A stretch of 64,000 nucleotides of DNA from the NCBI RefSeq assembly GCF_900112585.1, contig NZ_FOLY01000001.1:1-64000 (forward strand), written 5' to 3'. Source of the DNA: Kushneria avicenniae. Its GTDB lineage: Bacteria; Pseudomonadota; Gammaproteobacteria; Pseudomonadales; Halomonadaceae. Made by a program: the position numbers and the translations under genes. The notes under the pieces were generated by a model. That model was not told the origin of the DNA and did not search any database. It saw only the letters and a program-made list of their open reading frames with translations. Below, one piece after another: positions 1-64,000 of the stretch; position 1 is the first letter of the stretch; each line of letters starts with the position of its first letter.

Positions 1-33
1 GCGCTGATCGGAAAGCTCGTAGCGGCCTGCCAT
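1..33 (-). CDS. Partial N-terminus, probable IS5-type transposase
   Basis: Only the first eleven codons (MAGRYELSDQR) lie inside the window; the gene continues past the left edge. The start is supported by an AGGAG ribosome-binding site eight bases upstream on the minus strand. A start of the form (G)RYELSDxxW is typical of IS5/IS1182-type DDE transposases, which is the only basis for the call. No terminal inverted repeat could be confirmed in the 160 bases before cysQ. It could be another protein, since eleven residues are little evidence. Confidence 0.4.
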   Translation of the reverse strand, partial: MAGRYELSDQR

Positions 34-196
34 GCCAGTCTCCTGTTCGGTGAACAGGGGCAGCGTAGCAGTCATGACTTTTCAGACAGAACCTAAAACC
101 GGTGTTCATCCATTGATGAATGGGAGCTTTACAGGTTCGGCCGCCATCCACCGCCGCGGTATAGTAGTCACTTCATGACGTACAGGAATTGAATCA

Positions 197-1036
197 ATGA
201 CAGCGCTGCTTGAATCTGTGAAAAACATCGCGTGGCAGGCCTGTGATGCCATCATGGACATTTACCAGGGCTCGATAGAGATTACTGATAAGCCTGATCG
301 TAGCCCCTTGACTCAGGCCGACCTGGCGGCGCATCAACTGATCACACGTCAGCTTTCAGAGTTGACGCCTGCATGGCCGATCCTTTCCGAAGAATCAGGT
401 GCCGAAGAAATACAGCATCGACTGTCGTGGTCGACCTTCTGGCTGGTCGACCCTCTGGATGGCACCAAAGAGTTCATTGATCGAAATGGCGAGTTTACGG
501 TCAACATTGCCCTGGTGCACAAGGGCCATCCGATACTTGGCGTGATCGCAGCGCCTGTTTTGAAGACCATGTGGTATGGCACAACAGGTGAGGGCGCATG
601 GCGTCAGCGTCTGGGAGAGGCTGTTGAACCCATAAGGGCTGCTACATGGCAGATCGGGGAGAAACTGCGAGTGGTCGGAAGCCGCTCTCACAGTAGCGAT
701 GAGCTCAAGCACTTATTGGAAATTCTGCCGCCACATCATCTGGAGGGGGTGGGAAGCTCACTCAAGTTCTGTCGTATCGCAGAGGGCGCGGCCGACTGCT
801 ATCCAAGGCCCGGTTCGACATGCGAATGGGACACCGCCGCGGCTCATATCATTCTTGAAGAAGCCGGCGGTACGGTCCTTCAGCTGAACACCTCCACCAT
901 GCAGGTAGAGAAGCCTCTTCAATACAACCAGCGTTCAACGCTGGTCAATCCGGATTTTGTCGCTCTGGGTCGTGGGCTTGAGAAAAGATGGAACCATGAC
1001 GGCTTTTTGAAAGAGACTGGCAGCAAAACACCTTAA
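197..1036 (+). CDS. cysQ: 3'(2'),5'-bisphosphate nucleotidase CysQ
   Basis: A 279-residue inositol-monophosphatase-family protein that removes the 3'-phosphate from PAP/PAPS, recycling the by-product of sulfate assimilation. The metal-binding signature DPLDGTKEF follows an upstream EESG glutamate motif, and the C-terminal WDTAAAHIILEEAGG motif supplies the last metal ligand; all are intact and length is normal. The start has an AGGA site ten bases upstream. It stands alone ahead of the flagellar genes and its 3' end overlaps the -35 box of the putative fliD promoter by three bases. It is not functionally linked to motility and probably marks the left border of the flagellar locus. Confidence 0.95.
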   Translation: MTALLESVKNIAWQACDAIMDIYQGSIEITDKPDRSPLTQADLAAHQLITRQLSELTPAWPILSEESGAEEIQHRLSWSTFWLVDPLDGTKEFIDRNGEFTVNIALVHKGHPILGVIAAPVLKTMWYGTTGEGAWRQRLGEAVEPIRAATWQIGEKLRVVGSRSHSSDELKHLLEILPPHHLEGVGSSLKFCRIAEGAADCYPRPGSTCEWDTAAAHIILEEAGGTVLQLNTSTMQVEKPLQYNQRSTLVNPDFVALGRGLEKRWNHDGFLKETGSKTP

Positions 1037-1060
1037 ATATTTTGCGGTACCTGCCGATAG
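1034..1060 (+). promoter_or_regulatory. Sigma-28 (FliA) promoter of fliD operon
   Basis: TAAA (1034-1037), 15 bases, GCCGATAG (1053-1060). This matches the sigma-28 consensus TAAA-N15-GCCGATAA at all but the last base, with exact spacing, 63 bases before the fliD start. Confidence 0.85.
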
Positions 1061-1123
1061 TGTTTCCGTGAGAACAATGAATCCGCTTTTGCCTGCCAGG
1101 GTTCCCATTCAGGAGTGTGATAA

Positions 1124-2488
1124 ATGGCCATTGAATCACTGGGTGTTGGCTCCAATCTTGACCTTACGTCACTGCTTTCAAATCTAAAATCTGCGGAGCA
1201 GGAAAAGCTTGCACCGATTAGTTCGAAGCTTTCTTCAACCAATGCCAAGCTCTCGGCTTTTGGACAGCTTCAAAGCTCGCTTGAAAGCTTTCAGACCGCC
1301 GCTCAGAAGTTGAACAGCGCCCAGCTTTACGAAGGGTTCGCTACCAAGGTAAGCGGCTCCGCCTTGACCGCCAGTGCAAGCAGTACTGCGGCGGCTGGCA
1401 GTTATGATATCAAGGTCAATTCTCTGGCTACGGCGCAGTCTCTGGCAACCTCTGGACGTGCTGATACAACGAGTACGGTTGGGACAGGTCAGCTCACGAT
1501 CAGTGTTGGTGACAAGTCGACACCCATTGATATAGAGGATGGATCGTTAAGCGGTATTCGCGATGCGATCAATAAGGCTGATGCTGGCGTGAAAGCCTCT
1601 ATTGTCAATGATGGCAGTGGGACACCCTATCGTCTGGTATTGAGCTCCGAGACGACAGGTGCTGCTTCCGCCATGTCCTTTGACAGCGATAACAGTGAAC
1701 TCAGTGCGCTCTTTTCCGGGACGACCGAAACGGTACCCGCCGCGGATGCCTCCCTGACGGTGAATGGTCTTGCCATTACCAGTGCGTCCAATACCGTCGA
1801 AGAAGCCATTCAGGGGGTCACCCTTAACCTTGCAGAAACTACCGCTGAGGGCGCTTCAACAAAACTGACGGTCAGTCAGGATACTGAAAGTGTCAAAACG
1901 GCCGTACAGGACTTTGTAAAAGTTTATAACTCATTGGTTGACAGGATTAACTCGCTCACCAAGGTCAGTGGTGAGGGCGATAGTGTCAAGGGTGCCGCGC
2001 TGACGGGAAACAGCACTGTACGCTCCGTTCAAAGCACGCTACGCAATGTCATGAGCAGCGCTGTGAACGGCGAAGGCATGAATTACCTTTTTGAGGCCGG
2101 TATCAGTTTCAGCAGTGATATCAGTAAGCAGGGCAAGCTTGAAATCAGCGATGAGAAAAAACTCGATGATGCACTGGCCAACAATCTTGATGGGTTGAAA
2201 GGGCTGCTGGCAGGAGATGGCAAAACCGGTATAGCGTCCAGGCTCGATACCAGCATTACCCAGATGCTGACCAATAACGGCGCTGTTGCTAGTGCCAAGT
2301 CGGGCCTTGAAAGCTCGGTCAAAAGCCTGGAAGCCCGTAGCGAGCGGATGAAGGATACTATTGATACAACGGTTGAGCGCTATAAAAAGCAGTTTCAGCA
2401 GCTCGATTCGCTAATGTCAAAAATTAACAACACGCAGTCCTATCTCACCCAGCAATTTGAAGCTCTTAACGGTGCTTCGAAAAACTAA
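1124..2488 (+). CDS. fliD: Flagellar filament cap protein FliD (HAP2)
   Basis: A 454-residue FliD that forms the cap at the filament tip and guides flagellin folding as subunits emerge. The N-terminus (AIESLGVGSNLDLTSLLSNL) is the standard FliD_N start; the middle carries the FliD_C core. The C-terminal 100 residues are heptad-like (SGLESSVKSLEARSERMKDT), as expected for the coiled-coil leg. An AGGAG site precedes the ATG. It is first in a five-gene run with fliS, fliT and two export-related genes and is preceded by a near-consensus sigma-28 promoter, fitting late (class 3) expression. No signal peptide is expected because it leaves through the flagellar export channel. Confidence 0.96.
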   Translation: MAIESLGVGSNLDLTSLLSNLKSAEQEKLAPISSKLSSTNAKLSAFGQLQSSLESFQTAAQKLNSAQLYEGFATKVSGSALTASASSTAAAGSYDIKVNSLATAQSLATSGRADTTSTVGTGQLTISVGDKSTPIDIEDGSLSGIRDAINKADAGVKASIVNDGSGTPYRLVLSSETTGAASAMSFDSDNSELSALFSGTTETVPAADASLTVNGLAITSASNTVEEAIQGVTLNLAETTAEGASTKLTVSQDTESVKTAVQDFVKVYNSLVDRINSLTKVSGEGDSVKGAALTGNSTVRSVQSTLRNVMSSAVNGEGMNYLFEAGISFSSDISKQGKLEISDEKKLDDALANNLDGLKGLLAGDGKTGIASRLDTSITQMLTNNGAVASAKSGLESSVKSLEARSERMKDTIDTTVERYKKQFQQLDSLMSKINNTQSYLTQQFEALNGASKN

Positions 2489-2514
2489 CCGTTTCATAGC
2501 GGCGGATACCAATC

Positions 2515-2928
2515 ATGTATGCACAAAAAGGGGCAAGCACCTACGCGTCGGTGGGTGTAGAGACAGGCGTCATGAGCGCATCACCTCATCAACTGATCGT
2601 CATGCTGTTCGATGGCGCCATGGCCGCCATCTTCAAAGCCAAATGGGCCATGGATCACAACGATGTTGCCGGTCGGGGCATGGCCATTTCAAAGGCCATC
2701 GATATCATTGATGGCGGGCTGCGCGCGAGTCTTGACATGACGCGTGGTGGCGAGCTGGCAGAGCGTCTGTCGTCGCTTTATGAATACATGTCACGCTCCC
2801 TGTTGAAGGCCAACGTGTCGAGTGACAGGGCACTGCTTGAGCATGTCGAAAATCTTTTGGGCGACATCGCAGGGGCCTGGAAGGAAATTGGCCCGAATGT
2901 ACAGCAACCTGCTGCTTCCCGGGGCTGA
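2515..2928 (+). CDS. fliS: Flagellin export chaperone FliS
   Basis: A 137-residue helical chaperone that binds the disordered C-terminus of flagellin in the cytoplasm and delivers it to the export gate. The N-terminal MYAQKGASTYASVGVETGVM and the segment SPHQLIVMLFDGAMAAI are the conserved FliS signature. Length is typical. It lies 26 bases after fliD and its stop codon is one base before the fliT start, so fliD-fliS-fliT are probably cotranscribed. Two flagellins of different type are encoded in this window; whether FliS serves both is not visible. Confidence 0.95.
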   Translation: MYAQKGASTYASVGVETGVMSASPHQLIVMLFDGAMAAIFKAKWAMDHNDVAGRGMAISKAIDIIDGGLRASLDMTRGGELAERLSSLYEYMSRSLLKANVSSDRALLEHVENLLGDIAGAWKEIGPNVQQPAASRG

Positions 2929-2929
2929 C

Positions 2930-3277
2930 ATGGAAGAAAGACGTGCTCGGATCATTCATGGTTATGAGCGAGCTCTGGAACTGAGCCGCGAAATGCTTGG
3001 GCATGCTGATGCCGGTCAATGGGAACAGCTCATTGCGCTCGAGCATGACTATCTACATGAAATTGATCGTTTGAGAACACAGGATACGATCACGCTGGAC
3101 AGTGATCGTCAGGCGCATAAAAAAGAGATTCTGTCGCAGCTTCTGACAAACGATCAGCGGTTACACTCTCTGCTGCAGCAAAGGCTTGCCGATCTGGGGC
3201 AACAGATTGGCAAGGGGCGGGTGCAGCAGCAGGTCAGTCTTGCCTATGGTGCAACATCAGCCCCGCTGGGGGAATAA
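2930..3277 (+). CDS. fliT: FliT-like FliD chaperone
   Basis: A 115-residue, mostly helical and charged protein in the position of fliT, directly after fliS. FliT holds FliD before export and, when free, inhibits FlhDC. Identification relies on gene order, size and helical character (ERRARIIHGYERALELSREM; later LLTNDQRLHSLLQQRLADLG); primary sequence of FliT is poorly conserved. The ATG at 2930 is chosen because it starts one base after the fliS stop; the reading frame stays open upstream to 2822, but that part overlaps fliS and looks non-native. Confidence 0.75.
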   Translation: MEERRARIIHGYERALELSREMLGHADAGQWEQLIALEHDYLHEIDRLRTQDTITLDSDRQAHKKEILSQLLTNDQRLHSLLQQRLADLGQQIGKGRVQQQVSLAYGATSAPLGE

Positions 3278-3279
3278 TC

Positions 3280-4359
3280 ATGAGTACGATCACGCCACTG
3301 CTGGATACCTTGCTCCATAACGTTCTGGGGCGTCGGGCAGATCTGGATCGGGTGGCTTCAAGGCAGCCCGATTTGCCATTGGGTGGCGTGACCTATACCC
3401 CGGCTGTGCGGCATGGCACCTCCGATACTCCCGATGAAACCCTCAGGCGTCACCACCAGGACACTACCGCCAAAAGCAGTGCTTCTGACAAGACTTCTGT
3501 TCAGGTGGTCAATTCCGACCGCGGTAGCATGCTGGAGAGTCGGGCGGCAGAAACGACTTCCCGATCTTCCACAACGCATTTCAGCGCCGAAGCCAGAGCC
3601 ATATCCCGGATTCTGGAGAAGTTTCCAGCTTCTGCCCCGGTCATCAGTACCAGCACCGTCATGTTACCGGCCGGGCGTGCGCCCGAGGTTGCTGTACTTG
3701 CAGCCACACTGGCAGGTCAAATCAGGTATAGCGGTCTTTTTTATGAGTCACATCTGCGTCAATGGCTTGTAGGCCAGCATGATCAGCAAGCGTTGATGAA
3801 GGAGCCGCAAAACAGGCCTGTCGCGCCATCCGCGACCGGAGCTCGGTTGCCTCTGGGTGCCGGGGGGCAGGAGCCCTTGATGCTGGCCACGCGCGAACGG
3901 GCTGCAGTGCCTTCGGGCGATAGTACATCACCTCAGACTCAGTCAGGAAATGCAGCTTCCATGAGCCCGGCCCAGGATGATCTTCAGAGCATTCTTCGCC
4001 ATCAGCTGGAGCTCATGACCCACTCGCTGGTTCGTTGGGAAGGATTTCTAACGCCTCAGGTGCCTGTGCATTGGGAAATCGAGCAGGGCCCCGAGACAGC
4101 GATTGATGACAATGAGTCATCGCGTGTCTGGCGTTCAAGGTTGAAACTGTCATTGCCGGAGCTGGGACCTGTTGATCTGGAAGTCAGCCTGCAGAACAAA
4201 ACCATCAGTATCAATGGCAGCGTAGAGGGCCCTTATCTCGCATGGATGACCATCCAGGGGCGTCATCTTGACGAACGCATGGCCGGGGCCGGGCTTCAAT
4301 TGGCCGCACTGCATTTCTCGCCTCAAAATCGGGATGGCCATGGCGAGGAAGCCATATGA
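3280..4359 (+). CDS. FliK-like protein with hook-length-control C-terminal domain
   Basis: A 359-residue protein with a low-complexity, Ser/Thr/Ala-rich N-terminal half and a compact C-terminal part (about residues 275-350: LKLSLPELGPVDLEVSLQNK followed by a beta/alpha pattern). That part resembles the flg_hook domain of FliK, where 'LGPVDLEVSL' corresponds to 'LGPLSISLKM' in the true FliK at 37729-39171. A GGGGGA site precedes the ATG, and the gene ends in a 4-nt ATGA overlap with the FlhB-domain gene downstream. Pairs of a FliK-like protein and a free FlhB C-domain are known next to flagellar genes in other proteobacteria, but their role is unclear. It is not needed as the main ruler, which is present elsewhere. 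Confidence 0.65.
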   Translation: MSTITPLLDTLLHNVLGRRADLDRVASRQPDLPLGGVTYTPAVRHGTSDTPDETLRRHHQDTTAKSSASDKTSVQVVNSDRGSMLESRAAETTSRSSTTHFSAEARAISRILEKFPASAPVISTSTVMLPAGRAPEVAVLAATLAGQIRYSGLFYESHLRQWLVGQHDQQALMKEPQNRPVAPSATGARLPLGAGGQEPLMLATRERAAVPSGDSTSPQTQSGNAASMSPAQDDLQSILRHQLELMTHSLVRWEGFLTPQVPVHWEIEQGPETAIDDNESSRVWRSRLKLSLPELGPVDLEVSLQNKTISINGSVEGPYLAWMTIQGRHLDERMAGAGLQLAALHFSPQNRDGHGEEAI

Positions 4360-4643
4360 CCACATCTGACGACCAGTCGTTCGATCGCCAACGCGCGGTG
4401 GCCATAGCGCATGATGCCAATGAGGCGCCTCGTGTGGTGGCCAAGGGATATGGCACGACAGCTGATGCCATTATAGAAAAGGCTCAGGCAAGCGGTGTTT
4501 ATGTCCATCAGTCTGCCGAGCTGGTCAATCTTTTGTTGCATGTCGATCTCGATGATCACATTCCACAGGAGCTTTATCTGGCACTCGCAGAGCTTTTGTG
4601 CTGGATACACGAGCTCGAGCAGGATGTCGCCTCCCTGCGTTGA
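4356..4643 (+). CDS. Stand-alone FlhB C-terminal (export switch) domain protein
   Basis: A 95-residue cytoplasmic protein homologous to the C-terminal half of FlhB/YscU without the membrane part. Residues 10-60 (AVAIAHDANEAPRVVAKGYG, then the alpha/beta core ending in the LALAELLCWIHELE helix) align with the FlhB segment APRVVAKG...AALYTAVAEVLAWVYQ. The NPTH autocleavage site of FlhB is absent; the protein starts after it. Similar proteins (YlqH/FlhX-type) can replace the cleaved FlhB C-fragment in some bacteria. It is translationally coupled to the FliK-like gene, which suggests the two products interact as FliK and FlhB do. Confidence 0.82.
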   Translation: MTTSDDQSFDRQRAVAIAHDANEAPRVVAKGYGTTADAIIEKAQASGVYVHQSAELVNLLLHVDLDDHIPQELYLALAELLCWIHELEQDVASLR

Positions 4644-4704
4644 TGCGCAACGTAACCTTTTTGTAACCCATGGATACAATAAAATCTTTCTGAACCAACG
4701 AAAT

Positions 4705-4726
4705 AGGCCCCATAGTGGGCCTTTTT
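4705..4726 (+). terminator. Rho-independent terminator after the fliD operon
   Basis: AGGCCC (4705-4710), six-base loop, GGGCCT (4717-4722) followed by TTTTT. It closes the fliD-fliS-fliT operon and separates it from flhDC. Confidence 0.8.
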
Positions 4727-4996
4727 CGTCTAATGCTGATTTTATTAGTTAATTTATCTGCTACTTTCTTAGTGGAGGGTATGAGAAAACATTGTTTTAA
4801 AACTAATTAAAAAAAAGGTTGTGGTATGAAAGTATGATGTGTCAATATTGCAGAAAGTAACGGGGCGTTACATTTTGAGGTGCGAATGTCGACCCGCTTT
4901 GTAATGACCTGTCGCGTCAAAGGGTCAAGAGCGTGAACAATCGCCGCTGCATCTGTCGCGAACAGGAACAAAATTTCGAGACGAGGGGAAGGGAAC
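4727..4996 (+). promoter_or_regulatory. flhDC upstream regulatory region
   Basis: A 270-base gap upstream of the master operon. The first 90 bases are strongly A/T-rich (for example AAAACTAATTAAAAAAAAGG near 4797-4815), as expected for a promoter controlled by nucleoid proteins and global regulators. No individual operator could be assigned with confidence. Confidence 0.4.
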
Positions 4997-5347
4997 ATGA
5001 CTACGAGCCATCTGCTGGATGATATTCGCAACGTCAATCTGTCTTATCTGCTTCTGGTACAGCGTCTTTTGAACGAAGACCGCTCATCGGCCATGTTCAG
5101 ACTGAAACTGAACGAGCAGATGGCGGATACTCTTGCATCGTTACCCATTTCCCAGCTTGCCAAGCTCGCCAATTCCAATCAGCTGCTGTGCCATTTTGCA
5201 CTGGGTGATCCGGCTCAGCTTGCCTCGCTGACAACGCAGCAGCGTGAAGACGATCTCAAACGTACCCATGCCGCCATTCTGCTGGCAGGCAGCATGCATG
5301 AAGAGGAGGAGGTGGTGCTGAAAAAGGGGCATCACCATGGCCGATAA
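4997..5347 (+). CDS. flhD: Flagellar master transcriptional regulator subunit FlhD
   Basis: A 116-residue FlhD; with FlhC it forms the D4C2 complex that activates class 2 flagellar promoters with sigma-70. The N-terminal half ([20 protein letters not shown], then ...[17 protein letters not shown]) is the conserved dimer/helical core, and length equals the enteric protein. An AAGGGAAC site precedes the ATG. The end overlaps flhC by 11 bases, so the two are translationally coupled. Presence of flhDC shows that this flagellar system is of the enteric/peritrichous regulatory type rather than the sigma-54 FleQ/FlrA type. Confidence 0.96.
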
Positions 5348-5903
5348 GAGTGTCATCAACGAGGTTCGAGATATTCAACTGGCGATCGAGCTGATCGAGC
5401 TCGGAGCCAGATTGCAGGTACTTGAAACCGAAACCGATCTCTCTCGTGGGCGACTGATTCGTCTTTACAAGGAAGTGCGCGGCGTTTCACCGCCGAAAGG
5501 CATGCTGCCGTTTTCAACAGACTGGTTTATTACCTGGCTTCCCAATATTCATTCGTCACTTTTTTACAATATTTATCTGTCTCTGCGGGAAAAAAGCAGC
5601 TGTGATCGTATGGAGGCCATCATCAAGGCCTACCGGCTCTATTTTGAGCAGATTTCCATGCTTGAAGATGGTGAGGCGGTACTGGGTCTGACCCGGGCAT
5701 GGACGCTGGTACGCTTTTTTGAAAGTGACATGATGCAGCTTTCCTCGTGTACTTCATGTAGTGGCAGGTTTGTTAACCACGCACACAGCCTTGATCAGGA
5801 TTTTGTCTGCGGCATCTGTCAGCCTCCCTCACGAGCCGGAAAAACGCGCCGGGCTGCTGAAAGGGAGCGTATCCGCAAGGAAAGCGGCGGGTCGCAATAC
5901 TAG
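5337..5903 (+). CDS. flhC: Flagellar master transcriptional regulator subunit FlhC
   Basis: A 188-residue FlhC, the DNA-contacting partner of FlhD. The four zinc ligands are visible as C138, C141, C158 and C161 (SSCTSC ... FVCGIC), one position off the enteric numbering, so the zinc site is intact. The ATG overlaps the last 11 bases of flhD. The C-terminal 25 residues are basic ([20 protein letters not shown]). A strong terminator follows 90 bases downstream, so flhDC is a stand-alone operon. Confidence 0.96.
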
Positions 5904-5991
5904 CCTGTTTTTAAAGCGAGTCTTTTTTGAAAGCACTGTTATCGACGGCCCTGCTGTAGACAGTCCCGTTTTTGCCATGACTTTTCTCTCG

Positions 5992-6021
5992 CCCCGAAGG
6001 CTTTCGCCTTTGGGGTTTTTT
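5992..6021 (+). terminator. Rho-independent terminator after flhDC
   Basis: CCCCGAAGGC (5992-6001), TTTC loop, GCCTTTGGGG (6006-6015), with one G-T pair in the stem, followed by six T residues. Between it and motA (6022-6265) only a candidate promoter was recognised. Confidence 0.9.
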
Positions 6022-6206
6022 ATGTGTTGCCCAGCGATGGCCTGCTGGATTTCAAAAAAGAAAAATGACCCCTTTTTCGAAAGCTAGTCCTGCCTTTGAC
6101 CTGCCATGAAAGTCGTTAATGTTGCAGACATTATCCTGCTGCCCGAATCGATAAAATCGAAGAAGGCATGCCGCTTTTTCCCCGATGAATCTGATGGTAT
6201 GGGCGC

Positions 6207-6233
6207 TCAAGCCGGGCCACTTTCGGCCGATGT
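6207..6233 (+). promoter_or_regulatory. Candidate sigma-28 promoter of motAB-cheAW
   Basis: TCAA (6207-6210), exactly 15 bases, GCCGATGT (6226-6233), 32 bases before the motA GTG. The -10 box differs from GCCGATAA at the last two bases and the -35 at one. Position and spacing fit class 3 expression of the motor and chemotaxis operon. Confidence 0.55.
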
Positions 6234-6265
6234 TATCTCCAGATTCTGAATACTGAGGAATTACC

Positions 6266-7147
6266 GTGCTTATATTATTTGGGTATGTTGCTGTTGTTGC
6301 CTCGGTAATCGGGGGGTACATGATGGTGGGCGGGCACCTGGCTGTGCTGCTGCAACCAGCCGAGGTTGTCATCATCTGTGGTGCTGCCCTGGGAGCTTTT
6401 ATTGCCAGTAACAATGGCAAGTCCATCAAGGCCACGTTGCGTGTTGTTCCAAAGCTCAAGGGAAGCGTCAAGTACAACAAGGAGCTTTTCATGGAGCTCA
6501 TGGCGCTTTTATACCTTCTGCTGGCCAAGGGCCGTCAGGAGGGAATGATGGCACTTGAGCGCGATGTGGAGTCTCCCTCGGAAAGTCCGCTGTTCACGCG
6601 CTACCCCAAGCTGATGGCGGACCCGTTGTTGATGGAGTTTCTAACGGATTATCTGCGCTTGATGATCAGCGGCAACATGGATGCCTTTGAAATCGAATCC
6701 CTGATGGATCATGAAATCGAGACCTTTCAGCATGAAGCTGAAATTCCCGCCAACAGCATTGCAGGCGTAGGGGACGGTCTGCCGGCATTTGGCATCGTGG
6801 CTGCGGTCATGGGGGTTGTCCACGCACTGGGCGCCGAAGGGTTGTCGCCTGAAGAGGTCGGACCGCTGATTGCACACGCTCTGGTGGGCACCTTTCTCGG
6901 CATCCTGCTGGCCTACGGCTTTGTGACGCCACTGGCAACGCACATTCGCCATCAGATTAGTGAAGTCGAAAAGATGCTGCAGTGCATCAAGGTCACGCTC
7001 CTGGCCAATCTTAATGGCTATGCGCCGCCGATCGCGGTCGAGTTTGGACGCAAGGCGCTTTATTCAAGCGAGCGTCCCAGCTTCAACGAGCTTGAAGAGC
7101 ATGTTCGCAGCGTTCGTTCACAGCCCAGCGGTAACGGACAGGGTTAA
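6266..7147 (+). CDS. motA: Flagellar motor stator protein MotA
   Basis: A 293-residue integral membrane protein; with MotB it forms the proton (or sodium) channel that drives rotation. Four hydrophobic segments are visible: two near the N-terminus (LFGYVAVVASVIGGYMMVGG, VVIICGAALGAFIA) and two after residue 165 (GIVAAVMGVVHALG, LVGTFLGILLAYGFV). The large cytoplasmic loop with charged residues that contact FliG lies between. The start is GTG with a TGAGGA site seven bases upstream. motB follows after 3 bases and cheA/cheW continue the operon. Confidence 0.96.
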   Translation: MLILFGYVAVVASVIGGYMMVGGHLAVLLQPAEVVIICGAALGAFIASNNGKSIKATLRVVPKLKGSVKYNKELFMELMALLYLLLAKGRQEGMMALERDVESPSESPLFTRYPKLMADPLLMEFLTDYLRLMISGNMDAFEIESLMDHEIETFQHEAEIPANSIAGVGDGLPAFGIVAAVMGVVHALGAEGLSPEEVGPLIAHALVGTFLGILLAYGFVTPLATHIRHQISEVEKMLQCIKVTLLANLNGYAPPIAVEFGRKALYSSERPSFNELEEHVRSVRSQPSGNGQG

Positions 7148-7150
7148 ACC

Positions 7151-8098
7151 ATGAGCCAGCATCGTCGCCCCATTGTCGTACGTCGCAAGAAGGCTGCCAG
7201 CCATCACGGCTCACATGGCAGCTGGAAGATTGCCTATGCCGATTTCATGACGGCCATGATGGCCTTCTTTCTGGTCATGTGGCTTCTGGCAGGGACTTCC
7301 AAGGCCGAGTTCGAGCAGATCAGCGAATACTTCCGCACGCCGCTCAAGGTGGCGCTGGCGGGGGGTGATCGTAACTCGGCCAGCAACAGTGCCATTCCGG
7401 GCGGCGGCGATGATGTCATGCACACGGATGGCGAGCGCTCTCGCATTACCATTGAGCAGAACAGTGGCATGGCCGCTGACATGTCAGCGCTCAGCAGGCT
7501 CAAGGCCCGGCTTGAGGCGCTGATGCAGGAAGATCCTGCCCTGCGGGATCTGCGTTCACAGATGCGGTTGGACCTGACGCCCGAAGGGCTTCGAATCCAG
7601 CTCGTCGACAGCCAGCGCCGACCGATGTTCGAGGTGGGAAGTGCCCGCGTGGCGCCCTATATGCACCGCATACTTACGGCCATTGCGCCCCTGCTCAATG
7701 AGCTTCCCAACAAGCTGACCCTGTCCGGACATACGGATGACCTGCCGTTCGCGGCCGGCCTCAGAGGGTACAGTAACTGGGAGCTCTCGGCGGATCGGGC
7801 CAATGCCTCACGGCGCGAGCTTGTGGCAGGCGGACTGGAGCCCGAGAAACTGCTTCGAGTCATTGGCATGGCAGACACGATGAACATGCCCGGTGAGGAA
7901 GATAGCGCGCTCAACCGTCGGATCAGCATCCTGGTACTCAACAGTCGTGCGCAGAAGATGATGGAGCAGGAAAACATGGCACCCGGCACACCGGCTGTCA
8001 TCGACAGTGATCAGCCGCCGGCTTCGATTGATGCGCTGACCCGGGATGGAAGCAGCACCACGAACGCTGCCGGGTCCGAACAGGTGGCTGCACAATGA
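7151..8098 (+). CDS. motB: Flagellar motor stator protein MotB
   Basis: A 315-residue stator protein. A short basic cytoplasmic start is followed by a single membrane helix carrying the ion-binding aspartate (D31 in WKIAYADFMTAMMAFFLVMW). A plug region follows, then a periplasmic OmpA-like peptidoglycan-binding domain (LTLSGHTDDLPF ... YSNWELSADRANASRREL). The invariant Asp and peptidoglycan motif are intact. The tail is Ala/Ser/Pro-rich. The last 18 bases, including the stop codon, are perfectly repeated immediately downstream; see the repeat entry. Ion type (H+ or Na+) cannot be decided from sequence here. Confidence 0.96.
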   Translation: MSQHRRPIVVRRKKAASHHGSHGSWKIAYADFMTAMMAFFLVMWLLAGTSKAEFEQISEYFRTPLKVALAGGDRNSASNSAIPGGGDDVMHTDGERSRITIEQNSGMAADMSALSRLKARLEALMQEDPALRDLRSQMRLDLTPEGLRIQLVDSQRRPMFEVGSARVAPYMHRILTAIAPLLNELPNKLTLSGHTDDLPFAAGLRGYSNWELSADRANASRRELVAGGLEPEKLLRVIGMADTMNMPGEEDSALNRRISILVLNSRAQKMMEQENMAPGTPAVIDSDQPPASIDALTRDGSSTTNAAGSEQVAAQ

Positions 8099-8116
8099 CA
8101 GGTGGCTGCACAATGA
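8081..8116 (+). repeat. Perfect 18-bp tandem duplication over the motB stop codon
   Basis: CAGGTGGCTGCACAATGA occurs at 8081-8098 and again, without a gap, at 8099-8116. Each unit ends in the motB stop codon TGA. Because the stop is in the first copy, the duplication does not change the protein. It looks like a recent slippage or duplication event. Confidence 0.97.
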
Positions 8117-8204
8117 ACGGCAGGTCGGCAGGTTTTGATAACACATTCGCGTGCGCTCGACTCGGGCGCTGGGACGAATCCAGAAGCAGGGCAGGGCATC
8201 AGTC

Positions 8205-10259
8205 GTGAGCATCGATATCACCGAGTTCTACCAGACATTCTTTGAAGAGGCCGAGGAACTGCTCAGTGACATGGAGCAGCAGCTGTTGCAGCTGGATCCC
8301 AGCGATCCTGACAGTGAACAGCTCAACGCCATCTTCCGGGCGGCGCACTCCATCAAGGGCGGTGCGGGTACCTTTGGCTTTACCGTTTTGCAGGAGACCA
8401 CGCACCTTTTCGAGAATCTGCTCGACCAGGCGCGTCATCATGAACTTGCGCTTGACCCGACCATCATCGACATATTTCTGGAAACCAAGGATATGCTCAG
8501 CGATCAGCTCAATGCCTATCGTCAACAGACCGAGCCGGACAGCGCTGCCTATGAGCGTATCTGTAACACCCTGAAGACACTGGCAGAAGAAAAGGGGCGG
8601 GGAAGCAGCGCTGCGCCTGCGGCGATCGAAAAGGCGCCAGTAGCTGCCCCGGCCGGCGACGGCACGGTGGTGATCAAAATCGCCGGCGTTGCGGCAGACA
8701 GTGCCGCTAGTCTGGCAGAAGAGCTGGCGTTGTTTGGTACGGTTATCGAGCAGCAGCACGGTGAAGACGTACTGACCGTCAAGCTTGAAACCGCCACGGG
8801 AGAAGACGATATTCGCGCCGTGCTCTGCTTTGTGGTCGATGAAGATCAGATCACTTTTGAAGGGGCTGCGGCTGCACCCTCTGAAAGTGCCGCGTCGGTG
8901 CCGGTATCTGACGATGTCGAGCCGGCCCTGATCGAGGAGGCGGTGGCGTCATCACAGCCGGCAGCCGAGACCGCCGCGGCGCCGGCCGAGCCTGCCAAAG
9001 CAGCGGCAACGGCTGCCAAAAAGCCCGAGCGTTCAGCGGCCAGCAGCGAAAATGCCTCACTGCGAGTATCGATTGAAAAAATCGATCAGATCATCAATCT
9101 GGTCGGCGAGCTGGTCATCACCCAGTCCATGCTGGAACAGGGCACGGCCGATTTTGATCCGGTGACCCACGGTAATCTGCTCAGTGGTATGACGCAGCTT
9201 CAGCGTAATGCTCGTGATCTGCAGGAAGCGGTCATGTCGATTCGCATGATGCCCATGGATGTTGTTTTCAACCGGTTCCCGCGGCTGGTGCGCGATCTTG
9301 CCGGCAAACTTGGCAAGCAGGTCGAGCTTGAAACGGTGGGCAAATCCACCGAACTCGACAAGGGACTTATCGAGCGCATTGTGGATCCGCTGACACACCT
9401 GGTGCGCAACAGTCTGGATCACGGCATCGAAACGCCTGATCGTCGTCTGGCCGCCGGCAAGCCGACAGCGGGCAGACTGACCCTGTCAGCCAGCCATCAG
9501 GGGGGCAACATTCTTATCGAGATCAGCGATGACGGGGCCGGCCTGAACCGGGAACGCATCCTGAAAAAGGCACGTGAAAACGGTCTGCCCGTTTCCGATG
9601 CCATGAGTGATGACGATGTCTGGCAGCTGATCTTTGCACCGGGCTTCTCAACGGCGGAGCAGGTCACCGACCTGTCCGGACGTGGCGTCGGCATGGACGT
9701 GGTCAAGCGTAATATCGCCCAGATGGGGGGCCACGTGGATATCCTGTCCCGGCCCGGTCAGGGCACTACGACACGCATCGTGCTGCCGCTGACGCTTGCC
9801 ATTCTCGACGGCATGTCGGTTCGTGTGGGAGAGGAGGTCTATATCCTGCCGCTGGGTGCCATCAAGGAATCCATGCAGGTTCGGCCGGAAGATATCAGTA
9901 CCGTGACGGGCAACGATCGCGTCCTGCATGTGCGCGGCGAATACCTGCCGCTGGTCGAACTCTATCGCGTTTTTGATATCCCCGATGCGCAGCAGGATGT
10001 CACCAAAGGGATTGTCATGATCGTACAGAGCGAAGGGCGCAGCTTTGCGCTTCAGGTGGATCAGCTGATCGGGCAGCACCAGGTGGTGGTCAAGAATCTG
10101 GAAACCAATTATCGACGCGTCGCCGGTATCTCTGCTGCCACCATCCTGGGGGATGGCAGCGTGGCACTGATTCTGGATATTCCTGCGCTGTCACGGACAC
10201 CACAGGACCGAGAGGGCGGTCATGCGGGGCAGTCTCGTAGCGCCGCCGCATTGCACTAA
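8205..10259 (+). CDS. cheA: Chemotaxis histidine kinase CheA
   Basis: A 684-residue soluble kinase of the chemotaxis array. Domain order is HPt with phospho-acceptor H48 ([12 protein letters not shown]), an Ala/Glu/Pro-rich linker and CheY-binding region (about 135-280), dimerisation helices ([20 protein letters not shown]), and an HATPase domain. The ATPase has an N box ([12 protein letters not shown]), a G1 box (DDGAGLN) and a G2 box (GRGVGMDVV). A C-terminal CheW-like domain follows (about 540-670). The GTG at 8205 is preferred because the protein then starts [15 protein letters not shown] like its homologues and H48 takes its usual number; an upstream GTG at 8151 adds 18 unlikely residues. 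It is cotranscribed with motAB and cheW. Confidence 0.96.
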
Positions 10260-10326
10260 AACGAATTCAAAAAGAACCACCACTTTTAATACTGTCCGAC
10301 GGGTCGGGCATCAGGGAGTTGAGACA

Positions 10327-10815
10327 ATGGAAACTTCTGCTATCGAAAAAGCGCATCTGGACGGTGAAAGTCATGAATTTCTGGTTTTCAGACTGGGCTC
10401 GGAAGAGTACGGCATTGATATTCTGAGCGTTCAGGAGATTCGTGGCTACGAGGGGGTAACACGCATCGCCAATGCCCCTTCCTTTATCAAGGGTGTGACC
10501 AATCTTCGTGGCGTGATCGTGCCGATCGTTGATCTGCGGCTCAAGTTTGCGCTGGGTAACGCCGACTACACGGCACAGACGGTCGTGATCGTACTCAACA
10601 TCGGTCATCGTGTGGTCGGTGTGGTCGTGGATGGCGTTTCTGACGTGCTGGCCCTGACCGGCGAACAGATCAAGCCGGCGCCGGAGTTCGGATCGACACT
10701 TTCCACGCACTATCTGATGGGGCTGGGCAGTCTGGACGATCGCATGCTGATCCTGGTCGATATCGAAAAGCTGATGACCAGCGAAGAGATGGCTCTGATC
10801 GACAAGGCTGCCTGA
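10327..10815 (+). CDS. cheW: Chemotaxis coupling protein CheW
   Basis: A 162-residue adaptor that links receptors to CheA in the membrane-associated array. The fold is visible from [20 protein letters not shown] through [20 protein letters not shown] to [10 protein letters not shown], covering the whole CheW domain. The ATG at 10327 has a GGGAG site eight to ten bases upstream. It is the last gene of the motA-motB-cheA-cheW operon and is followed by a strong terminator. Confidence 0.96.
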
Positions 10816-10834
10816 TTCATTGCTTTCTTTTTTC

Positions 10835-10864
10835 AAAAGCGCCGGCAGATGCCGGCGCTTTTTT
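10835..10864 (+). terminator. Rho-independent terminator after cheW
   Basis: AAAAGCGCCGGC (10835-10846), AGAT loop, GCCGGCGCTTTTTT (10851-10864): a twelve-base perfect stem including the A/T flanks. Confidence 0.93.
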
Positions 10865-11007
10865 GTATGCGCACAGGTCGGGCATCGACACAAATAGCGT
10901 AGTTTAAGACGCGCTAATCCAATCTTTGTTTTGGCCGGGCTGTAGTTTGATGTGCGTAGACACGCTGGCATCTGCCGGTCAATGGGGCTATTGCAGGAGT
11001 TTCGAGA

Positions 11008-12789
11008 GTGCGCAACAACCAACCGGTCAATGACCAGCACTATGTTCTGGGCGACCAGCAGTTTCTGATCTCCCAGACGGATACTGACGGCAATATCATT
11101 TATGCCAACCCGGCCTTCATCGACGTCAGCGGATTTGAACGTCACGAGCTGATTGGTGCGCCTCACAATCTGGTGCGACACCCCGACATGCCAAAGGTGG
11201 CCTTTGCCAATCTCTGGCAGACCCTGCGTGACGGCGAGACCTGGGTTGGCATGGTGAAAAACCGGCGCAAGGATGGTGGTTATTACTGGGTCCGGGCGAC
11301 CGTCATGCCGATGATCGAGGAAGGCCGCCTCAAGGGGTATGCCTCGGTTCGGGTCAAGGCCGACGATGCTGCCATTGCCCACGCTGACCATGTATACCGA
11401 CAGATCAACAGCGGTCAGGGTGGACGCTGGACCCTGGTGCAGGGGGTAATCACGCCGGCTGGTCCACGGGGCTGGCCGAGTCGTTTCAAACGAATGACCA
11501 ATGCGCGTCGGGCCGGCTGGGCAGGCATGACCTGTGCTCTGTCTTCCACCGCGCTATTGGGACTGCTGCTGGCAGATTATGAAATATTTTCTACACAGCA
11601 GTCCCTGCCCGTCACCATGAGCGTACTGACCCTCGGAGCAGCCTTCCTTTCAAGCGTGAGTGGCGTTGCCAGTGCCCTGCTGGCGCGACGCGTACAGCGA
11701 TCGCTTGATCAGGCACTGCTGTGCTGTCGCCAGATCGCCAGCGGCGATCTCGAGATGAGCCATCACAGTCAGGACCAGTTGATGATCGCGCTGGATACCA
11801 TGCGAAAGTGCGTGCTGTGTGTTGTGCGTGACGTCAAGAGAAGCGCCGGCGTCATGGCGCCGGCCAGCAATGAGCTGGCCAGTGGCAATCAGGATCTCTC
11901 CCGGCGTACCGAAGAGCAGGCAGCATCGCTTGAGCAGACCGCCAGCAGCATGGAGGAGTTGACCGCCACCGTCGGCCACAACGCCGAACATGCCGGCAAT
12001 GCTTCGCAGCTGGCCCACCAGGCTTCAAGTGTCGCAGAGCGAGGGCATACCGAAATGGATGATGTCGTGGCGCGTATGCAGAGCATCGCGCAGGCCTCGA
12101 CCCGTATCTCCGACATCGTGGGTGTTATCGACGGTATCGCTTTTCAAACCAACATTCTGGCGCTCAACGCTTCGGTGGAAGCCGCTCGTGCCGGCGAGCA
12201 GGGCAAGGGGTTTGCCGTGGTCGCCAATGAAGTACGCAGTCTGGCCGGTCGCAGTGCTCAGGCCGCCCGAGAAATTCGCGAACTGATCGACCAATCCTCG
12301 GTTGAAGTCAGCGCTGGCGGTGAACTGGTCACCCGAGCGCAATCCACCATGACTGATATTGTCAGCGGCGTACATCGCGTCAGCAGTCTGATGGAAGAGA
12401 TCTCCTCGGCCAGTCGCGAGCAGAAAAACGGCATCGAGCAGATCGGTCAGGCCATCAACCGCATGGATGAAATGACGCAGCAGAACGCCGCCATGGTCGA
12501 GCAGTCCTCGGCTGCGTCCGAATCGATGCGTCAAAACGCCGATCACCTCAATGAAATTGTCAGTCTTTTCAGGATCAAGGAAAGCTCGCGGACGCCGATA
12601 ATAGCTTCACACAGGACTGCGCCAGCAACAGGGTGCGAGAAGCAGTCCGGTGGCCTGGAGTCGAAACGGCGTGCACCAGTGTCTATCGAGTCCGGCCAGA
12701 CCGGTGCCTCTGCTGTCAGGATGTCAGCCACTCGTCAGCGTGACGAGTCGATTTCTGACAAGGCAGACGAGGACTGGACCACCTTTTGA
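11008..12789 (+). CDS. aer: Aer-type PAS-domain chemotaxis receptor with CheR-docking tail
   Basis: A 593-residue methyl-accepting protein. An N-terminal PAS domain (about 10-125: DTDGNIIYANPAFIDVSGFE, HPDMPKVAFANLWQTL) resembles the FAD-binding PAS of the energy sensor Aer. It is followed by two hydrophobic segments (ALSSTALLGLLLADY; MSVLTLGAAFLSSVSGV), a HAMP-like stretch and a long signalling coiled coil. The hairpin tip is canonical (GIAFQTNILALNASVEAARAG). The C-terminus ends EDWTTF, matching the xWxxF pentapeptide that tethers CheR/CheB; cheR is the next gene. Starts with GTG behind an AGGAG site. It is the only chemoreceptor in the window. Ligand or redox sensing is inferred from the PAS similarity. 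Confidence 0.88.
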   Translation: MRNNQPVNDQHYVLGDQQFLISQTDTDGNIIYANPAFIDVSGFERHELIGAPHNLVRHPDMPKVAFANLWQTLRDGETWVGMVKNRRKDGGYYWVRATVMPMIEEGRLKGYASVRVKADDAAIAHADHVYRQINSGQGGRWTLVQGVITPAGPRGWPSRFKRMTNARRAGWAGMTCALSSTALLGLLLADYEIFSTQQSLPVTMSVLTLGAAFLSSVSGVASALLARRVQRSLDQALLCCRQIASGDLEMSHHSQDQLMIALDTMRKCVLCVVRDVKRSAGVMAPASNELASGNQDLSRRTEEQAASLEQTASSMEELTATVGHNAEHAGNASQLAHQASSVAERGHTEMDDVVARMQSIAQASTRISDIVGVIDGIAFQTNILALNASVEAARAGEQGKGFAVVANEVRSLAGRSAQAAREIRELIDQSSVEVSAGGELVTRAQSTMTDIVSGVHRVSSLMEEISSASREQKNGIEQIGQAINRMDEMTQQNAAMVEQSSAASESMRQNADHLNEIVSLFRIKESSRTPIIASHRTAPATGCEKQSGGLESKRRAPVSIESGQTGASAVRMSATRQRDESISDKADEDWTTF

Positions 12790-12817
12790 TCACCCCGGGT
12801 GATGCGGAGAAAAAGAC

Positions 12818-13663
12818 GTGACAGAAGTCGCTGAAAGCCGCGATCTGAAACTGACACACGAGGACTTCGAGCGTGTCAGACGCTTGATCCACGAGCGTGC
12901 AGGTATCGCACTGGCACTACACAAAAAGGAAATGGTGTATAGCCGTCTGGCGCGTCGTCTGCGCACGCTCGGGCTCAACCAGTTCAGGGCCTATCTCGAC
13001 ATTCTGGATGGGCATGCTGAATCTCCCGAGTGGGAGCATTTCGTCAATGCACTGACGACCAATCTGACATCGTTTTTTCGCGAGGCGCATCACTTCCCGA
13101 TTCTGGCCGATCACGTTCGCGCCCAGAGCAGCAATATCAAGGTCTGGTGCTGCGCGGCCTCGACCGGTGAAGAGCCGTGGTCACTGGCCATGACGCTGAC
13201 CGAAGCGCTTGGACCCAAGGCGCAGAATGCCCGGATCGTGGCGACCGACATCGATACCCGGGCGCTTGCCACAGCTTCTGCCGGCATCTATCCGATCAAT
13301 CAGATCGAGAAACTGTCGATGGAGCAGCGCAAGCGGTTTTTCATGCGCGGAGTGGGAGCGAAATCAGGCGTGGCGCGCGTTAACCCGGCGCTTTCGGCCA
13401 TGGTGGAATATCGCCAGCTGAATCTGCTGGAGGCGCGATGGAACATGGAAGGGCCGTTTGATGCCATCTTCTGCCGCAACATCATGATCTATTTCGACAA
13501 GCCCACCCAGAAGCGGATTCTGGAAAGGTTCGCGCCGCTGCTCAAACCCAACGGGCTCTTGTTTGCAGGTCACTCGGAAAACTTTACCTATCTGACCGAT
13601 GTGTTTCGGCTGCAGGGGCATACCGTTTATGGACTGGCATCCAGTCCGGGATCGCGACCATGA
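12818..13663 (+). CDS. cheR: Chemoreceptor methyltransferase CheR
   Basis: A 281-residue SAM-dependent enzyme that methylates glutamates on chemoreceptors during adaptation. An N-terminal helical substrate-recognition domain (LTHEDFERVRRLIHERAGIA) precedes the methyltransferase domain with the SAM motif WCCAASTGEEPWSLAMTL and the downstream FDAIFCRNIMIYFDK. GTG start with a GGAG site. The last bases overlap cheD by 4 nt (ATGA). The upstream receptor carries a docking pentapeptide, and the beta-subdomain expected to bind it is present. Confidence 0.96.
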   Translation: MTEVAESRDLKLTHEDFERVRRLIHERAGIALALHKKEMVYSRLARRLRTLGLNQFRAYLDILDGHAESPEWEHFVNALTTNLTSFFREAHHFPILADHVRAQSSNIKVWCCAASTGEEPWSLAMTLTEALGPKAQNARIVATDIDTRALATASAGIYPINQIEKLSMEQRKRFFMRGVGAKSGVARVNPALSAMVEYRQLNLLEARWNMEGPFDAIFCRNIMIYFDKPTQKRILERFAPLLKPNGLLFAGHSENFTYLTDVFRLQGHTVYGLASSPGSRP

Positions 13664-14277
13664 AACCCCGCGAGCGGGAAGGCTTGGCCAACCATTTTTA
13701 CTTTGATCGCGATGATCATCTCGACGCCGTCAAACTGTTACCAAGCGAGTATTACGTGGCCTCGACACCGATGGTGCTGTCGACGGTGCTGGGGTCATGT
13801 GTCTCGGCATGTATCCGCGACAGTGTTGCCGGTGTTGGCGGCATGAACCACTACATGCTGCCCGGTGATGGCAGCCACGATACCAGCGGACCTCGACTGC
13901 GCTATGGCGAGCATGCCATGAGTACGCTGGTGGAAGAGATCTGCCGACGGGGCGGGCGACGTGACCGGCTGGAAGCCAAGGTGTTTGGCGGCGGTATGGT
14001 CATCGCCGGCATGGCCTCGCGCATCGGGTTTGCCAACGCCGAGTTTGTCATGGCGTGGCTTGATCGCGAAAACATTCGAGTGCTCGCGCAGGATCTCAAC
14101 GGTAGCCATGCGCGTCGCGTGCACTATCTGCCCGGAAGCGGTCAGGTACGGGTCCGACGTCTCAGCGGTAGTGCCACGGTCTGCAGTCGCGAGAAGACGA
14201 TGATCGAAGCACTGGTCGAAGACGCTGTCCATCCGTTGGTCACGGCAGCAGCAGGCATGAGAGGAGCAGGACGGTGA
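13660..14277 (+). CDS. cheD: Chemoreceptor glutamine deamidase CheD
   Basis: A 205-residue cysteine deamidase that converts receptor Gln to Glu, making sites methylatable. The catalytic cysteine lies in [12 protein letters not shown], the histidine in GGMNHYMLP, and the following threonine/serine-rich strand and GGG(M/V) loop ([12 protein letters not shown]) are intact. It overlaps cheR by 4 nt upstream and cheB by 4 nt downstream, indicating coupled translation of the receptor-modifying enzymes. CheD often works with CheC, which is absent here, while the CheY phosphatase CheZ is present. Confidence 0.95.
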
Positions 14278-15335
14278 GCAAGATCAAGGTATTGTGTGTT
14301 GACGACTCGGCACTGATTCGCAGTCTGATCAGCGAAATCATCAATCAGGAGCCTGACATGGAGGTGGTCGCCACGGCCCCCGATCCATTGGTGGCCCGGG
14401 ACCTGATCAAGCGGACCAACCCTGACGTGCTGACACTGGACGTCGAAATGCCGCGCATGGATGGCCTGGATTTTCTGGAAAGGCTCATGCGGCTGCGTCC
14501 CATGCCGGTTGTCATGGTCTCTTCCCTGACGGAGCGGGGGTCGGAAATCACCATGCGGGCGCTCGAGCTGGGGGCCGTGGATTTTGTGACCAAGCCACAG
14601 CTGGGCATTCGTGAAGGCATGGCCGAATACGCACATGCCATCACCGACAAGATTCGCGCCGCATCCAGAGCAAGACTCAAGGCGGCGCAGCCATCGTCAA
14701 GCCCTGCGCCGGCGGCCCTGCGCGCGCCGCTGTATTCCAGCGAGAAGCTGCTGATTATCGGTGCCTCGACCGGAGGGACGGAGGCCATTCGGGAGTTTCT
14801 GATGCCGCTGCCCTCGGACAGCCCGGCCATCCTGATCACCCAGCATATGCCGGCCGGCTTTACCAAATCCTTTGCCGCGCGTCTGGACAGCCTCTGTCGT
14901 ATCAGCGTGCGCGAAGCCGTACATGGCGAGCGAGTGCTGCCCGGTCATGCCTATCTGGCGCCTGGTGGCGAAGCACACCTTCGCCTGGTACGCAGCGGCG
15001 CCAATTACGTGATCTCGCTGGATCACGAAGCACCCATCAATCGTCATCGCCCCTCCGTTGACGCCCTGTTTGAATCCGCCGCCATCAACGCTGGCAAGAA
15101 CGCCATCGGGGTTTTGCTGACCGGCATGGGCAAGGATGGAGCGCAGGGGCTTTTGAAAATGCGTGAGGCCGGCGCCTGGACCCTGGCTCAGGATGAGGCC
15201 AGCTGTGTGGTCTTTGGCATGCCGCGCGAGGCGATCGCGCTGGGCGCGGCATGCGAAGTCGTTCCTATCACCAGCATGTGCGAGCGGGCGCTGGCGCAGC
15301 TGGGTGGCAGCAATCGTCAGGCACTGCGCGTCTAG
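14274..15335 (+). CDS. cheB: Chemotaxis methylesterase/response regulator CheB
   Basis: A 353-residue enzyme removing methyl groups from receptors. It has an N-terminal receiver domain ([11 protein letters not shown] acidic pair; phospho-Asp in [16 protein letters not shown] in FVTKPQ), a linker and a C-terminal esterase. The Ser-His-Asp triad is in [22 protein letters not shown] and [12 protein letters not shown]. It begins with GTG overlapping the cheD stop (GTGA) behind a GAGGAG site. Complete and of normal length. Confidence 0.96.
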
Positions 15336-15398
15336 TGCTGCATTACTGAATCGTTGACTCGCGCGCAAGCGCACTTATTTGAAAAGGAAATAACCGAC

Positions 15399-15788
15399 AT
15401 GGCTGACAAGAACATTCACATCCTGGTGGTCGATGACTTTCCCACCATGCGACGTATCGTGCGCAACCTCCTCAAGGAGCTGGGCTTCAACAACGTCGAT
15501 GAAGCAGAAGACGGCGTTGATGGTCTGGCCAAGCTGCGCAGCGACAGCTTCGGCTTTGTGGTCTCGGACTGGAACATGCCCAATCTGGACGGCCTGGAGA
15601 TGCTCAAGCAGATCCGCGCTGATGACAACCTCAAGCATCTGCCGGTACTGATGGTGACGGCCGAGGCCAAGAAGGAAAACATCATTGCCGCCGCGCAGGC
15701 CGGTGCCAACGGTTACGTGGTCAAACCCTTTACCGCGGCGACGCTCGAAGAGAAGCTGAACAAGATCTTCGAAAAGCTCGATAAATAA
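15399..15788 (+). CDS. cheY: Chemotaxis response regulator CheY
   Basis: A 129-residue single-domain receiver. Phosphorylated by CheA, it binds FliM to switch rotation. The acidic pocket (VVDDF), phospho-acceptor ([11 protein letters not shown]), switch Thr (VTAEAK) and Lys (VVKPFTA) are all present and very close to the enteric protein. ATG at 15399 follows a AAAAGGAAATA site; the frame is open a little further upstream but without homology. cheZ follows 30 bases later. Confidence 0.97.
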
Positions 15789-15818
15789 GTCTGCGGATTG
15801 ACATCGGGAGTGAACGAC

Positions 15819-16487
15819 ATGACAGCCAATGCGAACCCACACAGCGCAGATGATGCGATCCCGCAGGATCTTATCGCCAGAATCGGCCAGCTCACGCGCG
15901 CCCTGCGTGACAACATGCGAGAGCTTGGCCTGGACAAGGAGGTCGAAAAGGCCGCCCAGGCCATCCCGGACTCCAGGGATCGGCTGGGCTATATCGCCTC
16001 CATGACCGAGCAGGCGGCCGAGCGCTCGCTCAATGCCATCGAGATTGCCCAGCCCATTCAGGACAATATCGAAAAGCAGTCATCAGAGCTGGCGGCCCGG
16101 TGGGACCAGTGGTTTGACAAGCCGCTCGAGCAGGCTGAGGCCCGCGATCTGGTCGGTGACACCCGTGCCTATCTCGAGTGGGTGCCGGCACAGACACGTG
16201 CGACCCAGAGTCAGCTGATGGAAGTCATGATGGCCCAGGATTTTCAGGATCTGACTGGTCAGGTCATCAAGAAAATGATGGAAGTCATTCATGAAATCGA
16301 GCGCGAACTGGTACAGGTGCTGATCGATAGCATTCCGTCGGATACCATGCGCGAGCGTGCTCAGGAAAATAGCAGCAAGTCACCGGATGGTCTTCTCAAC
16401 GGTCCGCAGATCAAGACGGATGGGCGCACCGATATCGTCACCGATCAGTCACAGGTCGATGATCTGCTCGACAGCCTCGGCTTCTAG
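15819..16487 (+). CDS. cheZ: CheY-P phosphatase CheZ
   Basis: A 222-residue helical protein that dephosphorylates CheY-P. The catalytic segment MMAQDFQDLTGQVIKKMM contains the conserved Asp and Gln, and the C-terminus ends with the CheY-binding tail VDDLLDSLGF. ATG at 15819 is chosen because a GGGAG site lies eight bases upstream; alternative upstream TTG has no site. It forms a pair with cheY and is the last gene of the che block. Confidence 0.96.
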   Translation: MTANANPHSADDAIPQDLIARIGQLTRALRDNMRELGLDKEVEKAAQAIPDSRDRLGYIASMTEQAAERSLNAIEIAQPIQDNIEKQSSELAARWDQWFDKPLEQAEARDLVGDTRAYLEWVPAQTRATQSQLMEVMMAQDFQDLTGQVIKKMMEVIHEIERELVQVLIDSIPSDTMRERAQENSSKSPDGLLNGPQIKTDGRTDIVTDQSQVDDLLDSLGF

Positions 16488-16507
16488 GGTTATTGCCTGC
16501 TTATATG

Positions 16508-16539
16508 TCGAATAGCTCTCCCACGGGCGGGCTATTCGA
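16508..16539 (+). terminator. Hairpin after cheZ, possible terminator
   Basis: TCGAATAGC (16508-16516) pairs with GCTATTCGA (16531-16539). The T-run after it is weak (GATTGTTTG), so termination is uncertain; it may be a structured leader between the che and flhBA units. Confidence 0.45.
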
Positions 16540-16615
16540 GCGATTGTTTGTCCCTCCTTCCTCGCACAATGTCGCCCAATGAGCATGATGCTCTACATGA
16601 TTTCATGGGGTCGAC

Positions 16616-17782
16616 ATGTCCGGCGACAGTGACGCAGAAAAAACCGAAGAACCCACGGCGCGGCGCCTTGAAAAAGCCCGCGAAGAGGGACAGGTTGCCC
16701 GATCACGTGAGTTGACCACCTTTTTGATGCTGGCCGTCGGTGCCGGCGGCCTGGCCCTTTGCATGAGCTGGATGGGCGAGGTGCTCTCCGAGGTCATGAG
16801 TGATGGGTTGACCTTCGATGCCGACGTGGCCCGTGATCCGACTCGAATGATGATCAATGTCACGGCACTGGGCGGCCGAGCACTGCTGGCCATCGCACCG
16901 ATCATGGGCATCATGGGGGCTGTGGCACTTCTGGCGCCCATGGCGCTCGGAGGATGGCTGTTTTCGACCAAATCCCTCAAGTTCGATGTCAAAAAGCTCA
17001 ACCCTCTGTCGGGTCTCAAGCGGATGTTTTCCAGCCAGGTGCTGGCGGAGCTGGTCAAGACCATCGCCAAGTCGCTGCTGATCGCACTGGTGGCGGCCGG
17101 TTTCATCTACAGCCATCAGGGTCAACTGCTCGGGCTGGCCGGTGAGAGCCTTCAATCCGGCATGCGCCACATGCTGCTGATGGTGGTGTTCTGCTGCGCT
17201 CTGATTCTACTGGCCTTTATTTTTGTCATCGTGATCGATGTGCCCTACCAACTGTGGAGCCATACCAAAAAGCTGCGCATGAGCCGAGAGGACATTCGTC
17301 AGGAGCACAAGGAGTCCGAAGGCGACCCACAGGTCAAGGGGCGGATTCGCCAGCAGCAACAGGCAGCTGCGCGTCGGCGCATGATGAGCGAGGTGCCCAA
17401 GGCCGATGTCATCATCACTAACCCGACCCACTTCGCCGTAGCCCTGGCCTACAAGGACAATGAAATGGGGGCACCCCGGGTAGTGGCGAAGGGGGCCGAC
17501 GCCGTTGCGGCCAAAATTCGCGAGCTGGGTCAGGAAAACCGCATTCCCTTTCTGGAAGCACCGGCACTGGCCCGCTCGCTCTACCGTCATGGTGAGCTGG
17601 GCAGGGAAATTCCCGCAGCTCTTTATACCGCTGTGGCCGAAGTGCTGGCCTGGGTGTATCAGATCCGGCGCTACCGCAGTGAGGGCGGCAAGGCACCACA
17701 GCGGCCCGGTCATATCGAAGTGCCCGAAGAGATGGCCTATACCCCGCAGGCATCGGATGACGACGATGATAATGAACAGTGA
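16616..17782 (+). CDS. flhB: Flagellar export apparatus switch protein FlhB
   Basis: A 388-residue membrane component of the flagellar type III export gate that switches substrate class from hook to filament proteins. The N-terminus (DAEKTEEPTARRLEKAREEG) is canonical and four hydrophobic segments follow. The cytoplasmic domain contains the autocleavage motif NPTH (in ITNPTHFAVALAY). The C-terminal tail is acidic (ASDDDDDNEQ). ATG with a GGGG site. It begins the flhB-flhA-flhE operon. A second, truncated FlhB-like domain is encoded at 4356-4643. Confidence 0.97.
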   Translation: MSGDSDAEKTEEPTARRLEKAREEGQVARSRELTTFLMLAVGAGGLALCMSWMGEVLSEVMSDGLTFDADVARDPTRMMINVTALGGRALLAIAPIMGIMGAVALLAPMALGGWLFSTKSLKFDVKKLNPLSGLKRMFSSQVLAELVKTIAKSLLIALVAAGFIYSHQGQLLGLAGESLQSGMRHMLLMVVFCCALILLAFIFVIVIDVPYQLWSHTKKLRMSREDIRQEHKESEGDPQVKGRIRQQQQAAARRRMMSEVPKADVIITNPTHFAVALAYKDNEMGAPRVVAKGADAVAAKIRELGQENRIPFLEAPALARSLYRHGELGREIPAALYTAVAEVLAWVYQIRRYRSEGGKAPQRPGHIEVPEEMAYTPQASDDDDDNEQ

Positions 17783-17850
17783 TGCCCGGGCGCCAGGTCG
17801 CTCGTCCCGGCCGTTGAAACACCTATCTACCATGACAGGTCATTGCTGAC

Positions 17851-19935
17851 ATGAATGCATTGAGTGCGCTGTTTTCTCGTAATGGCCAGAATCAGGGCAA
17901 CCAGCTGCTGTTTCTGGCCGGCCCTGTCCTGATCCTCATGATCCTGTCGATGATGGTGCTGCCGCTGCCACCATTTCTGCTCGACATGCTGTTCACCTTC
18001 AATATTGCGCTGTCGATCATGGTACTGCTGGTCAGCATGTTCACGACCAAGCCGCTGGAATTTGCCGCCTTCCCGGCGGTATTGCTGTTTTCAACCCTGC
18101 TGCGCCTGTCACTGAACGTTGCCTCGACCCGGGTGGTGCTGCTGGAAGGACACAATGGCGGTGATGCGGCAGGCAAGGTCATCGAGGCGTTTGCCGAATT
18201 TCTGGTCGGTGGTAACTTCGCCGTCGGTCTGGTGGTGTTCGTGATTCTGGTTGTCATCAACTTCATGGTCATTACCAAGGGGGCCGGCCGTATCGCGGAA
18301 GTCGGGGCCCGATTTACCCTGGATGCCATGCCCGGAAAGCAGATGGCCATTGATGCCGATCTCAATGCCGGCCTTATTGACGAAAAGCACGCGCGTGAAC
18401 GGCGCAGCGAGATTGCTCAGGAAGCCGAGTTTTTCGGCTCCATGGATGGCGCCAGCAAGTTTGTACGCGGTGATGCCATCGCCGGCATCCTGATCATGGT
18501 GATCAACATCGTCGGCGGCCTTGTAGTCGGCGTGGCCCAGCATGGACTTTCTGTCGGAGACGCCGCTCATACCTATACGCTGCTGACCATCGGGGATGGT
18601 CTGGTTGGCCAGATCCCGGCCCTGATCATTTCGACCGCGGCGGGCGTCACGGTTTCGCGCGTCAATACCGAGCAGGATGTGGGCCAGCAGCTGCTGGGTC
18701 AGCTTTTCAACAATCCTCGTGTGCTCTATCTGGCTGCCGGGGTGATCGGTCTGCTGGGCATCATTCCCGGCATGCCCAATCTGGTGTTTCTGCTTTTCAC
18801 CTCGATGCTGGGCGGTCTGGCCTGGTATTTGAGCAAGAAAAAGAGGGAAGCTGCCCTTGTCGAAGAGACGCAGCCGGCCCCGGCGGCCACGGCCGACAGT
18901 CATGAGGCCAGCTGGGACGACGTTCAGCTGGTGGACCCGCTCGGACTCGAGGTCGGTCATCGCCTGATTCCGCTGGTGGATCAGAATCAGGATGGCGAGC
19001 TTTTAAAGCGCATCAAGAGCCTGCGCAAGAAGTTTGCCCAGGAGGTAGGGTTCCTGCCGCCGGTGGTGCATATTCGCGACAATCTATCCCTGCAGCCCCA
19101 GCAGTATCGTATCGCGCTCAATGGCGTCCAGATCGGTGAAGGCGAGTCATGGCCGGGCCAGTATCTGGCCATCGATCCCGGCCAGGCGATGGGCAATCTT
19201 GAAGGTCGGGCGACCAGGGACCCGGCATTCGGATTGCCGGCCACATGGATTGATGCCAGCCAGCGCGATCAGGCTCAGATGCAGGGCTTTACCGTGGTAG
19301 ATGCCAGCACGGTCGTGGCCACGCACCTGAACCATCTGCTGGGTGAGCATGCCAGTGAAATGATGGGGCGTAGCGAGGCGCAAAAACTGCTGGATCGACT
19401 GGCGAAGGAGTCGCCGAGTCTGGTCGAGGAGGTCGTGCCCAAGCTGATTTCGCTGACCACGCTGACCCGTATCCTCCAACAGCTGTTGTCGGAAGACGTT
19501 TCGATTCGCGATATGCGCACCATTGTCGATGCGCTGGCCGATCACGCCACACATACTACCGATGCCATGGAGCTGACGGCGGTCGCTCGATTGGCACTGG
19601 GTCGTGCCATTACGCAGCAGTATTTCCCGGGGCAGGAGCCTGCCGAAGTCATCAGCCTCGACGTCGATCTGGAAAAGATGTTGATGCAGGCACTCAACAA
19701 CGGCGGCGCGCTGGAGCCGGGACTTGCCGATACGCTGATTCAACAGGCAGAAAGCGCCGTTCAACGCCAGGAAGAGCGCGGTCTGCCGGCGGTGCTGGTG
19801 GTACAGCACGGCGTACGCGCGCTGCTCTCGCGCTTTTTACGTCGACGCCTGCCTCGTCTGGTAGTGCTGTCACAGGCAGAAATTCCCGAGGAGCGCCAGA
19901 TTCGTGTCACGGCCATTATCGGATCCCAGTCATGA
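17851..19935 (+). CDS. flhA: Flagellar export gate protein FlhA
   Basis: A 694-residue protein of the export gate. The first half has about eight membrane segments and the FHIPEP signature (RIAEVGARFTLDAMPGKQMA) with the conserved cytoplasmic loop. The second half (from about 345) is the nonameric cytoplasmic ring that docks FliH-FliI, FliJ and chaperone-substrate complexes. Length and motifs are standard. The stop codon overlaps the flhE start (ATGA). Confidence 0.97.
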   Translation: MNALSALFSRNGQNQGNQLLFLAGPVLILMILSMMVLPLPPFLLDMLFTFNIALSIMVLLVSMFTTKPLEFAAFPAVLLFSTLLRLSLNVASTRVVLLEGHNGGDAAGKVIEAFAEFLVGGNFAVGLVVFVILVVINFMVITKGAGRIAEVGARFTLDAMPGKQMAIDADLNAGLIDEKHARERRSEIAQEAEFFGSMDGASKFVRGDAIAGILIMVINIVGGLVVGVAQHGLSVGDAAHTYTLLTIGDGLVGQIPALIISTAAGVTVSRVNTEQDVGQQLLGQLFNNPRVLYLAAGVIGLLGIIPGMPNLVFLLFTSMLGGLAWYLSKKKREAALVEETQPAPAATADSHEASWDDVQLVDPLGLEVGHRLIPLVDQNQDGELLKRIKSLRKKFAQEVGFLPPVVHIRDNLSLQPQQYRIALNGVQIGEGESWPGQYLAIDPGQAMGNLEGRATRDPAFGLPATWIDASQRDQAQMQGFTVVDASTVVATHLNHLLGEHASEMMGRSEAQKLLDRLAKESPSLVEEVVPKLISLTTLTRILQQLLSEDVSIRDMRTIVDALADHATHTTDAMELTAVARLALGRAITQQYFPGQEPAEVISLDVDLEKMLMQALNNGGALEPGLADTLIQQAESAVQRQEERGLPAVLVVQHGVRALLSRFLRRRLPRLVVLSQAEIPEERQIRVTAIIGSQS

Positions 19936-20357
19936 ACAAAAAATTTTGGTGGCACTGGTCCATGATGCTGACGATGCTGGTATCCCCGATAGTGTGGGCC
20001 GATGCCGGTGGGGCGGTCCCCATTCAGGTCAACCTTCCCGACATGGCGCAAAAGGGGTGGGAATATCGGGTAGCGTTGCCGCCAATCGATAGCGCCCCGA
20101 TCGATGCCCTGATCACCGAGCTGTCGTGGGATTACGATATCTCTTCAAATGGCCCTGTGCCGGGCGTCTGGCTGTGCGCCTCAAGGCGCTGCATGACCCT
20201 GGACATGGCGCGCGGCAGTACTGATGCACTGGCGGGTGTGCCGGTCAGTACGCCGTTGATGCTGCGATTCGTTCTGCCGGGAGAGGGCATGTTGCAGCGC
20301 CCCGTACGCGGTGGTCAGGCGCAGGTGTTTGTTCATTATCGAAGGCTCGATCCATAG
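19932..20357 (+). CDS. flhE: Flagellar protein FlhE
   Basis: A 141-residue secreted protein. Signal peptide at residues 1-23 (MLTMLVSPIVWADA), then a small periplasmic domain with two cysteines near the middle (VWLCASRRCMTLDM) that may form a disulfide. FlhE is restricted to flhDC-type systems and acts as a periplasmic plug or chaperone that prevents leakage through the export apparatus and rod. Position, 4-nt overlap with flhA and the VPGVWLC motif support the call. After it, 20358-20522 contains no recognised gene. Confidence 0.9.
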   Translation: MNKKFWWHWSMMLTMLVSPIVWADAGGAVPIQVNLPDMAQKGWEYRVALPPIDSAPIDALITELSWDYDISSNGPVPGVWLCASRRCMTLDMARGSTDALAGVPVSTPLMLRFVLPGEGMLQRPVRGGQAQVFVHYRRLDP

Positions 20358-20522
20358 CGGATGGCGCCAGACATGAGGCGATCGGACAGGACAGCCGTCA
20401 GCGCTTTATCATATACCCCACGAGGAGCGACTCTGCTCAACAGGGTTCAAAGGCTGACGTATTCAAGGGACAGAGGAAGGGAAAGTCGGAAAATCCGGTG
20501 TGACTACAAGCCATAAATTAAA

Positions 20523-20552
20523 AGGGCCGCGCCATATTCATGGTGCGGCCCT
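20523..20552 (-). terminator. Terminator of the flgMN operon
   Basis: On the minus strand an AGGGCCGCACCA arm (20552-20541) pairs with TGGCGCGGCCCT (20534-20523), followed by TTTAATTT. It lies 33 bases after the flgN stop; it may also end the convergent flhBAE transcript. Confidence 0.8.
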
Positions 20553-20585
20553 CTCATATTGAATGCTCTAAAACGGTCAAGCGGC

Positions 20586-21041
20586 TCAGCCGACCAGATG
20601 CGTACTGGAGCGCCCAATCCTGTGCTGACGCCCGTTGGGGCCATACATGGTCATGCCGGCGGCAGTCTGCAGGAAGTTGAGCGCACGACTGTGAAAATCC
20701 AGCCGCCTTCCAATGACAAACCCGTTGAGGCGATTACGCTGTGCGGCCGCTTCGGTGCGTTCGATGACGCGCTGCCACAGCTCGTTGAGCTCGAGCCTGA
20801 TGGCGGCGCGATCACTCGTGGCACGATCCGCGCTGAGGCCGCGGCTTTCCAGCAGGGTGCTTCTTGCCCGCTCTAGCTGATCGAGCCTGACCATTGCAGA
20901 CCCTTTATGTTCACAGGTCTGAAGCAGGGCTTCGATATTAACCGGATGGCTGTCCAGAAGTTCGGCCTCGTGATCCAGCAGATCGATGAAGCGACCAAGC
21001 GCTTCATCGATCTGGGTCAGGATATTGGCGTAATCGTTCAT
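20586..21041 (-). CDS. flgN: Flagellar chaperone FlgN
   Basis: A 151-residue helical cytoplasmic chaperone for the hook-filament junction proteins FlgK and FlgL. The helix ILTQIDEALGRFIDLLDHEA and the conserved C-terminal part (RRLDFHSRALNFL ... MTMYGPNG) identify it. The start at 21041 (MNDYANIL) has a GGAG site eight bases upstream; an in-frame ATG at 21062 is less likely. It follows flgM by 39 bases, in the usual flgM-flgN order. Confidence 0.93.
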   Translation of the reverse strand: MNDYANILTQIDEALGRFIDLLDHEAELLDSHPVNIEALLQTCEHKGSAMVRLDQLERARSTLLESRGLSADRATSDRAAIRLELNELWQRVIERTEAAAQRNRLNGFVIGRRLDFHSRALNFLQTAAGMTMYGPNGRQHRIGRSSTHLVG

Positions 21042-21080
21042 CCACGTGTTCTCCAAAGGCATTCAAGCAAAGGGAGTGCC

Positions 21081-21350
21081 CTAGCCCTTGTTCGAAAGCA
21101 GCTCCTGCGCGCTTGCGATCAGGCCATCGGCGATTTTTCCGGTATCAACCTCAAAGCTGCCGTCGCGAATGGCCTGACGCAGTTCATTGACACGAACCGT
21201 ATCAATGTCCTTTGAGCCATCATGAGCGCTGGAGGGTACCCAGCGCGTCGCGGCGCTTTGCTCATTTTTTGCGGTTTCCGGCGTGCTGGCGCGCGGTACC
21301 GACACCGGGCTGGCAATGCGGTTGATCGAATTATTACTGTCAATTTTCAT
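21081..21350 (-). CDS. flgM: Anti-sigma-28 factor FlgM
   Basis: An 89-residue FlgM that holds FliA inactive until it is exported through the finished hook-basal body. The N-terminus MKIDSNNSINRI is disordered and export-competent; the C-terminal part (RVNELRQAIRDGSFEVDTGKIADGLI) is the FliA-binding helix set. A GGAG site lies nine bases before the ATG at 21350. A sigma-28-type promoter lies 70 bases upstream, giving feedback control of its own inhibitor target. Confidence 0.96.
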   Translation of the reverse strand: MKIDSNNSINRIASPVSVPRASTPETAKNEQSAATRWVPSSAHDGSKDIDTVRVNELRQAIRDGSFEVDTGKIADGLIASAQELLSNKG

Positions 21351-21419
21351 CGTCATGCTCTCCGAAGCGCTCACTCGAATGAGCTGGTAAAGGGGCGCAG
21401 GCAAGCGCTGTTGTACCCA

Positions 21420-21446
21420 TTATCGACACGGCAGGCCTGTTCTTTA
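21420..21446 (-). promoter_or_regulatory. Sigma-28 promoter of flgM-flgN
   Basis: Read on the minus strand: TAAA (21446-21443), 15 bases, GTCGATAA (21427-21420). One mismatch to the consensus -10 GCCGATAA. Confidence 0.75.
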
Positions 21447-21509
21447 ACCTGTCTGCGTAACGAAAGGTGTCGAATGGATATCGAAGCGTAATTTTGCTGC
21501 CTTGTTGAA

Positions 21510-22220
21510 CTAGTGAACCTCCACCAGTCCTTCGCGACTTGCCTCACCGTTGATCACGCTGCCAGAGGGCATTCTAACCCGAACACTTTCACCAAGGCCT
21601 GCATCATTCAATGCCTGGCCACTACTGCTGATCATGAAACCGTTGCCCCGAACCTGCAGGGCGACCTCGGCACCGCGCTTGATGAGCAATGGTGCCCTGA
21701 CCATGCCTGCCTGAAGCGGCTGTCCCGCCGCAATGCGACGCTGTGATACCTGACCCACCAGCTGCGAGGCATCGGTAATCAGGCGACTGGAAAGCCGGGT
21801 CAGATCTCCTTCCTGCCAGTCAAGGTCGCTTTCCTGAATCACATCGCCCGGCATGATGTCTCGATTGAGCACCGGGTACTGACCATTGATGTGTACATAG
21901 GCCTGGAAGTAGCGGGTCTCCGGGGCATCCCCCGGGCAACGTACACCCACCGATGTACGGCCCGAGATCTTGCCGCCGCGCCCGGGCAGAAAGGCAGAGG
22001 GTGCCTGACAGGCCATGGAGGCAGCAGGGGATGGCGTAATCTCTATGGTGACCTCACCGCTTTCACCTGCAGTCTGTTCCAGTAAAAAACCCTCAATGAC
22101 GTCATGAATGACCTGTTCGTTTGCCTGCGCCGACGCACAGGAAAGCCCTACCACGACCATGACAAGGGTCGCAACACGGTGGTAATGCCTGCGCGGTAGA
22201 AATGTAAATGGCAGTAACAT
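21510..22220 (-). CDS. flgA: Flagellar P-ring assembly chaperone FlgA
   Basis: A 236-residue periplasmic protein that helps FlgI assemble the P ring. A signal peptide spans about residues 1-33 (VATLVMVVVGLSCASAQA). A SAF-type beta-clip domain follows (YPVLNRDIMPGDVIQESDLD, then GQPLQAGMVRAPLLIKRGAE) and the end is FMISSSGQALNDAGLGESVR. The start at 22220 has a weak AGG site; an ATG at 22238 would add six residues. It is divergent from flgB, as in enteric bacteria. Confidence 0.94.
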   Translation of the reverse strand: MLLPFTFLPRRHYHRVATLVMVVVGLSCASAQANEQVIHDVIEGFLLEQTAGESGEVTIEITPSPAASMACQAPSAFLPGRGGKISGRTSVGVRCPGDAPETRYFQAYVHINGQYPVLNRDIMPGDVIQESDLDWQEGDLTRLSSRLITDASQLVGQVSQRRIAAGQPLQAGMVRAPLLIKRGAEVALQVRGNGFMISSSGQALNDAGLGESVRVRMPSGSVINGEASREGLVEVH

Positions 22221-22375
22221 TGAAAGGCCTGCTGTCATCAAACGGTTACCCGGATGCTGGGCATTCTAGAGAAGCGGCCAAAAAAATAGGGCTCGAAATA
22301 ACCCCTAAAAAGCGGCCTTTTCATTCAATGGTGAAGGTTGCGGGCTCTCTATGCTGCGCTCATTCCAAAAGGTAA

Positions 22376-22391
22376 AAGAAAGTAACCTTTG
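22376..22391 (+). promoter_or_regulatory. Conserved motif upstream of flgB
   Basis: AAGAAAGTAACCTTTG, 38 bases before the flgB start. A near-copy, AAGAAAGTGACTTTG, lies upstream of flgF (25395-25409). Function unknown; it may belong to class 2 promoters. Confidence 0.35.
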
Positions 22392-22428
22392 TTGTCTTTT
22401 TGATTCATGGCGCAATGGAGCGACCCCC

Positions 22429-22851
22429 ATGATCGATCGGCTCAATGCCTCACTCAACGTTATGCAGCAGTCCCTCAATCTGCGTGCCCAGCGTCAGGAA
22501 GTACTGTCAGCCAACATCGCCAACGCTGACACCCCCGGCTACAAGGCACGCGATTTTGACTTCCGGACCGAGCTGGATCGCGTCGTCAATCAGGGACGTG
22601 CAGAAGGGCAGAACGGGCTGTCACTGAGCATGACTTCCAGTCGCCACATTCCGGCGCAGACCAGCGGCGGTGCAGGCGGGATCGATTTGATGTATCGCAA
22701 TCCGACTCAGCCGAGTCTGGATGGCAATACGGTCGACATGGATATGGAGCGCGTCAACTTTGCAGATAACGCCGTGCACTACCAGGCCGACGTCCAGTTT
22801 CTGACCAGTCGATTGCAGGGCCTGAAAAACGCCATGCAGCGCGAGTCCTGA
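22429..22851 (+). CDS. flgB: Flagellar proximal rod protein FlgB
   Basis: A 140-residue axial rod protein, exported by the flagellar pathway. The rod-protein N-terminal motif is split as usual (LRAQRQEVLSANIANADTPG), and the C-terminus carries the D0 helix with YQADVQFLTSRL. ATG at 22429 follows GGAG by eight bases; the frame extends upstream to 22351 without homology. First gene of flgBCDE. Confidence 0.96.
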   Translation: MIDRLNASLNVMQQSLNLRAQRQEVLSANIANADTPGYKARDFDFRTELDRVVNQGRAEGQNGLSLSMTSSRHIPAQTSGGAGGIDLMYRNPTQPSLDGNTVDMDMERVNFADNAVHYQADVQFLTSRLQGLKNAMQRES

Positions 22852-22872
22852 TAACCGACAGGAGAGAAGTCG

Positions 22873-23277
22873 ATGAGTCTTTTCAGCGTTTTCAACATTT
22901 CAGGATCGGCACTTTCTGCGCAGTCGCAGCGTATGAACGTGACCGCCAGCAACCTTGCCAACGCCGATAGCGTGGCCGGGCCGGATGGTCAGCCCTATCG
23001 TGCCAGGCAACTGACCTTTGAAATGGCCAGCGAGCCCGGTCAGCAGGTCGGCGGTGTGCGCGTGGCCGGCATCAGTGAAGACCAGAGTGAGTTCCGGCGT
23101 CTTTATGATCCGAAAAACCCGGCGGCCGATGATCAGGGATACGTCAGCATGCCCAACGTGGATACCACGTCTGAAATGGTCAACATGATTTCGGCCGCGC
23201 GCTCGTATCAGGCCAACGTCGAAGTCCTCAACACCAATAAATCACTGATGCTCAAGACGCTGACGCTGGGTCAGTAA
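22873..23277 (+). CDS. flgC: Flagellar proximal rod protein FlgC
   Basis: A 134-residue rod protein. Starts [20 protein letters not shown] and carries the conserved [10 protein letters not shown] near residue 30 and the C-terminal [19 protein letters not shown] helix typical of axial proteins. Preceded by an ACAGGAGAGA site and 21 bases from flgB. Confidence 0.96.
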
Positions 23278-23300
23278 ATCGGATCATCAAGGAGTAAATC

Positions 23301-23990
23301 ATGGCAATTGACAGCTCTCTGGTGAGCAGGGTTAACGGCACTGCAGCGGCAGCAGGCACCAGCGGTGGCAAGGGCGTGGGGTCAACCAGCGCCAGTGATC
23401 TGGGTGATGAGTTCATGAGCCTGCTGGTGGCACAGCTCAAGAATCAGGATCCACTTAATCCTACAGATAACTCCGAATTCACCGCGCAGATTGCGCAGAT
23501 CAATACGGTCAGCGGGATCGACAAGCTTAACAACACGCTGTCCAGCATTACGGGACAGATTGATGCCTCGCAGAAACTGCAGGCTGGCGCCATGGTCGGC
23601 CGTGGCGTGCTGGTGGAAGGCAACAAGGTTCAGGTGGGCAAGGACACCGTACTGCCCTTTGGTATCGAGCTTGACGATGATGCGGCCAAAGTGACGGCCA
23701 CCATTACCGATGGCTCGGGTCGTACCATCAATCAGTACGATCTTGGTGCACTCAAAGCCGGTGTTCAGTCCTTCAACTGGGACGGTAACGATGACAGCAA
23801 GGCGCGCGTTGAAGATGGTACCTATCAGGTCACCATTGCGGCGACCGATGCCAGTGGTCGAGCCGTTGCCTCACGTCCGCTTCAATATGGCTACGTGAGT
23901 GGGGTGATGACCAGTGATAACACCACGAAGCTGGATCTGGGCCCCAATATGGGCAGTGTCGCCTTCAACGACGTCAAACAGATCCTGTAA
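23301..23990 (+). CDS. flgD: Hook assembly scaffold FlgD
   Basis: A 229-residue hook-cap protein that directs polymerisation of FlgE and is then discarded. The N-terminal signature DEFMSLLVAQLKNQDPLNPT with the following TDNSEFTAQIAQINTVSGI is diagnostic; the C-terminal part has FlgD Ig-like and tudor-like repeats (DGSGRTINQYDLGALKAGVQ; WDGNDDSKARVEDGTYQV). AAGGAGTAAATC precedes the ATG. Confidence 0.96.
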   Translation: MAIDSSLVSRVNGTAAAAGTSGGKGVGSTSASDLGDEFMSLLVAQLKNQDPLNPTDNSEFTAQIAQINTVSGIDKLNNTLSSITGQIDASQKLQAGAMVGRGVLVEGNKVQVGKDTVLPFGIELDDDAAKVTATITDGSGRTINQYDLGALKAGVQSFNWDGNDDSKARVEDGTYQVTIAATDASGRAVASRPLQYGYVSGVMTSDNTTKLDLGPNMGSVAFNDVKQIL

Positions 23991-24072
23991 CGCACCACCG
24001 GGCGCGGTGTGCGCGTCCTGATGATCCATCCGGCAGGCGCCGGTGAGACGACTTTCAATCAGAGGATGAACC

Positions 24073-25290
24073 ATGGCTTTTACACAGGGCGTCAGTGGCC
24101 TTAACGCAGCTTCCAGTCAGCTGGATACCATCGGCCACAACATTGCCAACTCACAGACCGTCGGCTTCAAGAAAAGCCGTACCGAGTTTGCGGATCTCTA
24201 CGCGGGCGCCAAGGCCGGTCTTGGTGTGCAGGTCTCCGGCATTACACAGGGCTTTTCCCAGGGGGCGTTGGAAACGACCGACCGTAATCTTGACCTGGCC
24301 ATTGATGGCGGCGGCTTCTTCCGTCTGACCGACGGTCAGCAGACCACCTATTCACGCAACGGCCAGTTCCAGATGGATGCCAACGGCTTTCTGGTCAACA
24401 ATACCGGCGGCAGGCTGACGGGTTACCCGGTTGACGATCCTGCATCTGCCAATCCGGTGGTTCTGGCCGGGGCGCAGCCGGTCGCGCTGCAAGTGGCTCA
24501 GGGCGATCTGGACGCCAGCGCCACGACCAGTGGCAACATGACCTTTAACCTGGATTCGACCGATACGGCCAGGGTCAATGCCAATGGTGATGCGATCGCT
24601 TTCGATGCAGATAATCCGAAAAGCTATAACTGGCAGACGTCACTGACAACTTATGACTCGCAGGGTAATGCCCAGCAGGTCAACATGTACTTCGTGAAAT
24701 CGGCGACTGATAGCAATTCCTGGACTGTTCATGCTCTTAACAAGGGCAATGAGGTGGGGACTTCCAATCTGGCGTTCAATGAAAACGGCAAGATTACCGG
24801 GGGAGATACGCTGAATCTGGCCATCAATCCGGGTAACGGTGCGGCTCAGATCAATGCCAACATCGACCTGTCCAGCGTTACCCAGAACAGCGGCAGCTTC
24901 GTGGTCAAGGCAGCGGGTCAGAATGGTTACGCCGCGGGCAGCCTGACCGGCATCTCGATTGCCGATAACGGCGACGTACTGGGCAACTACTCCAACAACC
25001 AGAGTCGTGCGCTGGGCCGAGTGGCACTGGCCAGCTTCACCAATGAGCAGGGGCTGCGACCGGATGGCAACAATGCCTGGGTGGCCACAACCAATTCCGG
25101 TCAGGAGCTTCTGGGCAGCGCCGGCACCGGTCAGCTGGGCTCGCTGCTGTCGGGTACGCTTGAAAACTCCAACGTCGATCTGGCCTCGGAGCTGGTCACC
25201 ATGATCGTGGCGCAGCGCAACTATCAGGCCAACTCGCAGACCATCAAGACGCAGGATCAGATCCTGCAGACCATGGTCAGTCTGCGTTAA
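24073..25290 (+). CDS. flgE: Flagellar hook protein FlgE
   Basis: A 405-residue hook subunit. N-terminal axial motif ASSQLDTIGHNIANSQTVGF, a beta-rich D1/D2 middle (NLDLAIDGGGFFRLTDG) and the C-terminal SELVTMIVAQRNYQANSQTI helix. Length is usual for a simple hook. A strong terminator follows, so flgBCDE appears to form one unit separated from flgF onward. Confidence 0.97.
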   Translation: MAFTQGVSGLNAASSQLDTIGHNIANSQTVGFKKSRTEFADLYAGAKAGLGVQVSGITQGFSQGALETTDRNLDLAIDGGGFFRLTDGQQTTYSRNGQFQMDANGFLVNNTGGRLTGYPVDDPASANPVVLAGAQPVALQVAQGDLDASATTSGNMTFNLDSTDTARVNANGDAIAFDADNPKSYNWQTSLTTYDSQGNAQQVNMYFVKSATDSNSWTVHALNKGNEVGTSNLAFNENGKITGGDTLNLAINPGNGAAQINANIDLSSVTQNSGSFVVKAAGQNGYAAGSLTGISIADNGDVLGNYSNNQSRALGRVALASFTNEQGLRPDGNNAWVATTNSGQELLGSAGTGQLGSLLSGTLENSNVDLASELVTMIVAQRNYQANSQTIKTQDQILQTMVSLR

Positions 25291-25313
25291 ACCTTCAGCC
25301 TGCATCAAAAAAG

Positions 25314-25336
25314 ACCGGCCTCTGGCCGGTTTTTTA
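25314..25336 (+). terminator. Rho-independent terminator after flgE
   Basis: ACCGGCC (25314-25320), TCT loop, GGCCGGT (25324-25330), followed by a run of T residues and preceded by A residues. Confidence 0.88.
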
Positions 25337-25394
25337 TTGGGCGCTGCCAGCAGGCAAAGAAATACGACCTTTCTCGTGCCTTTCTTGTGACTTT

Positions 25395-25409
25395 AAGAAA
25401 GTGACTTTG
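25395..25409 (+). promoter_or_regulatory. Conserved motif upstream of flgF
   Basis: AAGAAAGTGACTTTG, matching the motif upstream of flgB (22376-22391) in 14 of 15 aligned positions apart from one missing C. It lies between the flgE terminator and flgF, where a new promoter is needed. Confidence 0.35.
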
Positions 25410-25497
25410 CGTGTTTACTAGGTGTCACAAAGAGCCGGCCTTCAGTTACACCTGAAAAGACCGGTCGGGATACTTCTCAAGCTTTCCGGAGCGGGTC

Positions 25498-26244
25498 ATG
25501 GACAGAATCATCTATACCGCCATGTCGGGCGCCAAACAGAGTCTGGAGCGGCAGTCCGCCGTTGCCAACAACATGGCCAATGTCTCGACCAGCGGCTTTC
25601 GCGCCGAACTCAGCGCCGCTCGTGCGGTGCCGGTCAATGGGGCAGGCCATGCTACTCGCGCCATTACGTCGGACTCAACGCCGGGCTCTGATTTTACGCC
25701 GGGCTCTTTCACCACCACGGGCCGTGCACTGGACGTGGCCATCAACGGTGATGGCTGGCTGGCGGTACAGGCCGGCAATGGTGACACGGCCTATACCCGT
25801 AACGGCGCGTTGCAGGTCGATGCGACCGGGCTTCTGATGTCGCAGGGTCGGCCGGTCATGGGGGAGGACGGCCCCATTGTCGTGCCGCTCAATGCCGAGG
25901 TGTCGATTGCCGGTGATGGCACCATCTCTGCCCGTGAGGTCGGCACTCAGGTGCAGGCCGAAGTCGGCCGGCTGATGCTGGCCAGCAACGCTGACGGGCG
26001 TATGGCGCGACGCGATGATGGTCTGTTTGGTGCCTGGAATGCGCAGGGTGGCCCGATGGCCGGCCTGCCGCGTGACGAAAATGTTCAGGTGGTCAGCGGC
26101 ACGCTCGAAGGCAGCAACGTCAACCCGACCGAAGCCATGGTGGCCATGATCGACACGGCGCGCCGTTTCGAGATGAACATGAAAGTGCTGACGACGGCCG
26201 ATGAGAACGATCAACGCGCCAACTCGCTGCTGTCGATGAATTGA
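25498..26244 (+). CDS. flgF: Flagellar proximal rod protein FlgF
   Basis: A 248-residue rod protein. N-terminus DRIIYTAMSGAKQSLERQSA with VANNMANVSTSGFRAEL, central GRALDVAINGDGWLAVQ, and C-terminal NPTEAMVAMIDTARRFEMNM. All are FlgF/FlgG family hallmarks; the short form separates it from flgG. Confidence 0.96.
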   Translation: MDRIIYTAMSGAKQSLERQSAVANNMANVSTSGFRAELSAARAVPVNGAGHATRAITSDSTPGSDFTPGSFTTTGRALDVAINGDGWLAVQAGNGDTAYTRNGALQVDATGLLMSQGRPVMGEDGPIVVPLNAEVSIAGDGTISAREVGTQVQAEVGRLMLASNADGRMARRDDGLFGAWNAQGGPMAGLPRDENVQVVSGTLEGSNVNPTEAMVAMIDTARRFEMNMKVLTTADENDQRANSLLSMN

Positions 26245-26316
26245 TAGCGCCGGGCCATTTCGGCCCTGCACCGATATTTGATGTCACCGGGCACCGCCCG
26301 ATGCGTGGAGAAAACG

Positions 26317-27099
26317 ATGATCAACGCCCTCTGGATTGCCAAGACCGGTCTTGATGCCCAGCAGACCAACATGGACGTCATTTCCAATAACCTGGCCAAC
26401 GTCTCGACCAATGGCTTCAAGCGTTCGCGCGCGGTATTCGAGGATCTGCTGTATCAGAACCTGCGTCAGCCGGGGTCAATGTCATCGGTTCAGACCAATC
26501 TGCCTTCCGGCCTTCAGATCGGTACCGGTGTGCGCGCCGTTGCCACCGAGCGTCTGCATACCCAGGGCAATCTGGAGCAGACCGGCAATACCAAGGATGT
26601 CGCGATTCGTGGTGATGGCTTTTTCGCCGTTCAGATGCCTGATGGTACCAACTCCTTTACCCGGGATGGCGCCTTTCAGGTCAATCAGGATGGTCAGCTG
26701 GTCACGGCCAACGGTTTCCCGATCGATCCGGGTATCGTGATTCCACCCAACGCACTGTCGGTATCGATCGCCAATGACGGCATGGTGTCTGTCACCGTGC
26801 CCGGGGCGGCCGCCAGCCAGCCGGTTGGCCAGCTGCAGCTGACGACCTTTATCAATCCGACCGGTCTGGAAAGCATCGGCGACAATCTCTACCGCGAGAC
26901 GGACGCATCGGGACCGCGCAACGACAGTATCCCCGGCAACAACGGTGCCGGCACGCTTTATCAGGGCTTTGTGGAAACCTCCAACGTCAACGTGGTGGAG
27001 GAAATGGTCAACATGATCGAGACACAGCGCTCCTATGAAATCAACTCCAAGGCCGTGTCGACCGTCGATCAGATGCTGGGCCGTCTGACCCAGCTCTGA
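26317..27099 (+). CDS. flgG: Flagellar distal rod protein FlgG
   Basis: A 260-residue distal rod protein. [40 protein letters not shown], the FlgG-specific LRQPGSMSS insertion and C-terminal [20 protein letters not shown] are all present. ATG at 26317 is behind GGAGAAAACG; the open frame upstream lacks homology. Confidence 0.97.
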
Positions 27100-27111
27100 C
27101 AGGAAATATCA

Positions 27112-27822
27112 ATGCACTCGCGCAGGGGTAACCGGGGATCAATGATGCGAAACATGCCCGTCTGGAAGCTGTTGCTGGTGATCTGCATGGCCATGACCAT
27201 GGTGGCCTGCGCCCAGATCCCGCGGCAAAACGTGGTAGAAGGCCCGACAACGGCACCGCCTCAGCTTCCGCCCATGCCGGTCGCCAATGGCTCGATCTAT
27301 CAGAGTAACTACACGCGACCCCTGTTCGAGGATCGTCGCCCACGCGGTGTAGGCGACATTCTGACCATTGTGCTCAATGAAAACGTCAGTGCCACGAAAA
27401 GCTCCGCGGCCAATGCCTCGCGTAATGGCAACACCGCCCTGGGCCTTGAAGCTACGCCTCGGGTCATTGGTGGGTTGCTGGATGGACAGACGACCAGTCT
27501 CTCCGGTGCCACGACCTTTCAGGGGCAGGGGGGCGCCAACGCGTCCAACACCTTTACCGGCACGATCACGACCACGGTCATGAACGTGCTGCCCAACGGC
27601 AACTTCCAGGTCGCCGGTGAAAAGCGCATCGGGATCAATCAGGGCACCGAGTACATCCGTTTTTCGGGTACCGTCAATCCGCGCACGATTACCGGTCTCA
27701 ATACCGTGCCTTCCACCCAGGTGGCAGACGCTCGCCTTGAATACTACGGCGATGGTTATATCAACGAGGCGCAGACCATGGGCTGGCTGCAACGCTTTTT
27801 CCTCAACATCTCACCGTTCTGA
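27112..27822 (+). CDS. flgH: Flagellar L-ring lipoprotein FlgH
   Basis: A 236-residue outer-membrane lipoprotein forming the L ring bushing. A lipobox (TMVAC, Cys at about residue 34) ends the signal sequence; the mature part begins [14 protein letters not shown] and includes [20 protein letters not shown], the FlgH signature. The ATG at 27112 has a good AGGAAATATCA site; ATGs at 27142/27145 would give a shorter signal peptide and remain possible. It lies between flgG and flgI. Confidence 0.95.
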
Positions 27823-27843
27823 TTCGGACAGGAGCACCTGACG

Positions 27844-28971
27844 ATGTCGATGATAAAATCTGCTTCCCGGCGCTGGGCCATGCTGTTGCTGGGCTGCTGG
27901 GCGCTGATCGGTATGGCCTGTCAGGCTCAGGCCGCACGTCTGGGCGATATCGCTACGTTTGAAGGCGTACGCTCCAACCCGTTGGTGGGCTATGGCCTGG
28001 TGGTCGGTCTGGACAATACCGGTGACCAGACCATGCAGGCGCCGTTTACCGGACAGTCAGTGACCAACATGCTCTCCGAGCTGGGCGTGACGGTTCCGGC
28101 CGGCACCAACATGCAGCTCAAGAACGTGGCTGCCGTCATGGTCACGGCCGAGCTGCCGCCGTTTTCAAGTCCGGGACAGAAGCTGGATATCACGGTTGCC
28201 TCCGTGGGCAACGCACGCAGCCTGCGAGGCGGCACACTGCTGATGACGCCGCTCAAGGGTGCCGATGGTCAGATCTACGCTCTGGCGCAGGGCAACATGG
28301 TCATTCCCGGTATCAGCGCCCAGGCGGCCGGCAGCAGCGTTCAGGTCAACCAGACGGCTTCCGGTCGTATCCCGGCCGGCGCGATCATCGAGCGTACTGT
28401 TCCCGCGCAGCTGGCAGAGCAGGGGCGTATCAACCTCGAGCTCAAGGATGCCGACTTCAATACTGCGCTGCGCACCATGAATGCCATCAACACCGCCATG
28501 GGCGAGGGCGTTGCGGTGGCGCAGAATTCACGGGTGATCTCGCTGGCGGCGCCGCTGGACAGCGCTTCGAAGGTCTCCTTCCTCGCGCGAGTGCAGAACA
28601 TTGATATTGCCCCGGGGGTGGTCACACCCAGGGTGGTGATCAACGCGCGTACCGGCTCGATTGCCATGAACACGCGCGTGACGCTTGATCGGGCCGCAAT
28701 CGCCCATGGCAATCTGTCGATTACGATCGATTCCAACCCCATAATCAGCCAACCGAATGCGCTGTCGGGCGGGCAGACTGCAGTGGTACCCAACGCCGAT
28801 ATCAACGTGCAGGAAGAGTCGGGCGCGCTGAATATCGTCAGCGGTGAAGCCGATCTGAGTCAGGTGGTGGATGCCCTCAATCGTCTGGGCGCGACGCCCA
28901 ACGATCTGATGGCCATCCTGCAGGCGCTGAAGTCGGCCGGGGCGCTCAACGCGGATCTGGAGATCATCTGA
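27844..28971 (+). CDS. flgI: Flagellar P-ring protein FlgI
   Basis: A 375-residue periplasmic P-ring subunit. A signal peptide covers about residues 1-30 (LLLGCWALIGMACQAQA). Mature sequence starts ARLGDIATFEGVRSNPLVGY, and GLVVGLDNTGDQTMQAPFT plus the C-terminal DLMAILQALKSAGALNADLE confirm identity. The stop overlaps the flgJ ATG by one base. Confidence 0.97.
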   Translation: MSMIKSASRRWAMLLLGCWALIGMACQAQAARLGDIATFEGVRSNPLVGYGLVVGLDNTGDQTMQAPFTGQSVTNMLSELGVTVPAGTNMQLKNVAAVMVTAELPPFSSPGQKLDITVASVGNARSLRGGTLLMTPLKGADGQIYALAQGNMVIPGISAQAAGSSVQVNQTASGRIPAGAIIERTVPAQLAEQGRINLELKDADFNTALRTMNAINTAMGEGVAVAQNSRVISLAAPLDSASKVSFLARVQNIDIAPGVVTPRVVINARTGSIAMNTRVTLDRAAIAHGNLSITIDSNPIISQPNALSGGQTAVVPNADINVQEESGALNIVSGEADLSQVVDALNRLGATPNDLMAILQALKSAGALNADLEII

Positions 28972-30107
28972 TGGCAGTGGACAGCCGGGGCAGTTTCGCA
29001 CTCGATGTGCAGGGGCTTTCGAAGCTCAAATACAGTGCTCGGGACAATCCCGAGGAGAGTCTCAAGGAGACCTCAAAGCAGTTTGAGGCGCTGTTTCTGC
29101 AAAAGATGCTGAAAAGCATGCGCGATGCCATGCCCAAAAGCGATCTGCTTCAGAGCGACAGCATGGATACCTATACCAAAATGCTGGATCAGCAATGGGC
29201 GCAGAATCTTTCCGAGCAGGGTATCGGGCTGTCCGACATGATGGTCAAAAAGCTGTCGAAAAAGGATGAAGCCCAGGATCCTGACCCGTCACCCAATGCT
29301 TCCCTGGAAACGCTGCGGGCACAGTCACGCAATATTCCCTCGGCGCTGGCCGTGCCGCTCAGTGACGAGCAGCTCAAGCGCAACGCCGATCTTGAAGCGA
29401 GCAGCAGTGTGGCCGGGCCCGCCGAGCAGCCGCGGCAGGGGCCTCTGATCGAGGGCTATGCCTCGCTGGGCAGTGGTCTGCAGGCACGTCACGACCATCA
29501 GACCATGATGGCGGACGTTGCTCCCCACGTGTCTTCGTTTGTCACAAAAATGGGCTCTGCGGCGCGTGCCGTCAGCGAGCGTACCGGCATCCCGCACCAG
29601 CTGATTCTGGCACAGGCTGCCCTTGAGACCGGCTGGGGGGCGAAGGAAATTCGCACCAGCGACGGCCAGGCCAGCCATAACCTTTTCAATATCAAGGCGA
29701 CCGGTAGCTGGCAGGGTGATCGAGCCAGCGTCACGACCACCGAGTTCGAGGCGGGCACGGCACGCAAGGAACGTGCGGCCTTTCGCGTCTATGACTCCTA
29801 TGAAGCTGCCTTCTCCGACTATGCACGGCTTTTGACCGACAACCCACGCTATCAGCCGGTGCTTGATGCACGTACGCCTGAAGCCGCTGCGCATGCGCTG
29901 CAGGACTGTGGCTATGCCACCGACCCCCGCTATGGCGACAAGCTGGTGGCCATCATGGCGCAAATGCCTGATGACAATGCCGGGGCCTCTCGTTCTCTGT
30001 ATGCGGCGCGCACCCAGAGTCGTCAGGAAAGCGACATATCGCCAGTGGCGCAGCAGCGTGCCGCCATGGCTTATGCCACCGAAAACGAGGCCAGCAGAAT
30101 TTTTTGA
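28971..30107 (+). CDS. flgJ: Rod-capping peptidoglycan hydrolase FlgJ
   Basis: A 378-residue bifunctional protein. The N-terminal rod-cap domain (KQFEALFLQKMLKSMRDAMP) is followed by a linker and a C-terminal glucosaminidase domain (about 195-345: HQLILAQAALETGWGAKEIR, then SHNLFNIKATGSW and FRVYDSYEAAFSDYARLL) that opens the cell wall for the rod. The catalytic Glu in LETGWG is intact. About 30 extra residues follow the enzyme domain. Confidence 0.96.
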   Translation: MAVDSRGSFALDVQGLSKLKYSARDNPEESLKETSKQFEALFLQKMLKSMRDAMPKSDLLQSDSMDTYTKMLDQQWAQNLSEQGIGLSDMMVKKLSKKDEAQDPDPSPNASLETLRAQSRNIPSALAVPLSDEQLKRNADLEASSSVAGPAEQPRQGPLIEGYASLGSGLQARHDHQTMMADVAPHVSSFVTKMGSAARAVSERTGIPHQLILAQAALETGWGAKEIRTSDGQASHNLFNIKATGSWQGDRASVTTTEFEAGTARKERAAFRVYDSYEAAFSDYARLLTDNPRYQPVLDARTPEAAAHALQDCGYATDPRYGDKLVAIMAQMPDDNAGASRSLYAARTQSRQESDISPVAQQRAAMAYATENEASRIF

Positions 30108-30132
30108 TGCGCTGGAACTGCAGCGCGTTGTC

Positions 30133-30159
30133 TAAAATTTTCCGGCCATCGGCCGATAG
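30133..30159 (+). promoter_or_regulatory. Sigma-28 promoter of flgK-flgL
   Basis: TAAA (30133-30136), 15 bases, GCCGATAG (30152-30159), 45 bases before flgK. Same match quality as the fliD site. Supports class 3 expression of the junction proteins. Confidence 0.85.
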
Positions 30160-30203
30160 TACATGACAGATAACACCCTTAAGGGCGCGTGCGAGGAAAT
30201 ATC

Positions 30204-31835
30204 ATGTCCGGTTCACTGATGGGGTCAGCGCTGAGCGGGCTGCGAGCCGCCCAGATTGGCCTGAATACGACAAGCAACAACATTGCCAACGTTAATACCG
30301 AAGGCTATAACCGCCAGATCACCGGGCTTGCCGAATCCAAAGGGACCAGTGCCGGTGGCCTTTTTGCCGGTAGTGGCGTCAGTGTTACCGGCGTGCAGCG
30401 CCAGTATGAACAGTATCTCAGCACCCAGCTCAATGATGCCAACAGTGAGCTGGGGGCCAGCACGTCGCATCTGTCCCAGATCTCCCAGATCGACAATCTG
30501 CTGGGCGATGGCGATGCCGGTCTCAACAAGCAGATGCAGTCCTTTTTCAAGGGCGTGCAGACCATGGCCAATAATCCGGCCGATACGTCGGCGCGTCAGG
30601 CCATGCTGGGCAATGCCGAGAGCATGACAGCGCAGTTCCGCGCGACCGACAGCTATCTGAAAAACATGTCGGACAACACCGTGGCGCAGATGGGTGGTGT
30701 GGTTGACGAGATCAACAGCTATTCAAAGCAGATTGCCACGCTCAACGTCCAGATCACCCAGACCCAGGCCAAAACCGGTACGCCGCCCAACGACATGCTG
30801 GATCAGCGTGATCTGGCGGTGGCAAAGCTTAGCAAGCTCACCGGGGTCTCGGTGGTCAATCAGGACGGCCAGTACACGGTGTCGCTGTCGACCGGTCAGC
30901 CGCTGGTCTCGGGCAAGCAGGTACAGTCGCTGCAGATGGTGGCCTCGGAAGATGATCCAACCCGTCAGGTCGTGGCTCTCAAGGGGAGTGACGGCAATCT
31001 CTTCGAACTGGATGAAAGCAGACTGACGGGCGGCACCCTGGGCGGACTGGTGCAGTTTCGCAGCCAGTCGCTTGAGCCTACCCAGCTGCGTGTGGATCAG
31101 ATCGCCCATGCACTGGCGACCAGCGTCAACGATATTCAGACCAGCGGTTTTGATCTGGACGGTGATGCCGGCAAGGCACTGTTCACTGCCAGTACGCCCA
31201 CGGTTGTGGCCAGCAGCGCCAACAGTAGCGCCGGCATGCCATCCGTATCGTTTACAGATGACGTTTCGAAGGTGGCTGCCAGCAACTACAAGCTGACGGC
31301 GAACAGCAACGAAACCACCGGCTACTCCTTGACGCGTCTGGATAACGGTCAGTCGGTCAATGCGGCAGATGTTGGTCTCGAGATCGATTTCCCCGCAGGT
31401 CTGACCAACGGCGATAGTTTTGTGATCAAACCGCTGGATAACGCCGCGAGCCGGTTGAGTGTCAGCGGCGACATGACGCCAGAAGGCATTGCAGCGCGTG
31501 GCAGTCAGAATGAGGGTGTACGTGGTAACAGCAACGCGCTGGCCATGGCCAATATCCAGAACGAAAAGCTGATCAACGGCAGCACCAGCCTGAATACGGC
31601 CTATGCCTCGATGGTCAGCGATGTCGGCAACAAAACGGCCACGCTCAAGAGCAGCAACGCCGCCCAGACCCAGATTTCCCAGGAGCTCAAGAGCGCTCAG
31701 CAGTCGGTATCAGGCGTCAATATCGATGAAGAAGCGGCCAACATGCTCAAGTACCAGCAGCTTTACAGTGCCAGTGCGCAGATGATCCGGGCTTCCTCGG
31801 AGATGTTTGACTCACTGATCGGCATCATGCGCTAA
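30204..31835 (+). CDS. flgK: Hook-filament junction protein FlgK (HAP1)
   Basis: A 543-residue axial protein joining hook and filament. N-terminus SALSGLRAAQIGLNTTSNNI followed by ANVNTEGYNRQ; C-terminal SGVNIDEEAANMLKYQQLYS and IRASSEMFDSLI are diagnostic. ATG at 30204 has an AGGAAATATC site. Chaperone FlgN is encoded at 20586-21041. flgL follows 13 bases downstream. Confidence 0.96.
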   Translation: MSGSLMGSALSGLRAAQIGLNTTSNNIANVNTEGYNRQITGLAESKGTSAGGLFAGSGVSVTGVQRQYEQYLSTQLNDANSELGASTSHLSQISQIDNLLGDGDAGLNKQMQSFFKGVQTMANNPADTSARQAMLGNAESMTAQFRATDSYLKNMSDNTVAQMGGVVDEINSYSKQIATLNVQITQTQAKTGTPPNDMLDQRDLAVAKLSKLTGVSVVNQDGQYTVSLSTGQPLVSGKQVQSLQMVASEDDPTRQVVALKGSDGNLFELDESRLTGGTLGGLVQFRSQSLEPTQLRVDQIAHALATSVNDIQTSGFDLDGDAGKALFTASTPTVVASSANSSAGMPSVSFTDDVSKVAASNYKLTANSNETTGYSLTRLDNGQSVNAADVGLEIDFPAGLTNGDSFVIKPLDNAASRLSVSGDMTPEGIAARGSQNEGVRGNSNALAMANIQNEKLINGSTSLNTAYASMVSDVGNKTATLKSSNAAQTQISQELKSAQQSVSGVNIDEEAANMLKYQQLYSASAQMIRASSEMFDSLIGIMR

Positions 31836-31848
31836 GAGGATAAAACCA

Positions 31849-32790
31849 ATGCGTATCAGTACTTCAATGATGTTCGAGCGCAGCCAGAACGCGATGCAGA
31901 GTCGCCAGAGCGATCTGTCGAAGGTGGGTGAGCAGGTCGCCTCGGGCAAGCGTATTGTTTCACCCTCGGATGACCCGCGCGCCGCTTCGCAGGCCTTGAT
32001 CGTCAAGCAGGACCAGGCCGTTCAGGAGCAGTACAAGGACAGTCGGATCACGGCGACCAACACGCTGTCTCTGCAGGAAAATACGCTGAACAGCGTGTCG
32101 GATCTGCTCGTCAGTGCCAAGGGTCTGATCGTCAAGGGGGGGAATGGTACCTATACCGACAGTGACCGCGCCTCGGTGGCCACCGAGCTTGAAGGGCTTT
32201 ACAACCAGATGCTGGGTCTTGCCAATACCAGAGACAGCAACGGTCAGTACATGTTTGCGGGTTCACAAGGGGACGTAAAGCCCTTTGAAACGGCTGACAA
32301 CGGATTGGTTGAGCCTTATGCCGGAGATGCCAGGCCACTGAACGTGCAGGTGGATGCGTCGCGCAGCATGGATGTCAATGCTGCGGGTTCGAATGTCTTC
32401 AGGGTGCCTGCTACCAAGGCAGGAGATGATGAAAGCGATCTCTTCAAGGTGTTCGAGACAGCCATTGCGACATTGAGAACGCCGCAGACCGCGGAAAATC
32501 AGGACGAGCTGCGCGCCACGCTGGATCAGGCCAACCGAAAGATCGACAGCGGCAGCGACAATGTCCTGAGCGTACGTTCCGGGATCGGCAGCAAACTCAA
32601 CGAGCTGGATGTGCTGAGTGATATTGGCGATACGCGCACCATCAGCAATAAGGTCGCACTTTCCGATCTGGAAGATCTGGATTACGCCGAAGCCATCTCC
32701 CGCTACACGCTGGGTCAGATCGGGCTGGAAGCGTCACAGAAGATGTTCATGCAGACACAGCAGACTTCCCTGTTCAGCCTGATCCGCTAA
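31849..32790 (+). CDS. flgL: Hook-filament junction protein FlgL (HAP3)
   Basis: A 313-residue flagellin-like junction protein. MRISTSMMFERSQNAMQSRQ at the N-terminus, KRIVSPSDDPRAASQALIVK and the C-terminal DLDYAEAISRYTLGQIGLEA identify FlgL. AGAGGATAAAACC precedes the ATG. It is the last gene of the flg block and is followed by a strong terminator before the convergent fliR. Confidence 0.96.
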   Translation: MRISTSMMFERSQNAMQSRQSDLSKVGEQVASGKRIVSPSDDPRAASQALIVKQDQAVQEQYKDSRITATNTLSLQENTLNSVSDLLVSAKGLIVKGGNGTYTDSDRASVATELEGLYNQMLGLANTRDSNGQYMFAGSQGDVKPFETADNGLVEPYAGDARPLNVQVDASRSMDVNAAGSNVFRVPATKAGDDESDLFKVFETAIATLRTPQTAENQDELRATLDQANRKIDSGSDNVLSVRSGIGSKLNELDVLSDIGDTRTISNKVALSDLEDLDYAEAISRYTLGQIGLEASQKMFMQTQQTSLFSLIR

Positions 32791-32816
32791 CGCCTTGTAT
32801 TGCGCATCGTCAAGAG

Positions 32817-32847
32817 CCCCATGCCGGCAACCGGCATGGGGTTTTTT
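32817..32847 (+). terminator. Rho-independent terminator between flgL and fliR
   Basis: CCCCATGCCGG (32817-32827), CAA loop, CCGGCATGGGG (32831-32841), TTTTTT. It terminates flgKL; on the other strand it could also serve fliR. Confidence 0.93.
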
Positions 32848-32938
32848 CATGGCTTGTATCCTGTTATCTCGTGCGCCCATGGATTGGGTTGTGAGCACAT
32901 TTTGTGATGGCATTTCAAAAGATGGATATGGCGATCAC

Positions 32939-33721
32939 TCAGGACAGCAGTTCCGTGATGCTGACCATCTGATTGAGCGCACTTTCAAACATGCGCTGAA
33001 ACACCGTACCAAACTCGGGCGTCATGAAGGTCAGCAGTGTGACACCGGTTGTCAGGGTGATGGGAAAGCCGACCGAGAAGATTGAAAACTGCGGTGACGC
33101 GCGATTAAGGATGCCCATGGAAATGTTGATGATCAAAAGGGCCGTGAGTATCGGCAGGGCCATCAAAAAGCCTGCCGAGAAAATGAAACTGCCCCAGCGT
33201 GCGATCGCTTCGAATCCGGCCGGTTCAAGTCCGGACTGGCCGATCGGCAGGCGGGTGAAGGTTTCGATCAGAATACGGAGCATGATGGTATGACCGTTGA
33301 GGGCCATGAACATGAGAATGGCGATCATGTTGAGAAAGCGTGCCAGCACCGTGGTCGTTCCCTGAGCTTCGGGAGAGTAGAACGATGCAAATGAGAGACC
33401 CATCTGCAGGGCGATATAGTCACCGGCGGCCTGAATGGCGGCAAACACCAGCCGCATGACCAGACCCAGCGCCACGCCAATGATGAACTGCTGAATGATC
33501 ACCATGATGCCCGCCCATGAAGCGGGCGGAATATCCGGCATGGGAGGCAGGACGGGTGAAACGACAACGGTCAGGGCAAAGGCAAGTCCGACCTTGGCGG
33601 TCCGCGGAATCGAGTTTTCGCCAAAAATGGGGGCGGTGCCAATAAAGGCCAGAATTCTGACAAACGGCCACAGAAAGGCCGTCAACCAGGCATCAAGCTG
33701 GGCGGATGTGATCTCCAGCAA
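32939..33721 (-). CDS. fliR: Flagellar export gate protein FliR
   Basis: A 260-residue integral membrane protein of the export gate with about six hydrophobic segments. LDAWLTAFLWPFVRILAFIG, ENSIPRTAKVGLAFALTVVV and LIINISMGILNRASPQFSIF are conserved FliR sequences. It is the last gene of fliLMNOPQR; fliQ ends 11 bases upstream. Confidence 0.96.
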   Translation of the reverse strand: MLEITSAQLDAWLTAFLWPFVRILAFIGTAPIFGENSIPRTAKVGLAFALTVVVSPVLPPMPDIPPASWAGIMVIIQQFIIGVALGLVMRLVFAAIQAAGDYIALQMGLSFASFYSPEAQGTTTVLARFLNMIAILMFMALNGHTIMLRILIETFTRLPIGQSGLEPAGFEAIARWGSFIFSAGFLMALPILTALLIINISMGILNRASPQFSIFSVGFPITLTTGVTLLTFMTPEFGTVFQRMFESALNQMVSITELLS

Positions 33722-33732
33722 GCGAGGGCCCT

Positions 33733-34002
33733 CTAACCGATCATGCCGGGGATGTTATTGAAAAGCTCCCGGGTGAAGTCCGACAGCGTCCCCAGCATCC
33801 AGGAGCCGCCAACGATCAGTGTGGTAAAGACCGCCAGAATCTTGGGAATGAAGGACAGCGTCATTTCGTTGATCTGGGTGGCCGCCTGGAAAAGGCTGAC
33901 CAGCAGGCCGACCGTCAATGCGACCAACAGCAGCGGTGCGGCAATCAAAAGCGTCAGCATCATGCCGCGATAGGCCAGACTCATTACCATTTCCGGTGTC
34001 AT
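33733..34002 (-). CDS. fliQ: Flagellar export gate protein FliQ
   Basis: An 89-residue protein with two membrane helices (LTLLIAAPLLLVALTVGLLV; ILAVFTTLIVGGSWML). The conserved segment SLFQAATQINEMTLSFIPKI lies between them. It assembles with FliP and FliR into the helical core of the secretion gate. Start MTPEMVMSLAYRG is typical. Confidence 0.96.
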   Translation of the reverse strand: MTPEMVMSLAYRGMMLTLLIAAPLLLVALTVGLLVSLFQAATQINEMTLSFIPKILAVFTTLIVGGSWMLGTLSDFTRELFNNIPGMIG

Positions 34003-34079
34003 GGCGCCACTCCCTCGGAAGTTGTCACAATGCCGGGGGCTATCCCGGCAGCCGTTGATAAAGCCGCTTGCTGGTGCGG

Positions 34080-34862
34080 CTATGTATAAAAGCTTTGCGC
34101 CAGCGAGCCCATCAAAAGCCCCCAGCCATCGACCAGTACAAACAGCATCAGCTTGAAGGGCAGCGAGACGATGGCAGGTGGCACCATCATCATCCCCAGT
34201 GCCATCAAAACGCTTGCCACCACCAGGTCGACAACCAGGAAGGGAATGAAGATCGTAAAGCCGATCTGGAAGGCGGTTTTCAGCTCACTGGTCACAAAAG
34301 AGGGCAGCAGCAGTCGCATGGGCACATCGTCCGGGCCTTCCATGGCCGGCATATTGGCAATGCTGGCAAACATGGCGATATCGCTTTCGCGCGTCTGGTG
34401 CAGCATGAATTCGCGCAGCGGCTGGCTGCCGACCTCAATGGCCCGCGGCATGCCGATATTACCTTCCGACAGCGGCTGCCATGCCGTTTCGTAGATCTGC
34501 TCAAAGACCGGCGACATGACAAAAAAGGTCAGAAACAGTGCCAGCCCGACCAGTACCTGATTGGGCGGTGAGGACTGCGTTCCCAGTGCGCTGCGCAAAA
34601 GCCCCAGTACAATGATGATGCGGGTAAAGCCGGTCATCATCAAAAGCGCGGCCGGCAGAAAGGCCATCGAGCTCAAAAGTACCAGCGTCTCGATGGAGAG
34701 ACTCCAGGACTGGCCCCCACCGTCCATGGGCTGGCTGGTCATGGCCGGGAACTCGGCTGACGCTTGAGCCGACAATGACACCAGCATGGCCAGCATCGGC
34801 AGCAGAACCGGCAGATAGCGTCGGGTCCACCGAGGCGGGTGGAAGAGGGCAGAATAAGTCAT
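34080..34862 (-). CDS. fliP: Flagellar export gate protein FliP
   Basis: A 260-residue gate protein with a cleavable signal peptide (about 1-36, ending SLSAQASA) and four membrane segments. The FliP signatures [40 protein letters not shown] and [20 protein letters not shown] are all present. The ATG overlaps the fliO stop (ATGA). The gap to fliQ (34003-34079) is short and empty. Confidence 0.97.
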
Positions 34863-35410
34863 GGGCGCCTATCAAAGCGCTGAGCCAGCGCACGCTTGAA
34901 GCTTTCGGAAAAGGAGAGACGAGCAGACATGCTCTGATCGGAAGATGCGTCCGCGTCACCCGGAAGCCCCTGCGATTTTGCCGGCATCTCGTGGAGACGG
35001 TTGACGCTGCCGGGCGTAACGCCCAGCACCAGCCAGGTGTCGTCGACCTCGACCACCACCACCCGTTCGCGAGCGCCAACACTCTGGCTGGCCACGATAC
35101 GAAGTGACTGCCCCTGGAGACGTCGCCCCGGACCCATGCGCTTGATGATGGCGCCAAGACCCCAGATCAGCAAAAGCACCAGCGCAAGGCCCAGTGCCGT
35201 CTTGCCAAGCCCCGCCATCCCCAGATTGCTGTCCTGTGAAAAGGAGGGCGCGGAGGTGTCGGATGATACTGCGACATGTGGCGTAACAAGATGTCGAGCG
35301 CTTTCCAGCGCCCGGGCATCAAGCGGCCCGTCAATGAAGAGGCCGGAAGGGTCTGATGGGGCGGAGACGGTCGCCTCGCGCGTGTGGCTGTCGGTCATGG
35401 GATGACTCAT
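34859..35410 (-). CDS. fliO: Flagellar assembly protein FliO
   Basis: A 183-residue membrane protein that helps FliP assemble. It has a long N-terminal tail of about 65 residues, one membrane helix ([20 protein letters not shown]) and a cytoplasmic domain with the family pattern [20 protein letters not shown]. The N-terminal tail is longer than in enteric FliO and poor in hydrophobic residues. Start could also be the ATG at 35398. Neither has a strong ribosome-binding site. Confidence 0.9.
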
Positions 35411-35456
35411 ATCGTTTCATTCAGGAGACACGACTTAGCACGAGCGAGGCGCGTAT

Positions 35457-35972
35457 TCAACGGTTAAGCTTATGGATGCGCTCGGAAGGCGTAATGATAT
35501 CGGTAATACGAATGCCGTATTTGTCCTCCACCACGACAACTTCACCCTGCGCGATCAGATAGCCATTGATCAGAATGTTCATGGGCTCGCCGGCCAGACC
35601 ATCCAGCTCGACCACCGATCCCTTGGCCAGATCCAGCAGTTCACGAATGGTCATGCGGGTACGCCCCAGCTCGACCGACAGCGTGACCGGAATTTCCATG
35701 ATGACATCCAGCTCACGCGACTGACCGTTGGCACCGCTACCCGACAGTGGCTGGAAAATCCGATCGCTGGCAGGCTCGGCGGCAGTCGCCGCTGCTGCTG
35801 GCGTGTCTTCCAGCGAGTGCTCTGGTGTTTCGCCGGTCTCTGCAAAGGCCGCCCCCCAGTCGATATCGTCTTCATCGCTGGTAGCCCCTTGCTCCTGCAT
35901 GGCACTGGCCCAGTCATCGGGCAACTCGTCAGTCTTGTCGTTGGGTGAATCCGGGTTTTTGGGATCAGTCAT
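35457..35972 (-). CDS. fliN: Flagellar C-ring protein FliN
   Basis: A 171-residue switch protein. The C-terminal SpoA domain (MEIPVTLSVELGRTRMTIRE, LDGLAGEPMNILINGYLIAQ, VVVEDKYGIRITDII) is complete; about 80 acidic residues precede it. It forms the lower C ring with FliM and FliG and is a docking site for FliH. The ATG at 35972 overlaps the end of fliM by 8 bases, indicating coupling. Confidence 0.96.
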   Translation of the reverse strand: MTDPKNPDSPNDKTDELPDDWASAMQEQGATSDEDDIDWGAAFAETGETPEHSLEDTPAAAATAAEPASDRIFQPLSGSGANGQSRELDVIMEIPVTLSVELGRTRMTIRELLDLAKGSVVELDGLAGEPMNILINGYLIAQGEVVVVEDKYGIRITDIITPSERIHKLNR

Positions 35973-36972
35973 GATGCGTATTCCTGTGGGCATCGATAGG
36001 ACGATGGTCAATCAGTCTTTTGACGCGCAGACCCTTCTGGCCATTGAGACTGCCGTAATCGCAGGCCAAGACCGGTACACCGTCGACGCGCACGTTGATT
36101 TCCTGAGGCAGATCAATGGGCAATACATCACCGACTGACAGCTTCGCGATCCTGCTCAGTGTGGTTTCAAGTGTGGTGAAGTCAGCCACCAGCTCCACGC
36201 TCGAGGATTTCACCTCACCGGCAAGACGCTGCATCCTTTCGCGATCTTCTTCCGGGTCGTTGCGCTGCAGTGGGCCCGAAAGCGTTTCCCGAATGGGTTC
36301 AATCATCGAGTAGGGCATGCAGATGTGAAAATCGCTGCCAAAGGCCCCGACCTCGACATGAAAGGTGGTGTTGACCACCAGTTCATTGGCGCTGTTGGTA
36401 ATGTTGGTGAATTTCACCTGCATTTCCGAGCGCTGATATTCAAGCTCCACCGGATAGATCGACTGCCAGCCCTCGGCATAGCTTTCCAGGGTCAGATTCA
36501 AAAGACGCTGGATAATGCGCTGCTCGGTATGGGTGAACTCCCGACCTTCCGATTTGGTCAGAAAGCGCCCATCACCGCCAAAGAGACTGTCCACCACCAG
36601 AAAGACCAGGTTGGGCGGAAACACGATCAGCGCATTGCCCTTGAGCGGTTTGATCGCAATCATGTTGATGTTGGCCGGTACCGGCAGATTGCGTGTGAAG
36701 TCGCTGTATTTCTGAATCTTGACCGGACCTACCGTGATGTCCGCCGTACGTCTGATCAGGTTGAACAGCGCCATGCGAAAGCGACGGCCAAAGCGCTCGT
36801 GGATGATGTCGAGCGACTGCAGCCGGCCGCGTACCACACGCTGCTGATTGGCCGGATCGAAGGGGCGAATACGCTTGGTGCCGACGTCCCCGGAGCGCGT
36901 CTCTTCTTCCTCGCCGCTGACGCCCTTGAGCAGCGCGTCGATCTCTTCCTGGGACAGCATGTCATCTGCCAT
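35965..36972 (-). CDS. fliM: Flagellar motor switch protein FliM
   Basis: A 335-residue C-ring protein that binds CheY-P. The N-terminal CheY-binding peptide is MLSQEEIDALLKG. The middle CheC-like domain (GRFLTKSEGREFTHTEQRII; YPVELEYQRSEMQVKFTNIT) contacts FliG, and the C-terminal SpoA domain contacts FliN (VGDVLPIDLPQEINVRVDGV). Starts six bases after fliL. Confidence 0.97.
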   Translation of the reverse strand: MADDMLSQEEIDALLKGVSGEEEETRSGDVGTKRIRPFDPANQQRVVRGRLQSLDIIHERFGRRFRMALFNLIRRTADITVGPVKIQKYSDFTRNLPVPANINMIAIKPLKGNALIVFPPNLVFLVVDSLFGGDGRFLTKSEGREFTHTEQRIIQRLLNLTLESYAEGWQSIYPVELEYQRSEMQVKFTNITNSANELVVNTTFHVEVGAFGSDFHICMPYSMIEPIRETLSGPLQRNDPEEDRERMQRLAGEVKSSSVELVADFTTLETTLSRIAKLSVGDVLPIDLPQEINVRVDGVPVLACDYGSLNGQKGLRVKRLIDHRPIDAHRNTHHD

Positions 36973-36978
36973 GGGGAC

Positions 36979-37470
36979 CTACTGAACAATAAAGTCGGTG
37001 AAAAGGGCATCGCTGACGGCGACGCTGCTTGTCTCGCCGTTGAATGGCTGCTCGAAGGCACCGATCAACGCTTGCGCCAGGGCCTGCTTGCCGGCCGGTG
37101 TGGTCAGTTGATCCCCCTGCTGACCGGTCAGCACCATCAGGATGCGATTGCGTACTTCAGGCATCTGTGCCCTGAGCGTACTGGCGGCCTCTTCGCCCTC
37201 TGCCTTGAGGGTAATGCCCACATACAGAATCCGGCCGGTGCCATCGTTGAGGTTCACGGTAAACGGCTTGAGCTCTACAAACACCGGAACGGCAGCCGGC
37301 GCGGTCTGTGCACTTTCCTGGGCGGTACTTTCCGATGTATCTCCCTTGAGGAAAAACCAGGCCCCGGCGGCACAGGCCATGCCCACCAGAATGACCAGCA
37401 GCGCCACGATGACCCAGAGAAGTTTCTTGCTGCCGGCCCTGGCCGGAGGTGTTGCGGTAGATGTCGTCAT
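36979..37470 (-). CDS. fliL: Flagellar stator-associated protein FliL
   Basis: A 163-residue inner-membrane protein with one N-terminal helix (KLLWVIVALLVILVGMACAA) and a periplasmic domain containing VELKPFTVNLNDGTGRILYV and VRNRILMVLTGQ. FliL surrounds the MotAB stator and supports torque. It begins the fliLMNOPQR operon. The stretch upstream (37471-37666) is the likely promoter region; no individual site was recognised. Confidence 0.95.
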   Translation of the reverse strand: MTTSTATPPARAGSKKLLWVIVALLVILVGMACAAGAWFFLKGDTSESTAQESAQTAPAAVPVFVELKPFTVNLNDGTGRILYVGITLKAEGEEAASTLRAQMPEVRNRILMVLTGQQGDQLTTPAGKQALAQALIGAFEQPFNGETSSVAVSDALFTDFIVQ

Positions 37471-37666
37471 GGCGTCAGATCAATCCGTCAGGAGTAGGAA
37501 CACAGGGTTGGTAAGTCCGTAACATCATGTGTCATGGCGTGTTCGGTTGATGCCATGGTACGGACTGGCGCGCCAAACGAAGGATCAAATAGCGCGGTCT
37601 CATACGGTTATCTCGGCGTTTTGAAATGCAGACTGCCATCACAACCATAGGCGTCATCAAACAAAA

Positions 37667-37696
37667 GGGTCGCGCCGACAATAAGCGGCACGACCC
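37667..37696 (-). terminator. Terminator after fliK
   Basis: On the minus strand GGGTCGTGCCGC pairs with TCGGCGCGACCC around a short loop (one mismatch), followed by TTTTG. It lies about 30 bases past the fliK stop and separates the fliF-K and fliL-R units. Confidence 0.8.
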
Positions 37697-37728
37697 CTGG
37701 ATAAATTGCGGTCAGTGTGGTCAAACGA

Positions 37729-39171
37729 TCAGGCGAATAGATCGATACCACCGTTGAGCGAGCGTCCGATCGGTGAGCTGATCGAGATGATGTCGCTGTC
37801 AGCATCGCCATTGATGCCCGGGAGCGTGCCTGAGGGGTCATGACCGGCGAGTGCGCCGGGAGTGCGCTCCTGCTGCTGCTGCTGGAACCCCCCCTGCTGG
37901 AAGCTGCCCTGATCGCTGACCGAAGTCTGCCCGAGTTCGATACCGCTGGCGCTGAAGGCATCACGCAGCTGAGGCAGCGCAGCTTCGATGGCGGCCCGGA
38001 CCTGCGCGTGGTGTGAAGCGATATGCAGCTGTGCGCTCTGTTCGCCCATTTTCAGCGAAATGGACAGCGGCCCCAGTTCGAGCGGGTTCATGTTCAAGCG
38101 CGCTTCACCGCCACCGCGCATGCTGAGATTGATGACCTGCCGCTCGAAAGCCGAGCTCCACTGATCGCTGTCCATGGCGGGCAGGGTCGCAGTGGCAACG
38201 GCCTGGGCGGTGCCCGGTGCCATCGGGCTGGTGCCTGTCTGGCCTGTCAGGGCCGACAGTGTATTCAGCGGGCTATCGTTGACGGTGGGCGTCGTCGTGG
38301 GCCGGGTGTCGAAAACCGTCTCGGCGCCTGAGCCCATCATTTGCGAGAGTGGCCCTTCGCGCTGTGAGAGAATCTCGCCGAACAGGCGGTCACCTCTGAC
38401 AGCTTCCTGACGGCCACCTTTCAGTGTCTGTGAGGCATTATCAAGCACTGTTGCATCACGGCCTCGCAGGCCCTGTTCGAGCATGGCGCCGCGAGCGGGC
38501 TGAGCACCCTCACGCCCTGCGGGCGCTTTCTGAGTCGGCGAGCCCTGCATTAAAAAGCCGGTATCCACCAGGGCATACAGGGGATTGGCATCGTCTTTCG
38601 ACTCGCTGTCCGCCAGACGTTTGCCCTTGTCACCAGCAGGCTCGGTCCGACCATCGACACGGGAAGCGACGGACCTGTCCATGCCTGACAGCTTGCTGTC
38701 GGCACGCTCGATGCCCCGCTTTTCAAGCGACTGGTGGCCATCTGCCAGCGAGGCAAGTCCGGCCGCCGCCTTCGTTGCAGCACGATCGCTGCTGCGTGTG
38801 AGAGAAGATCCGTCACGGGGTTCGCGGCCCTCCAGACGATTGCCCTGAAGCTGCTCGAGTGCGCTGGACAGTGTTTGCCGCGCATGGCCGGGCAGCAGAG
38901 GCTGTCGAGCATCTGCGGCTGTGGCACCGCTGCTGCCCGTTGGCAGGCTGGAGCGCTGGTCCTTGTCGCCGGCATCATTGCTTCGTGCCTGCTGGCGGGA
39001 TACCGAAGATGGACGAGTGTCGGCGTCGGCTGGCGAAGCTGCCGTATCGCTCTGGCGGCGTGCTCGGGTATCGCTCAAGAGCGCGCCAAAACCGTTGTCT
39101 TCCTCACTACCCCTGGAAGGAGCGCCGGGGGTGCCCTGAGCGCTGATCTGAACATTGACTGGCGTCAGCAT
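37729..39171 (-). CDS. fliK: Flagellar hook-length control protein FliK
   Basis: A 480-residue secreted ruler. The N-terminal two thirds are low-complexity (Gln/Ser/Arg/Ala-rich, without predicted globular parts), as expected for a ruler. The C-terminal flg_hook domain is clear at about 350-440 (LSMRGGGEARLNMNPLELGP, SISLKMGEQSAQLHIASHHA, VRAAIEAALPQLRDAFSASG), which contacts FlhB. It ends with a Gln-rich stretch (QQGGFQQQQQE). Last gene of fliFGHIJK. Confidence 0.95.
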   Translation of the reverse strand: MLTPVNVQISAQGTPGAPSRGSEEDNGFGALLSDTRARRQSDTAASPADADTRPSSVSRQQARSNDAGDKDQRSSLPTGSSGATAADARQPLLPGHARQTLSSALEQLQGNRLEGREPRDGSSLTRSSDRAATKAAAGLASLADGHQSLEKRGIERADSKLSGMDRSVASRVDGRTEPAGDKGKRLADSESKDDANPLYALVDTGFLMQGSPTQKAPAGREGAQPARGAMLEQGLRGRDATVLDNASQTLKGGRQEAVRGDRLFGEILSQREGPLSQMMGSGAETVFDTRPTTTPTVNDSPLNTLSALTGQTGTSPMAPGTAQAVATATLPAMDSDQWSSAFERQVINLSMRGGGEARLNMNPLELGPLSISLKMGEQSAQLHIASHHAQVRAAIEAALPQLRDAFSASGIELGQTSVSDQGSFQQGGFQQQQQERTPGALAGHDPSGTLPGINGDADSDIISISSPIGRSLNGGIDLFA

Positions 39172-39201
39172 GCGTCATGTTTCCTGACAGAAAAAACGTG
39201 G

Positions 39202-39648
39202 TTAGAACCCACCCAGTGCAGAGACTGCTCGGCTGGCATATTCATCACTCTGGCGTTGTTCTAGCTTGTTCATGCGGTGTTCGGCTTCCTGACGGCGTCG
39301 ATTGATCAAAACGTCGTAGGAGTTCACCCGCTTTTGCTGCTGCTGCCAGTTCGTCATGCCTCGCGCGATACGACCCTGGTGCTGATCGACCTGCTGGCGC
39401 TGATGGTCAATGGCACGATCCAGCGATGACAGAAAGCGCTGATAGTTCTGAATGGAGGCCATGGTCAGGCCATGCTGCATGGCCTGCTCGAAGCGACGAA
39501 GGTAGTCGTTGCGATAATCAGTCAACATCTCGAGCTGTGTATGGCTCTGCTGATGTGCCGAGCGCAGCTGGCCCAGCAGTTTGGCCGCCGCATCGCGGTC
39601 GCCTTCAGCCAGTTCGATCAACATTTCAAGTGATGAATGATTGGACAT
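39202..39648 (-). CDS. fliJ: Flagellar export coiled-coil protein FliJ
   Basis: A 148-residue, almost wholly helical and charged protein (LDRAIDHQRQQVDQHQGRIA, NRRRQEAEHRMNKLEQRQSD). FliJ inserts into the FliI hexamer and links the ATPase to FlhA. The ATG at 39648 has a GAGGGG site; the frame is open a few codons upstream. Located between fliI and fliK as usual. Confidence 0.93.
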   Translation of the reverse strand: MSNHSSLEMLIELAEGDRDAAAKLLGQLRSAHQQSHTQLEMLTDYRNDYLRRFEQAMQHGLTMASIQNYQRFLSSLDRAIDHQRQQVDQHQGRIARGMTNWQQQQKRVNSYDVLINRRRQEAEHRMNKLEQRQSDEYASRAVSALGGF

Positions 39649-39707
39649 GGTCCCCTCGGATATCGGTGACATTCAGCCGGTGAGTCGTCTATGCACGGCA
39701 CCGGAGG

Positions 39708-41084
39708 CTAGGCGTTTAAAAGCGACTTCAGCCCCTCGATCGAGTGTTCGACATCGGCTCGTTCGCTCATGCGCTGCTGCAGGAAGGCTTCGAGATCCGG
39801 ATAGAGCCTGATGGCTTCATCCAGCAGTCGATCGCTGCCGGCAGCATAGGCGCCCACGCTGATCAGATCGCGGTTACGCTGATAGCGTGACAACATTTGC
39901 TTAAAGTATTTGATGCACTCGAAATGTGGTTCGTCGATAAGCGCTGTCATTGCACGGCTTATCGATGCTTCGATATCGATGGCCGGATAATGGCCGGCCT
40001 CGGCCAGCTTTCGTGACAGCACAATATGGCCATCAAGGATGGCGCGCGCGGCATCGGCGATCGGGTCCTGCTGGTCATCGCCCTCGGTCAGGACGGTATA
40101 AAAGCCGGTAATCGAGCCCTTGCCCGGGGCGTCATTGCCGGCACGCTCAACCAGCGCGGGCAGCTTGGCAAACACCGAAGGCGGATAGCCCTTGGTCGCC
40201 GGTGGCTCGCCGATGGCCAGTGCAATTTCACGCTGGGCCATGGCATAGCGGGTCAGGGAGTCCATGATCAACAGCACATTCTTGCCGCGATCACGAAAGT
40301 CTTCGGCCAGACGTGTGGCATAAGCAGCGCCCTGAAGGCGCAGCAGCGGTGACATGTCGGCAGGTGCCGCCACCACCACGGCGCGGCGCTGGCCTTCGGC
40401 GCCCAGAATGTTCTCGATGAAATCCTTGACCTCGCGGCCACGTTCACCGATCAGGCCGACCACGATGACATCGGCCTGGGTATAGCGCGCCATCATGCCC
40501 AGCAGCACGCTCTTGCCCACGCCGGAGCCGGCAAACAGGCCCAGACGCTGACCGCGACCGACGGTCAACAGGGCGTTGATGGCGCGCACGCCAACATCGA
40601 GAACCTCCTCGATGGGGGCACGCTGCAGCGGGTTGAGGGTAGGGGCATTGAGTGACACGTTGTCCGGCTCAGCCAGCGGCCCACGACCATCCAGTACCCG
40701 ACCGCGGGCATCCACCACGCGTCCGAGCAGGGCATCACCGACCGGCAGCTGCTTGCTCTGGGACTGGCTGGCGCCCGGGCGAGGGCTGGCGGGCCAGACG
40801 CGGGCGCCGGGTACCAGGCCGGAGGTTTCGACCAGTGGCATCAAAAAGAGCTTGTCACCGGTAAAGCCAACCACCTCGGCTTCGGTTTCTCCCTGGCCAT
40901 CGGCCAGTTCGACCATACAGCTGCAGCCCAGCGGTAAACGCAGGCCGACGGCTTCCAGCACCAGTCCGGTGGCACGGGTCAGTCGGCCGCGTTCGCGGTT
41001 GGCGGGCAGCTTCTGCACGCGCCGGGTCGCGGTGTCCAGCGTCCGCTTCCACTGGTTGAGCATGGCATCACTGTTCGAGGACAT
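39708..41084 (-). CDS. fliI: Flagellar export ATPase FliI
   Basis: A 458-residue F1-beta-like ATPase energising flagellar export. Walker A is [15 protein letters not shown], Walker B lies in [20 protein letters not shown], and the type III ATPase signature [16 protein letters not shown] is present. An AGGAG site lies ten bases before the ATG. Complete, with FliH, FliJ and C-ring genes around it. Confidence 0.97.
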
Positions 41085-41111
41085 CGCCGCGCGCTCCTGT
41101 TGTCGGAATCA

Positions 41112-41804
41112 TCAATGCTTGCCATGACCCACGGCGTGACGCAATCGCTCCCACCGATCATCGCGAGTGGCATCGATTTCAAGCTGATCGGTCTCCAGTC
41201 GGCAGTCCCCGCGTGATAGTGATGAATCGCTTTTAAGCTGCCATCCGGCGTCACCCAGCAGCGTGCTCAGATTCTTCTGGACCATGGCCAGATCATCGGG
41301 ATGCACGCAGATGCGAGGCGTGCCGCCAAGCGTTGGGTGTTCCATCATCAGCTTTTCGATGTCATCGAGGATATGCTCGGGAGACAGCTCCAGTGATCGC
41401 CCTGCCAGCTGCCGACCGGTCTCCAGTGCCAGCTCGACCAGCGAATAGGCGATATCGTCCTTGAGACGGCCGGCGGCCGTCTCAAAGGCGTTAACCATAT
41501 CCACTACCGGGGCCAGCGCTTCATGCAGGCGCGATTCAAGCTCGAGCTGATAGTCGTGATGGGCCTGCTCTCGGCCGGCCTCGAGACCGGCGGTATACCC
41601 CGCTTCGTGGCCTTCAATCTGACCCTGCTCGAAACCCTCCTGACGTGCCTTTTCAAAGGCTTCGCGGCGTACATCGTCTTCCTGGCGACGCTGAGGCACA
41701 TTGTTTTTCTCGAGTACCTCAGGCGCCGGCTGTCGCGCCTCGCGTCTTTCCAGGCGCCCCATCTCCCAGCGCTGCCAGGCATCCTGATCGTTCGACCTAG
41801 ACAT
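41112..41804 (-). CDS. fliH: Flagellar export ATPase regulator FliH
   Basis: A 230-residue negative regulator and stator of FliI. The central part is coiled coil with repeated small-residue pattern ([20 protein letters not shown]), characteristic of FliH GxxxG repeats; the C-terminal domain ([20 protein letters not shown] ... [13 protein letters not shown]) binds FliI. The ATG at 41804 overlaps the fliG end by 8 bases; the longer frame upstream lies inside fliG. Confidence 0.95.
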
Positions 41805-42801
41805 AGGCGTCGTCGCCTCCACCCAGAGTGACTTCGCCCGAGTCGGCCAGACGACGCACCAGCTGCAGAATGTTTTTCTGCTCGGTTTCGACCTGCGACA
41901 GACGAATGGGCCCGCGCATCTGCATGTCTTCGCGCAAAAGCTCTGCCGCACGCGAGGACATGTTGGTCAGGAAGCGGTCGCGAACCTCCTCCGGCGCCCC
42001 TTTCAGCGCAATGACCAGAGAGTTGCTGTCGACATCCTGCAAAATGCGCTTGATGCTGCGATCGTCGATATCGGCCAGATTGTCAAAGACAAACATCTCG
42101 TCGAGAATCTGCTGTGCCAGCAAATCATCATGATGGCGCACGTTTTCGATGACGCTCTCTTCCTGGGCGCTGTTCATCAGGTTGAGGATCTCGGCGGCAG
42201 TTCTGACACCCCCCATCTTGCTTCGCTTGAGGTTCTGGCCATCCAGCAGGCCGCTGAGTACTTCGGTGAGCTCCTGAAGCGCTGCCGGCTGGACGCCGCT
42301 GAAGGTAGCAATACGCAGAATCACGTCGTTGCGCAGCCCTTCGTCAAAGCGAGCCAGTACATCAGAAGCCTGATGGCGCTCAAGGTGGACCATGATGGTG
42401 GCAATGATCTGTGGATGTTCATCACGGATCATCTCCGAGACCACGCTGGGTTCCATCAGATTCAGCGCATCAATACCGGAGTCGTTACCAGATTCAAAGA
42501 TATCCTCAAGCAGGCTCGAGGCCCGCTCTTCGCCCAGCGCCTTGACCAGCACCGAGCGGATATGATCGCTGGACTGCAGGTTGACCCCGCCCAGCTCTTC
42601 AATCTCGATGTCAAACTGCTTGAGCACTTCCATCAAGCGCTCGTTGGTCAGCTGGGTGAGCCCGGCCATGGCCAGACCCACCTTTTGCACCTCACGCTGC
42701 GACATGTGCTTGAAGACTTCAGCGGCCGTGTCGTCATCCAGTGCCATCATGAGAATGGCGCTGCGCTCGACGCCTTCTTCGTTGACTTCACTCTTTGCCA
42801 T
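41797..42801 (-). CDS. fliG: Flagellar motor switch protein FliG
   Basis: A 334-residue C-ring protein that mounts on FliF and receives torque from MotA. Segments [20 protein letters not shown], the [20 protein letters not shown] helix and the torque helix with charged residues ([40 protein letters not shown]) are conserved. Overlaps fliF by 14 bases and fliH by 8. Confidence 0.97.
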
Positions 42802-44572
42802 TGATCCAGCCTCTGAGAATCATCGCGACCATTCTGGGGTCCTTCTGAGCCTGCTCGCGCACCGTGCTCAACAGGGTTTCATGTTCGATACGCTGACGGC
42901 GCTTCTGTTTCTTCGCGATCTGCTCGGCAATATCGGCTTCCGGCGTTTCATCCTCGTCGTCGCCTGCGGTCGCCAGCAATGAGCCGCTGCCTGTTTCGCT
43001 GCCGGCGCTGGCGGCTGAGCCTGCCGGGGCCAGCATGACCTTTTGACGTTCCACCAGCGGCTTGAGCAGCTTGCGCCAGAGAATAAAGGCGACAATGGCG
43101 ATCAGCAGATAGCGTCCCAGTGTCTTGCCCAGCGAGATGATCTCGGGGTTCTCGTACCAGGCCTGCTCCGGTGACTCGGGTGTTGCCTGCTGACTGAAGG
43201 CGGCATTGACCACTTCCAGCGAGTCTCCGCGTGCCTCGGAAAAGCCCATGCCCTCGCGGGCCAGACGCTGAATCCGGTCCATCTCTTCCTCGGAAAGGGC
43301 GACCATCCGTGTCTGGCCATCCTCGCCTGTGGTTTCCTGATAGTTCACCACGACAGCCACCGATAGCCGCTGCACCTGGCCGGTATCTTCCTGCACGTGG
43401 CGGATCAGACGATTCACTTCGTAATTTGTCGTGCTGCTTCGGGTGGAAGAGCGCGGGCCGGCCGGTGCCTGAGTCGCCGTTGTTTCCTGATTGCCGGCGT
43501 CCTGTGCGTTGTTCTGGTTTTGCCCCTGTCCCTGATTCTGGCCCTGGCCATTCTGGTTCTGTGCGTTGTTGTTGGCGGCATTCTCGACCGGCGAGGGCAC
43601 GGTCGGCGCGGCCTGATTACTCAGTGCACCGGGAACGCCGCCGATACCACCGCTGCCGCTCTGATCGCTTTCACTGGACTGGATACTGCGAACGCTGGCC
43701 TGGTTGGGATCCTGGTTGGGGTCGTAGGTTTCCTGGGTGTGCTCACCTACCGAGAAGTCGATGTCGGCGGTGACCTGGGCGCGTACATTGTTGTGCCCGA
43801 CGATGGTCGATAGCAGGCTTTCGACACGCTTTCGGTAATTTTCCTCGACCTGCGCCGTGTATTTGAGCTGGGCATCATTGAGGTTACGGCTGCCTTCATT
43901 ACCGGATTGCGACAACAGATTGCCGCTCTGGTCCACCACGGTGACCTGATTGACCGGCAGATTTGAAACGCTGGCCGAGACCAGATGCGTAATGGCATTG
44001 ACCTGGCCTTCGCCGACGGCGCGGTTGCGATAAAGGGTCAGGATGACGGAGGCCGATGGCTGGCGACGATCCCTGACAAAAACCGACTCCTGCGGCATGG
44101 CCAGATGGACGCGCGCCGTCTGAACCGCTTCGATGGACTCAATGGAGCGTGCCAGCTCGCCTTCCAGCGCGCGCTGGTAGTTCACGTGCTCGGCAAACTG
44201 GCTGATGCCGAAGGACTGACCGTCCATCAACTCAAAGCCGACACCGCCGCCCTTGGGCAGACCTTCGCTGGCCAGAGCCATACGAGTCGCCTCGACACGT
44301 TCCGCCGGAATCAGAATGGCCTGGCCGCCCTCCGAGAAGCGATAGGGCACCTGCATCTGATCCAGCCGAGCGATGATGACACCACCATCGCTGTCGCTCA
44401 GGTTGGAAAAAAGCACACGATAGTCGGGTGAGCGTGCCCATAGAAAAAGCACGACCAGAATCGCGATGACGGCAGCACCCGCCACAATGAGGGGCAGCCG
44501 CGGATTGGCCTTGAGGCGATCCATCAGTCCGGACAACTTCTGATCGGTGCCTTGTGTTGCTTGAGCACTCAT
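42788..44572 (-). CDS. fliF: Flagellar MS-ring protein FliF
   Basis: A 594-residue protein forming the inner-membrane MS ring. Two membrane helices lie near residues 28-48 and 460-480 ([39 protein letters not shown]). The periplasmic part has the YscJ/FliF fold, with an Asn/Gln-rich spacer near 340-365 ([19 protein letters not shown]). The C-terminal tail binds FliG. The ATG at 44572 follows GAGGCGATGTG. Confidence 0.97.
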
Positions 44573-44836
44573 CACATCGCCTCAGTGTTATTGGGGTTAC
44601 GCGGGTTCAGCTCGATGGGCATCGGCAGACTCTTTATGCGCTGGGCACCGTAAACGGTGGCGCCCTGTACCGGGAGTGGCGTCATTATTACGGTAAGTAA
44701 CCAGATTGAAGGATCGAATAGCCGTAGTTTTTTTCACTATTTAGAACAATCGATGGGCACACTTTGTCTTTAAGCTGCGTCACATTCCTTGACAAAATTT
44801 ACCTTTGGTTACTTTTAATCTCCCGGAGTTACCGAC
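44573..44836. promoter_or_regulatory. Divergent fliF / fliE promoter region
   Basis: A 264-base gap between the divergent fliF operon and fliE must carry both promoters. It contains a stretch with TTTACCTTTGGTTACTTTT (about 44798-44816), whose complement shares AAAGTAACC with the flgB upstream motif. No confident FlhDC box was found by eye. Confidence 0.4.
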
Positions 44837-45160
44837 ATGTCAGTGGCAGCAGCGGGCCTTCAGGCTCTTGTTCAGCAGATGCAGGGTGTAGCGCAGCAGG
44901 CAGGCGGTCAGCACAACGCTGCGCAGCAAACAGGTGGTGTCAGTTTTGCTGGGGAACTCAAAGGGGCGATCGATCGAATCGATGGCATGAAGCAGGTCGC
45001 TGAAGCCAAGGCTGTCGCATTTTCGCGCGGTGACAGCAATGTTGCATTGAACGATGTCATGGTCGACATGCAAAAAGCCAGCGTGGCCACCGAAATGGGC
45101 ATACAGGTGCGTAACCGTGTACTCAGTGCCTATCGTGAAATCATGAGCATGCAGGTCTAG
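44837..45160 (+). CDS. fliE: Flagellar basal-body adaptor FliE
   Basis: A 107-residue protein connecting the MS ring to the rod. The second half (FAGELKGAIDRIDGMKQVAE, LNDVMVDMQKASVATEMGIQ, VRNRVLSAYREIMSMQV) is strongly conserved. A GGAG site precedes the ATG. It is transcribed alone, divergent from fliF, and followed by a terminator, as in enteric bacteria. Confidence 0.96.
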   Translation: MSVAAAGLQALVQQMQGVAQQAGGQHNAAQQTGGVSFAGELKGAIDRIDGMKQVAEAKAVAFSRGDSNVALNDVMVDMQKASVATEMGIQVRNRVLSAYREIMSMQV

Positions 45161-45223
45161 CTCACCTCCTGAAAGGAACGCGAGGGCAATGCAGAGCCTT
45201 CGCAACGTCTATCAAAATATTAA

Positions 45224-45247
45224 AAAAGCGCCCCCAAGGGCGCTTTT
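45224..45247 (+). terminator. Rho-independent terminator after fliE
   Basis: AAAAGCGCCC (45224-45233), CCAA, GGGCGCTTTT (45238-45247). Marks the end of fliE and the left border of the accessory island. Confidence 0.88.
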
Positions 45248-45783
45248 CGCGTTCAGGGCACCTTTGCCATGACTTGCCAGCCTCACGGGTCGTGGCTTGC
45301 AACAGGTAGTCTTGCTGGTGGCGGTCGTAACGAATTCTCCTTGCAGGGATTTCCGAAGACATTACGTACTGTTGACCAAACTGTGCCGAATCGCTTTTAT
45401 ATAAAAATTTTCTGATGTGAAAAATGATAAAAAACATGGCTTGAAGAGCAGAAATCAGGGCTTTCTTGAAATCATCGGCACAGCAGAGCAGATATCATTT
45501 TCGCTACAATATTGCGGCATATTGAATCGTTTTGGTGCTGTAAGGTGCCAATTTTCCGAAAGACAGGGTGTTGTATTTTAATTTGATGCTCACCTGAAAG
45601 CTTTAAGCTCCCCCGGCTAATGCGAGATACCCTGTCATGGCAAGTCTTAACAGAGCCTGACGAGATAAGTGAAAGCTGGAGGTTATGCTCGTTACAGCAC
45701 ACTTTCTTTTGGTTACTCGTTTTACCTTTTGCGCAGTCAGGGTTACTTAATGAAATATTCCAATGACCTCGCAGGGGAAGGCA
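45248..45783. other. Intergenic region at the left border of the accessory island
   Basis: About 540 A/T-rich bases without a convincing gene. Near 45707-45731 is CTTTTGGTTACTCGTTTTAC, related by sequence to the A/T-rich motifs before flgB and fliE. It presumably contains the promoter of the TupA-like gene. No sigma-28-like site was found here. Confidence 0.5.
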
Positions 45784-46794
45784 ATGGCGGAATTACACGT
45801 GTTTCCAACCGCAAGCCAGCACGCCAAAGCAGAGATGCAGGGTTACAAGACAGATAACAAACAGCTTCTTCCTCAAAAGCGTCAGAACCTGCTACGAATG
45901 ATGCGTCGAAGCGTCACGCGCTGGATACCGGATCGCCTTTATATTGCTCACCGCTTCCAGAAGCATTTTGGTTTCAGGCCCAATCTGGTCAATCCGGAGA
46001 CCTTCAACGAGAAAATATGCTATCGGCGTCTGCATCCAGAGCCCATCTTCTCACCGCTCAGTGACAAGCTGCTGGTGCGTGATTACGTGCGTCAGAAGAT
46101 TGGCAGCGAGACTCTGTTGCCGCTGTACCCGGTCGCTCAGTCCTTGAGCCAGGATGATTACGACCGGCTTCCCAACAGTTTTGTACTGAAAGCCAATCAT
46201 GGTTCCGGCTACAACCTGGTGGTGCACAACAAGGCTGATTACAGCCATGAGACGATGCGTCGCCTCAGCGATCACTGGCTGGCCAGCAATTTTTACCGTG
46301 ACAGTCGCGAGCTGCACTATCACAGCATTACGCCCCGACTGATGTGTGAAAAGCTGCTGCTTGATGAAAACGGCAAGATTCCCAAGGACTACAAGTTCTA
46401 TTGCTTCCGCGCAGAGGGGCAAGAACCCAGGGTCTTTATCGAAGTGACGCACGATCGTTTCACTGATTTCCACGTCGATTACTACGATCAGGACTGGAAT
46501 CTCGTGGAAGTCGTCAACGAGCGTTTCAATACCAACTGCCCGATCGAAAAGCCGGCCCAGCTGGATCGCGCCATGGAAATGGCCCTCAAGCTGTCAGAAG
46601 GGTTCGGATTTGCCCGCGTTGATTTTTATCTGATGCGCGATGCGATCTATTTCGGTGAGATCACCTTTACCCCGACAGGCGGCATGAAAAATTTCCGCTC
46701 GTCTGCACATGATCGTGCGTGGGGAGAGTTGTTTGATCACCGTCCGATGACGAAAGAATTCGGTTATGAAGACATGGAAGGCAATCGGTACTGA
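45784..46794 (+). CDS. TupA-like ATP-grasp protein
   Basis: A 336-residue protein of the TupA-like ATP-grasp family, found in polysaccharide and teichuronopeptide gene clusters. Recognisable parts are RFQKHFGFRPNLVNPETFNE with KICYRR (family N-terminus), DKLLVRDYVRQKIG, the nucleotide-binding strand FVLKANHGSGYNLVV, KDYKFYCFRAEGQEPRVFIE, and the terminal metal-binding segment GFARVDFYLMRDAIYFGEIT with FTPTGGM. Substrates are unknown; such proteins are thought to ligate amino or carboxylic groups to sugars or peptides. ATG at 45784 has an AGGGGAAGG site; ATG at 45763 is an alternative. It is alone on the plus strand, convergent with the cyclase gene. A role in decorating flagellin or a surface glycan is inference from location. 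Confidence 0.8.
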   Translation: MAELHVFPTASQHAKAEMQGYKTDNKQLLPQKRQNLLRMMRRSVTRWIPDRLYIAHRFQKHFGFRPNLVNPETFNEKICYRRLHPEPIFSPLSDKLLVRDYVRQKIGSETLLPLYPVAQSLSQDDYDRLPNSFVLKANHGSGYNLVVHNKADYSHETMRRLSDHWLASNFYRDSRELHYHSITPRLMCEKLLLDENGKIPKDYKFYCFRAEGQEPRVFIEVTHDRFTDFHVDYYDQDWNLVEVVNERFNTNCPIEKPAQLDRAMEMALKLSEGFGFARVDFYLMRDAIYFGEITFTPTGGMKNFRSSAHDRAWGELFDHRPMTKEFGYEDMEGNRY

Positions 46795-46835
46795 GCCATT
46801 GACAGCGAGCCGGCCTGCATCGCGTTGAATGCACC

Positions 46836-48011
46836 TTACAGGCCTGCTCTGCGTTCATGACAGACCCGATTACGTCCCTCGTGCTTGGCGCAATAAAGTG
46901 CCCTGTCGGCCCGTTGGATGGTGTCATCGATGGATTCACCTGCTGAATCCATTTCAGCAATACCGATGCTGATGGTCATGGAAAGGCGCTCACCGCAGAC
47001 CTGAAAAGCATGGCTTTCGGTCATTTCTCTTAATCGCTCGGCAAATACCCCGGCTTCAGCGAGGTCGGTGTCTGCCAGCACCATCAAAAACTCTTCGCCA
47101 CCCCAGCGCACCGCCATATCATTCTTTCGCAAAATGGACGTCAAGCAGCCTGCAAAGGTTGTCAGCACGGCATCACCAGCTTCGTGCCCAAGGGTATCGT
47201 TAACCGTTTTGAAATGGTCGAGATCGCCAATCACGATGCTGGTCGTCCTGCGTTTATTGCCGGATCGACCGGATTCGTGGAGCAGGCGCTGAAAGCCTCG
47301 GCGATTAAAAAGGCCGGTCAGAGGATCGGTGTCAGCCTGGTGTCTCAGTTTCAGGTTGGCGCGCTCGCCACTCATGGCGATATAGCCGACGTAAACCAGA
47401 ATGCTGGTAACCTGATCAAACAGCATGGAGAGATAGGCAGTATCCGAAGAGACCGGCATCGTATTGAATTGCAGCAAAAGGGCAGCAATTAAAAAGCTGA
47501 TGCAATAACCTGCAAAAGCCAGCGCCACGATCAGCTGGGACCAGAGTCTTTCACCTCCGGACCTGATGATTTGGAACATTGCCAGTGCGGCGGCAAATGC
47601 CGCACATATAAAAAATACTGATACCTGTAACGATGTTGGTATATTTAATCGTGATCCTGGCAGGCAGGGGAGAGATGGCAGCATGATCAATACAATCATT
47701 GCTGTCCAGGAAATATCACGCCTGTAGAAGCGACGTAATCCACTCCAGGACAGCACAAGACTTGCCATGTATAGCGTGAAGATCTGTATGCTCGTTTGCG
47801 TGGATAGCTGCTTGTCAACGGGAGAATCAAACAGAATCAGTGATCCCAGAAGCGAGGCGAGAATCGCGCCGATCCAGTGCCACTGATAGCCTGCCTCACG
47901 CTGGCGGAGAGCGAGCACCAGAAAAATGGCAAGATAGGCCCCACGACTGACTGCACTCGAGAAATAGAGCGTCCCCGGATCAAGCATGAATTGAATGCCT
48001 CCTGTCGACAT
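46836..48011 (-). CDS. Membrane-bound GGDEF diguanylate cyclase
   Basis: A 391-residue protein with six to seven N-terminal hydrophobic segments (for example GAYLAIFLVLAL, WIGAILASLLGSLILF, SVFFICAAFAAALAMFQII) and a C-terminal GGDEF domain (about 230-385). The active-site signature is GGEEF in VRWGGEEFLMVLADTD, and DPLTGLFNRRGFQRLL and GDLDHFKTVNDTLGHEAGD are intact, so synthesis of cyclic di-GMP is expected. An RxxD inhibitory site is not evident before GGEEF. ATG at 48011 has a GGTGGA site; ATG at 48029 has none. Its place beside flagellar genes suggests motility-to-sessile control. Confidence 0.9.
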   Translation of the reverse strand: MSTGGIQFMLDPGTLYFSSAVSRGAYLAIFLVLALRQREAGYQWHWIGAILASLLGSLILFDSPVDKQLSTQTSIQIFTLYMASLVLSWSGLRRFYRRDISWTAMIVLIMLPSLPCLPGSRLNIPTSLQVSVFFICAAFAAALAMFQIIRSGGERLWSQLIVALAFAGYCISFLIAALLLQFNTMPVSSDTAYLSMLFDQVTSILVYVGYIAMSGERANLKLRHQADTDPLTGLFNRRGFQRLLHESGRSGNKRRTTSIVIGDLDHFKTVNDTLGHEAGDAVLTTFAGCLTSILRKNDMAVRWGGEEFLMVLADTDLAEAGVFAERLREMTESHAFQVCGERLSMTISIGIAEMDSAGESIDDTIQRADRALYCAKHEGRNRVCHERRAGL

Positions 48012-48036
48012 AACGGGTCCACCCGGCATATTCGTT

Positions 48037-48063
48037 ATATCGGCTCAACGCAGACTGCCTGAA
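48037..48063 (-). promoter_or_regulatory. Weak sigma-28-like site before the diguanylate cyclase
   Basis: Minus strand: TTCA (48063-48060), 15 bases, GCCGATAT (48044-48037). The -10 has one mismatch, the -35 two. Only the position just upstream of the cyclase start supports it. Confidence 0.35.
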
Positions 48064-48388
48064 TGACGACATGGCTGTCCGGGTAAAATAATATTTAAAA
48101 TATTGAACTTTCTGTTGTCAGATTTTATTTTCAGGCTAATGAAAGGCCGATCTTGCAAATATTGTTGGAGCGCAAAATGATGGCTCGCCAATTAAAAGCT
48201 GTCGGGTTGAACGTTGGCGCTGCGCTAATGCTGTTGTTATAAAGATTCGATAACGGCTGCAAGCAGATATTTTTAATAATATTTAACCCTTGATCGGCAA
48301 TCCCGTTCGGCAATGGCAAACTCGATGAACAGGATCGCTGCCGGTCAGCGTATTGTTCATGTTGTCATGCCACCAGAGCGGTCCGCTT
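48064..48388. other. A/T-rich intergenic region
   Basis: About 325 bases between the cyclase and the chimeric flagellin, both on the minus strand. It is rich in A/T tracts (for example ATTTTTAATAATATTTAA near 48268-48285). No gene and no clear terminator hairpin for the flagellin gene were seen. Confidence 0.5.
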
Positions 48389-49852
48389 TTACTGGCGTAG
48401 CAGCGCCATGACGCTATCCAGCCTCTGATTGGCCTGGGCCAGTATTGCCGTACCTGCCTGCTGAGTGATCTGTGCGCGACTCATGTTGGAGGCTTCCACA
48501 GCGTAATCAGCATCCATGATGCGTGACACGGCACCAGCCGTGATGGCCTGTTTCTCCAGGACCGTATTGGCAGCGCTTTCCAGCCGATTTTGAAGGGCGC
48601 CGTAGTGCGTTCTGTAGTTACTGACCCGTTCAAGTGCCTGGTCCAGGTCGCCCAGTGCTTCCCTTGCCTTTTCGATCGGGTCCAGCCCTGTCTCCCCGAG
48701 TCCCAGAGTGGTGCTGTCCGAAGGAGTGGCTGTGATGGTTATCTTTTGCAGGTTACTGCCAAAATCAGCGTTCAGAACAATATCTGTATCCGTGCTGACC
48801 GGTCCGGTCGGCGGCGGTGGGGGATTGTACTCAATAGGCATACGATCCCATGTTGCGGCCGCGTTGAACCTACCTTCTCCAACGACAAAAATCAGCAGAT
48901 CCTCGGTGACATGATCAACGGTCAGCACCTCGAGATGGTTCCTGTCGTCCACACGTCCATCGTTGAAACCGGTATCGGGCTGGTCGGCGGTCTCGGGATG
49001 TTGACGGTCACCATCGCCCGACCAGCGAATCTGCATGCCGTTGTAAGCGACTTCGACAGGCAACCTCGTTGTGTTGTATTGCCCTGTACCATCCGCTAGA
49101 ACGCTGCCGTTGTATTGAGCGCCAGACTGGAAGCCTTCGGAGGTTTTCATGAGCAGCCGGTTGGCATCCGACTCACTGCCAATATCCTGATATTGCCAGA
49201 CATGGTCAGGGCTCTCTCCTGAAATGGGTGTGCCGATCAGATGGCGTCCGTCCGTTGTAAACAGCTGAATATCATCATCGAACGCCAGAGAATCCATCTC
49301 CAGTCGGAAGTTCTGCGTGCCGGCAGGGAGATAGGCCACGCTTTTAACGCCCGAGGCATAAGGCCTGAACTGTGGTTCAAGAACCTCGCTGGCAGGCAGC
49401 GTGTCGCCTCGCTTGACCGGTTGTGGCTGAGGCGGTGGCGGAGCCAGTGGCGTCTTGCCAAAAACAGTAGTGTCGCTGGCGATGCGGTCGATTTCCGCCC
49501 GCAGCTGTACGAATTCCCCCTGCAGGGCGGCCCGATCCGAGTCTGCCAGGGTGCCAGTTGAGGCTTGCACGGCCAGCTGTCGCGAGCGCTGCAGCAGGGC
49601 ATTGATGTATTCAAGGCTGCCATCAGCCGTCTGGATCAGGCTGATGCCCTCATTAATGCCACGATTGATCTGCGCATCTGCTCTCAAATTGGCCTGAAAT
49701 CGATTCGCGATCGCTTGGCCGGCAGCATCATCACGCGCAGAATTGATCCGCAGACCACTGGACAGCCGCTCGATCGCCTGATTAAGCGAACGCTGGGTTC
49801 TGTCGAGTTGGCTGTTGGCCATGCGCGATGATATGGATGAAGCCATAACCAT
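48389..49852 (-). CDS. Chimeric flagellin with large inserted central domain
   Basis: A 487-residue flagellin. Residues 1-136 are a normal D0/D1 half (LNQAIERLSSGLRINSARDD, AGQAIANRF, then GISLIQTADGSLEYINALLQ), and residues 393-487 a normal C-terminal half ending ILAQANQRLDSVMALLRQ. Instead of the usual middle there is a segment of about 195 residues between two proline hinges (PLAPPPPQPQP near 135-145; PPPPPTGP at 344-351). It is rich in beta-type and Asp residues (FRLEMDSLAFDDDIQLFTTD; AYNGMQIRWSGDGDR; VTEDLLIFVVGEGRF). No HExxH protease motif is present. It differs strongly from fliC at 56573 and is likely a minor or specialised filament protein. A sigma-28-type site lies upstream. Function of the insert is unknown; binding or adhesion is a guess. 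Confidence 0.88.
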   Translation of the reverse strand: MVMASSISSRMANSQLDRTQRSLNQAIERLSSGLRINSARDDAAGQAIANRFQANLRADAQINRGINEGISLIQTADGSLEYINALLQRSRQLAVQASTGTLADSDRAALQGEFVQLRAEIDRIASDTTVFGKTPLAPPPPQPQPVKRGDTLPASEVLEPQFRPYASGVKSVAYLPAGTQNFRLEMDSLAFDDDIQLFTTDGRHLIGTPISGESPDHVWQYQDIGSESDANRLLMKTSEGFQSGAQYNGSVLADGTGQYNTTRLPVEVAYNGMQIRWSGDGDRQHPETADQPDTGFNDGRVDDRNHLEVLTVDHVTEDLLIFVVGEGRFNAAATWDRMPIEYNPPPPPTGPVSTDTDIVLNADFGSNLQKITITATPSDSTTLGLGETGLDPIEKAREALGDLDQALERVSNYRTHYGALQNRLESAANTVLEKQAITAGAVSRIMDADYAVEASNMSRAQITQQAGTAILAQANQRLDSVMALLRQ

Positions 49853-49888
49853 GCCGTTCCCGAAAAGCCGGTTGATCGAATAAGCGTT

Positions 49889-49915
49889 TTAACGGCCAAA
49901 GTCTGATTAGGTTTA
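49889..49915 (-). promoter_or_regulatory. Sigma-28-type promoter of the chimeric flagellin
   Basis: Minus strand: TAAA (49915-49912), 15 bases, GCCGTTAA (49896-49889), 36 bases before the start codon. One mismatch from the -10 consensus. The same -10 variant occurs before two other island genes. Confidence 0.75.
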
Positions 49916-50032
49916 GCCGGAAAACGAGCGTGGCATGGATCGTTTGCCATTCAGGCAAGGCACGCGAAGGGAGCGGAGTGACAGGTCCGGTCGAGCATCG
50001 TTTGCGCCTACGGTACTAAAGCTCCGGGCGAA

Positions 50033-51250
50033 TTACTTTTGATGGGCACCTTCGCGCTTCTCGGTAACGGCATGCAGTTTTGTAATATCGTCGCGATGAA
50101 AGCTGATGCATTGATCAGACGTTTTGCGGATCTGAGCCATATTGGACCACGTGAGATCGAGATCGGCAGGGCAGAGCAGCCTGATGTTACCAAAATTGAA
50201 CAACAGCCGTCCCTCGATATTCAAGCCCTCGCTGTCATTGTCGTACGCTCCCCATAACTTGTGTGTCAGGCTTCCCCGATAGTCGGCCGAGACATGGTAA
50301 TGGCGGACCGTATTGTCGGTCAGGCCGATCATCTGACCGATCCGAAAGGCCACCATATGGGGCAGTCGATCGGTACAGGCGATCAGTACGGCGTTGGATA
50401 TCAGCAGGCCCGCCACCAGCGCCGCCCCGGTTTTTATAAAGTCTTTTCCGGCATTCGGTGTCCCCTGTTCAGCGGCGCCGGCATTGCCGGACTGTCTGTC
50501 TCTGGCGATCAGGAAAAAGATACCAGGCAGCAGCGTGGACGCCATACAGACAGCGCAGTACACAACTACCAGCAGATAGCTGGTCCATGTCTCTTCCCAG
50601 GGATTGAGCTTGAGCACAAAGGTGGCGACGTAAAAACTGAAAAACGAGCTCAGGGACAGTGGGATAAATACCTGAGCGTGTACCACAAAGGCTCTCAATA
50701 TCGGTGACTGAATATTGTTGCTGCCAGCGCCGCGACTGGCAGAGGCGCAGACCTCCTTGCGCAGGGTGACCATATACAGTGCCAACAGGGAAAAAAACAG
50801 GCCCCCAAAGATCCAGCCGCTGGAAAGGGTGTTCTGCTGAAGGGTAGAAAATACAACTGCGCCCGAGAACAGGGCAATAAATATCAGTATCCCCAGCAGG
50901 GCCAGTACCGATGCCCTGAGATGGAAATTTTTAGAGGTGTCAGCGTCGGTCAGACTATTGCTACAGCTTAAAACAAGAAAGTAGGAGGGAACGGCCAGAC
51001 AAAAGAAACCTAAAAAGCTTGCGACTGCGAATACCGCGAGGATATAGATAATAAACGTATTGCTTTCGAGCGCGGCGATAAATAGATCGGGCCTGCCGAT
51101 GATATGCGTATAGCCAAGAACATACCCCAGGCCTATGGTGATCGCCGACAAGGCATGCAGGCGTTTTGACAGCAAAAAACTCTTGATTTTCAGGCTCAAC
51201 GACAAAATGAAACCCCTGTCCTGCTTTGATTGCCGCATGAGTATGTACAT
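50033..51250 (-). CDS. Seven-helix membrane protein with C-terminal soluble domain, unknown function
   Basis: About 405 residues. Seven hydrophobic segments can be read (for example HALSAITIGLGYVLGY, FIIYILAVFAVASFLGFFCL, ASVLALLGILIFIALFSGAV, WIFGGLFFSLLALYMVTL, FIKTGAALVAGLLISNAVLI). A soluble tail of about 110 residues follows, with two cysteines (IRLLCPADLDLTW; TSDQCISFHRDD) that could pair in the periplasm. I do not recognise a family. The start is uncertain: ATGs at 51250 and 51238 have no clear ribosome-binding site. It lies 26 bases after the DUF697-like gene and is probably cotranscribed with it and the zinc-knuckle gene. Confidence 0.7.
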   Translation of the reverse strand: MYILMRQSKQDRGFILSLSLKIKSFLLSKRLHALSAITIGLGYVLGYTHIIGRPDLFIAALESNTFIIYILAVFAVASFLGFFCLAVPSYFLVLSCSNSLTDADTSKNFHLRASVLALLGILIFIALFSGAVVFSTLQQNTLSSGWIFGGLFFSLLALYMVTLRKEVCASASRGAGSNNIQSPILRAFVVHAQVFIPLSLSSFFSFYVATFVLKLNPWEETWTSYLLVVVYCAVCMASTLLPGIFFLIARDRQSGNAGAAEQGTPNAGKDFIKTGAALVAGLLISNAVLIACTDRLPHMVAFRIGQMIGLTDNTVRHYHVSADYRGSLTHKLWGAYDNDSEGLNIEGRLLFNFGNIRLLCPADLDLTWSNMAQIRKTSDQCISFHRDDITKLHAVTEKREGAHQK

Positions 51251-51276
51251 ATCATACCCATGCGGTTGCCCTGGCA

Positions 51277-51762
51277 CTAATCGGTGGCGGTTTCCTGCTG
51301 TTTTTTCAACAGGTCGCGGCATAGCGCATGGCATTCATCGACATGAGAATTGCCAAGGTATTTCATTGCCCCAAAACTGATGCCCGCTGCCGCCGCCTGC
51401 CCGATGAGTGGCACATACTTGACGAGACTTTTGGTCGCAACGCGCACGCCGATTTTCTTGAGCGCCACGGTAATGAGTTCTTTGGTAATGGTTTTACCCA
51501 CCAGTTGACTGCCCAGATTCGAAATGGCCAGCATGACCAGCCTTTTGGTGTCTTCATCGAGTTGCGCGATCTGTTCCGGCGTCAGGCCGAACTTACGGTT
51601 GATGGCAGGAATCATCTCCATGAGGATGGCAACATCCGAGCCAACATCAACCCCGGGCAGGGGAATAATGGCCGCGCCCCCGGAAATACTGGCTCTTTTG
51701 GTCACCAGTGTCTTGCACTCGTTACGTACGTTATCCAGTTCTTCTTCTGACATAAACGCCAT
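51277..51762 (-). CDS. Small helical DUF697/EcsC-like protein
   Basis: A 161-residue protein with a Gly/Ala-rich amphipathic core (SGGAAIIPLPGVDVGSDVAI, LMEMIPAINRKFGLTPEQIA, VPLIGQAAAAGISFGAMKYL). This pattern resembles the DUF697/EcsC-type helical domain that accompanies some membrane-associated GTPases and stress proteins; no GTPase motif is present here. The family call is by pattern only. ATG at 51762 has an AAGGA site nine bases upstream. It follows the zinc-knuckle gene by 27 bases and precedes the membrane protein by 26, which suggests one operon. Confidence 0.65.
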   Translation of the reverse strand: MAFMSEEELDNVRNECKTLVTKRASISGGAAIIPLPGVDVGSDVAILMEMIPAINRKFGLTPEQIAQLDEDTKRLVMLAISNLGSQLVGKTITKELITVALKKIGVRVATKSLVKYVPLIGQAAAAGISFGAMKYLGNSHVDECHALCRDLLKKQQETATD

Positions 51763-51789
51763 TCTTGATTTTCCTTGCAAGCAGGGTTT

Positions 51790-51963
51790 CTATTTTTGCG
51801 GGCACGTCCGGCGGTCATGCTGATAGCTGTGGCAGAGGCTGCATCTTCTGACATCAGGGCAGGTCTGAATATTATGACCGGTACGCCCGCATCCCGAGCA
51901 CCGTTGCGGCACCGGGCACGTGGCAGCGTTGTGTTGTCCTGAGCCGCAAACGGAACATGCCAT
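51790..51963 (-). CDS. Tiny protein of three CCHC zinc knuckles
   Basis: A 57-residue protein (79 if started at 52029) consisting almost entirely of three repeats with the exact pattern C-x2-C-x4-H-x4-C: CSVCGSGQHNAATC, CSGCGRTGHNIQTC and CSLCHSYQHDRRTC. This is the retroviral-type zinc knuckle, which binds one zinc ion each and usually contacts single-stranded nucleic acid or protein. Repeats are separated by short PxxxR linkers (PVPQR, PDVRR) and the tail is PQK. Zinc knuckles are rare in bacteria. Start at 51963 has a weak GGAAA site; 51978 and 52029 are alternatives with none. A sigma-28-like site lies upstream. Biological role unknown. Confidence 0.75.
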   Translation of the reverse strand: MACSVCGSGQHNAATCPVPQRCSGCGRTGHNIQTCPDVRRCSLCHSYQHDRRTCPQK

Positions 51964-52058
51964 TGTCGATATTTCCATCAAATTAATGAAACGGAGGCTT
52001 GAATAACCCCCTGGAGATTTCGCCATCATGCCAAGGGCTGCGCGACCATGAAGTTATC

Positions 52059-52085
52059 TTAACGGCTGATATCCAATAAATTTCA
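52059..52085 (-). promoter_or_regulatory. Sigma-28-type site before the zinc-knuckle gene
   Basis: Minus strand: TGAA (52085-52082), 15 bases, GCCGTTAA (52066-52059). Same -10 box as the sites before the chimeric flagellin and the 153-residue gene; one mismatch in the -35. Confidence 0.55.
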
Positions 52086-52107
52086 GGAAATAAGATATTA
52101 ATATATT

Positions 52108-52569
52108 CTACTGGATGGATTTGAACCTGTACTGTTTGGCATACAGCATCACTTCACAGTCACTGGCGGCGGCTTCCTCAAGTCCACCGTTTTTGAAATA
52201 TTGAAAATTGAAGCTTTCCAGTGTGTCGAATATCGAGTCCAGGTTGTCGATGCAAGAAGTGTTACCTCCATACTGCTGCATCAACAAATATAGGTCGTCA
52301 ACCTGACGGCTGAAACACAGCTCATAATCGCCAACGGGCTCGAGTTCGATCACGTAAGAGCCAAAATCTCGCGCCTGCATGATACTGCCGGTACAGAAAT
52401 AAGCTCTGCCGCGAAAATTGCGACCGAACTTTTGATGAAACCAGAGCCCCATGATGAGATGGAGCGGATAGTGAGTATTGCGTGGCCGCCTGTCCACGTG
52501 CAGGAATTCATTAATCAGAATGTCCGAATCGGCCGGTAACCGTTCGGGAGAGTGTGCGCGATAGAGCAT
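52108..52569 (-). CDS. Unknown protein of about 153 residues
   Basis: Starts MLYRAHSPERLPADSDILIN and contains GRAYFCTGSIMQARDFGSYV followed by IELEPVGDYELCFSRQVDDL. It ends in a mostly helical, acidic stretch (LDSIFDTLESFNFQYFKNGG). I do not recognise a family with confidence. The order 'LYRA ... (F)CTGS..A..(F)G ... V.EL' loosely recalls ADP-ribosyltransferase-fold proteins, but no catalytic Glu motif could be assigned. No signal peptide or membrane segment. ATG at 52569 has a GAGG site six bases upstream and is preferred to 52581. A sigma-28-type site about 110 bases upstream shares sequence with the flagellin promoter. Confidence 0.65.
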   Translation of the reverse strand: MLYRAHSPERLPADSDILINEFLHVDRRPRNTHYPLHLIMGLWFHQKFGRNFRGRAYFCTGSIMQARDFGSYVIELEPVGDYELCFSRQVDDLYLLMQQYGGNTSCIDNLDSIFDTLESFNFQYFKNGGLEEAAASDCEVMLYAKQYRFKSIQ

Positions 52570-52914
52570 GGAAAACCTCATGTCATGAAAGTTGTTCCGT
52601 CCGGCTGGCGGTTAAATGGCAAAGGCCTCCATGAAGACCTGCCGGATACTTCCAAGCGATTAACAACGCCGGATAGCCGTGTTAACGGCCAAAGTCTGCT
52701 GAGGTTGAGACCTTGTGACCAATGTTGCATGGTACGTTTGCCGAGTGGCGAAAAAGGGGAGGGTGTAGAGTGCCCGGTGCAGCAGAAAAGATAAGCGCAG
52801 AGAACGCCGTCAATACCGGTGTCATCGATTTTGGGTTGCACGATTCCGGCGATATGATCACCGAAATCATGCAATTGTTGTATTTAACGCATATACAATA
52901 TATAGAAAGCGACT
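52570..52914. other. Intergenic region with duplicated promoter segment
   Basis: About 345 bases between the 153-residue gene and the stop of the large ATP-grasp gene. It contains the sigma-28-type site at 52682-52708 and further bases that match the region upstream of the chimeric flagellin (shared AACGGCCAAAGTCTG, then GCATGG and CGTTTGCC blocks). No gene was recognised. Confidence 0.6.
52682..52708 (-). promoter_or_regulatory. Sigma-28-type promoter before the 153-residue gene
   Basis: Minus strand: TCAA (52708-52705), 15 bases, GCCGTTAA (52689-52682). Differs from the chimeric-flagellin site in only four of 27 positions. Confidence 0.65.
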
Positions 52915-55900
52915 CTATAGTCTTTCAATAAAAGGCGTTGAGTCGAATTTGCTGAGCAGGGTCTTTATGGCATTGGGCTGACCCTCTAAATGTATGTCAA
53001 GGATGTCGGGTTCAACCATCTGATAATGGCCTTCAAGTACATGCAGATTGATTTGTTCATTCAGCCAATCAGTCATGTCGAATTCTGGATGTTGTCCACG
53101 ATCCATGATTTTTAGCTGCTGGACTATCGGTTGCGTCACATTATGTTCGTAATCAGGCCACCAGACCGATAGCAGACCCGAGATGACGTCGCGGGGCCGA
53201 TCGATCCCGGAATAGAAAACAGACAAATCGGGCTGTAGATCCACGAACTTCAGCGCCCATTCATTCGCCTCGATAGGTCTTTCCAAGCTGGCCAGCTTCA
53301 GTGTCAATAGCGCGTGGCCCGGCGAGTAAATGGCCTGCATGGCACGCGCTGCGACATCGGCAATATCCTCATGCAGTGACTCGGTGACATCTTCCCACCC
53401 TCCTGTTTTCATGGCATGTGCTGCCAGCAGGTAGCTGCCTGCCATAAGAACTTTTATATCCATACCCGCGTTGGGCTCGTCGGAAGGTATATCGAACTTT
53501 TGCAGACGTTCCTGAAGCCACTCGGTATGTTTAAGAATCTCCACGCTTTCGAGGGCTGTATGGGTACTGACACCTTCGATCCATCCCAGTTGAGCCGGCG
53601 CGCCAATCAATAGGGCATCGGAATGCGCTTCAAGTCGAACACAAAACAGGTTGTGAGCGCAGGCGATCATATGGAGATAGCTGGTTGAAAAATCAGAAGC
53701 TGTTTTGGATATGGGCTGACAGCGCCGGGCAGGTAAAAGCGCACCTTTCTGCGGCGTGACCGGCAGGGCAGATGTTTCAAAGGCATGCGTTAGCAGTCGC
53801 TTGGCAAGGGCCGTTCCCAAACCTGTGGATGGAAAGTGGAAAGCGGAAATGTTGGGGGTCGATGAGTTAATCTCGGTAAACCAGACTCCGTCAGAGTGCT
53901 CTAGCTCCTCTACGAACATGTCTACCCCACAGGCTCGTGAAGGAAGCAGATGTGCTGCGCGAGTTGCCATCTCGAGGACGCTTTCATCTACTTTCAAAGG
54001 AAGGTTGTCAGAGCCCATGGCGACCATCCTACCTTCGCCCAGTTCCACCCATTCTCCTTTTGCAGGTATATCGTCTAAACAGCGACCAGCTTTCTCAAGA
54101 ACCGGCGTTTGCTGGATGAGTCCCTTGATAGTGACCGGATTCTTTGCACGGTAAGTGTTTTTTGCCTCGATCAGTTCGGCGACGGTATTTGCGCCATTGC
54201 CTATGATGAAAGCTGGAGCACGTAGTCGTGCTTCAACGAACTCTCCTTCATGAAAATAGAGGCGTATCTCTTCTCCTTGGATCATGTCCTCGATAATAAC
54301 GGTACGCCCTACCTTTTTGGCTTTTTGCCAGGCATTCCGGAATTGTGCAGGGGTGGTGACATCAATCGTGACGCCACGGGAAGCAAACCCGTCGGAAGGT
54401 TTAACCACCTGCGGGCGTTTGCATTGCGCAAAATAGCCATAGCCCGACTGAAAGTCGATAAAGGCTTCCCCTGCCGGGGTGGGTAGCCCATTGCGACGCA
54501 GCAGTTCCTTGACCAATAGCTTGTCTCGCTCCATCAGGTGTACGTCGATGGGAACTCTGGGCGCATTGATATGAAACACTACCTGCTGGCGGCCCTTAGT
54601 GAATTCAAGCATCCGGGAGGGGCGACGTATCAGTTCAATGCCCCTAGAGGTTGCCTCGTGGGTCAGTATTTCTTCATCGATATAGTGCTTGAGATCAAAA
54701 AAGGGCGCGGCACTGAAGTCCTTGGGTTCTTCCAGATGATGGGTTAACCAAGCTTGATTCTGTGCTCGAGAATCGTTGGCTCTTATTTTCTCCTTGCAGA
54801 TCACCTCAGCAGGTATCTTTAGCGACTCGCCATGCCCCGCAGGAATAATAAATTCCCACTCTGGAACATCGGCCTTGGTCGCGAAGAGGTGATGCGCGGC
54901 TCTGGTAATGATGTGCCAGGCGGCTTGCACATGATCGCCTTCGGGTAATCCATCCACCCAGTTTCGCATGGCGGGGTTTATCTCGAATATGACGAGCCTG
55001 CCTGAATCTTCTGGTGATGTGGCTGGTGCAAAGTCCACACCTGCATAGTCCAGGCCGGTTTTTTGCATGATCGCTTCCAGTCCCTCCCACTGGGCCCGGC
55101 CTAGGTGTTCGGCTGGATCCTGGCAATAGTCGCGTTCCTGCTCTATCAGCCAGGGGTGGGCTTCCATGACCGGATCGGCATTGCTTTTATGAACGTTGAA
55201 ACTATTTGCTGTAAATAGGTGGACAGGGTAGAGACTCCCGCCAACTATAAAGGCGCGATACTTGGGATATAAATCAATTCCCGGCGCTTTCTCGCTTTGA
55301 TAGTCCACCGCATGATATTGAATCAGATAGAGCGTTTGCGGCTTTTTGGCAAGCTCTCGGTCAATATCGGAAAAATCATGGCGCGCCAAGTCGTGTACCT
55401 TGTGCATGAACCTTCCGCCCTGAAAGCCGGCCAGCCTGACAATCAGCGGCAGTTTTAAACCATGTTCAGCTATGAGGGGTTCAATGATGTCCCGGCAGTT
55501 GCCCTGAATGTTATCGATCCTAACACTCAGCGGTTGTATGATGCCGCTTTCATCCTTGAATCTGGCATAGTTCTGCTCTCTAGATGCGGCCAGCACAGCC
55601 GAGGGTGGATTCACAACGGGGCGTTGCAGGCGCTTACATATCCATGCCGCTTTTTCCAGTGCTGCCTCGCAACGCTCGGCATCGGTAATATTGTTGTAAA
55701 TCAGGTCTATTTTGGATAGCCGGCGTAAAACCTCGGGGTGCTTTTGAATCTCATCCACATAAATATAAGAAAGTGCAATATTTTGGTTGTCCAGCACAGA
55801 GGGAAGATTGTTATGTCCCTCCGTCATTATAGGAGTAAATTCTTTACGGTCGATGCTCCAGGTCGTCTCGCGAGCGGTCTTGAGAACCAGAACGTTTAGT

Positions 55901-56412
55901 CTTTTGGTCTCGCTATCCGTAGCCAGGTTTACGGGGTTGGCACGAATTGCGCGTTTTAGCCAAAACTCTGAATGGTCTGAGTAACCATTGGTGCTATACA
56001 GCGCCGCCAAATGCCAGATAGCGTTCTTGTCGTCGGGCTTCATGGAGAGAAAGCGGTGCAGTGCGCTAATGGCGCCCCGATCCTGCTGTTTCTGGGTATA
56101 GAGCATGGCCAGCAGCCAGTACAGACTGGGGCGATCAGGAAGTTGAAAGGAGGCTGTCGTCAACGAATTGATGGCGTAATCGATTTGTCCTTTTTTCGCC
56201 TGTCTTCTGCCTTGGAAATAAAGTGCTTCTGCGTTGGTGGGGTCGAGCGCCAACAGAAGCTCAAGTGTGGGGTCGGCGGTTTCATCCATCCCCTTGTCAA
56301 ACAAACGTTTGATATCGACAAGCAGCTCGTTGGCATGCAGTGTAATATCTGAAAGCTCCGAGTTCGGTAACTGTCTGGACGATGCTTTTTTTTTGGTGGA
56401 TTTGCGCGACAT
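52915..56412 (-). CDS. TPR protein with two successive ATP-grasp domains
   Basis: About 1165 residues, unusually long. After a basic start, residues 20-170 form TPR-like repeats (LLLALDPTNAEALYFQGRRQ; YWLLAMLYTQKQQDRGAISA). A first ATP-grasp unit covers about 185-530, ending in LDYAGVDFAP and the metal-binding LVIFEINPAMRN. A second, about 580-900, resembles the cyanophycin synthetase ATP-grasp: VVKPSDGFASRGVTIDV, EEIRLYFHEGEFVEARLRAP, GNGANTVAELIEAKNTYR, and ACGVDMFVEE with WFTEINSSTPN. Both keep the acidic/Asn metal ligands, so both may be active. The last 260 residues are helical and unassigned. ATP-grasp enzymes join carboxylates to amines via acyl phosphates; peptide ligation is likely, substrate unknown. 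ATG at 56412 is preferred over a TTG at 56448. It lies directly downstream of fliC, same strand. Confidence 0.85.
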   Translation of the reverse strand: MSRKSTKKKASSRQLPNSELSDITLHANELLVDIKRLFDKGMDETADPTLELLLALDPTNAEALYFQGRRQAKKGQIDYAINSLTTASFQLPDRPSLYWLLAMLYTQKQQDRGAISALHRFLSMKPDDKNAIWHLAALYSTNGYSDHSEFWLKRAIRANPVNLATDSETKRLNVLVLKTARETTWSIDRKEFTPIMTEGHNNLPSVLDNQNIALSYIYVDEIQKHPEVLRRLSKIDLIYNNITDAERCEAALEKAAWICKRLQRPVVNPPSAVLAASREQNYARFKDESGIIQPLSVRIDNIQGNCRDIIEPLIAEHGLKLPLIVRLAGFQGGRFMHKVHDLARHDFSDIDRELAKKPQTLYLIQYHAVDYQSEKAPGIDLYPKYRAFIVGGSLYPVHLFTANSFNVHKSNADPVMEAHPWLIEQERDYCQDPAEHLGRAQWEGLEAIMQKTGLDYAGVDFAPATSPEDSGRLVIFEINPAMRNWVDGLPEGDHVQAAWHIITRAAHHLFATKADVPEWEFIIPAGHGESLKIPAEVICKEKIRANDSRAQNQAWLTHHLEEPKDFSAAPFFDLKHYIDEEILTHEATSRGIELIRRPSRMLEFTKGRQQVVFHINAPRVPIDVHLMERDKLLVKELLRRNGLPTPAGEAFIDFQSGYGYFAQCKRPQVVKPSDGFASRGVTIDVTTPAQFRNAWQKAKKVGRTVIIEDMIQGEEIRLYFHEGEFVEARLRAPAFIIGNGANTVAELIEAKNTYRAKNPVTIKGLIQQTPVLEKAGRCLDDIPAKGEWVELGEGRMVAMGSDNLPLKVDESVLEMATRAAHLLPSRACGVDMFVEELEHSDGVWFTEINSSTPNISAFHFPSTGLGTALAKRLLTHAFETSALPVTPQKGALLPARRCQPISKTASDFSTSYLHMIACAHNLFCVRLEAHSDALLIGAPAQLGWIEGVSTHTALESVEILKHTEWLQERLQKFDIPSDEPNAGMDIKVLMAGSYLLAAHAMKTGGWEDVTESLHEDIADVAARAMQAIYSPGHALLTLKLASLERPIEANEWALKFVDLQPDLSVFYSGIDRPRDVISGLLSVWWPDYEHNVTQPIVQQLKIMDRGQHPEFDMTDWLNEQINLHVLEGHYQMVEPDILDIHLEGQPNAIKTLLSKFDSTPFIERL

Positions 56413-56512
56413 AAAAAGGCTCTTTGACGTAGTGAGGGTAGAGGTCAAAGCGCTTTTCAGGCACTGACCCTTCGTCTCACGTTACTATAGCCAGCACAAA
56501 ACCATTCAAAAA

Positions 56513-56538
56513 AAAGGGAGAGCTTTTGCTCTCCCTTT
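56513..56538 (-). terminator. Rho-independent terminator after fliC
   Basis: On the minus strand AAAGGGAGAGC (56538-56528), AAAA loop, GCTCTCCCTTT (56523-56513), followed by further T residues. Separates fliC from the ATP-grasp gene. Confidence 0.92.
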
Positions 56539-56572
56539 GGCCTTTAACAACAGGCTTGGATGGCGTGGATCA

Positions 56573-57463
56573 TTAACGCAGCAGCGACATGACGCCCTGA
56601 GTGGTCTGGTTGGCCTGCGCCAGTACCGAGGTACCGGCCTGCTGCAGGATCTGCGCCTTGGACATGTTCGACACTTCGGTTGCGTAGTCGGCGTCCTTGA
56701 TCTGCGACTGAGCGGCAGACAGGTTGGTCGAGGTGGTCGAGTTACCTTCAACGACCGACTGCAGACGGTTCTGCTGTGCGCCCAGAGTGCTGCGCGCACT
56801 GTCTACGGTTTGCAGCGCATCATCAATTCGCTGAAGAAGCCCATCATTACCGTCGCCTTTCGAAAAATCGACGCCATCAGCCGAGACCGAGAACCCATCC
56901 ATGCCCAGAGAAGTCAGGTCCATCGCGGTCAAACCAAGTTCGATGGTTTGCTTATCGTTGGCGCCAACCTGAATGGAAACATTCCTTGTGCCTGCAACTG
57001 CAGCGTCTGCTCCGTTACGAGCTGTAGCATCACTAAACTTATCCCCACCCAGCAGTTTCTGACCGTTAAATTCAGTTTGATCAGACAGTCGAGTGATTTC
57101 ATCCAGGCGCTGACCGATTTCATCCTGAATGGATGCCAGATCATCTGCACCGTTGGTGCCGTTGGCGGCCTGAACAGTCAGTTCACGAATGCGCTGCAGG
57201 TTATCAGTCACCTGACCCATGGCACCTTCGGCGGTCTGAGCCATGGAAATACCGTCGTTGGCGTTGCGGTTGGCCTGGTTCAGGCCAGCAATCTGAGCGC
57301 CCATGCGGTTGGAGATGGCCAGCCCTGCGGCATCGTCCTTGGCACTGTTGATGCGGGAGCCTGAAGACAGACGCTCGATGGCGGTGTTCAGGGACTGCTG
57401 AGACTTGTTCAGGTTGTTCTGAGCGTTGAGCGACAGAGCGTTTGTATTGATGACCATTGCCAT
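56573..57463 (-). CDS. fliC: Flagellin FliC (major filament protein)
   Basis: A 296-residue flagellin, short type. N-terminal D0/D1: INTNALSLNAQNNLNKSQQS, LNTAIERLSSGSRINSAKDD and GLAISNRM; C-terminal DADYATEVSNMSKAQILQQA and VLAQANQTTQGVMSLLR. The variable middle is brief (about residues 145-200). AGGA precedes the ATG. It is the likely main filament subunit; a strong terminator follows. Upstream lies a leader with two small hairpins (GCGGCA/TGCCGC near 57520-57533, ACTC/GAGT near 57501-57510) and a duplicated sigma-28-type segment. Confidence 0.96.
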   Translation of the reverse strand: MAMVINTNALSLNAQNNLNKSQQSLNTAIERLSSGSRINSAKDDAAGLAISNRMGAQIAGLNQANRNANDGISMAQTAEGAMGQVTDNLQRIRELTVQAANGTNGADDLASIQDEIGQRLDEITRLSDQTEFNGQKLLGGDKFSDATARNGADAAVAGTRNVSIQVGANDKQTIELGLTAMDLTSLGMDGFSVSADGVDFSKGDGNDGLLQRIDDALQTVDSARSTLGAQQNRLQSVVEGNSTTSTNLSAAQSQIKDADYATEVSNMSKAQILQQAGTSVLAQANQTTQGVMSLLR

Positions 57464-57542
57464 GATTGCGATTTCCTATATGTGTTTCTAAAAGGAAGCG
57501 ACTCTGTGAGTCGTATGTCGCGGCATCTGCCGCCTGCTTGCA

Positions 57543-57570
57543 TTATCGGTACTGCGTGATGCTTTCTTTA
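57543..57570 (-). promoter_or_regulatory. Sigma-28-type promoter of fliC, proximal copy
   Basis: Minus strand: TAAA (57570-57567), 16 bases, ACCGATAA (57550-57543), about 80 bases before fliC. Spacing is one base longer than the consensus and the first -10 base differs. Confidence 0.65.
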
Positions 57571-57657
57571 GGCGCTTCAGGAAACTTTTTCTTCCTCTGG
57601 AAGGGGTTAAAGCCCTGAGCTGCCTGTCCTTCCTGCGGTGTGTGCCGCGTGCTTTCT

Positions 57658-57685
57658 TTATCGGTACTTCGTAATGCTTTCTTTA
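57658..57685 (-). promoter_or_regulatory. Sigma-28-type site, distal copy upstream of fliC
   Basis: Minus strand: TAAA (57685-57682), 16 bases, ACCGATAA (57665-57658). Identical boxes and spacing to the proximal copy, about 195 bases before fliC. Confidence 0.5.
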
Positions 57686-57715
57686 GCGACTTCAGGAAAC
57701 TTTTTTCTCTTCCTG

Positions 57716-58335
57716 ATGAAGTGGTTACGTCTTCGGGCCACTCGTCCCTGCACGCTGTGTTTCTGGTTCACCGTGCTTGCAATACCATTAACGACGCGGC
57801 GGGGAAGTGCTTTAGTTGCTGATGCCGTTTTTTTTGATAAAGCCGCCGTCAGCCTCGCGTGACCATTGCCAAGTGATTGATATATCAAGGGTATTTCAGG
57901 CGGCGATTCATGAAGAAATTTGCGCTTGGGGCGTCGTCTGTATCCGGGGATGCTTCAGGACCTGTCAGTTGGCGTCGTCTTGATTTGATTTGAGCTATGT
58001 GGATGACGTCGGCAGGCCGTAGTTGTGCAGCGTTATGTGTGAAAGAGGTTCTCTATAAAGAGCGGTCAGCCGGTTGATCCTGATGCCGGTCGGTATCGCT
58101 GACGTTATTTCTGATCGTAGGTCGCGGCCCGGGTGTCGATAATGAGGGGGCATCCCGACTCGCAACGGCGCTGAAGATGCGTGTAATAGTCACGCTGTCG
58201 CCAATCCCTGAAGAAAGCCGTACTTTTTGGGGCTCCTTTCCCATTCGTTTTGGCATCAGCCTGTCAATAATGTGCTCACAAGACAGGTTGGGCGCATCGT
58301 GTGCCCCCTCACCAAACGGATTTCAGGATATGGGC
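57716..58335. other. Intergenic region upstream of fliA
   Basis: About 620 bases between the fliC promoter repeat and fliA, divergent genes. No gene was recognised. It should contain the FlhDC-dependent fliA promoter, but no box was assigned. A GTCGATAA (58135-58142) resembles a sigma-28 -10 but has no matching -35. Confidence 0.5.
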
Positions 58336-59052
58336 ATGTATACGGCTCAAGGCAGGATCGATCAGAAGCAACTGCTGGACGACTATATGCCACTGGTTCG
58401 ACGACAGGCGCTGTCGATGCAGGTTCGTCTACCGGCCAGTGTGGAACTGGATGATCTGATACAGGCAGGCATGCTGGGCCTGCTGGATGCCTTCAAGCGT
58501 TTTGATGCCGAGCAGGGGGCAACGTTTTCGACCTATGCCTCGCAGCGCGTCCGTGGCGCGATGATTGATGAGCTGCGCTCGCGTGACTGGCTGCCACGCA
58601 GCGTCAGGCGCAGTGCCCGCGATATCGACCGGACCATCTGGAAGCTTGAACAGCGTGATGGCCGCGCGCCGACCGAGCGTGAAGTGGCTGCCGAGCTGGG
58701 CATCGAGCTGCGCGAGTATCAGCAGGTGCTCAGCGATACCAATAACGGTTTTCTGATGACCTATGAGGATGCCAATTCCGATGAGGCGGAAGCTTCCCGC
58801 CTGTCGGAAGATGTCGAATCATCACTTGATCCGCATGATGTCTGGATTGCCGGGGCTGAGCGTCATGAGCTGCGCGCCGCGATCGAGGCGCTGCCCGAGC
58901 GGGAAAAGCTGATGATGGCGCTTTACTATCAGGAGGAGCTGAATCTCAAGGAGATCGGGGCGGTCATGGGGGTAAGTGAATCACGCGTTTGCCAGTTGCA
59001 CGGTCAGGCCGTTGCAAGGCTTCGGGCGGCGATGGTATCCAGTGACGATTGA
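58336..59052 (+). CDS. fliA: Flagellar RNA polymerase sigma factor FliA (sigma-28)
   Basis: A 238-residue sigma-28. Region 2 is clear (LLDDYMPLVRRQALSMQVRL, LDDLIQAGMLGLLDAFKRFD, FSTYASQRVRGAMIDELRSR with DWLPRSVR). Region 3 follows (GRAPTEREVAAELGI), and region 4 ends with the HTH LNLKEIGAVMGVSESRVCQL. ATG at 58336 has an AGGA site seven bases upstream; an ATG at 58330 lies too close to that site and the frame is open further upstream without homology. It recognises the TAAA-N15-GCCGATAA sites listed here and is held by FlgM. Confidence 0.97.
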   Translation: MYTAQGRIDQKQLLDDYMPLVRRQALSMQVRLPASVELDDLIQAGMLGLLDAFKRFDAEQGATFSTYASQRVRGAMIDELRSRDWLPRSVRRSARDIDRTIWKLEQRDGRAPTEREVAAELGIELREYQQVLSDTNNGFLMTYEDANSDEAEASRLSEDVESSLDPHDVWIAGAERHELRAAIEALPEREKLMMALYYQEELNLKEIGAVMGVSESRVCQLHGQAVARLRAAMVSSDD

Positions 59053-59090
59053 TCCTGTTTTGAAGTTGTCAAGTTGCTCATATTGTTTCA

Positions 59091-59113
59091 GGCGCCCATT
59101 GGGCGCCTTTTTT
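59091..59113 (+). terminator. Rho-independent terminator after fliA
   Basis: GGCGCCC (59091-59097), ATT loop, GGGCGCC (59101-59107), TTTTTT. No fliZ gene follows, and the flagellar locus ends here. Confidence 0.92.
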
Positions 59114-59869
59114 GTGGCCAGGGGGCCTGTCATCGGCAGGCGGGAGTAACGAAGGGGCATCATGAGCGTCATCATGATGGCACCTCCATGTAGTATAACT
59201 TTACGACTCATTGCGTTGATGACGATATTAGTAAGAATCAATGCCTCTCAAAGCTCTATAAGGCCTTACGTTTAGAAACATTTCATTGCCATCAATGAGT
59301 TGCAGCTTTCAAAAGTACGTGTGATCAAGGAATGGGTATGTCATCGACATGCCTTTTTTGTTTCACACTATTGTCATTCGCAGGACTGTGAAGAAGTGGA
59401 GCGCAGCATGGCCTCATGCTGAAAAATGCTGGGAAAACGAGGCCTGAGTGCGCATGGGTATGACCTTTCTGGTACTTTATTAAAATAATGGCATTATTAA
59501 TTTAGTAATTAAAATTTGGATAGGCTATATATCGTAATCCTTTAAAGTTTAGCATTTAACTGTCTATTTAAAGCGTCAAAGCGCGATTTTAATAATCTTT
59601 GACAGTTTCATACTTTACTTGATCATCCCTTCCCTTATTCTGCGTACAACTTTCAGCGAGTCAGCACTGAAATATTGTCGTCATGCAGACAGTTGTTTAT
59701 GCGCTCTTTTCTGCGCTGTCGATAATGACGCTGCTCACTGAAAACGGTTACCGACTGAAGGACCTGACCCTGCTCCCGATGGTTTTCGAGGCCGCCCCTT
59801 CAGTCCAGATGAATCCGGTGCACAGATGCGCCATGCCGTATACCACACGATATTGCCGAGGGAATGGAT
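59114..59869. other. Long A/T-rich intergenic region
   Basis: About 755 bases between fliA and the AraC-type gene with no convincing gene on either strand. The part 59470-59640 is very A/T-rich. A possible sigma-70 promoter is TTGACA (59599-59604), 16 bases, GATCAT (59621-59626), pointing to the AraC gene 250 bases downstream. A small RNA cannot be excluded. Confidence 0.45.
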
Positions 59870-60700
59870 ATGATGATGGACAGCAGAGAATTCGACGTTG
59901 CCGCGACTGAAGTCATTCTTCACGAACACACCAACATTCTGATGCCCATGACGCTGGTCGCCCAGCAGGTTGGCCTCTCATGTTCACATCTGCGTCGCAA
60001 GTTCAAGCAGTCCTTCGGTGTGACGCCCACCGACTATCACGCCGCGATTCGCCTTGATCGTGCGGCCATGCTGCTGATCTATACGCGCAAATCCATCATG
60101 GAAGTCGCGCTTGAATGCGGTTATCAGGACCATGCCGCCTTCAGCCGTGTTTTCCGTCGTCACTTCGGCAGCTCGCCGCGGGGCTATCGTGAAAGCATGC
60201 GTATGGAGATTGCCACCAACGGTCTGGTGCGCGACGACGCGACGCCGGTGAACGTTGTCGAGCATGATGAAGAGTACTTTCTGGTCATGCGCTCCTTTGG
60301 TGATGACAAGAACAGTGAAGAGAGCCTTCGCCAGATGCTGCTGGCGATGTGTCCGCAGCATGCCAAGGAATCCATTGTCGAGTCTGTCTGCTTCTATTAT
60401 GACGATCCGAACATCACTCCGTCGCACCGCATGCGCAAGGACGTTGGCTATCGCATGACGCGTCGGGCCACATGGAACCCGCCGCTGCCGCTGCGCTGGG
60501 TCACCGTGCCGGCCGGTCGCTCCATGACGGCCACAATCTCCAGCGAGAAGGAGCGTGAGCAGTGCTTCAAGCATATGGCGATTCGCTGGGCGCAGGAGCA
60601 CAACGAGCAGATCCGTGTCGATCACTCGCGCGTCATCTATCATGAAGGCATGCGTGATGCCGGTATGAAGAGCCTGGAACTGCGTGTCCCGCTCGACTGA
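59870..60700 (+). CDS. AraC-family regulator with N-terminal HTH and effector-binding domain
   Basis: A 276-residue regulator. Unlike most AraC proteins, the double HTH is N-terminal (about 15-115: LVAQQVGLSCSHLRRKFKQS, FGVTPTDYH, then IMEVALECGYQDHAAFSRVF and RRHFGSSPRGYRES). The remaining 150 residues resemble a GyrI-like effector domain (DEEYFLVMRSFG, ESVCFYYDDP, LPLRWVTVPAGRSMTATIS). This is the Rob/TetD-like layout found next to multidrug pumps. A GAGGGA site is eight bases before the ATG at 59870; ATG at 59864 is too close. It probably senses small lipophilic compounds and controls the downstream efflux genes, which is inference. Confidence 0.85.
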   Translation: MMMDSREFDVAATEVILHEHTNILMPMTLVAQQVGLSCSHLRRKFKQSFGVTPTDYHAAIRLDRAAMLLIYTRKSIMEVALECGYQDHAAFSRVFRRHFGSSPRGYRESMRMEIATNGLVRDDATPVNVVEHDEEYFLVMRSFGDDKNSEESLRQMLLAMCPQHAKESIVESVCFYYDDPNITPSHRMRKDVGYRMTRRATWNPPLPLRWVTVPAGRSMTATISSEKEREQCFKHMAIRWAQEHNEQIRVDHSRVIYHEGMRDAGMKSLELRVPLD

Positions 60701-60722
60701 TCGGTGACGACAGAACAGGCTG

Positions 60723-60751
60723 AAAAACGCCCCGCCATGCGGGGCGTTTTT
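60723..60751 (+). terminator. Rho-independent terminator after the AraC-type gene
   Basis: AAAAACGCCCCGC (60723-60735), CAT, GCGGGGCGTTTTT (60739-60751). A thirteen-base perfect stem. Confidence 0.95.
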
Positions 60752-60830
60752 GCGTTTGCCGGTGGTCGATTGGCGCATGTACCCGGGTAAGCCTGAACCA
60801 CGCTATCACAGCTATTGGGCGTCATTAATT

Positions 60831-60854
60831 TACATACATACAGGAATGCATCTA
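60831..60854 (+). promoter_or_regulatory. AcrR-operator-like palindrome before the RND pump
   Basis: Half-site TACATACAT (60831-60839), four bases, then GAATGCATCTA (60844-60854). It is an imperfect inverted repeat. From memory of the enteric acrAB operator (TACATACAT-N4-GAATGTATGTA), 18 of 24 positions agree. It lies 86 bases before the fusion protein start. No TetR-type gene is in the window. Confidence 0.55.
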
Positions 60855-60940
60855 AACTGGCGCCATTCCCGGTTTGACCCTCATTGCACGCTTGTCAAAG
60901 AGCGTCAGTTGATCACCTAATAACGATGGATACCCTCCAG

Positions 60941-62218
60941 ATGAATCATAAGTTTGCCAGACAGGTGCAGGGGTGGAGTCTGATTGGCGTCTTTTCCCTG
61001 CTACTTGTTGCCTGTGGCGGTAATGACGATAAGCAGAGTGAAGAGCAGCAGGCGCCACCGCCCAAACAGGCACAGGTGCAAACGCTTGAGCCCAGAGATC
61101 TCGAGCTGGACAAGAACTACCCTGCGATGGTGCGCAGCGACCAGGCGGTCGATATTGTGGCTCGTGTGGATGGTTATCTGGAAAAACAGCTTTATCAGGC
61201 CGGCGACATCGTTGAAAAGGGGCAGACGCTTTTCACTATTGAAAAGGGCCCCTATCAGGCAGCAGTTGAGCAAGCGCGCGCCGATCTCCAGAGTGCTCGC
61301 GCCAATTACAGTGAAGCGCAGCGTGACTACCAACGCTACCAGCGCCTTTATCAGCAGGGTTCCATCAGTCAGCAGCAGCGTGATCAGGCTCTGAATGAAC
61401 GTGAGACCAGCAACGCTGCCGTGGCTCAGGCGAAGGCGGCGCTCGACAGTGCCCAGATCGATTTGAACTATACCGATGTGAAATCACCTGTCAGCGGTCA
61501 GGTCAGCCTTAATCTGGTCAATGTCGGCAACTATGTCGCGGCACAGACCGAACTGGCCGAAGTGAATCCGGTTGACCCGCTTGAAGTGCGTTTTTCGCTG
61601 CCCCAGTCGGATGCTTTTGCACTGCGACGGCAGCGTCAGATGGACAATGCGCCGAATATCGGCGTTGAGCTGAATTTTCCCTATGGTGATGACAGTGCCA
61701 CGACGGATACGACCCTCAAGGGTGACCTGAATTTCCTGGGGTCTCGCGTTGATGAATCCACCAGTACCGTTCAGGCACGTGCTGTCTTTGCAAATCCGCA
61801 GGGTCTGTTTCTGCCAGGGCAGTTTGTTCGTGTACAGCTGGCCAACCTGATGCGTTTCCATGTCCTGGCGGTGCCTGAAGTGGCGGTCACGGAAGGGTTG
61901 AAGGGGCCTCAGGTCATGCTGGTCAATGACAAGGGTGAGGCAGAGAGTCGCTTCATCACCATGGGTGAGCAGTCGCGTGGCTGGGTCATCGTGCCCGAGG
62001 GGCTCGAGGCTGGCGACAAGGTTATTGTCAGCAACATCGGTGGCATTTCTGCCGGCGACAAGATTGATGCCCAGCCATTCGATGGTAGCGCGGAAGATGA
62101 ACCACAGGATCCTTCCGGCATTGATGCCAGTGGCGCCAGTAACGCTCCCGGGCAGGGAACCAGTGTCAGCGGTGAGACCGAGCAGAACAGCGCTGATCAA
62201 CGCAGCAGTGACAACTAA
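60941..62218 (+). CDS. RND efflux membrane fusion lipoprotein (AcrA/MexA type)
   Basis: A 425-residue periplasmic adaptor. The N-terminal signal ends in a lipobox (LLLVACGG, Cys near residue 24). The biotinyl-lipoyl part (VARVDGYLEKQLYQAGDIVE with KGQTLFTIE), the helical hairpin (YQAAVEQARADLQSARANYS ... IDLNYTDVKSPVSGQVSLNL) and the beta-barrel and membrane-proximal domains follow. The tail of about 45 residues is Ser/Asp/Gln-rich. The start 60941 is chosen because it gives a normal signal peptide; ATG at 60926 is also possible and both have weak sites. The permease follows after 15 bases. No outer-membrane TolC-type gene is seen. Confidence 0.93.
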   Translation: MNHKFARQVQGWSLIGVFSLLLVACGGNDDKQSEEQQAPPPKQAQVQTLEPRDLELDKNYPAMVRSDQAVDIVARVDGYLEKQLYQAGDIVEKGQTLFTIEKGPYQAAVEQARADLQSARANYSEAQRDYQRYQRLYQQGSISQQQRDQALNERETSNAAVAQAKAALDSAQIDLNYTDVKSPVSGQVSLNLVNVGNYVAAQTELAEVNPVDPLEVRFSLPQSDAFALRRQRQMDNAPNIGVELNFPYGDDSATTDTTLKGDLNFLGSRVDESTSTVQARAVFANPQGLFLPGQFVRVQLANLMRFHVLAVPEVAVTEGLKGPQVMLVNDKGEAESRFITMGEQSRGWVIVPEGLEAGDKVIVSNIGGISAGDKIDAQPFDGSAEDEPQDPSGIDASGASNAPGQGTSVSGETEQNSADQRSSDN

Positions 62219-62233
62219 GGGCGATTCGAGTCG

Positions 62234-64000
62234 ATGAATATATCGAGCTTCTTCATCAATCGGCCGATCTTCGCTACCGTCGTCTCGATCATCATTACGT
62301 TGATCGGCTTCATGTCGGTGAGAGGTCTGGCCATCGAGCAGTACCCTCAGGTGGTGCCGCCGACGGTGTCGGTGACCGCCAGCTATCCTGGTGCCAGTGC
62401 GCAGGTGCTGTCGGATACGGTGGCCTCTGTTCTGACCGAAGAGATCAACGGCGTTCAGGACATGATTTACATCACGTCCACGAGCGCTGATAGCGGTCAG
62501 CTGAGCATGCAGGTCTATTTCAACATTGGCACTGATCCTGATCAGGCGACCATCGATGTCAATAACCGGGTGCAGCGTGCGCTGTCGCAATTGCCCACCG
62601 AAGTGCAGAATCAGGGGGTCACGGTAGCGCAGCGCTCAAGCAGTGTTCTGATGTTTACGGCACTGTATTCGCCCAATAACGAATACGATCGCTTGTTCCT
62701 GAATAACTACGCCAACATCAATATTCTGGACGAGATACGCCGTCTGCCGGGCGTGGGCGATGCTCAGGTACTGGGTAATCAGGACTTCGCCATGCGTATC
62801 TGGCTCAATCCGGACAAGCTCTCCCAGTATGATCTGACGCCTGCTGAAGTTGCCTCCGCCATTCAGGCACAAAACACGGTGGTGTCGGCCGGCAAGCTCA
62901 ATGGCGAGCCGCAGCGCGAGCCGGGTGCCTATACCTACACGGTCACCACCCAGGGCCGTCTGGAGTCGGCGGATCAGTTCCGCAACATCCTGCTGCGTAC
63001 CAACCCGGATGGTTCATCTCTCAAGCTTAGCGATGTCGCACGTGTCGAGCTGGGCTCGACCAGTTACGGTATCGTGGCGCGCGTCAATGGCTCACCCATG
63101 GCGCCGATCGCCATCTATCAGCAGCCGGGTGCCAACGCGCTGGATGTGGCGGCCGAGGTCAAGCAGACCCTGACGGACATGAAGCAGCGTTTCCCGTCCG
63201 GGCTTGACTATGTCATTCCTTATGACACGACGCTCTTTATCGATGCCTCGATCGAGTCGGTGACGCATACCTTTATAGAGGCGCTGCTACTGGTAGCGAT
63301 CATCGTCTTCCTGTTCCTGCAGAACTGGCGCTCGACGCTGGTGGCCATGTCGGTGGTGCCCATCTCAGTGGTAGGTACCTTCGGTGGTATGTATCTACTG
63401 GACTTCTCGATCAACCTGCTGTCACTGTTCGGTATGATCCTGGCCATCGGGATCGTGGTGGACGATGCCATCGTGGTCATTGAAAACATCGAGAGAATAC
63501 TTGAAGAAGAGCCTGACACGACGCCTCTGAACGCGGCGTTCAAGGCCATGAAAGAGGTGACCGGCCCGGTATTGGCGACCTCCTTTATCATGGCGGCAGT
63601 GTTCGTGCCGGTTGCCTTCATCTCCGGCATGACCGGTCAGATGTATCGCCAGTTTGCCATTACCATTGCCATCTCGGTAGGTATCTCGGCGCTGGTCGCG
63701 CTGTCCTTCACACCGGCCATCAGTGCGATTTTCATCAAGCGTCACAAGGCAGAAGATGACCCGCGCTGGTTGCAGATCGTCAAGAAACCCTTTGTCTGGT
63801 TCAACCGCGGCTTTGATAAGGTCACCAGTGTCTTCATGGCCTGTGTCGGATTCCTGATCAGGCATTTCTTCCTGACCATGGCCATGTTTGCCGGATGCTG
63901 CGTGCTGTCGTGGTGGCTTTACTCGCAGCTTGCTGAAGGGTTGATTCCGGCAACCGATCAGGGTGTGGTCATTGCGTCTGTTAACATGCCTACCGGCTCC
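62234..64000 (+). CDS. RND efflux permease (AcrB/MexB type), 3' end outside window
   Basis: The first 589 codons of a hydrophobe/amphiphile efflux permease (HAE1). It opens with MNISSFFINRPIFATVVSII, has the periplasmic porter domain (YPGASAQVLSDTVASVLTEE; VNNRVQRALSQLPTEVQNQG), and membrane helices from about residue 340. TM4 carries the proton-relay pair DD in GIVVDDAIVVIENIERILEE, and the FTPAISA segment follows. The frame is open to the last base, so the usual total of about 1040 residues would need some 450 more codons. The homotrimer, with the fusion protein and an outer-membrane channel, expels drugs, detergents or bile-like compounds. Confidence 0.95.
   Translation, partial: MNISSFFINRPIFATVVSIIITLIGFMSVRGLAIEQYPQVVPPTVSVTASYPGASAQVLSDTVASVLTEEINGVQDMIYITSTSADSGQLSMQVYFNIGTDPDQATIDVNNRVQRALSQLPTEVQNQGVTVAQRSSSVLMFTALYSPNNEYDRLFLNNYANINILDEIRRLPGVGDAQVLGNQDFAMRIWLNPDKLSQYDLTPAEVASAIQAQNTVVSAGKLNGEPQREPGAYTYTVTTQGRLESADQFRNILLRTNPDGSSLKLSDVARVELGSTSYGIVARVNGSPMAPIAIYQQPGANALDVAAEVKQTLTDMKQRFPSGLDYVIPYDTTLFIDASIESVTHTFIEALLLVAIIVFLFLQNWRSTLVAMSVVPISVVGTFGGMYLLDFSINLLSLFGMILAIGIVVDDAIVVIENIERILEEEPDTTPLNAAFKAMKEVTGPVLATSFIMAAVFVPVAFISGMTGQMYRQFAITIAISVGISALVALSFTPAISAIFIKRHKAEDDPRWLQIVKKPFVWFNRGFDKVTSVFMACVGFLIRHFFLTMAMFAGCCVLSWWLYSQLAEGLIPATDQGVVIASVNMPTGS

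Follow-up and report, generated by a model that had tools for sequence, protein, structure and literature searches.

The gene directly downstream of fliC in the window (the whole 64,000-nucleotide stretch that was analysed) encodes a large protein in which TPR repeats are fused to ATP-grasp domains. It is plausible that this protein is a carboxylate-amine ligase coupled to flagellin, and we favour, with somewhat more belief than doubt, an explanation in which the TPR domain grips flagellin and the ATP-grasp part makes an amide bond, either on flagellin itself or on its decoration. The explanation draws on the observed fold and motifs, the gene linkage, the different enzymes found at the same place and the promoter-like sites. 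The gene belongs to eight open frames between fliE (44837-45160, plus strand) and fliC, as the initial annotation had proposed in counting eight non-standard genes here. These genes are a mosaic and not a single conserved island, because phyletic patterns differ among the genes covered by the genome-wide search (those of the TupA-like, long-flagellin, membrane, DUF697-like, 157-aa and TPR/ATP-grasp proteins). The region comprises:

45763-46794, plus strand: TupA-like ATP-grasp amidoligase, 343 aa, beside fliE/fliF (PF14305, 1.7e-44, 152.6 bits, above the cut-off of 25)
46836-48029, minus strand: diguanylate cyclase, N-terminal membrane part (hydrophobic stretches) and GGDEF domain (PF00990, 1.7e-44)
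48389-49852, minus strand: long ('chimeric') flagellin (PF00669, 1.5e-30; PF00700, 6.7e-20)
50033-51334, minus strand: multi-helix membrane protein of no known family (ORF call, Pfam, hydropathy)
51277-51780, minus strand: DUF697-like protein (PF05128, 22.4 bits, 1.1e-4, cut-off 27.7)
51790-51963, minus strand: triple CCHC zinc-knuckle protein, 57 aa from an inner ATG (three C-x2-C-x4-H-x4-C motifs)
52108-52581, minus strand: 157-aa protein of no known family (PHROG 11975, 5e-14)
52915-56412, minus strand: TPR, ATP-grasp domain 1, ATP-grasp domain 2 and degenerate tail (Pfam, TIGRFAM, profiles, AlphaFold/Foldseek)
56573-57463, minus strand: fliC, the proposed substrate (PF00669, 3.1e-47; PF00700, 3e-25)

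The large protein has about 1165 residues when read from the ATG at 56412; its frame opens at a TTG at 56448, from which residues are numbered. The TPR domain takes up residues 13-175 or so; downstream of it the protein is divided as follows:

54823-55908, minus strand: ATP-grasp domain 1, of a flagellin-linked family (profile A5, 588 bits with its own row included; AlphaFold/Foldseek)
53770-54636, minus strand: ATP-grasp domain 2, CphA/GshAB-like, with conserved residues kept (TIGR02068, 2.1e-36; A4 alignment; 165 bits)
52918-53763, minus strand: degenerate tail, a possible but weakly matched ATP-grasp remnant with an acylphosphatase-like end

Pfam matched TPR repeats and Dala_Dala_lig_C. TPR_19 reached its cut-off (25 bits for a cut-off of 25) and the remaining TPR models scored below theirs; the N-terminal domain is further supported by a profile match to solved TPR proteins and by the helices of the AlphaFold model. 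Such repeats are widespread, and having them is in itself no proof of flagellin binding. No Pfam model matched domain 1 at E ≤ 0.5. The AlphaFold model (pLDDT 89.2, pTM 0.83) gives this domain an ATP-grasp fold, and Foldseek with the model returned 330 PDB matches at E ≤ 0.001. Among the best 50 of these 330, Ddl, RimK and LysX/ArgX lead, with PsnB and MdnC lower, and target-normalised TM scores are mostly 0.4-0.6. RimK, LysX, ArgX, PsnB and MdnC thus share the fold of domain 1 but have no TPR domain, act on other substrates and show 10-16% identity among the matches listed. Several of these ligases modify proteins or peptides; the PDB entries of PsnB and MdnC hold precursor peptides. Across 12 rows, 54 columns of domain 1 are invariant, including K-Y-R-A, G-x-D-F and F-E-x-N, which we take to be conserved nucleotide/metal-site residues. 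Domain 2 scores 165 bits with a profile of its CphA/GshAB-like relatives that excludes domain 2 itself. It also matches TIGR02068, the cyanophycin synthetase equivalog, yet its 125 bits fall far below the cut-off of 850, and Pfam found no Mur ligase in the large protein; ATP-grasp_4 (PF13535) reached 20.1 bits in domain 2, below its cut-off of 27. A profile of the N-terminal half, run against the sequences of solved structures, gave mostly TPR proteins among the best 60 of 233 matches and did not bring out the ATP-grasp part. A third ATP-grasp domain and an acylphosphatase in the tail were considered and set aside as hints alone. Together with the TupA-like protein, Pfam, AlphaFold/Foldseek and the profile bear out the three ATP-grasp domains in two proteins that had been annotated initially.

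In 7 of 18 close-family loci a flagellin gene lies within 400 bp of the relative, and in 8 of the 18 one is seen somewhere along the fetched stretch, compared with 0 of 12 comparison loci (L113-L117, L119-L121 and L138-L141, picked non-randomly for relatives of domain 2, the 157-aa protein, the DUF697-like protein or TupA). L039 was kept among the 18, and as a flagellin neighbour, though its ATP-grasp is truncated (101 bits). Five rows were dropped before counting (L123, L125, L126, L127 and L171, repeats of L034, L036, L038, L037 and L129), and neither set includes L177, fetched for a domain-1 match that ORF calling did not reproduce, or L093-L112, chosen for the long flagellin and TupA. In the five loci outside the window where a full-length protein adjoins flagellin (L034-L038), its gene is downstream of a flagellin gene on the same strand. 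Relatives of the gene are present in Franzmannia and Chromohalobacter, among others. No flagellin gene was seen in 10 of the 18 loci, whose unequal flanks (mostly 3.4 to 10 kb a side) leave room for one further out, so flagellin cannot be the sole partner of the family. On the domain tree, which leaves out L039, includes 7 of 19 distant loci and has six open forks at its centre, the flagellin label needs at least six changes; given this open centre and the near-copies among the 18 loci, neither 18 nor 6 is an exact count of independent events.

It also counts against the favoured explanation that domain 1 is rare in wider samples: with a cut-off of E ≤ 1e-10 and the window genome counted in, 15 genomes out of 369 in the class sample and 6 out of 390 in the order sample have it, mostly in distant form. 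Among the nine congeners, two match domain 2 alone, weakly. Three congeners (G072, G090, G103), as well as G020 and G122, encode a TPR-GT41 protein either directly beside fliC or at one frame's distance (Pfam was run on three of these five), and G137 has a TPR-LicD protein. Since a TPR protein with a GT41 glycosyltransferase holds the fliC-side place in three congeners, a ligase appears to have taken over from a glycosyltransferase at this place. If the reading holds, fliC has an exchangeable modifier at its side, in which the same kind of targeting domain is combined with different chemistry.

The remaining genes have histories of their own. The long flagellin has N- and C-terminal flagellin domains around a middle of some 270 residues (about 134-401) that Pfam leaves unassigned; full-length relatives occur in 11 of 150 other family genomes and fragmentary ones in two more. 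The membrane protein, annotated as having seven helices, shows six hydrophobic stretches, one of them long enough for two helices. Its frame overlaps the next gene and its true start may be further in; it has no match in the nine other genus genomes and weak matches in 3 of the 141 remaining family genomes. The DUF697 assignment is backed by the PF05128 match and weakened by a score under the cut-off; beyond the window genome, similar proteins were found in two genera, g11 (20 genomes) and g4 (one genome), with no match in the nine congeners. The zinc-knuckle frame, which extends to 52029, carries the CCHC motifs expected from its annotation. Weak relatives of the 157-aa protein turned up in two of the 150 other family genomes and in none of the nine congeners, and one relative (L112) sits in a fliC / FkbM-like / TPR-LicD locus. 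In the class sample, 283 other genomes gave no relative at E ≤ 1e-4; there was no sequence match among solved structures and no confirmed relative on viral contigs; the structural model is of low confidence (pLDDT 60) and without a Foldseek match at E ≤ 0.001. An ADP-ribosyltransferase, guessed from R/S/E-like conserved positions in three sequences, was unsupported. As part of the explanation that we favour, the DUF697-like, membrane, zinc-knuckle and 157-aa genes would be later additions, partly behind late flagellar promoter sites. Sites were scored against a consensus that we assume for sigma-28:

49889-49915, minus strand: sigma-28-like promoter of the long flagellin (score 11.5)
52059-52085, minus strand: sigma-28-like promoter before the zinc-knuckle, DUF697-like and membrane genes (score 11.3)
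52682-52708, minus strand: weaker sigma-28-like site before the 157-aa ORF (score 10.5)
56507-56540, minus strand: terminator-like hairpin and T run separating fliC from the TPR/ATP-grasp gene (-22.6 kcal/mol, z -4.1, over 56495-56545)

Further sites precede fliC (twice), fliD and what are, by position, presumably flgM and flgK. At a threshold of 11 the 64 kb held 10 sites, of which one pair overlaps and two fall within other frames; three shuffled versions held 1, 0 and 1, and the reversed window 1. With the threshold lowered to 9.5, 18 sites were counted in the 13.5-kb region, compared with a mean of 10.0 in 20 shuffles. The late promoters annotated before three genes are thus upheld at 49915 and 52085. 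The 52708 site is not significant by itself, as its score falls under 11 and the excess at 9.5 is 18 against 10.0; it sits in a stretch of 73 bp that copies the promoter region of the long flagellin at 74%. It also falls inside an ORF at 52578-52874 that was rejected as spurious, having no family match. The hairpin that parts the TPR/ATP-grasp gene from fliC is strong, and no sigma-28-like site was found directly before the gene; both count against the explanation that we favour.

TPR-guided flagellin modification by a glycosyltransferase and the involvement of an ATP-grasp protein in Shewanella flagellin modification are known already. The TPR domain of FlmG of Caulobacter crescentus is reported to bind flagellins (PMC7591256). 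FlmG resembles the window protein in having an N-terminal TPR domain, a C-terminal modifying enzyme and a tie to flagellin, and differs in that the enzyme is a GT-B glycosyltransferase instead of an ATP-grasp; compared by description, the window protein would work like FlmG and is not a member of its family. We infer flagellin binding, chemistry, substrate and timing as follows. The active unit would be the TPR/ATP-grasp protein, whose TPR domain, by analogy with that of FlmG, most probably captures flagellin in the cytoplasm before assembly. Domain 1 would activate a carboxylate as an acyl phosphate and join it to an amine, the amide being made on flagellin, or on a small group that it carries, before export; domain 2 may make the donor or add a second unit. 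Acylphosphatase tails or a neighbouring PLP decarboxylase are common in relatives, which suggests amide-ligase chemistry. Such tails occur in 8 of the 18 close-family loci (L034, L035, L039 and L133-L137) and on tandem ATP-grasps in the polysaccharide loci L115 and L116; a diaminobutyrate-decarboxylase-like neighbour is present in 8 of the 18 close loci and in 6 of the 19 distant ones, among them loci of Vreelandella aquamarina and Chromohalobacter. Against this, the island has no decarboxylase, and the single match in the window genome lies on another contig, with 29% identity. A bolder proposal, which we hold to be less likely than not, is that a TPR-guided ATP-grasp family attaches an amino acid or amine directly to flagellin by an amide (in some lineages with the amine from the neighbouring decarboxylase), distinct from glycosylation and lysine methylation, and that members with changed tails serve other exported surface proteins such as adhesins. 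In open-licence literature, covered mostly at title and abstract level, we found no paper joining TPR guidance and ATP-grasp in flagellin modification and nothing specific on Halomonas flagellin glycosylation; flagellin aminoacylation or amidoligases led to the Shewanella paper alone. In the passages searched, papers on the CDC123 clade and on graspetides gave no flagellar link; the one on graspetides notes that TPR proteins whose role is unclear occur close to ATP-grasp genes. If the reading of the window protein is right, it offers a way to find non-sugar flagellin modifications.

It is also conceivable, though unlikely, that the ATP-grasp domains act on a glycan, either amidating a sugar carboxylate or completing a flagellin-borne sugar, with the TPR domain merely recruiting. 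The former would resemble Cj1438C of Campylobacter jejuni, a TupA-like protein reported to amidate glucuronic acid (PMC11800379). The 343-aa protein of the window clearly belongs to PF14305, but stands alone and lies in a flagellar locus. The latter would resemble SfmE (SO_3265) of Shewanella oneidensis, an ATP-grasp protein needed for full flagellin modification: its deletion is reported to shift flagellin mass and to reduce soft-agar spreading, with cells still swimming, and sfmE is placed in a modification cluster and operon with a NeuB-domain gene (PMC3765264). By the same description SfmE has 412 aa and an ATP-grasp_4 domain, whereas the window protein is TPR-fused. Tandem ATP-grasp/acylphosphatase proteins accompany rhamnosyltransferases in L115 and L116, and TupA in L116, again in keeping with a glycan substrate. 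Against it, the window genome has no NeuB-type synthase (no PF03102 match at E ≤ 0.001; control positive in 9 of 14), for which reason a nonulosonic-acid route was rejected; no glycosyltransferase matched among the scanned island proteins (all but the zinc-knuckle protein), and the fused TPR domain speaks for a protein as the substrate.

We regard it as improbable that the gene is cargo that landed near fliC and is unrelated to flagella, its product making a small peptide or modifying another surface protein. The N-terminal half is missing from the nine other genus genomes, as cargo would be, and relatives lie beside BapA-type adhesins (L130 and L131, without flagellin), DUF4214-related proteins and SapC, with four loci (L133, L135-L137) lacking flagellin in the fetched stretch. 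However, the direct flagellin neighbours among the close-family loci span several genera and contrast with the comparison loci, and the place is shared with TPR-glycosyltransferases. Very improbable, finally, is a single filament-modification system of all eight genes, for which their shared place and the sigma-28-like sites before three of them, one weak, would speak. Phyletic patterns differ among the genes searched, and none of the loci from relatives with annotated flanking genes carries the block, whose conservation next to fliC the initial annotation had named as support; the membrane, DUF697-like and, mostly, 157-aa genes are scattered and unlinked, the chimeric flagellin partly so, which is the outcome that the initial annotation had named as refuting its idea. 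What survives of its ligase idea is a TPR/ATP-grasp protein plausibly coupled to flagellin, given the flagellin-adjacent relatives and the TPR-glycosyltransferase at the same place; the eight-gene system does not.

The TupA-like gene and the cyclase, whose GGDEF match supports its annotation as a cyclic di-GMP synthase, are an older neighbouring block of the genus. A copy of the former, 87-91% identical, occupies the same place in six of the nine other genus genomes and adjoins the cyclase in the same six, so that the pair is found beside fliE/fliF in 7 of 10 genomes with the window genome included, and occurs in the genus without the TPR/ATP-grasp gene. TupA probably amidates a sugar acid of a surface glycan; the window genome has four more paralogues.

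The interval between fliE and fliC contains eight open frames, as the initial annotation had claimed. Four of them recur below:
45763..46794, forward strand, TupA-like ATP-grasp protein (TupA)
46836..48029, reverse strand, diguanylate cyclase
48389..49852, reverse strand, long flagellin
52915..56412, reverse strand, large protein adjoining fliC, with TPR, two ATP-grasp domains and a tail
Pfam names both the TupA-like ATP-grasp and the GGDEF protein among the products, matches the long flagellin as a flagellin with a middle part that has no assignment, and gives TPR and weak ATP-grasp matches for the large protein; the DUF697-like protein scores under the model cut-off. The zinc-knuckle protein also held up, as its ORF carries three C-x2-C-x4-H-x4-C motifs. 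For the large protein, ATG 56412 is the most likely start codon, because a six-row alignment shows no variation at M13 of the TTG-opened frame. The flagellar locus of the window also encodes two proteins with FliK-type hook-length (Flg_hook) domains, at 3280-4359 and 37729-39171.

The proposal that the eight genes form one conserved block did not survive comparison with a family sample of 151 genomes, 10 from the window's genus (own included): the genes searched differ in distribution, and the interval is a mosaic. TupA lies at the same place, adjoining the diguanylate cyclase, in seven of the ten genus genomes (own included). For the long flagellin, 11 of the 150 other family genomes, two from the genus among them, encode a full-length relative; outside the genus the fetched stretch around it often shows no other flagellar genes. 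Outside the window genome the DUF697-like protein turned up in genera g11 (20 genomes) and g4 (one), and among the nine remaining genus genomes neither the membrane protein nor the 157-aa protein has a match. The N-terminal half of the large protein has strong relatives in 6/150 other family genomes (one partial) and in none of the nine others of the genus. Other genus genomes have an OmpW-like gene (L095:9756-10235, L096:10142-10837; 61 bits against a model cut-off of 287) separating the long flagellin from the cyclase; the window lacks it.

An AlphaFold model of residues 17-560 of the large protein (15-row alignment; mean pLDDT 89.2, pTM 0.83) gave 330 Foldseek matches in the PDB at E ≤ 0.001. 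Among the matches listed, d-Ala-d-Ala ligases, RimK and LysX/ArgX are on top and PsnB and MdnC lower, at 10-16% identity. In domain 1, 54 columns are invariant across 12 rows, including K-Y-R-A, G-x-D-F and F-E-x-N; we take these rows to be gammaproteobacterial apart from one betaproteobacterium, Simplicispira. At E ≤ 1e-10 the domain is rare, with hits in 15/369 class and 6/390 order genomes including the window's own. Domain 2 matches the cyanophycin-synthetase-type ATP-grasp (2.1e-36), scores 165 bits against a relatives' profile from which it was left out, and retains the conserved residues of that relative set. The last 280 residues look degenerate; a weak match links this tail to the final part of a tandem ATP-grasp/acylphosphatase protein.

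Comparison of gene neighbourhoods bore out the association with flagellin in part. Of 18 distinct close-family loci (the window and the fetched loci L034-L039, L124 and L128-L137), seven have a flagellin gene no more than 400 bp away and L134 has one at 2.7 kb, inside its fetched stretch; the 18 are not independent (close pairs L037/L038 and L131/L132, trio L133/L135/L137). Occurrence is patchy, and over half of these loci show no flagellin. Flagellin is present in none of the 12 comparison loci (L113-L117, L119-L121, L138-L141), which had been retrieved on other grounds, and, within the fetched stretch, in three of 19 more distant ones. In L034-L038 and the window the gene follows, downstream, a co-oriented flagellin gene; in L039 the ATP-grasp is truncated and flagellin genes flank both sides. 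The flagellin label requires at least six changes on the domain tree, suggesting that the link was gained or lost several times, but the tree has open forks at the centre of the close family.

Against a flagellin-linked large protein stands a strong terminator-like hairpin 3′ of fliC, and the large-protein gene has no sigma-28-like site of its own. The late promoters that the initial annotation placed before three genes were recovered by sigma-28-like scoring for the long flagellin and the zinc-knuckle gene; the 157-aa gene has a weaker site. Since the promoter region that contains the latter (52660-52745) and that of the long flagellin (49860-49950) share 74% identity over 73 bp, the 157-aa ORF has probably co-opted a duplicated flagellin promoter. 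fliC itself has tandem sigma-28-like promoters on the reverse strand at 57570 and 57685, 115 bp apart and near-identical (57540-57690), as if its promoter region had been duplicated.

Where no flagellin is seen, the gene often has other surface proteins in its vicinity: adhesins of BapA type in L130 and L131, DUF4214 proteins in L124, a relative of the latter in L128, and SapC in L128 and L129. The L132 neighbour, partial at the stretch end, has no Pfam match. L133 and L135-L137 adjoin a decarboxylase, with no flagellin seen in the fetched stretch; for L133, the one locus of the four whose neighbours were scanned, these include a TgpA-like transglutaminase.

Acylphosphatase tails were found by profile in 8/18 close-family loci (L034, L035, L039, L133-L137), confirmed with Pfam for L034 and L039, and also on tandem ATP-grasp proteins of two polysaccharide loci. 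A PLP decarboxylase, whose best model match is l-2,4-diaminobutyrate decarboxylase at a score far short of the cut-off (180 bits against 900 for the L036 copy), adjoins the gene in 8/18 close and 6/19 distant loci. Tails and neighbours together would fit acyl-phosphate chemistry giving an amide with an amine. In the window genome no decarboxylase lies beside the large-protein gene, and one 29%-identical match is on another contig. That genome has no NeuB-type synthase, which makes the usual nonulosonic-acid glycan on flagellin unlikely there.

TPR/ATP-grasp proteins are paired with a ~1000-aa protein carrying the decarboxylase domain in its N-terminal half, among others at:
L036:13883-16915
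L037:4426-7425
L038:4041-7031
Distant loci mostly pair a ~480-530-aa version (615 aa in one) with ~400-aa ATP-grasp proteins. Each of the comparison loci L113-L116 is a cluster that encodes between one and four CphA/GshAB-like ATP-grasp proteins; L115 and L116 add acylphosphatase tails and rhamnosyltransferases, and L114 has a fusion protein whose parts resemble d-Ala carboxypeptidase, MurF and acylphosphatase.

No open-licence paper was found that combines flagellin, ATP-grasp and tetratricopeptide. By titles and abstract openings, flagellin with ATP-grasp concerns flagellin modification in two papers: deletion of the ATP-grasp protein SfmE of Shewanella oneidensis alters flagellin mass and lowers spreading (excerpt of PMC3765264), and a C. 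difficile type B flagellin cluster includes an ATP-grasp gene that ‘may also be involved’ (excerpt of PMC5207246). Excerpts of other work describe FlmG of Caulobacter crescentus, whose TPR part binds flagellins and whose glycosyltransferase part catalyses (PMC7591256), and amidation of glucuronic acid by the TupA-like Cj1438C (PMC11800379).

Other enzymes occupy the fliC-side position in the family sample. A TPR + GT41 protein (Pfam for G072, G090 and G020; similarity for G103 and G122) adjoins fliC in genus genomes G072, G090 and G103, and also in G020 and G122; in G090 one unrelated frame intervenes and the protein has an additional sulfotransferase domain (Pfam). Near fliC, G137 encodes a TPR-LicD protein, and G141 has a GT4 protein close to its flagellins; in genus genomes G050 and G015 the interval from fliC to the long flagellin shows no enzyme of this kind. 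The G072 order (fliC, TPR enzyme, long flagellin, OmpW-like, cyclase, TupA, fliE) is that of the window save for the TPR enzyme, the OmpW-like gene and the window's added genes. TPR-ATP-grasp, TPR-GT41, GT4 and stand-alone proteins of flagellin loci have in common a domain without a Pfam match, which by its sequence looks like a degenerate FkbM methyltransferase, in proteins at:
L036:11312-13765
L098:10487-15184
L106:7047-9359
L112:9602-10561
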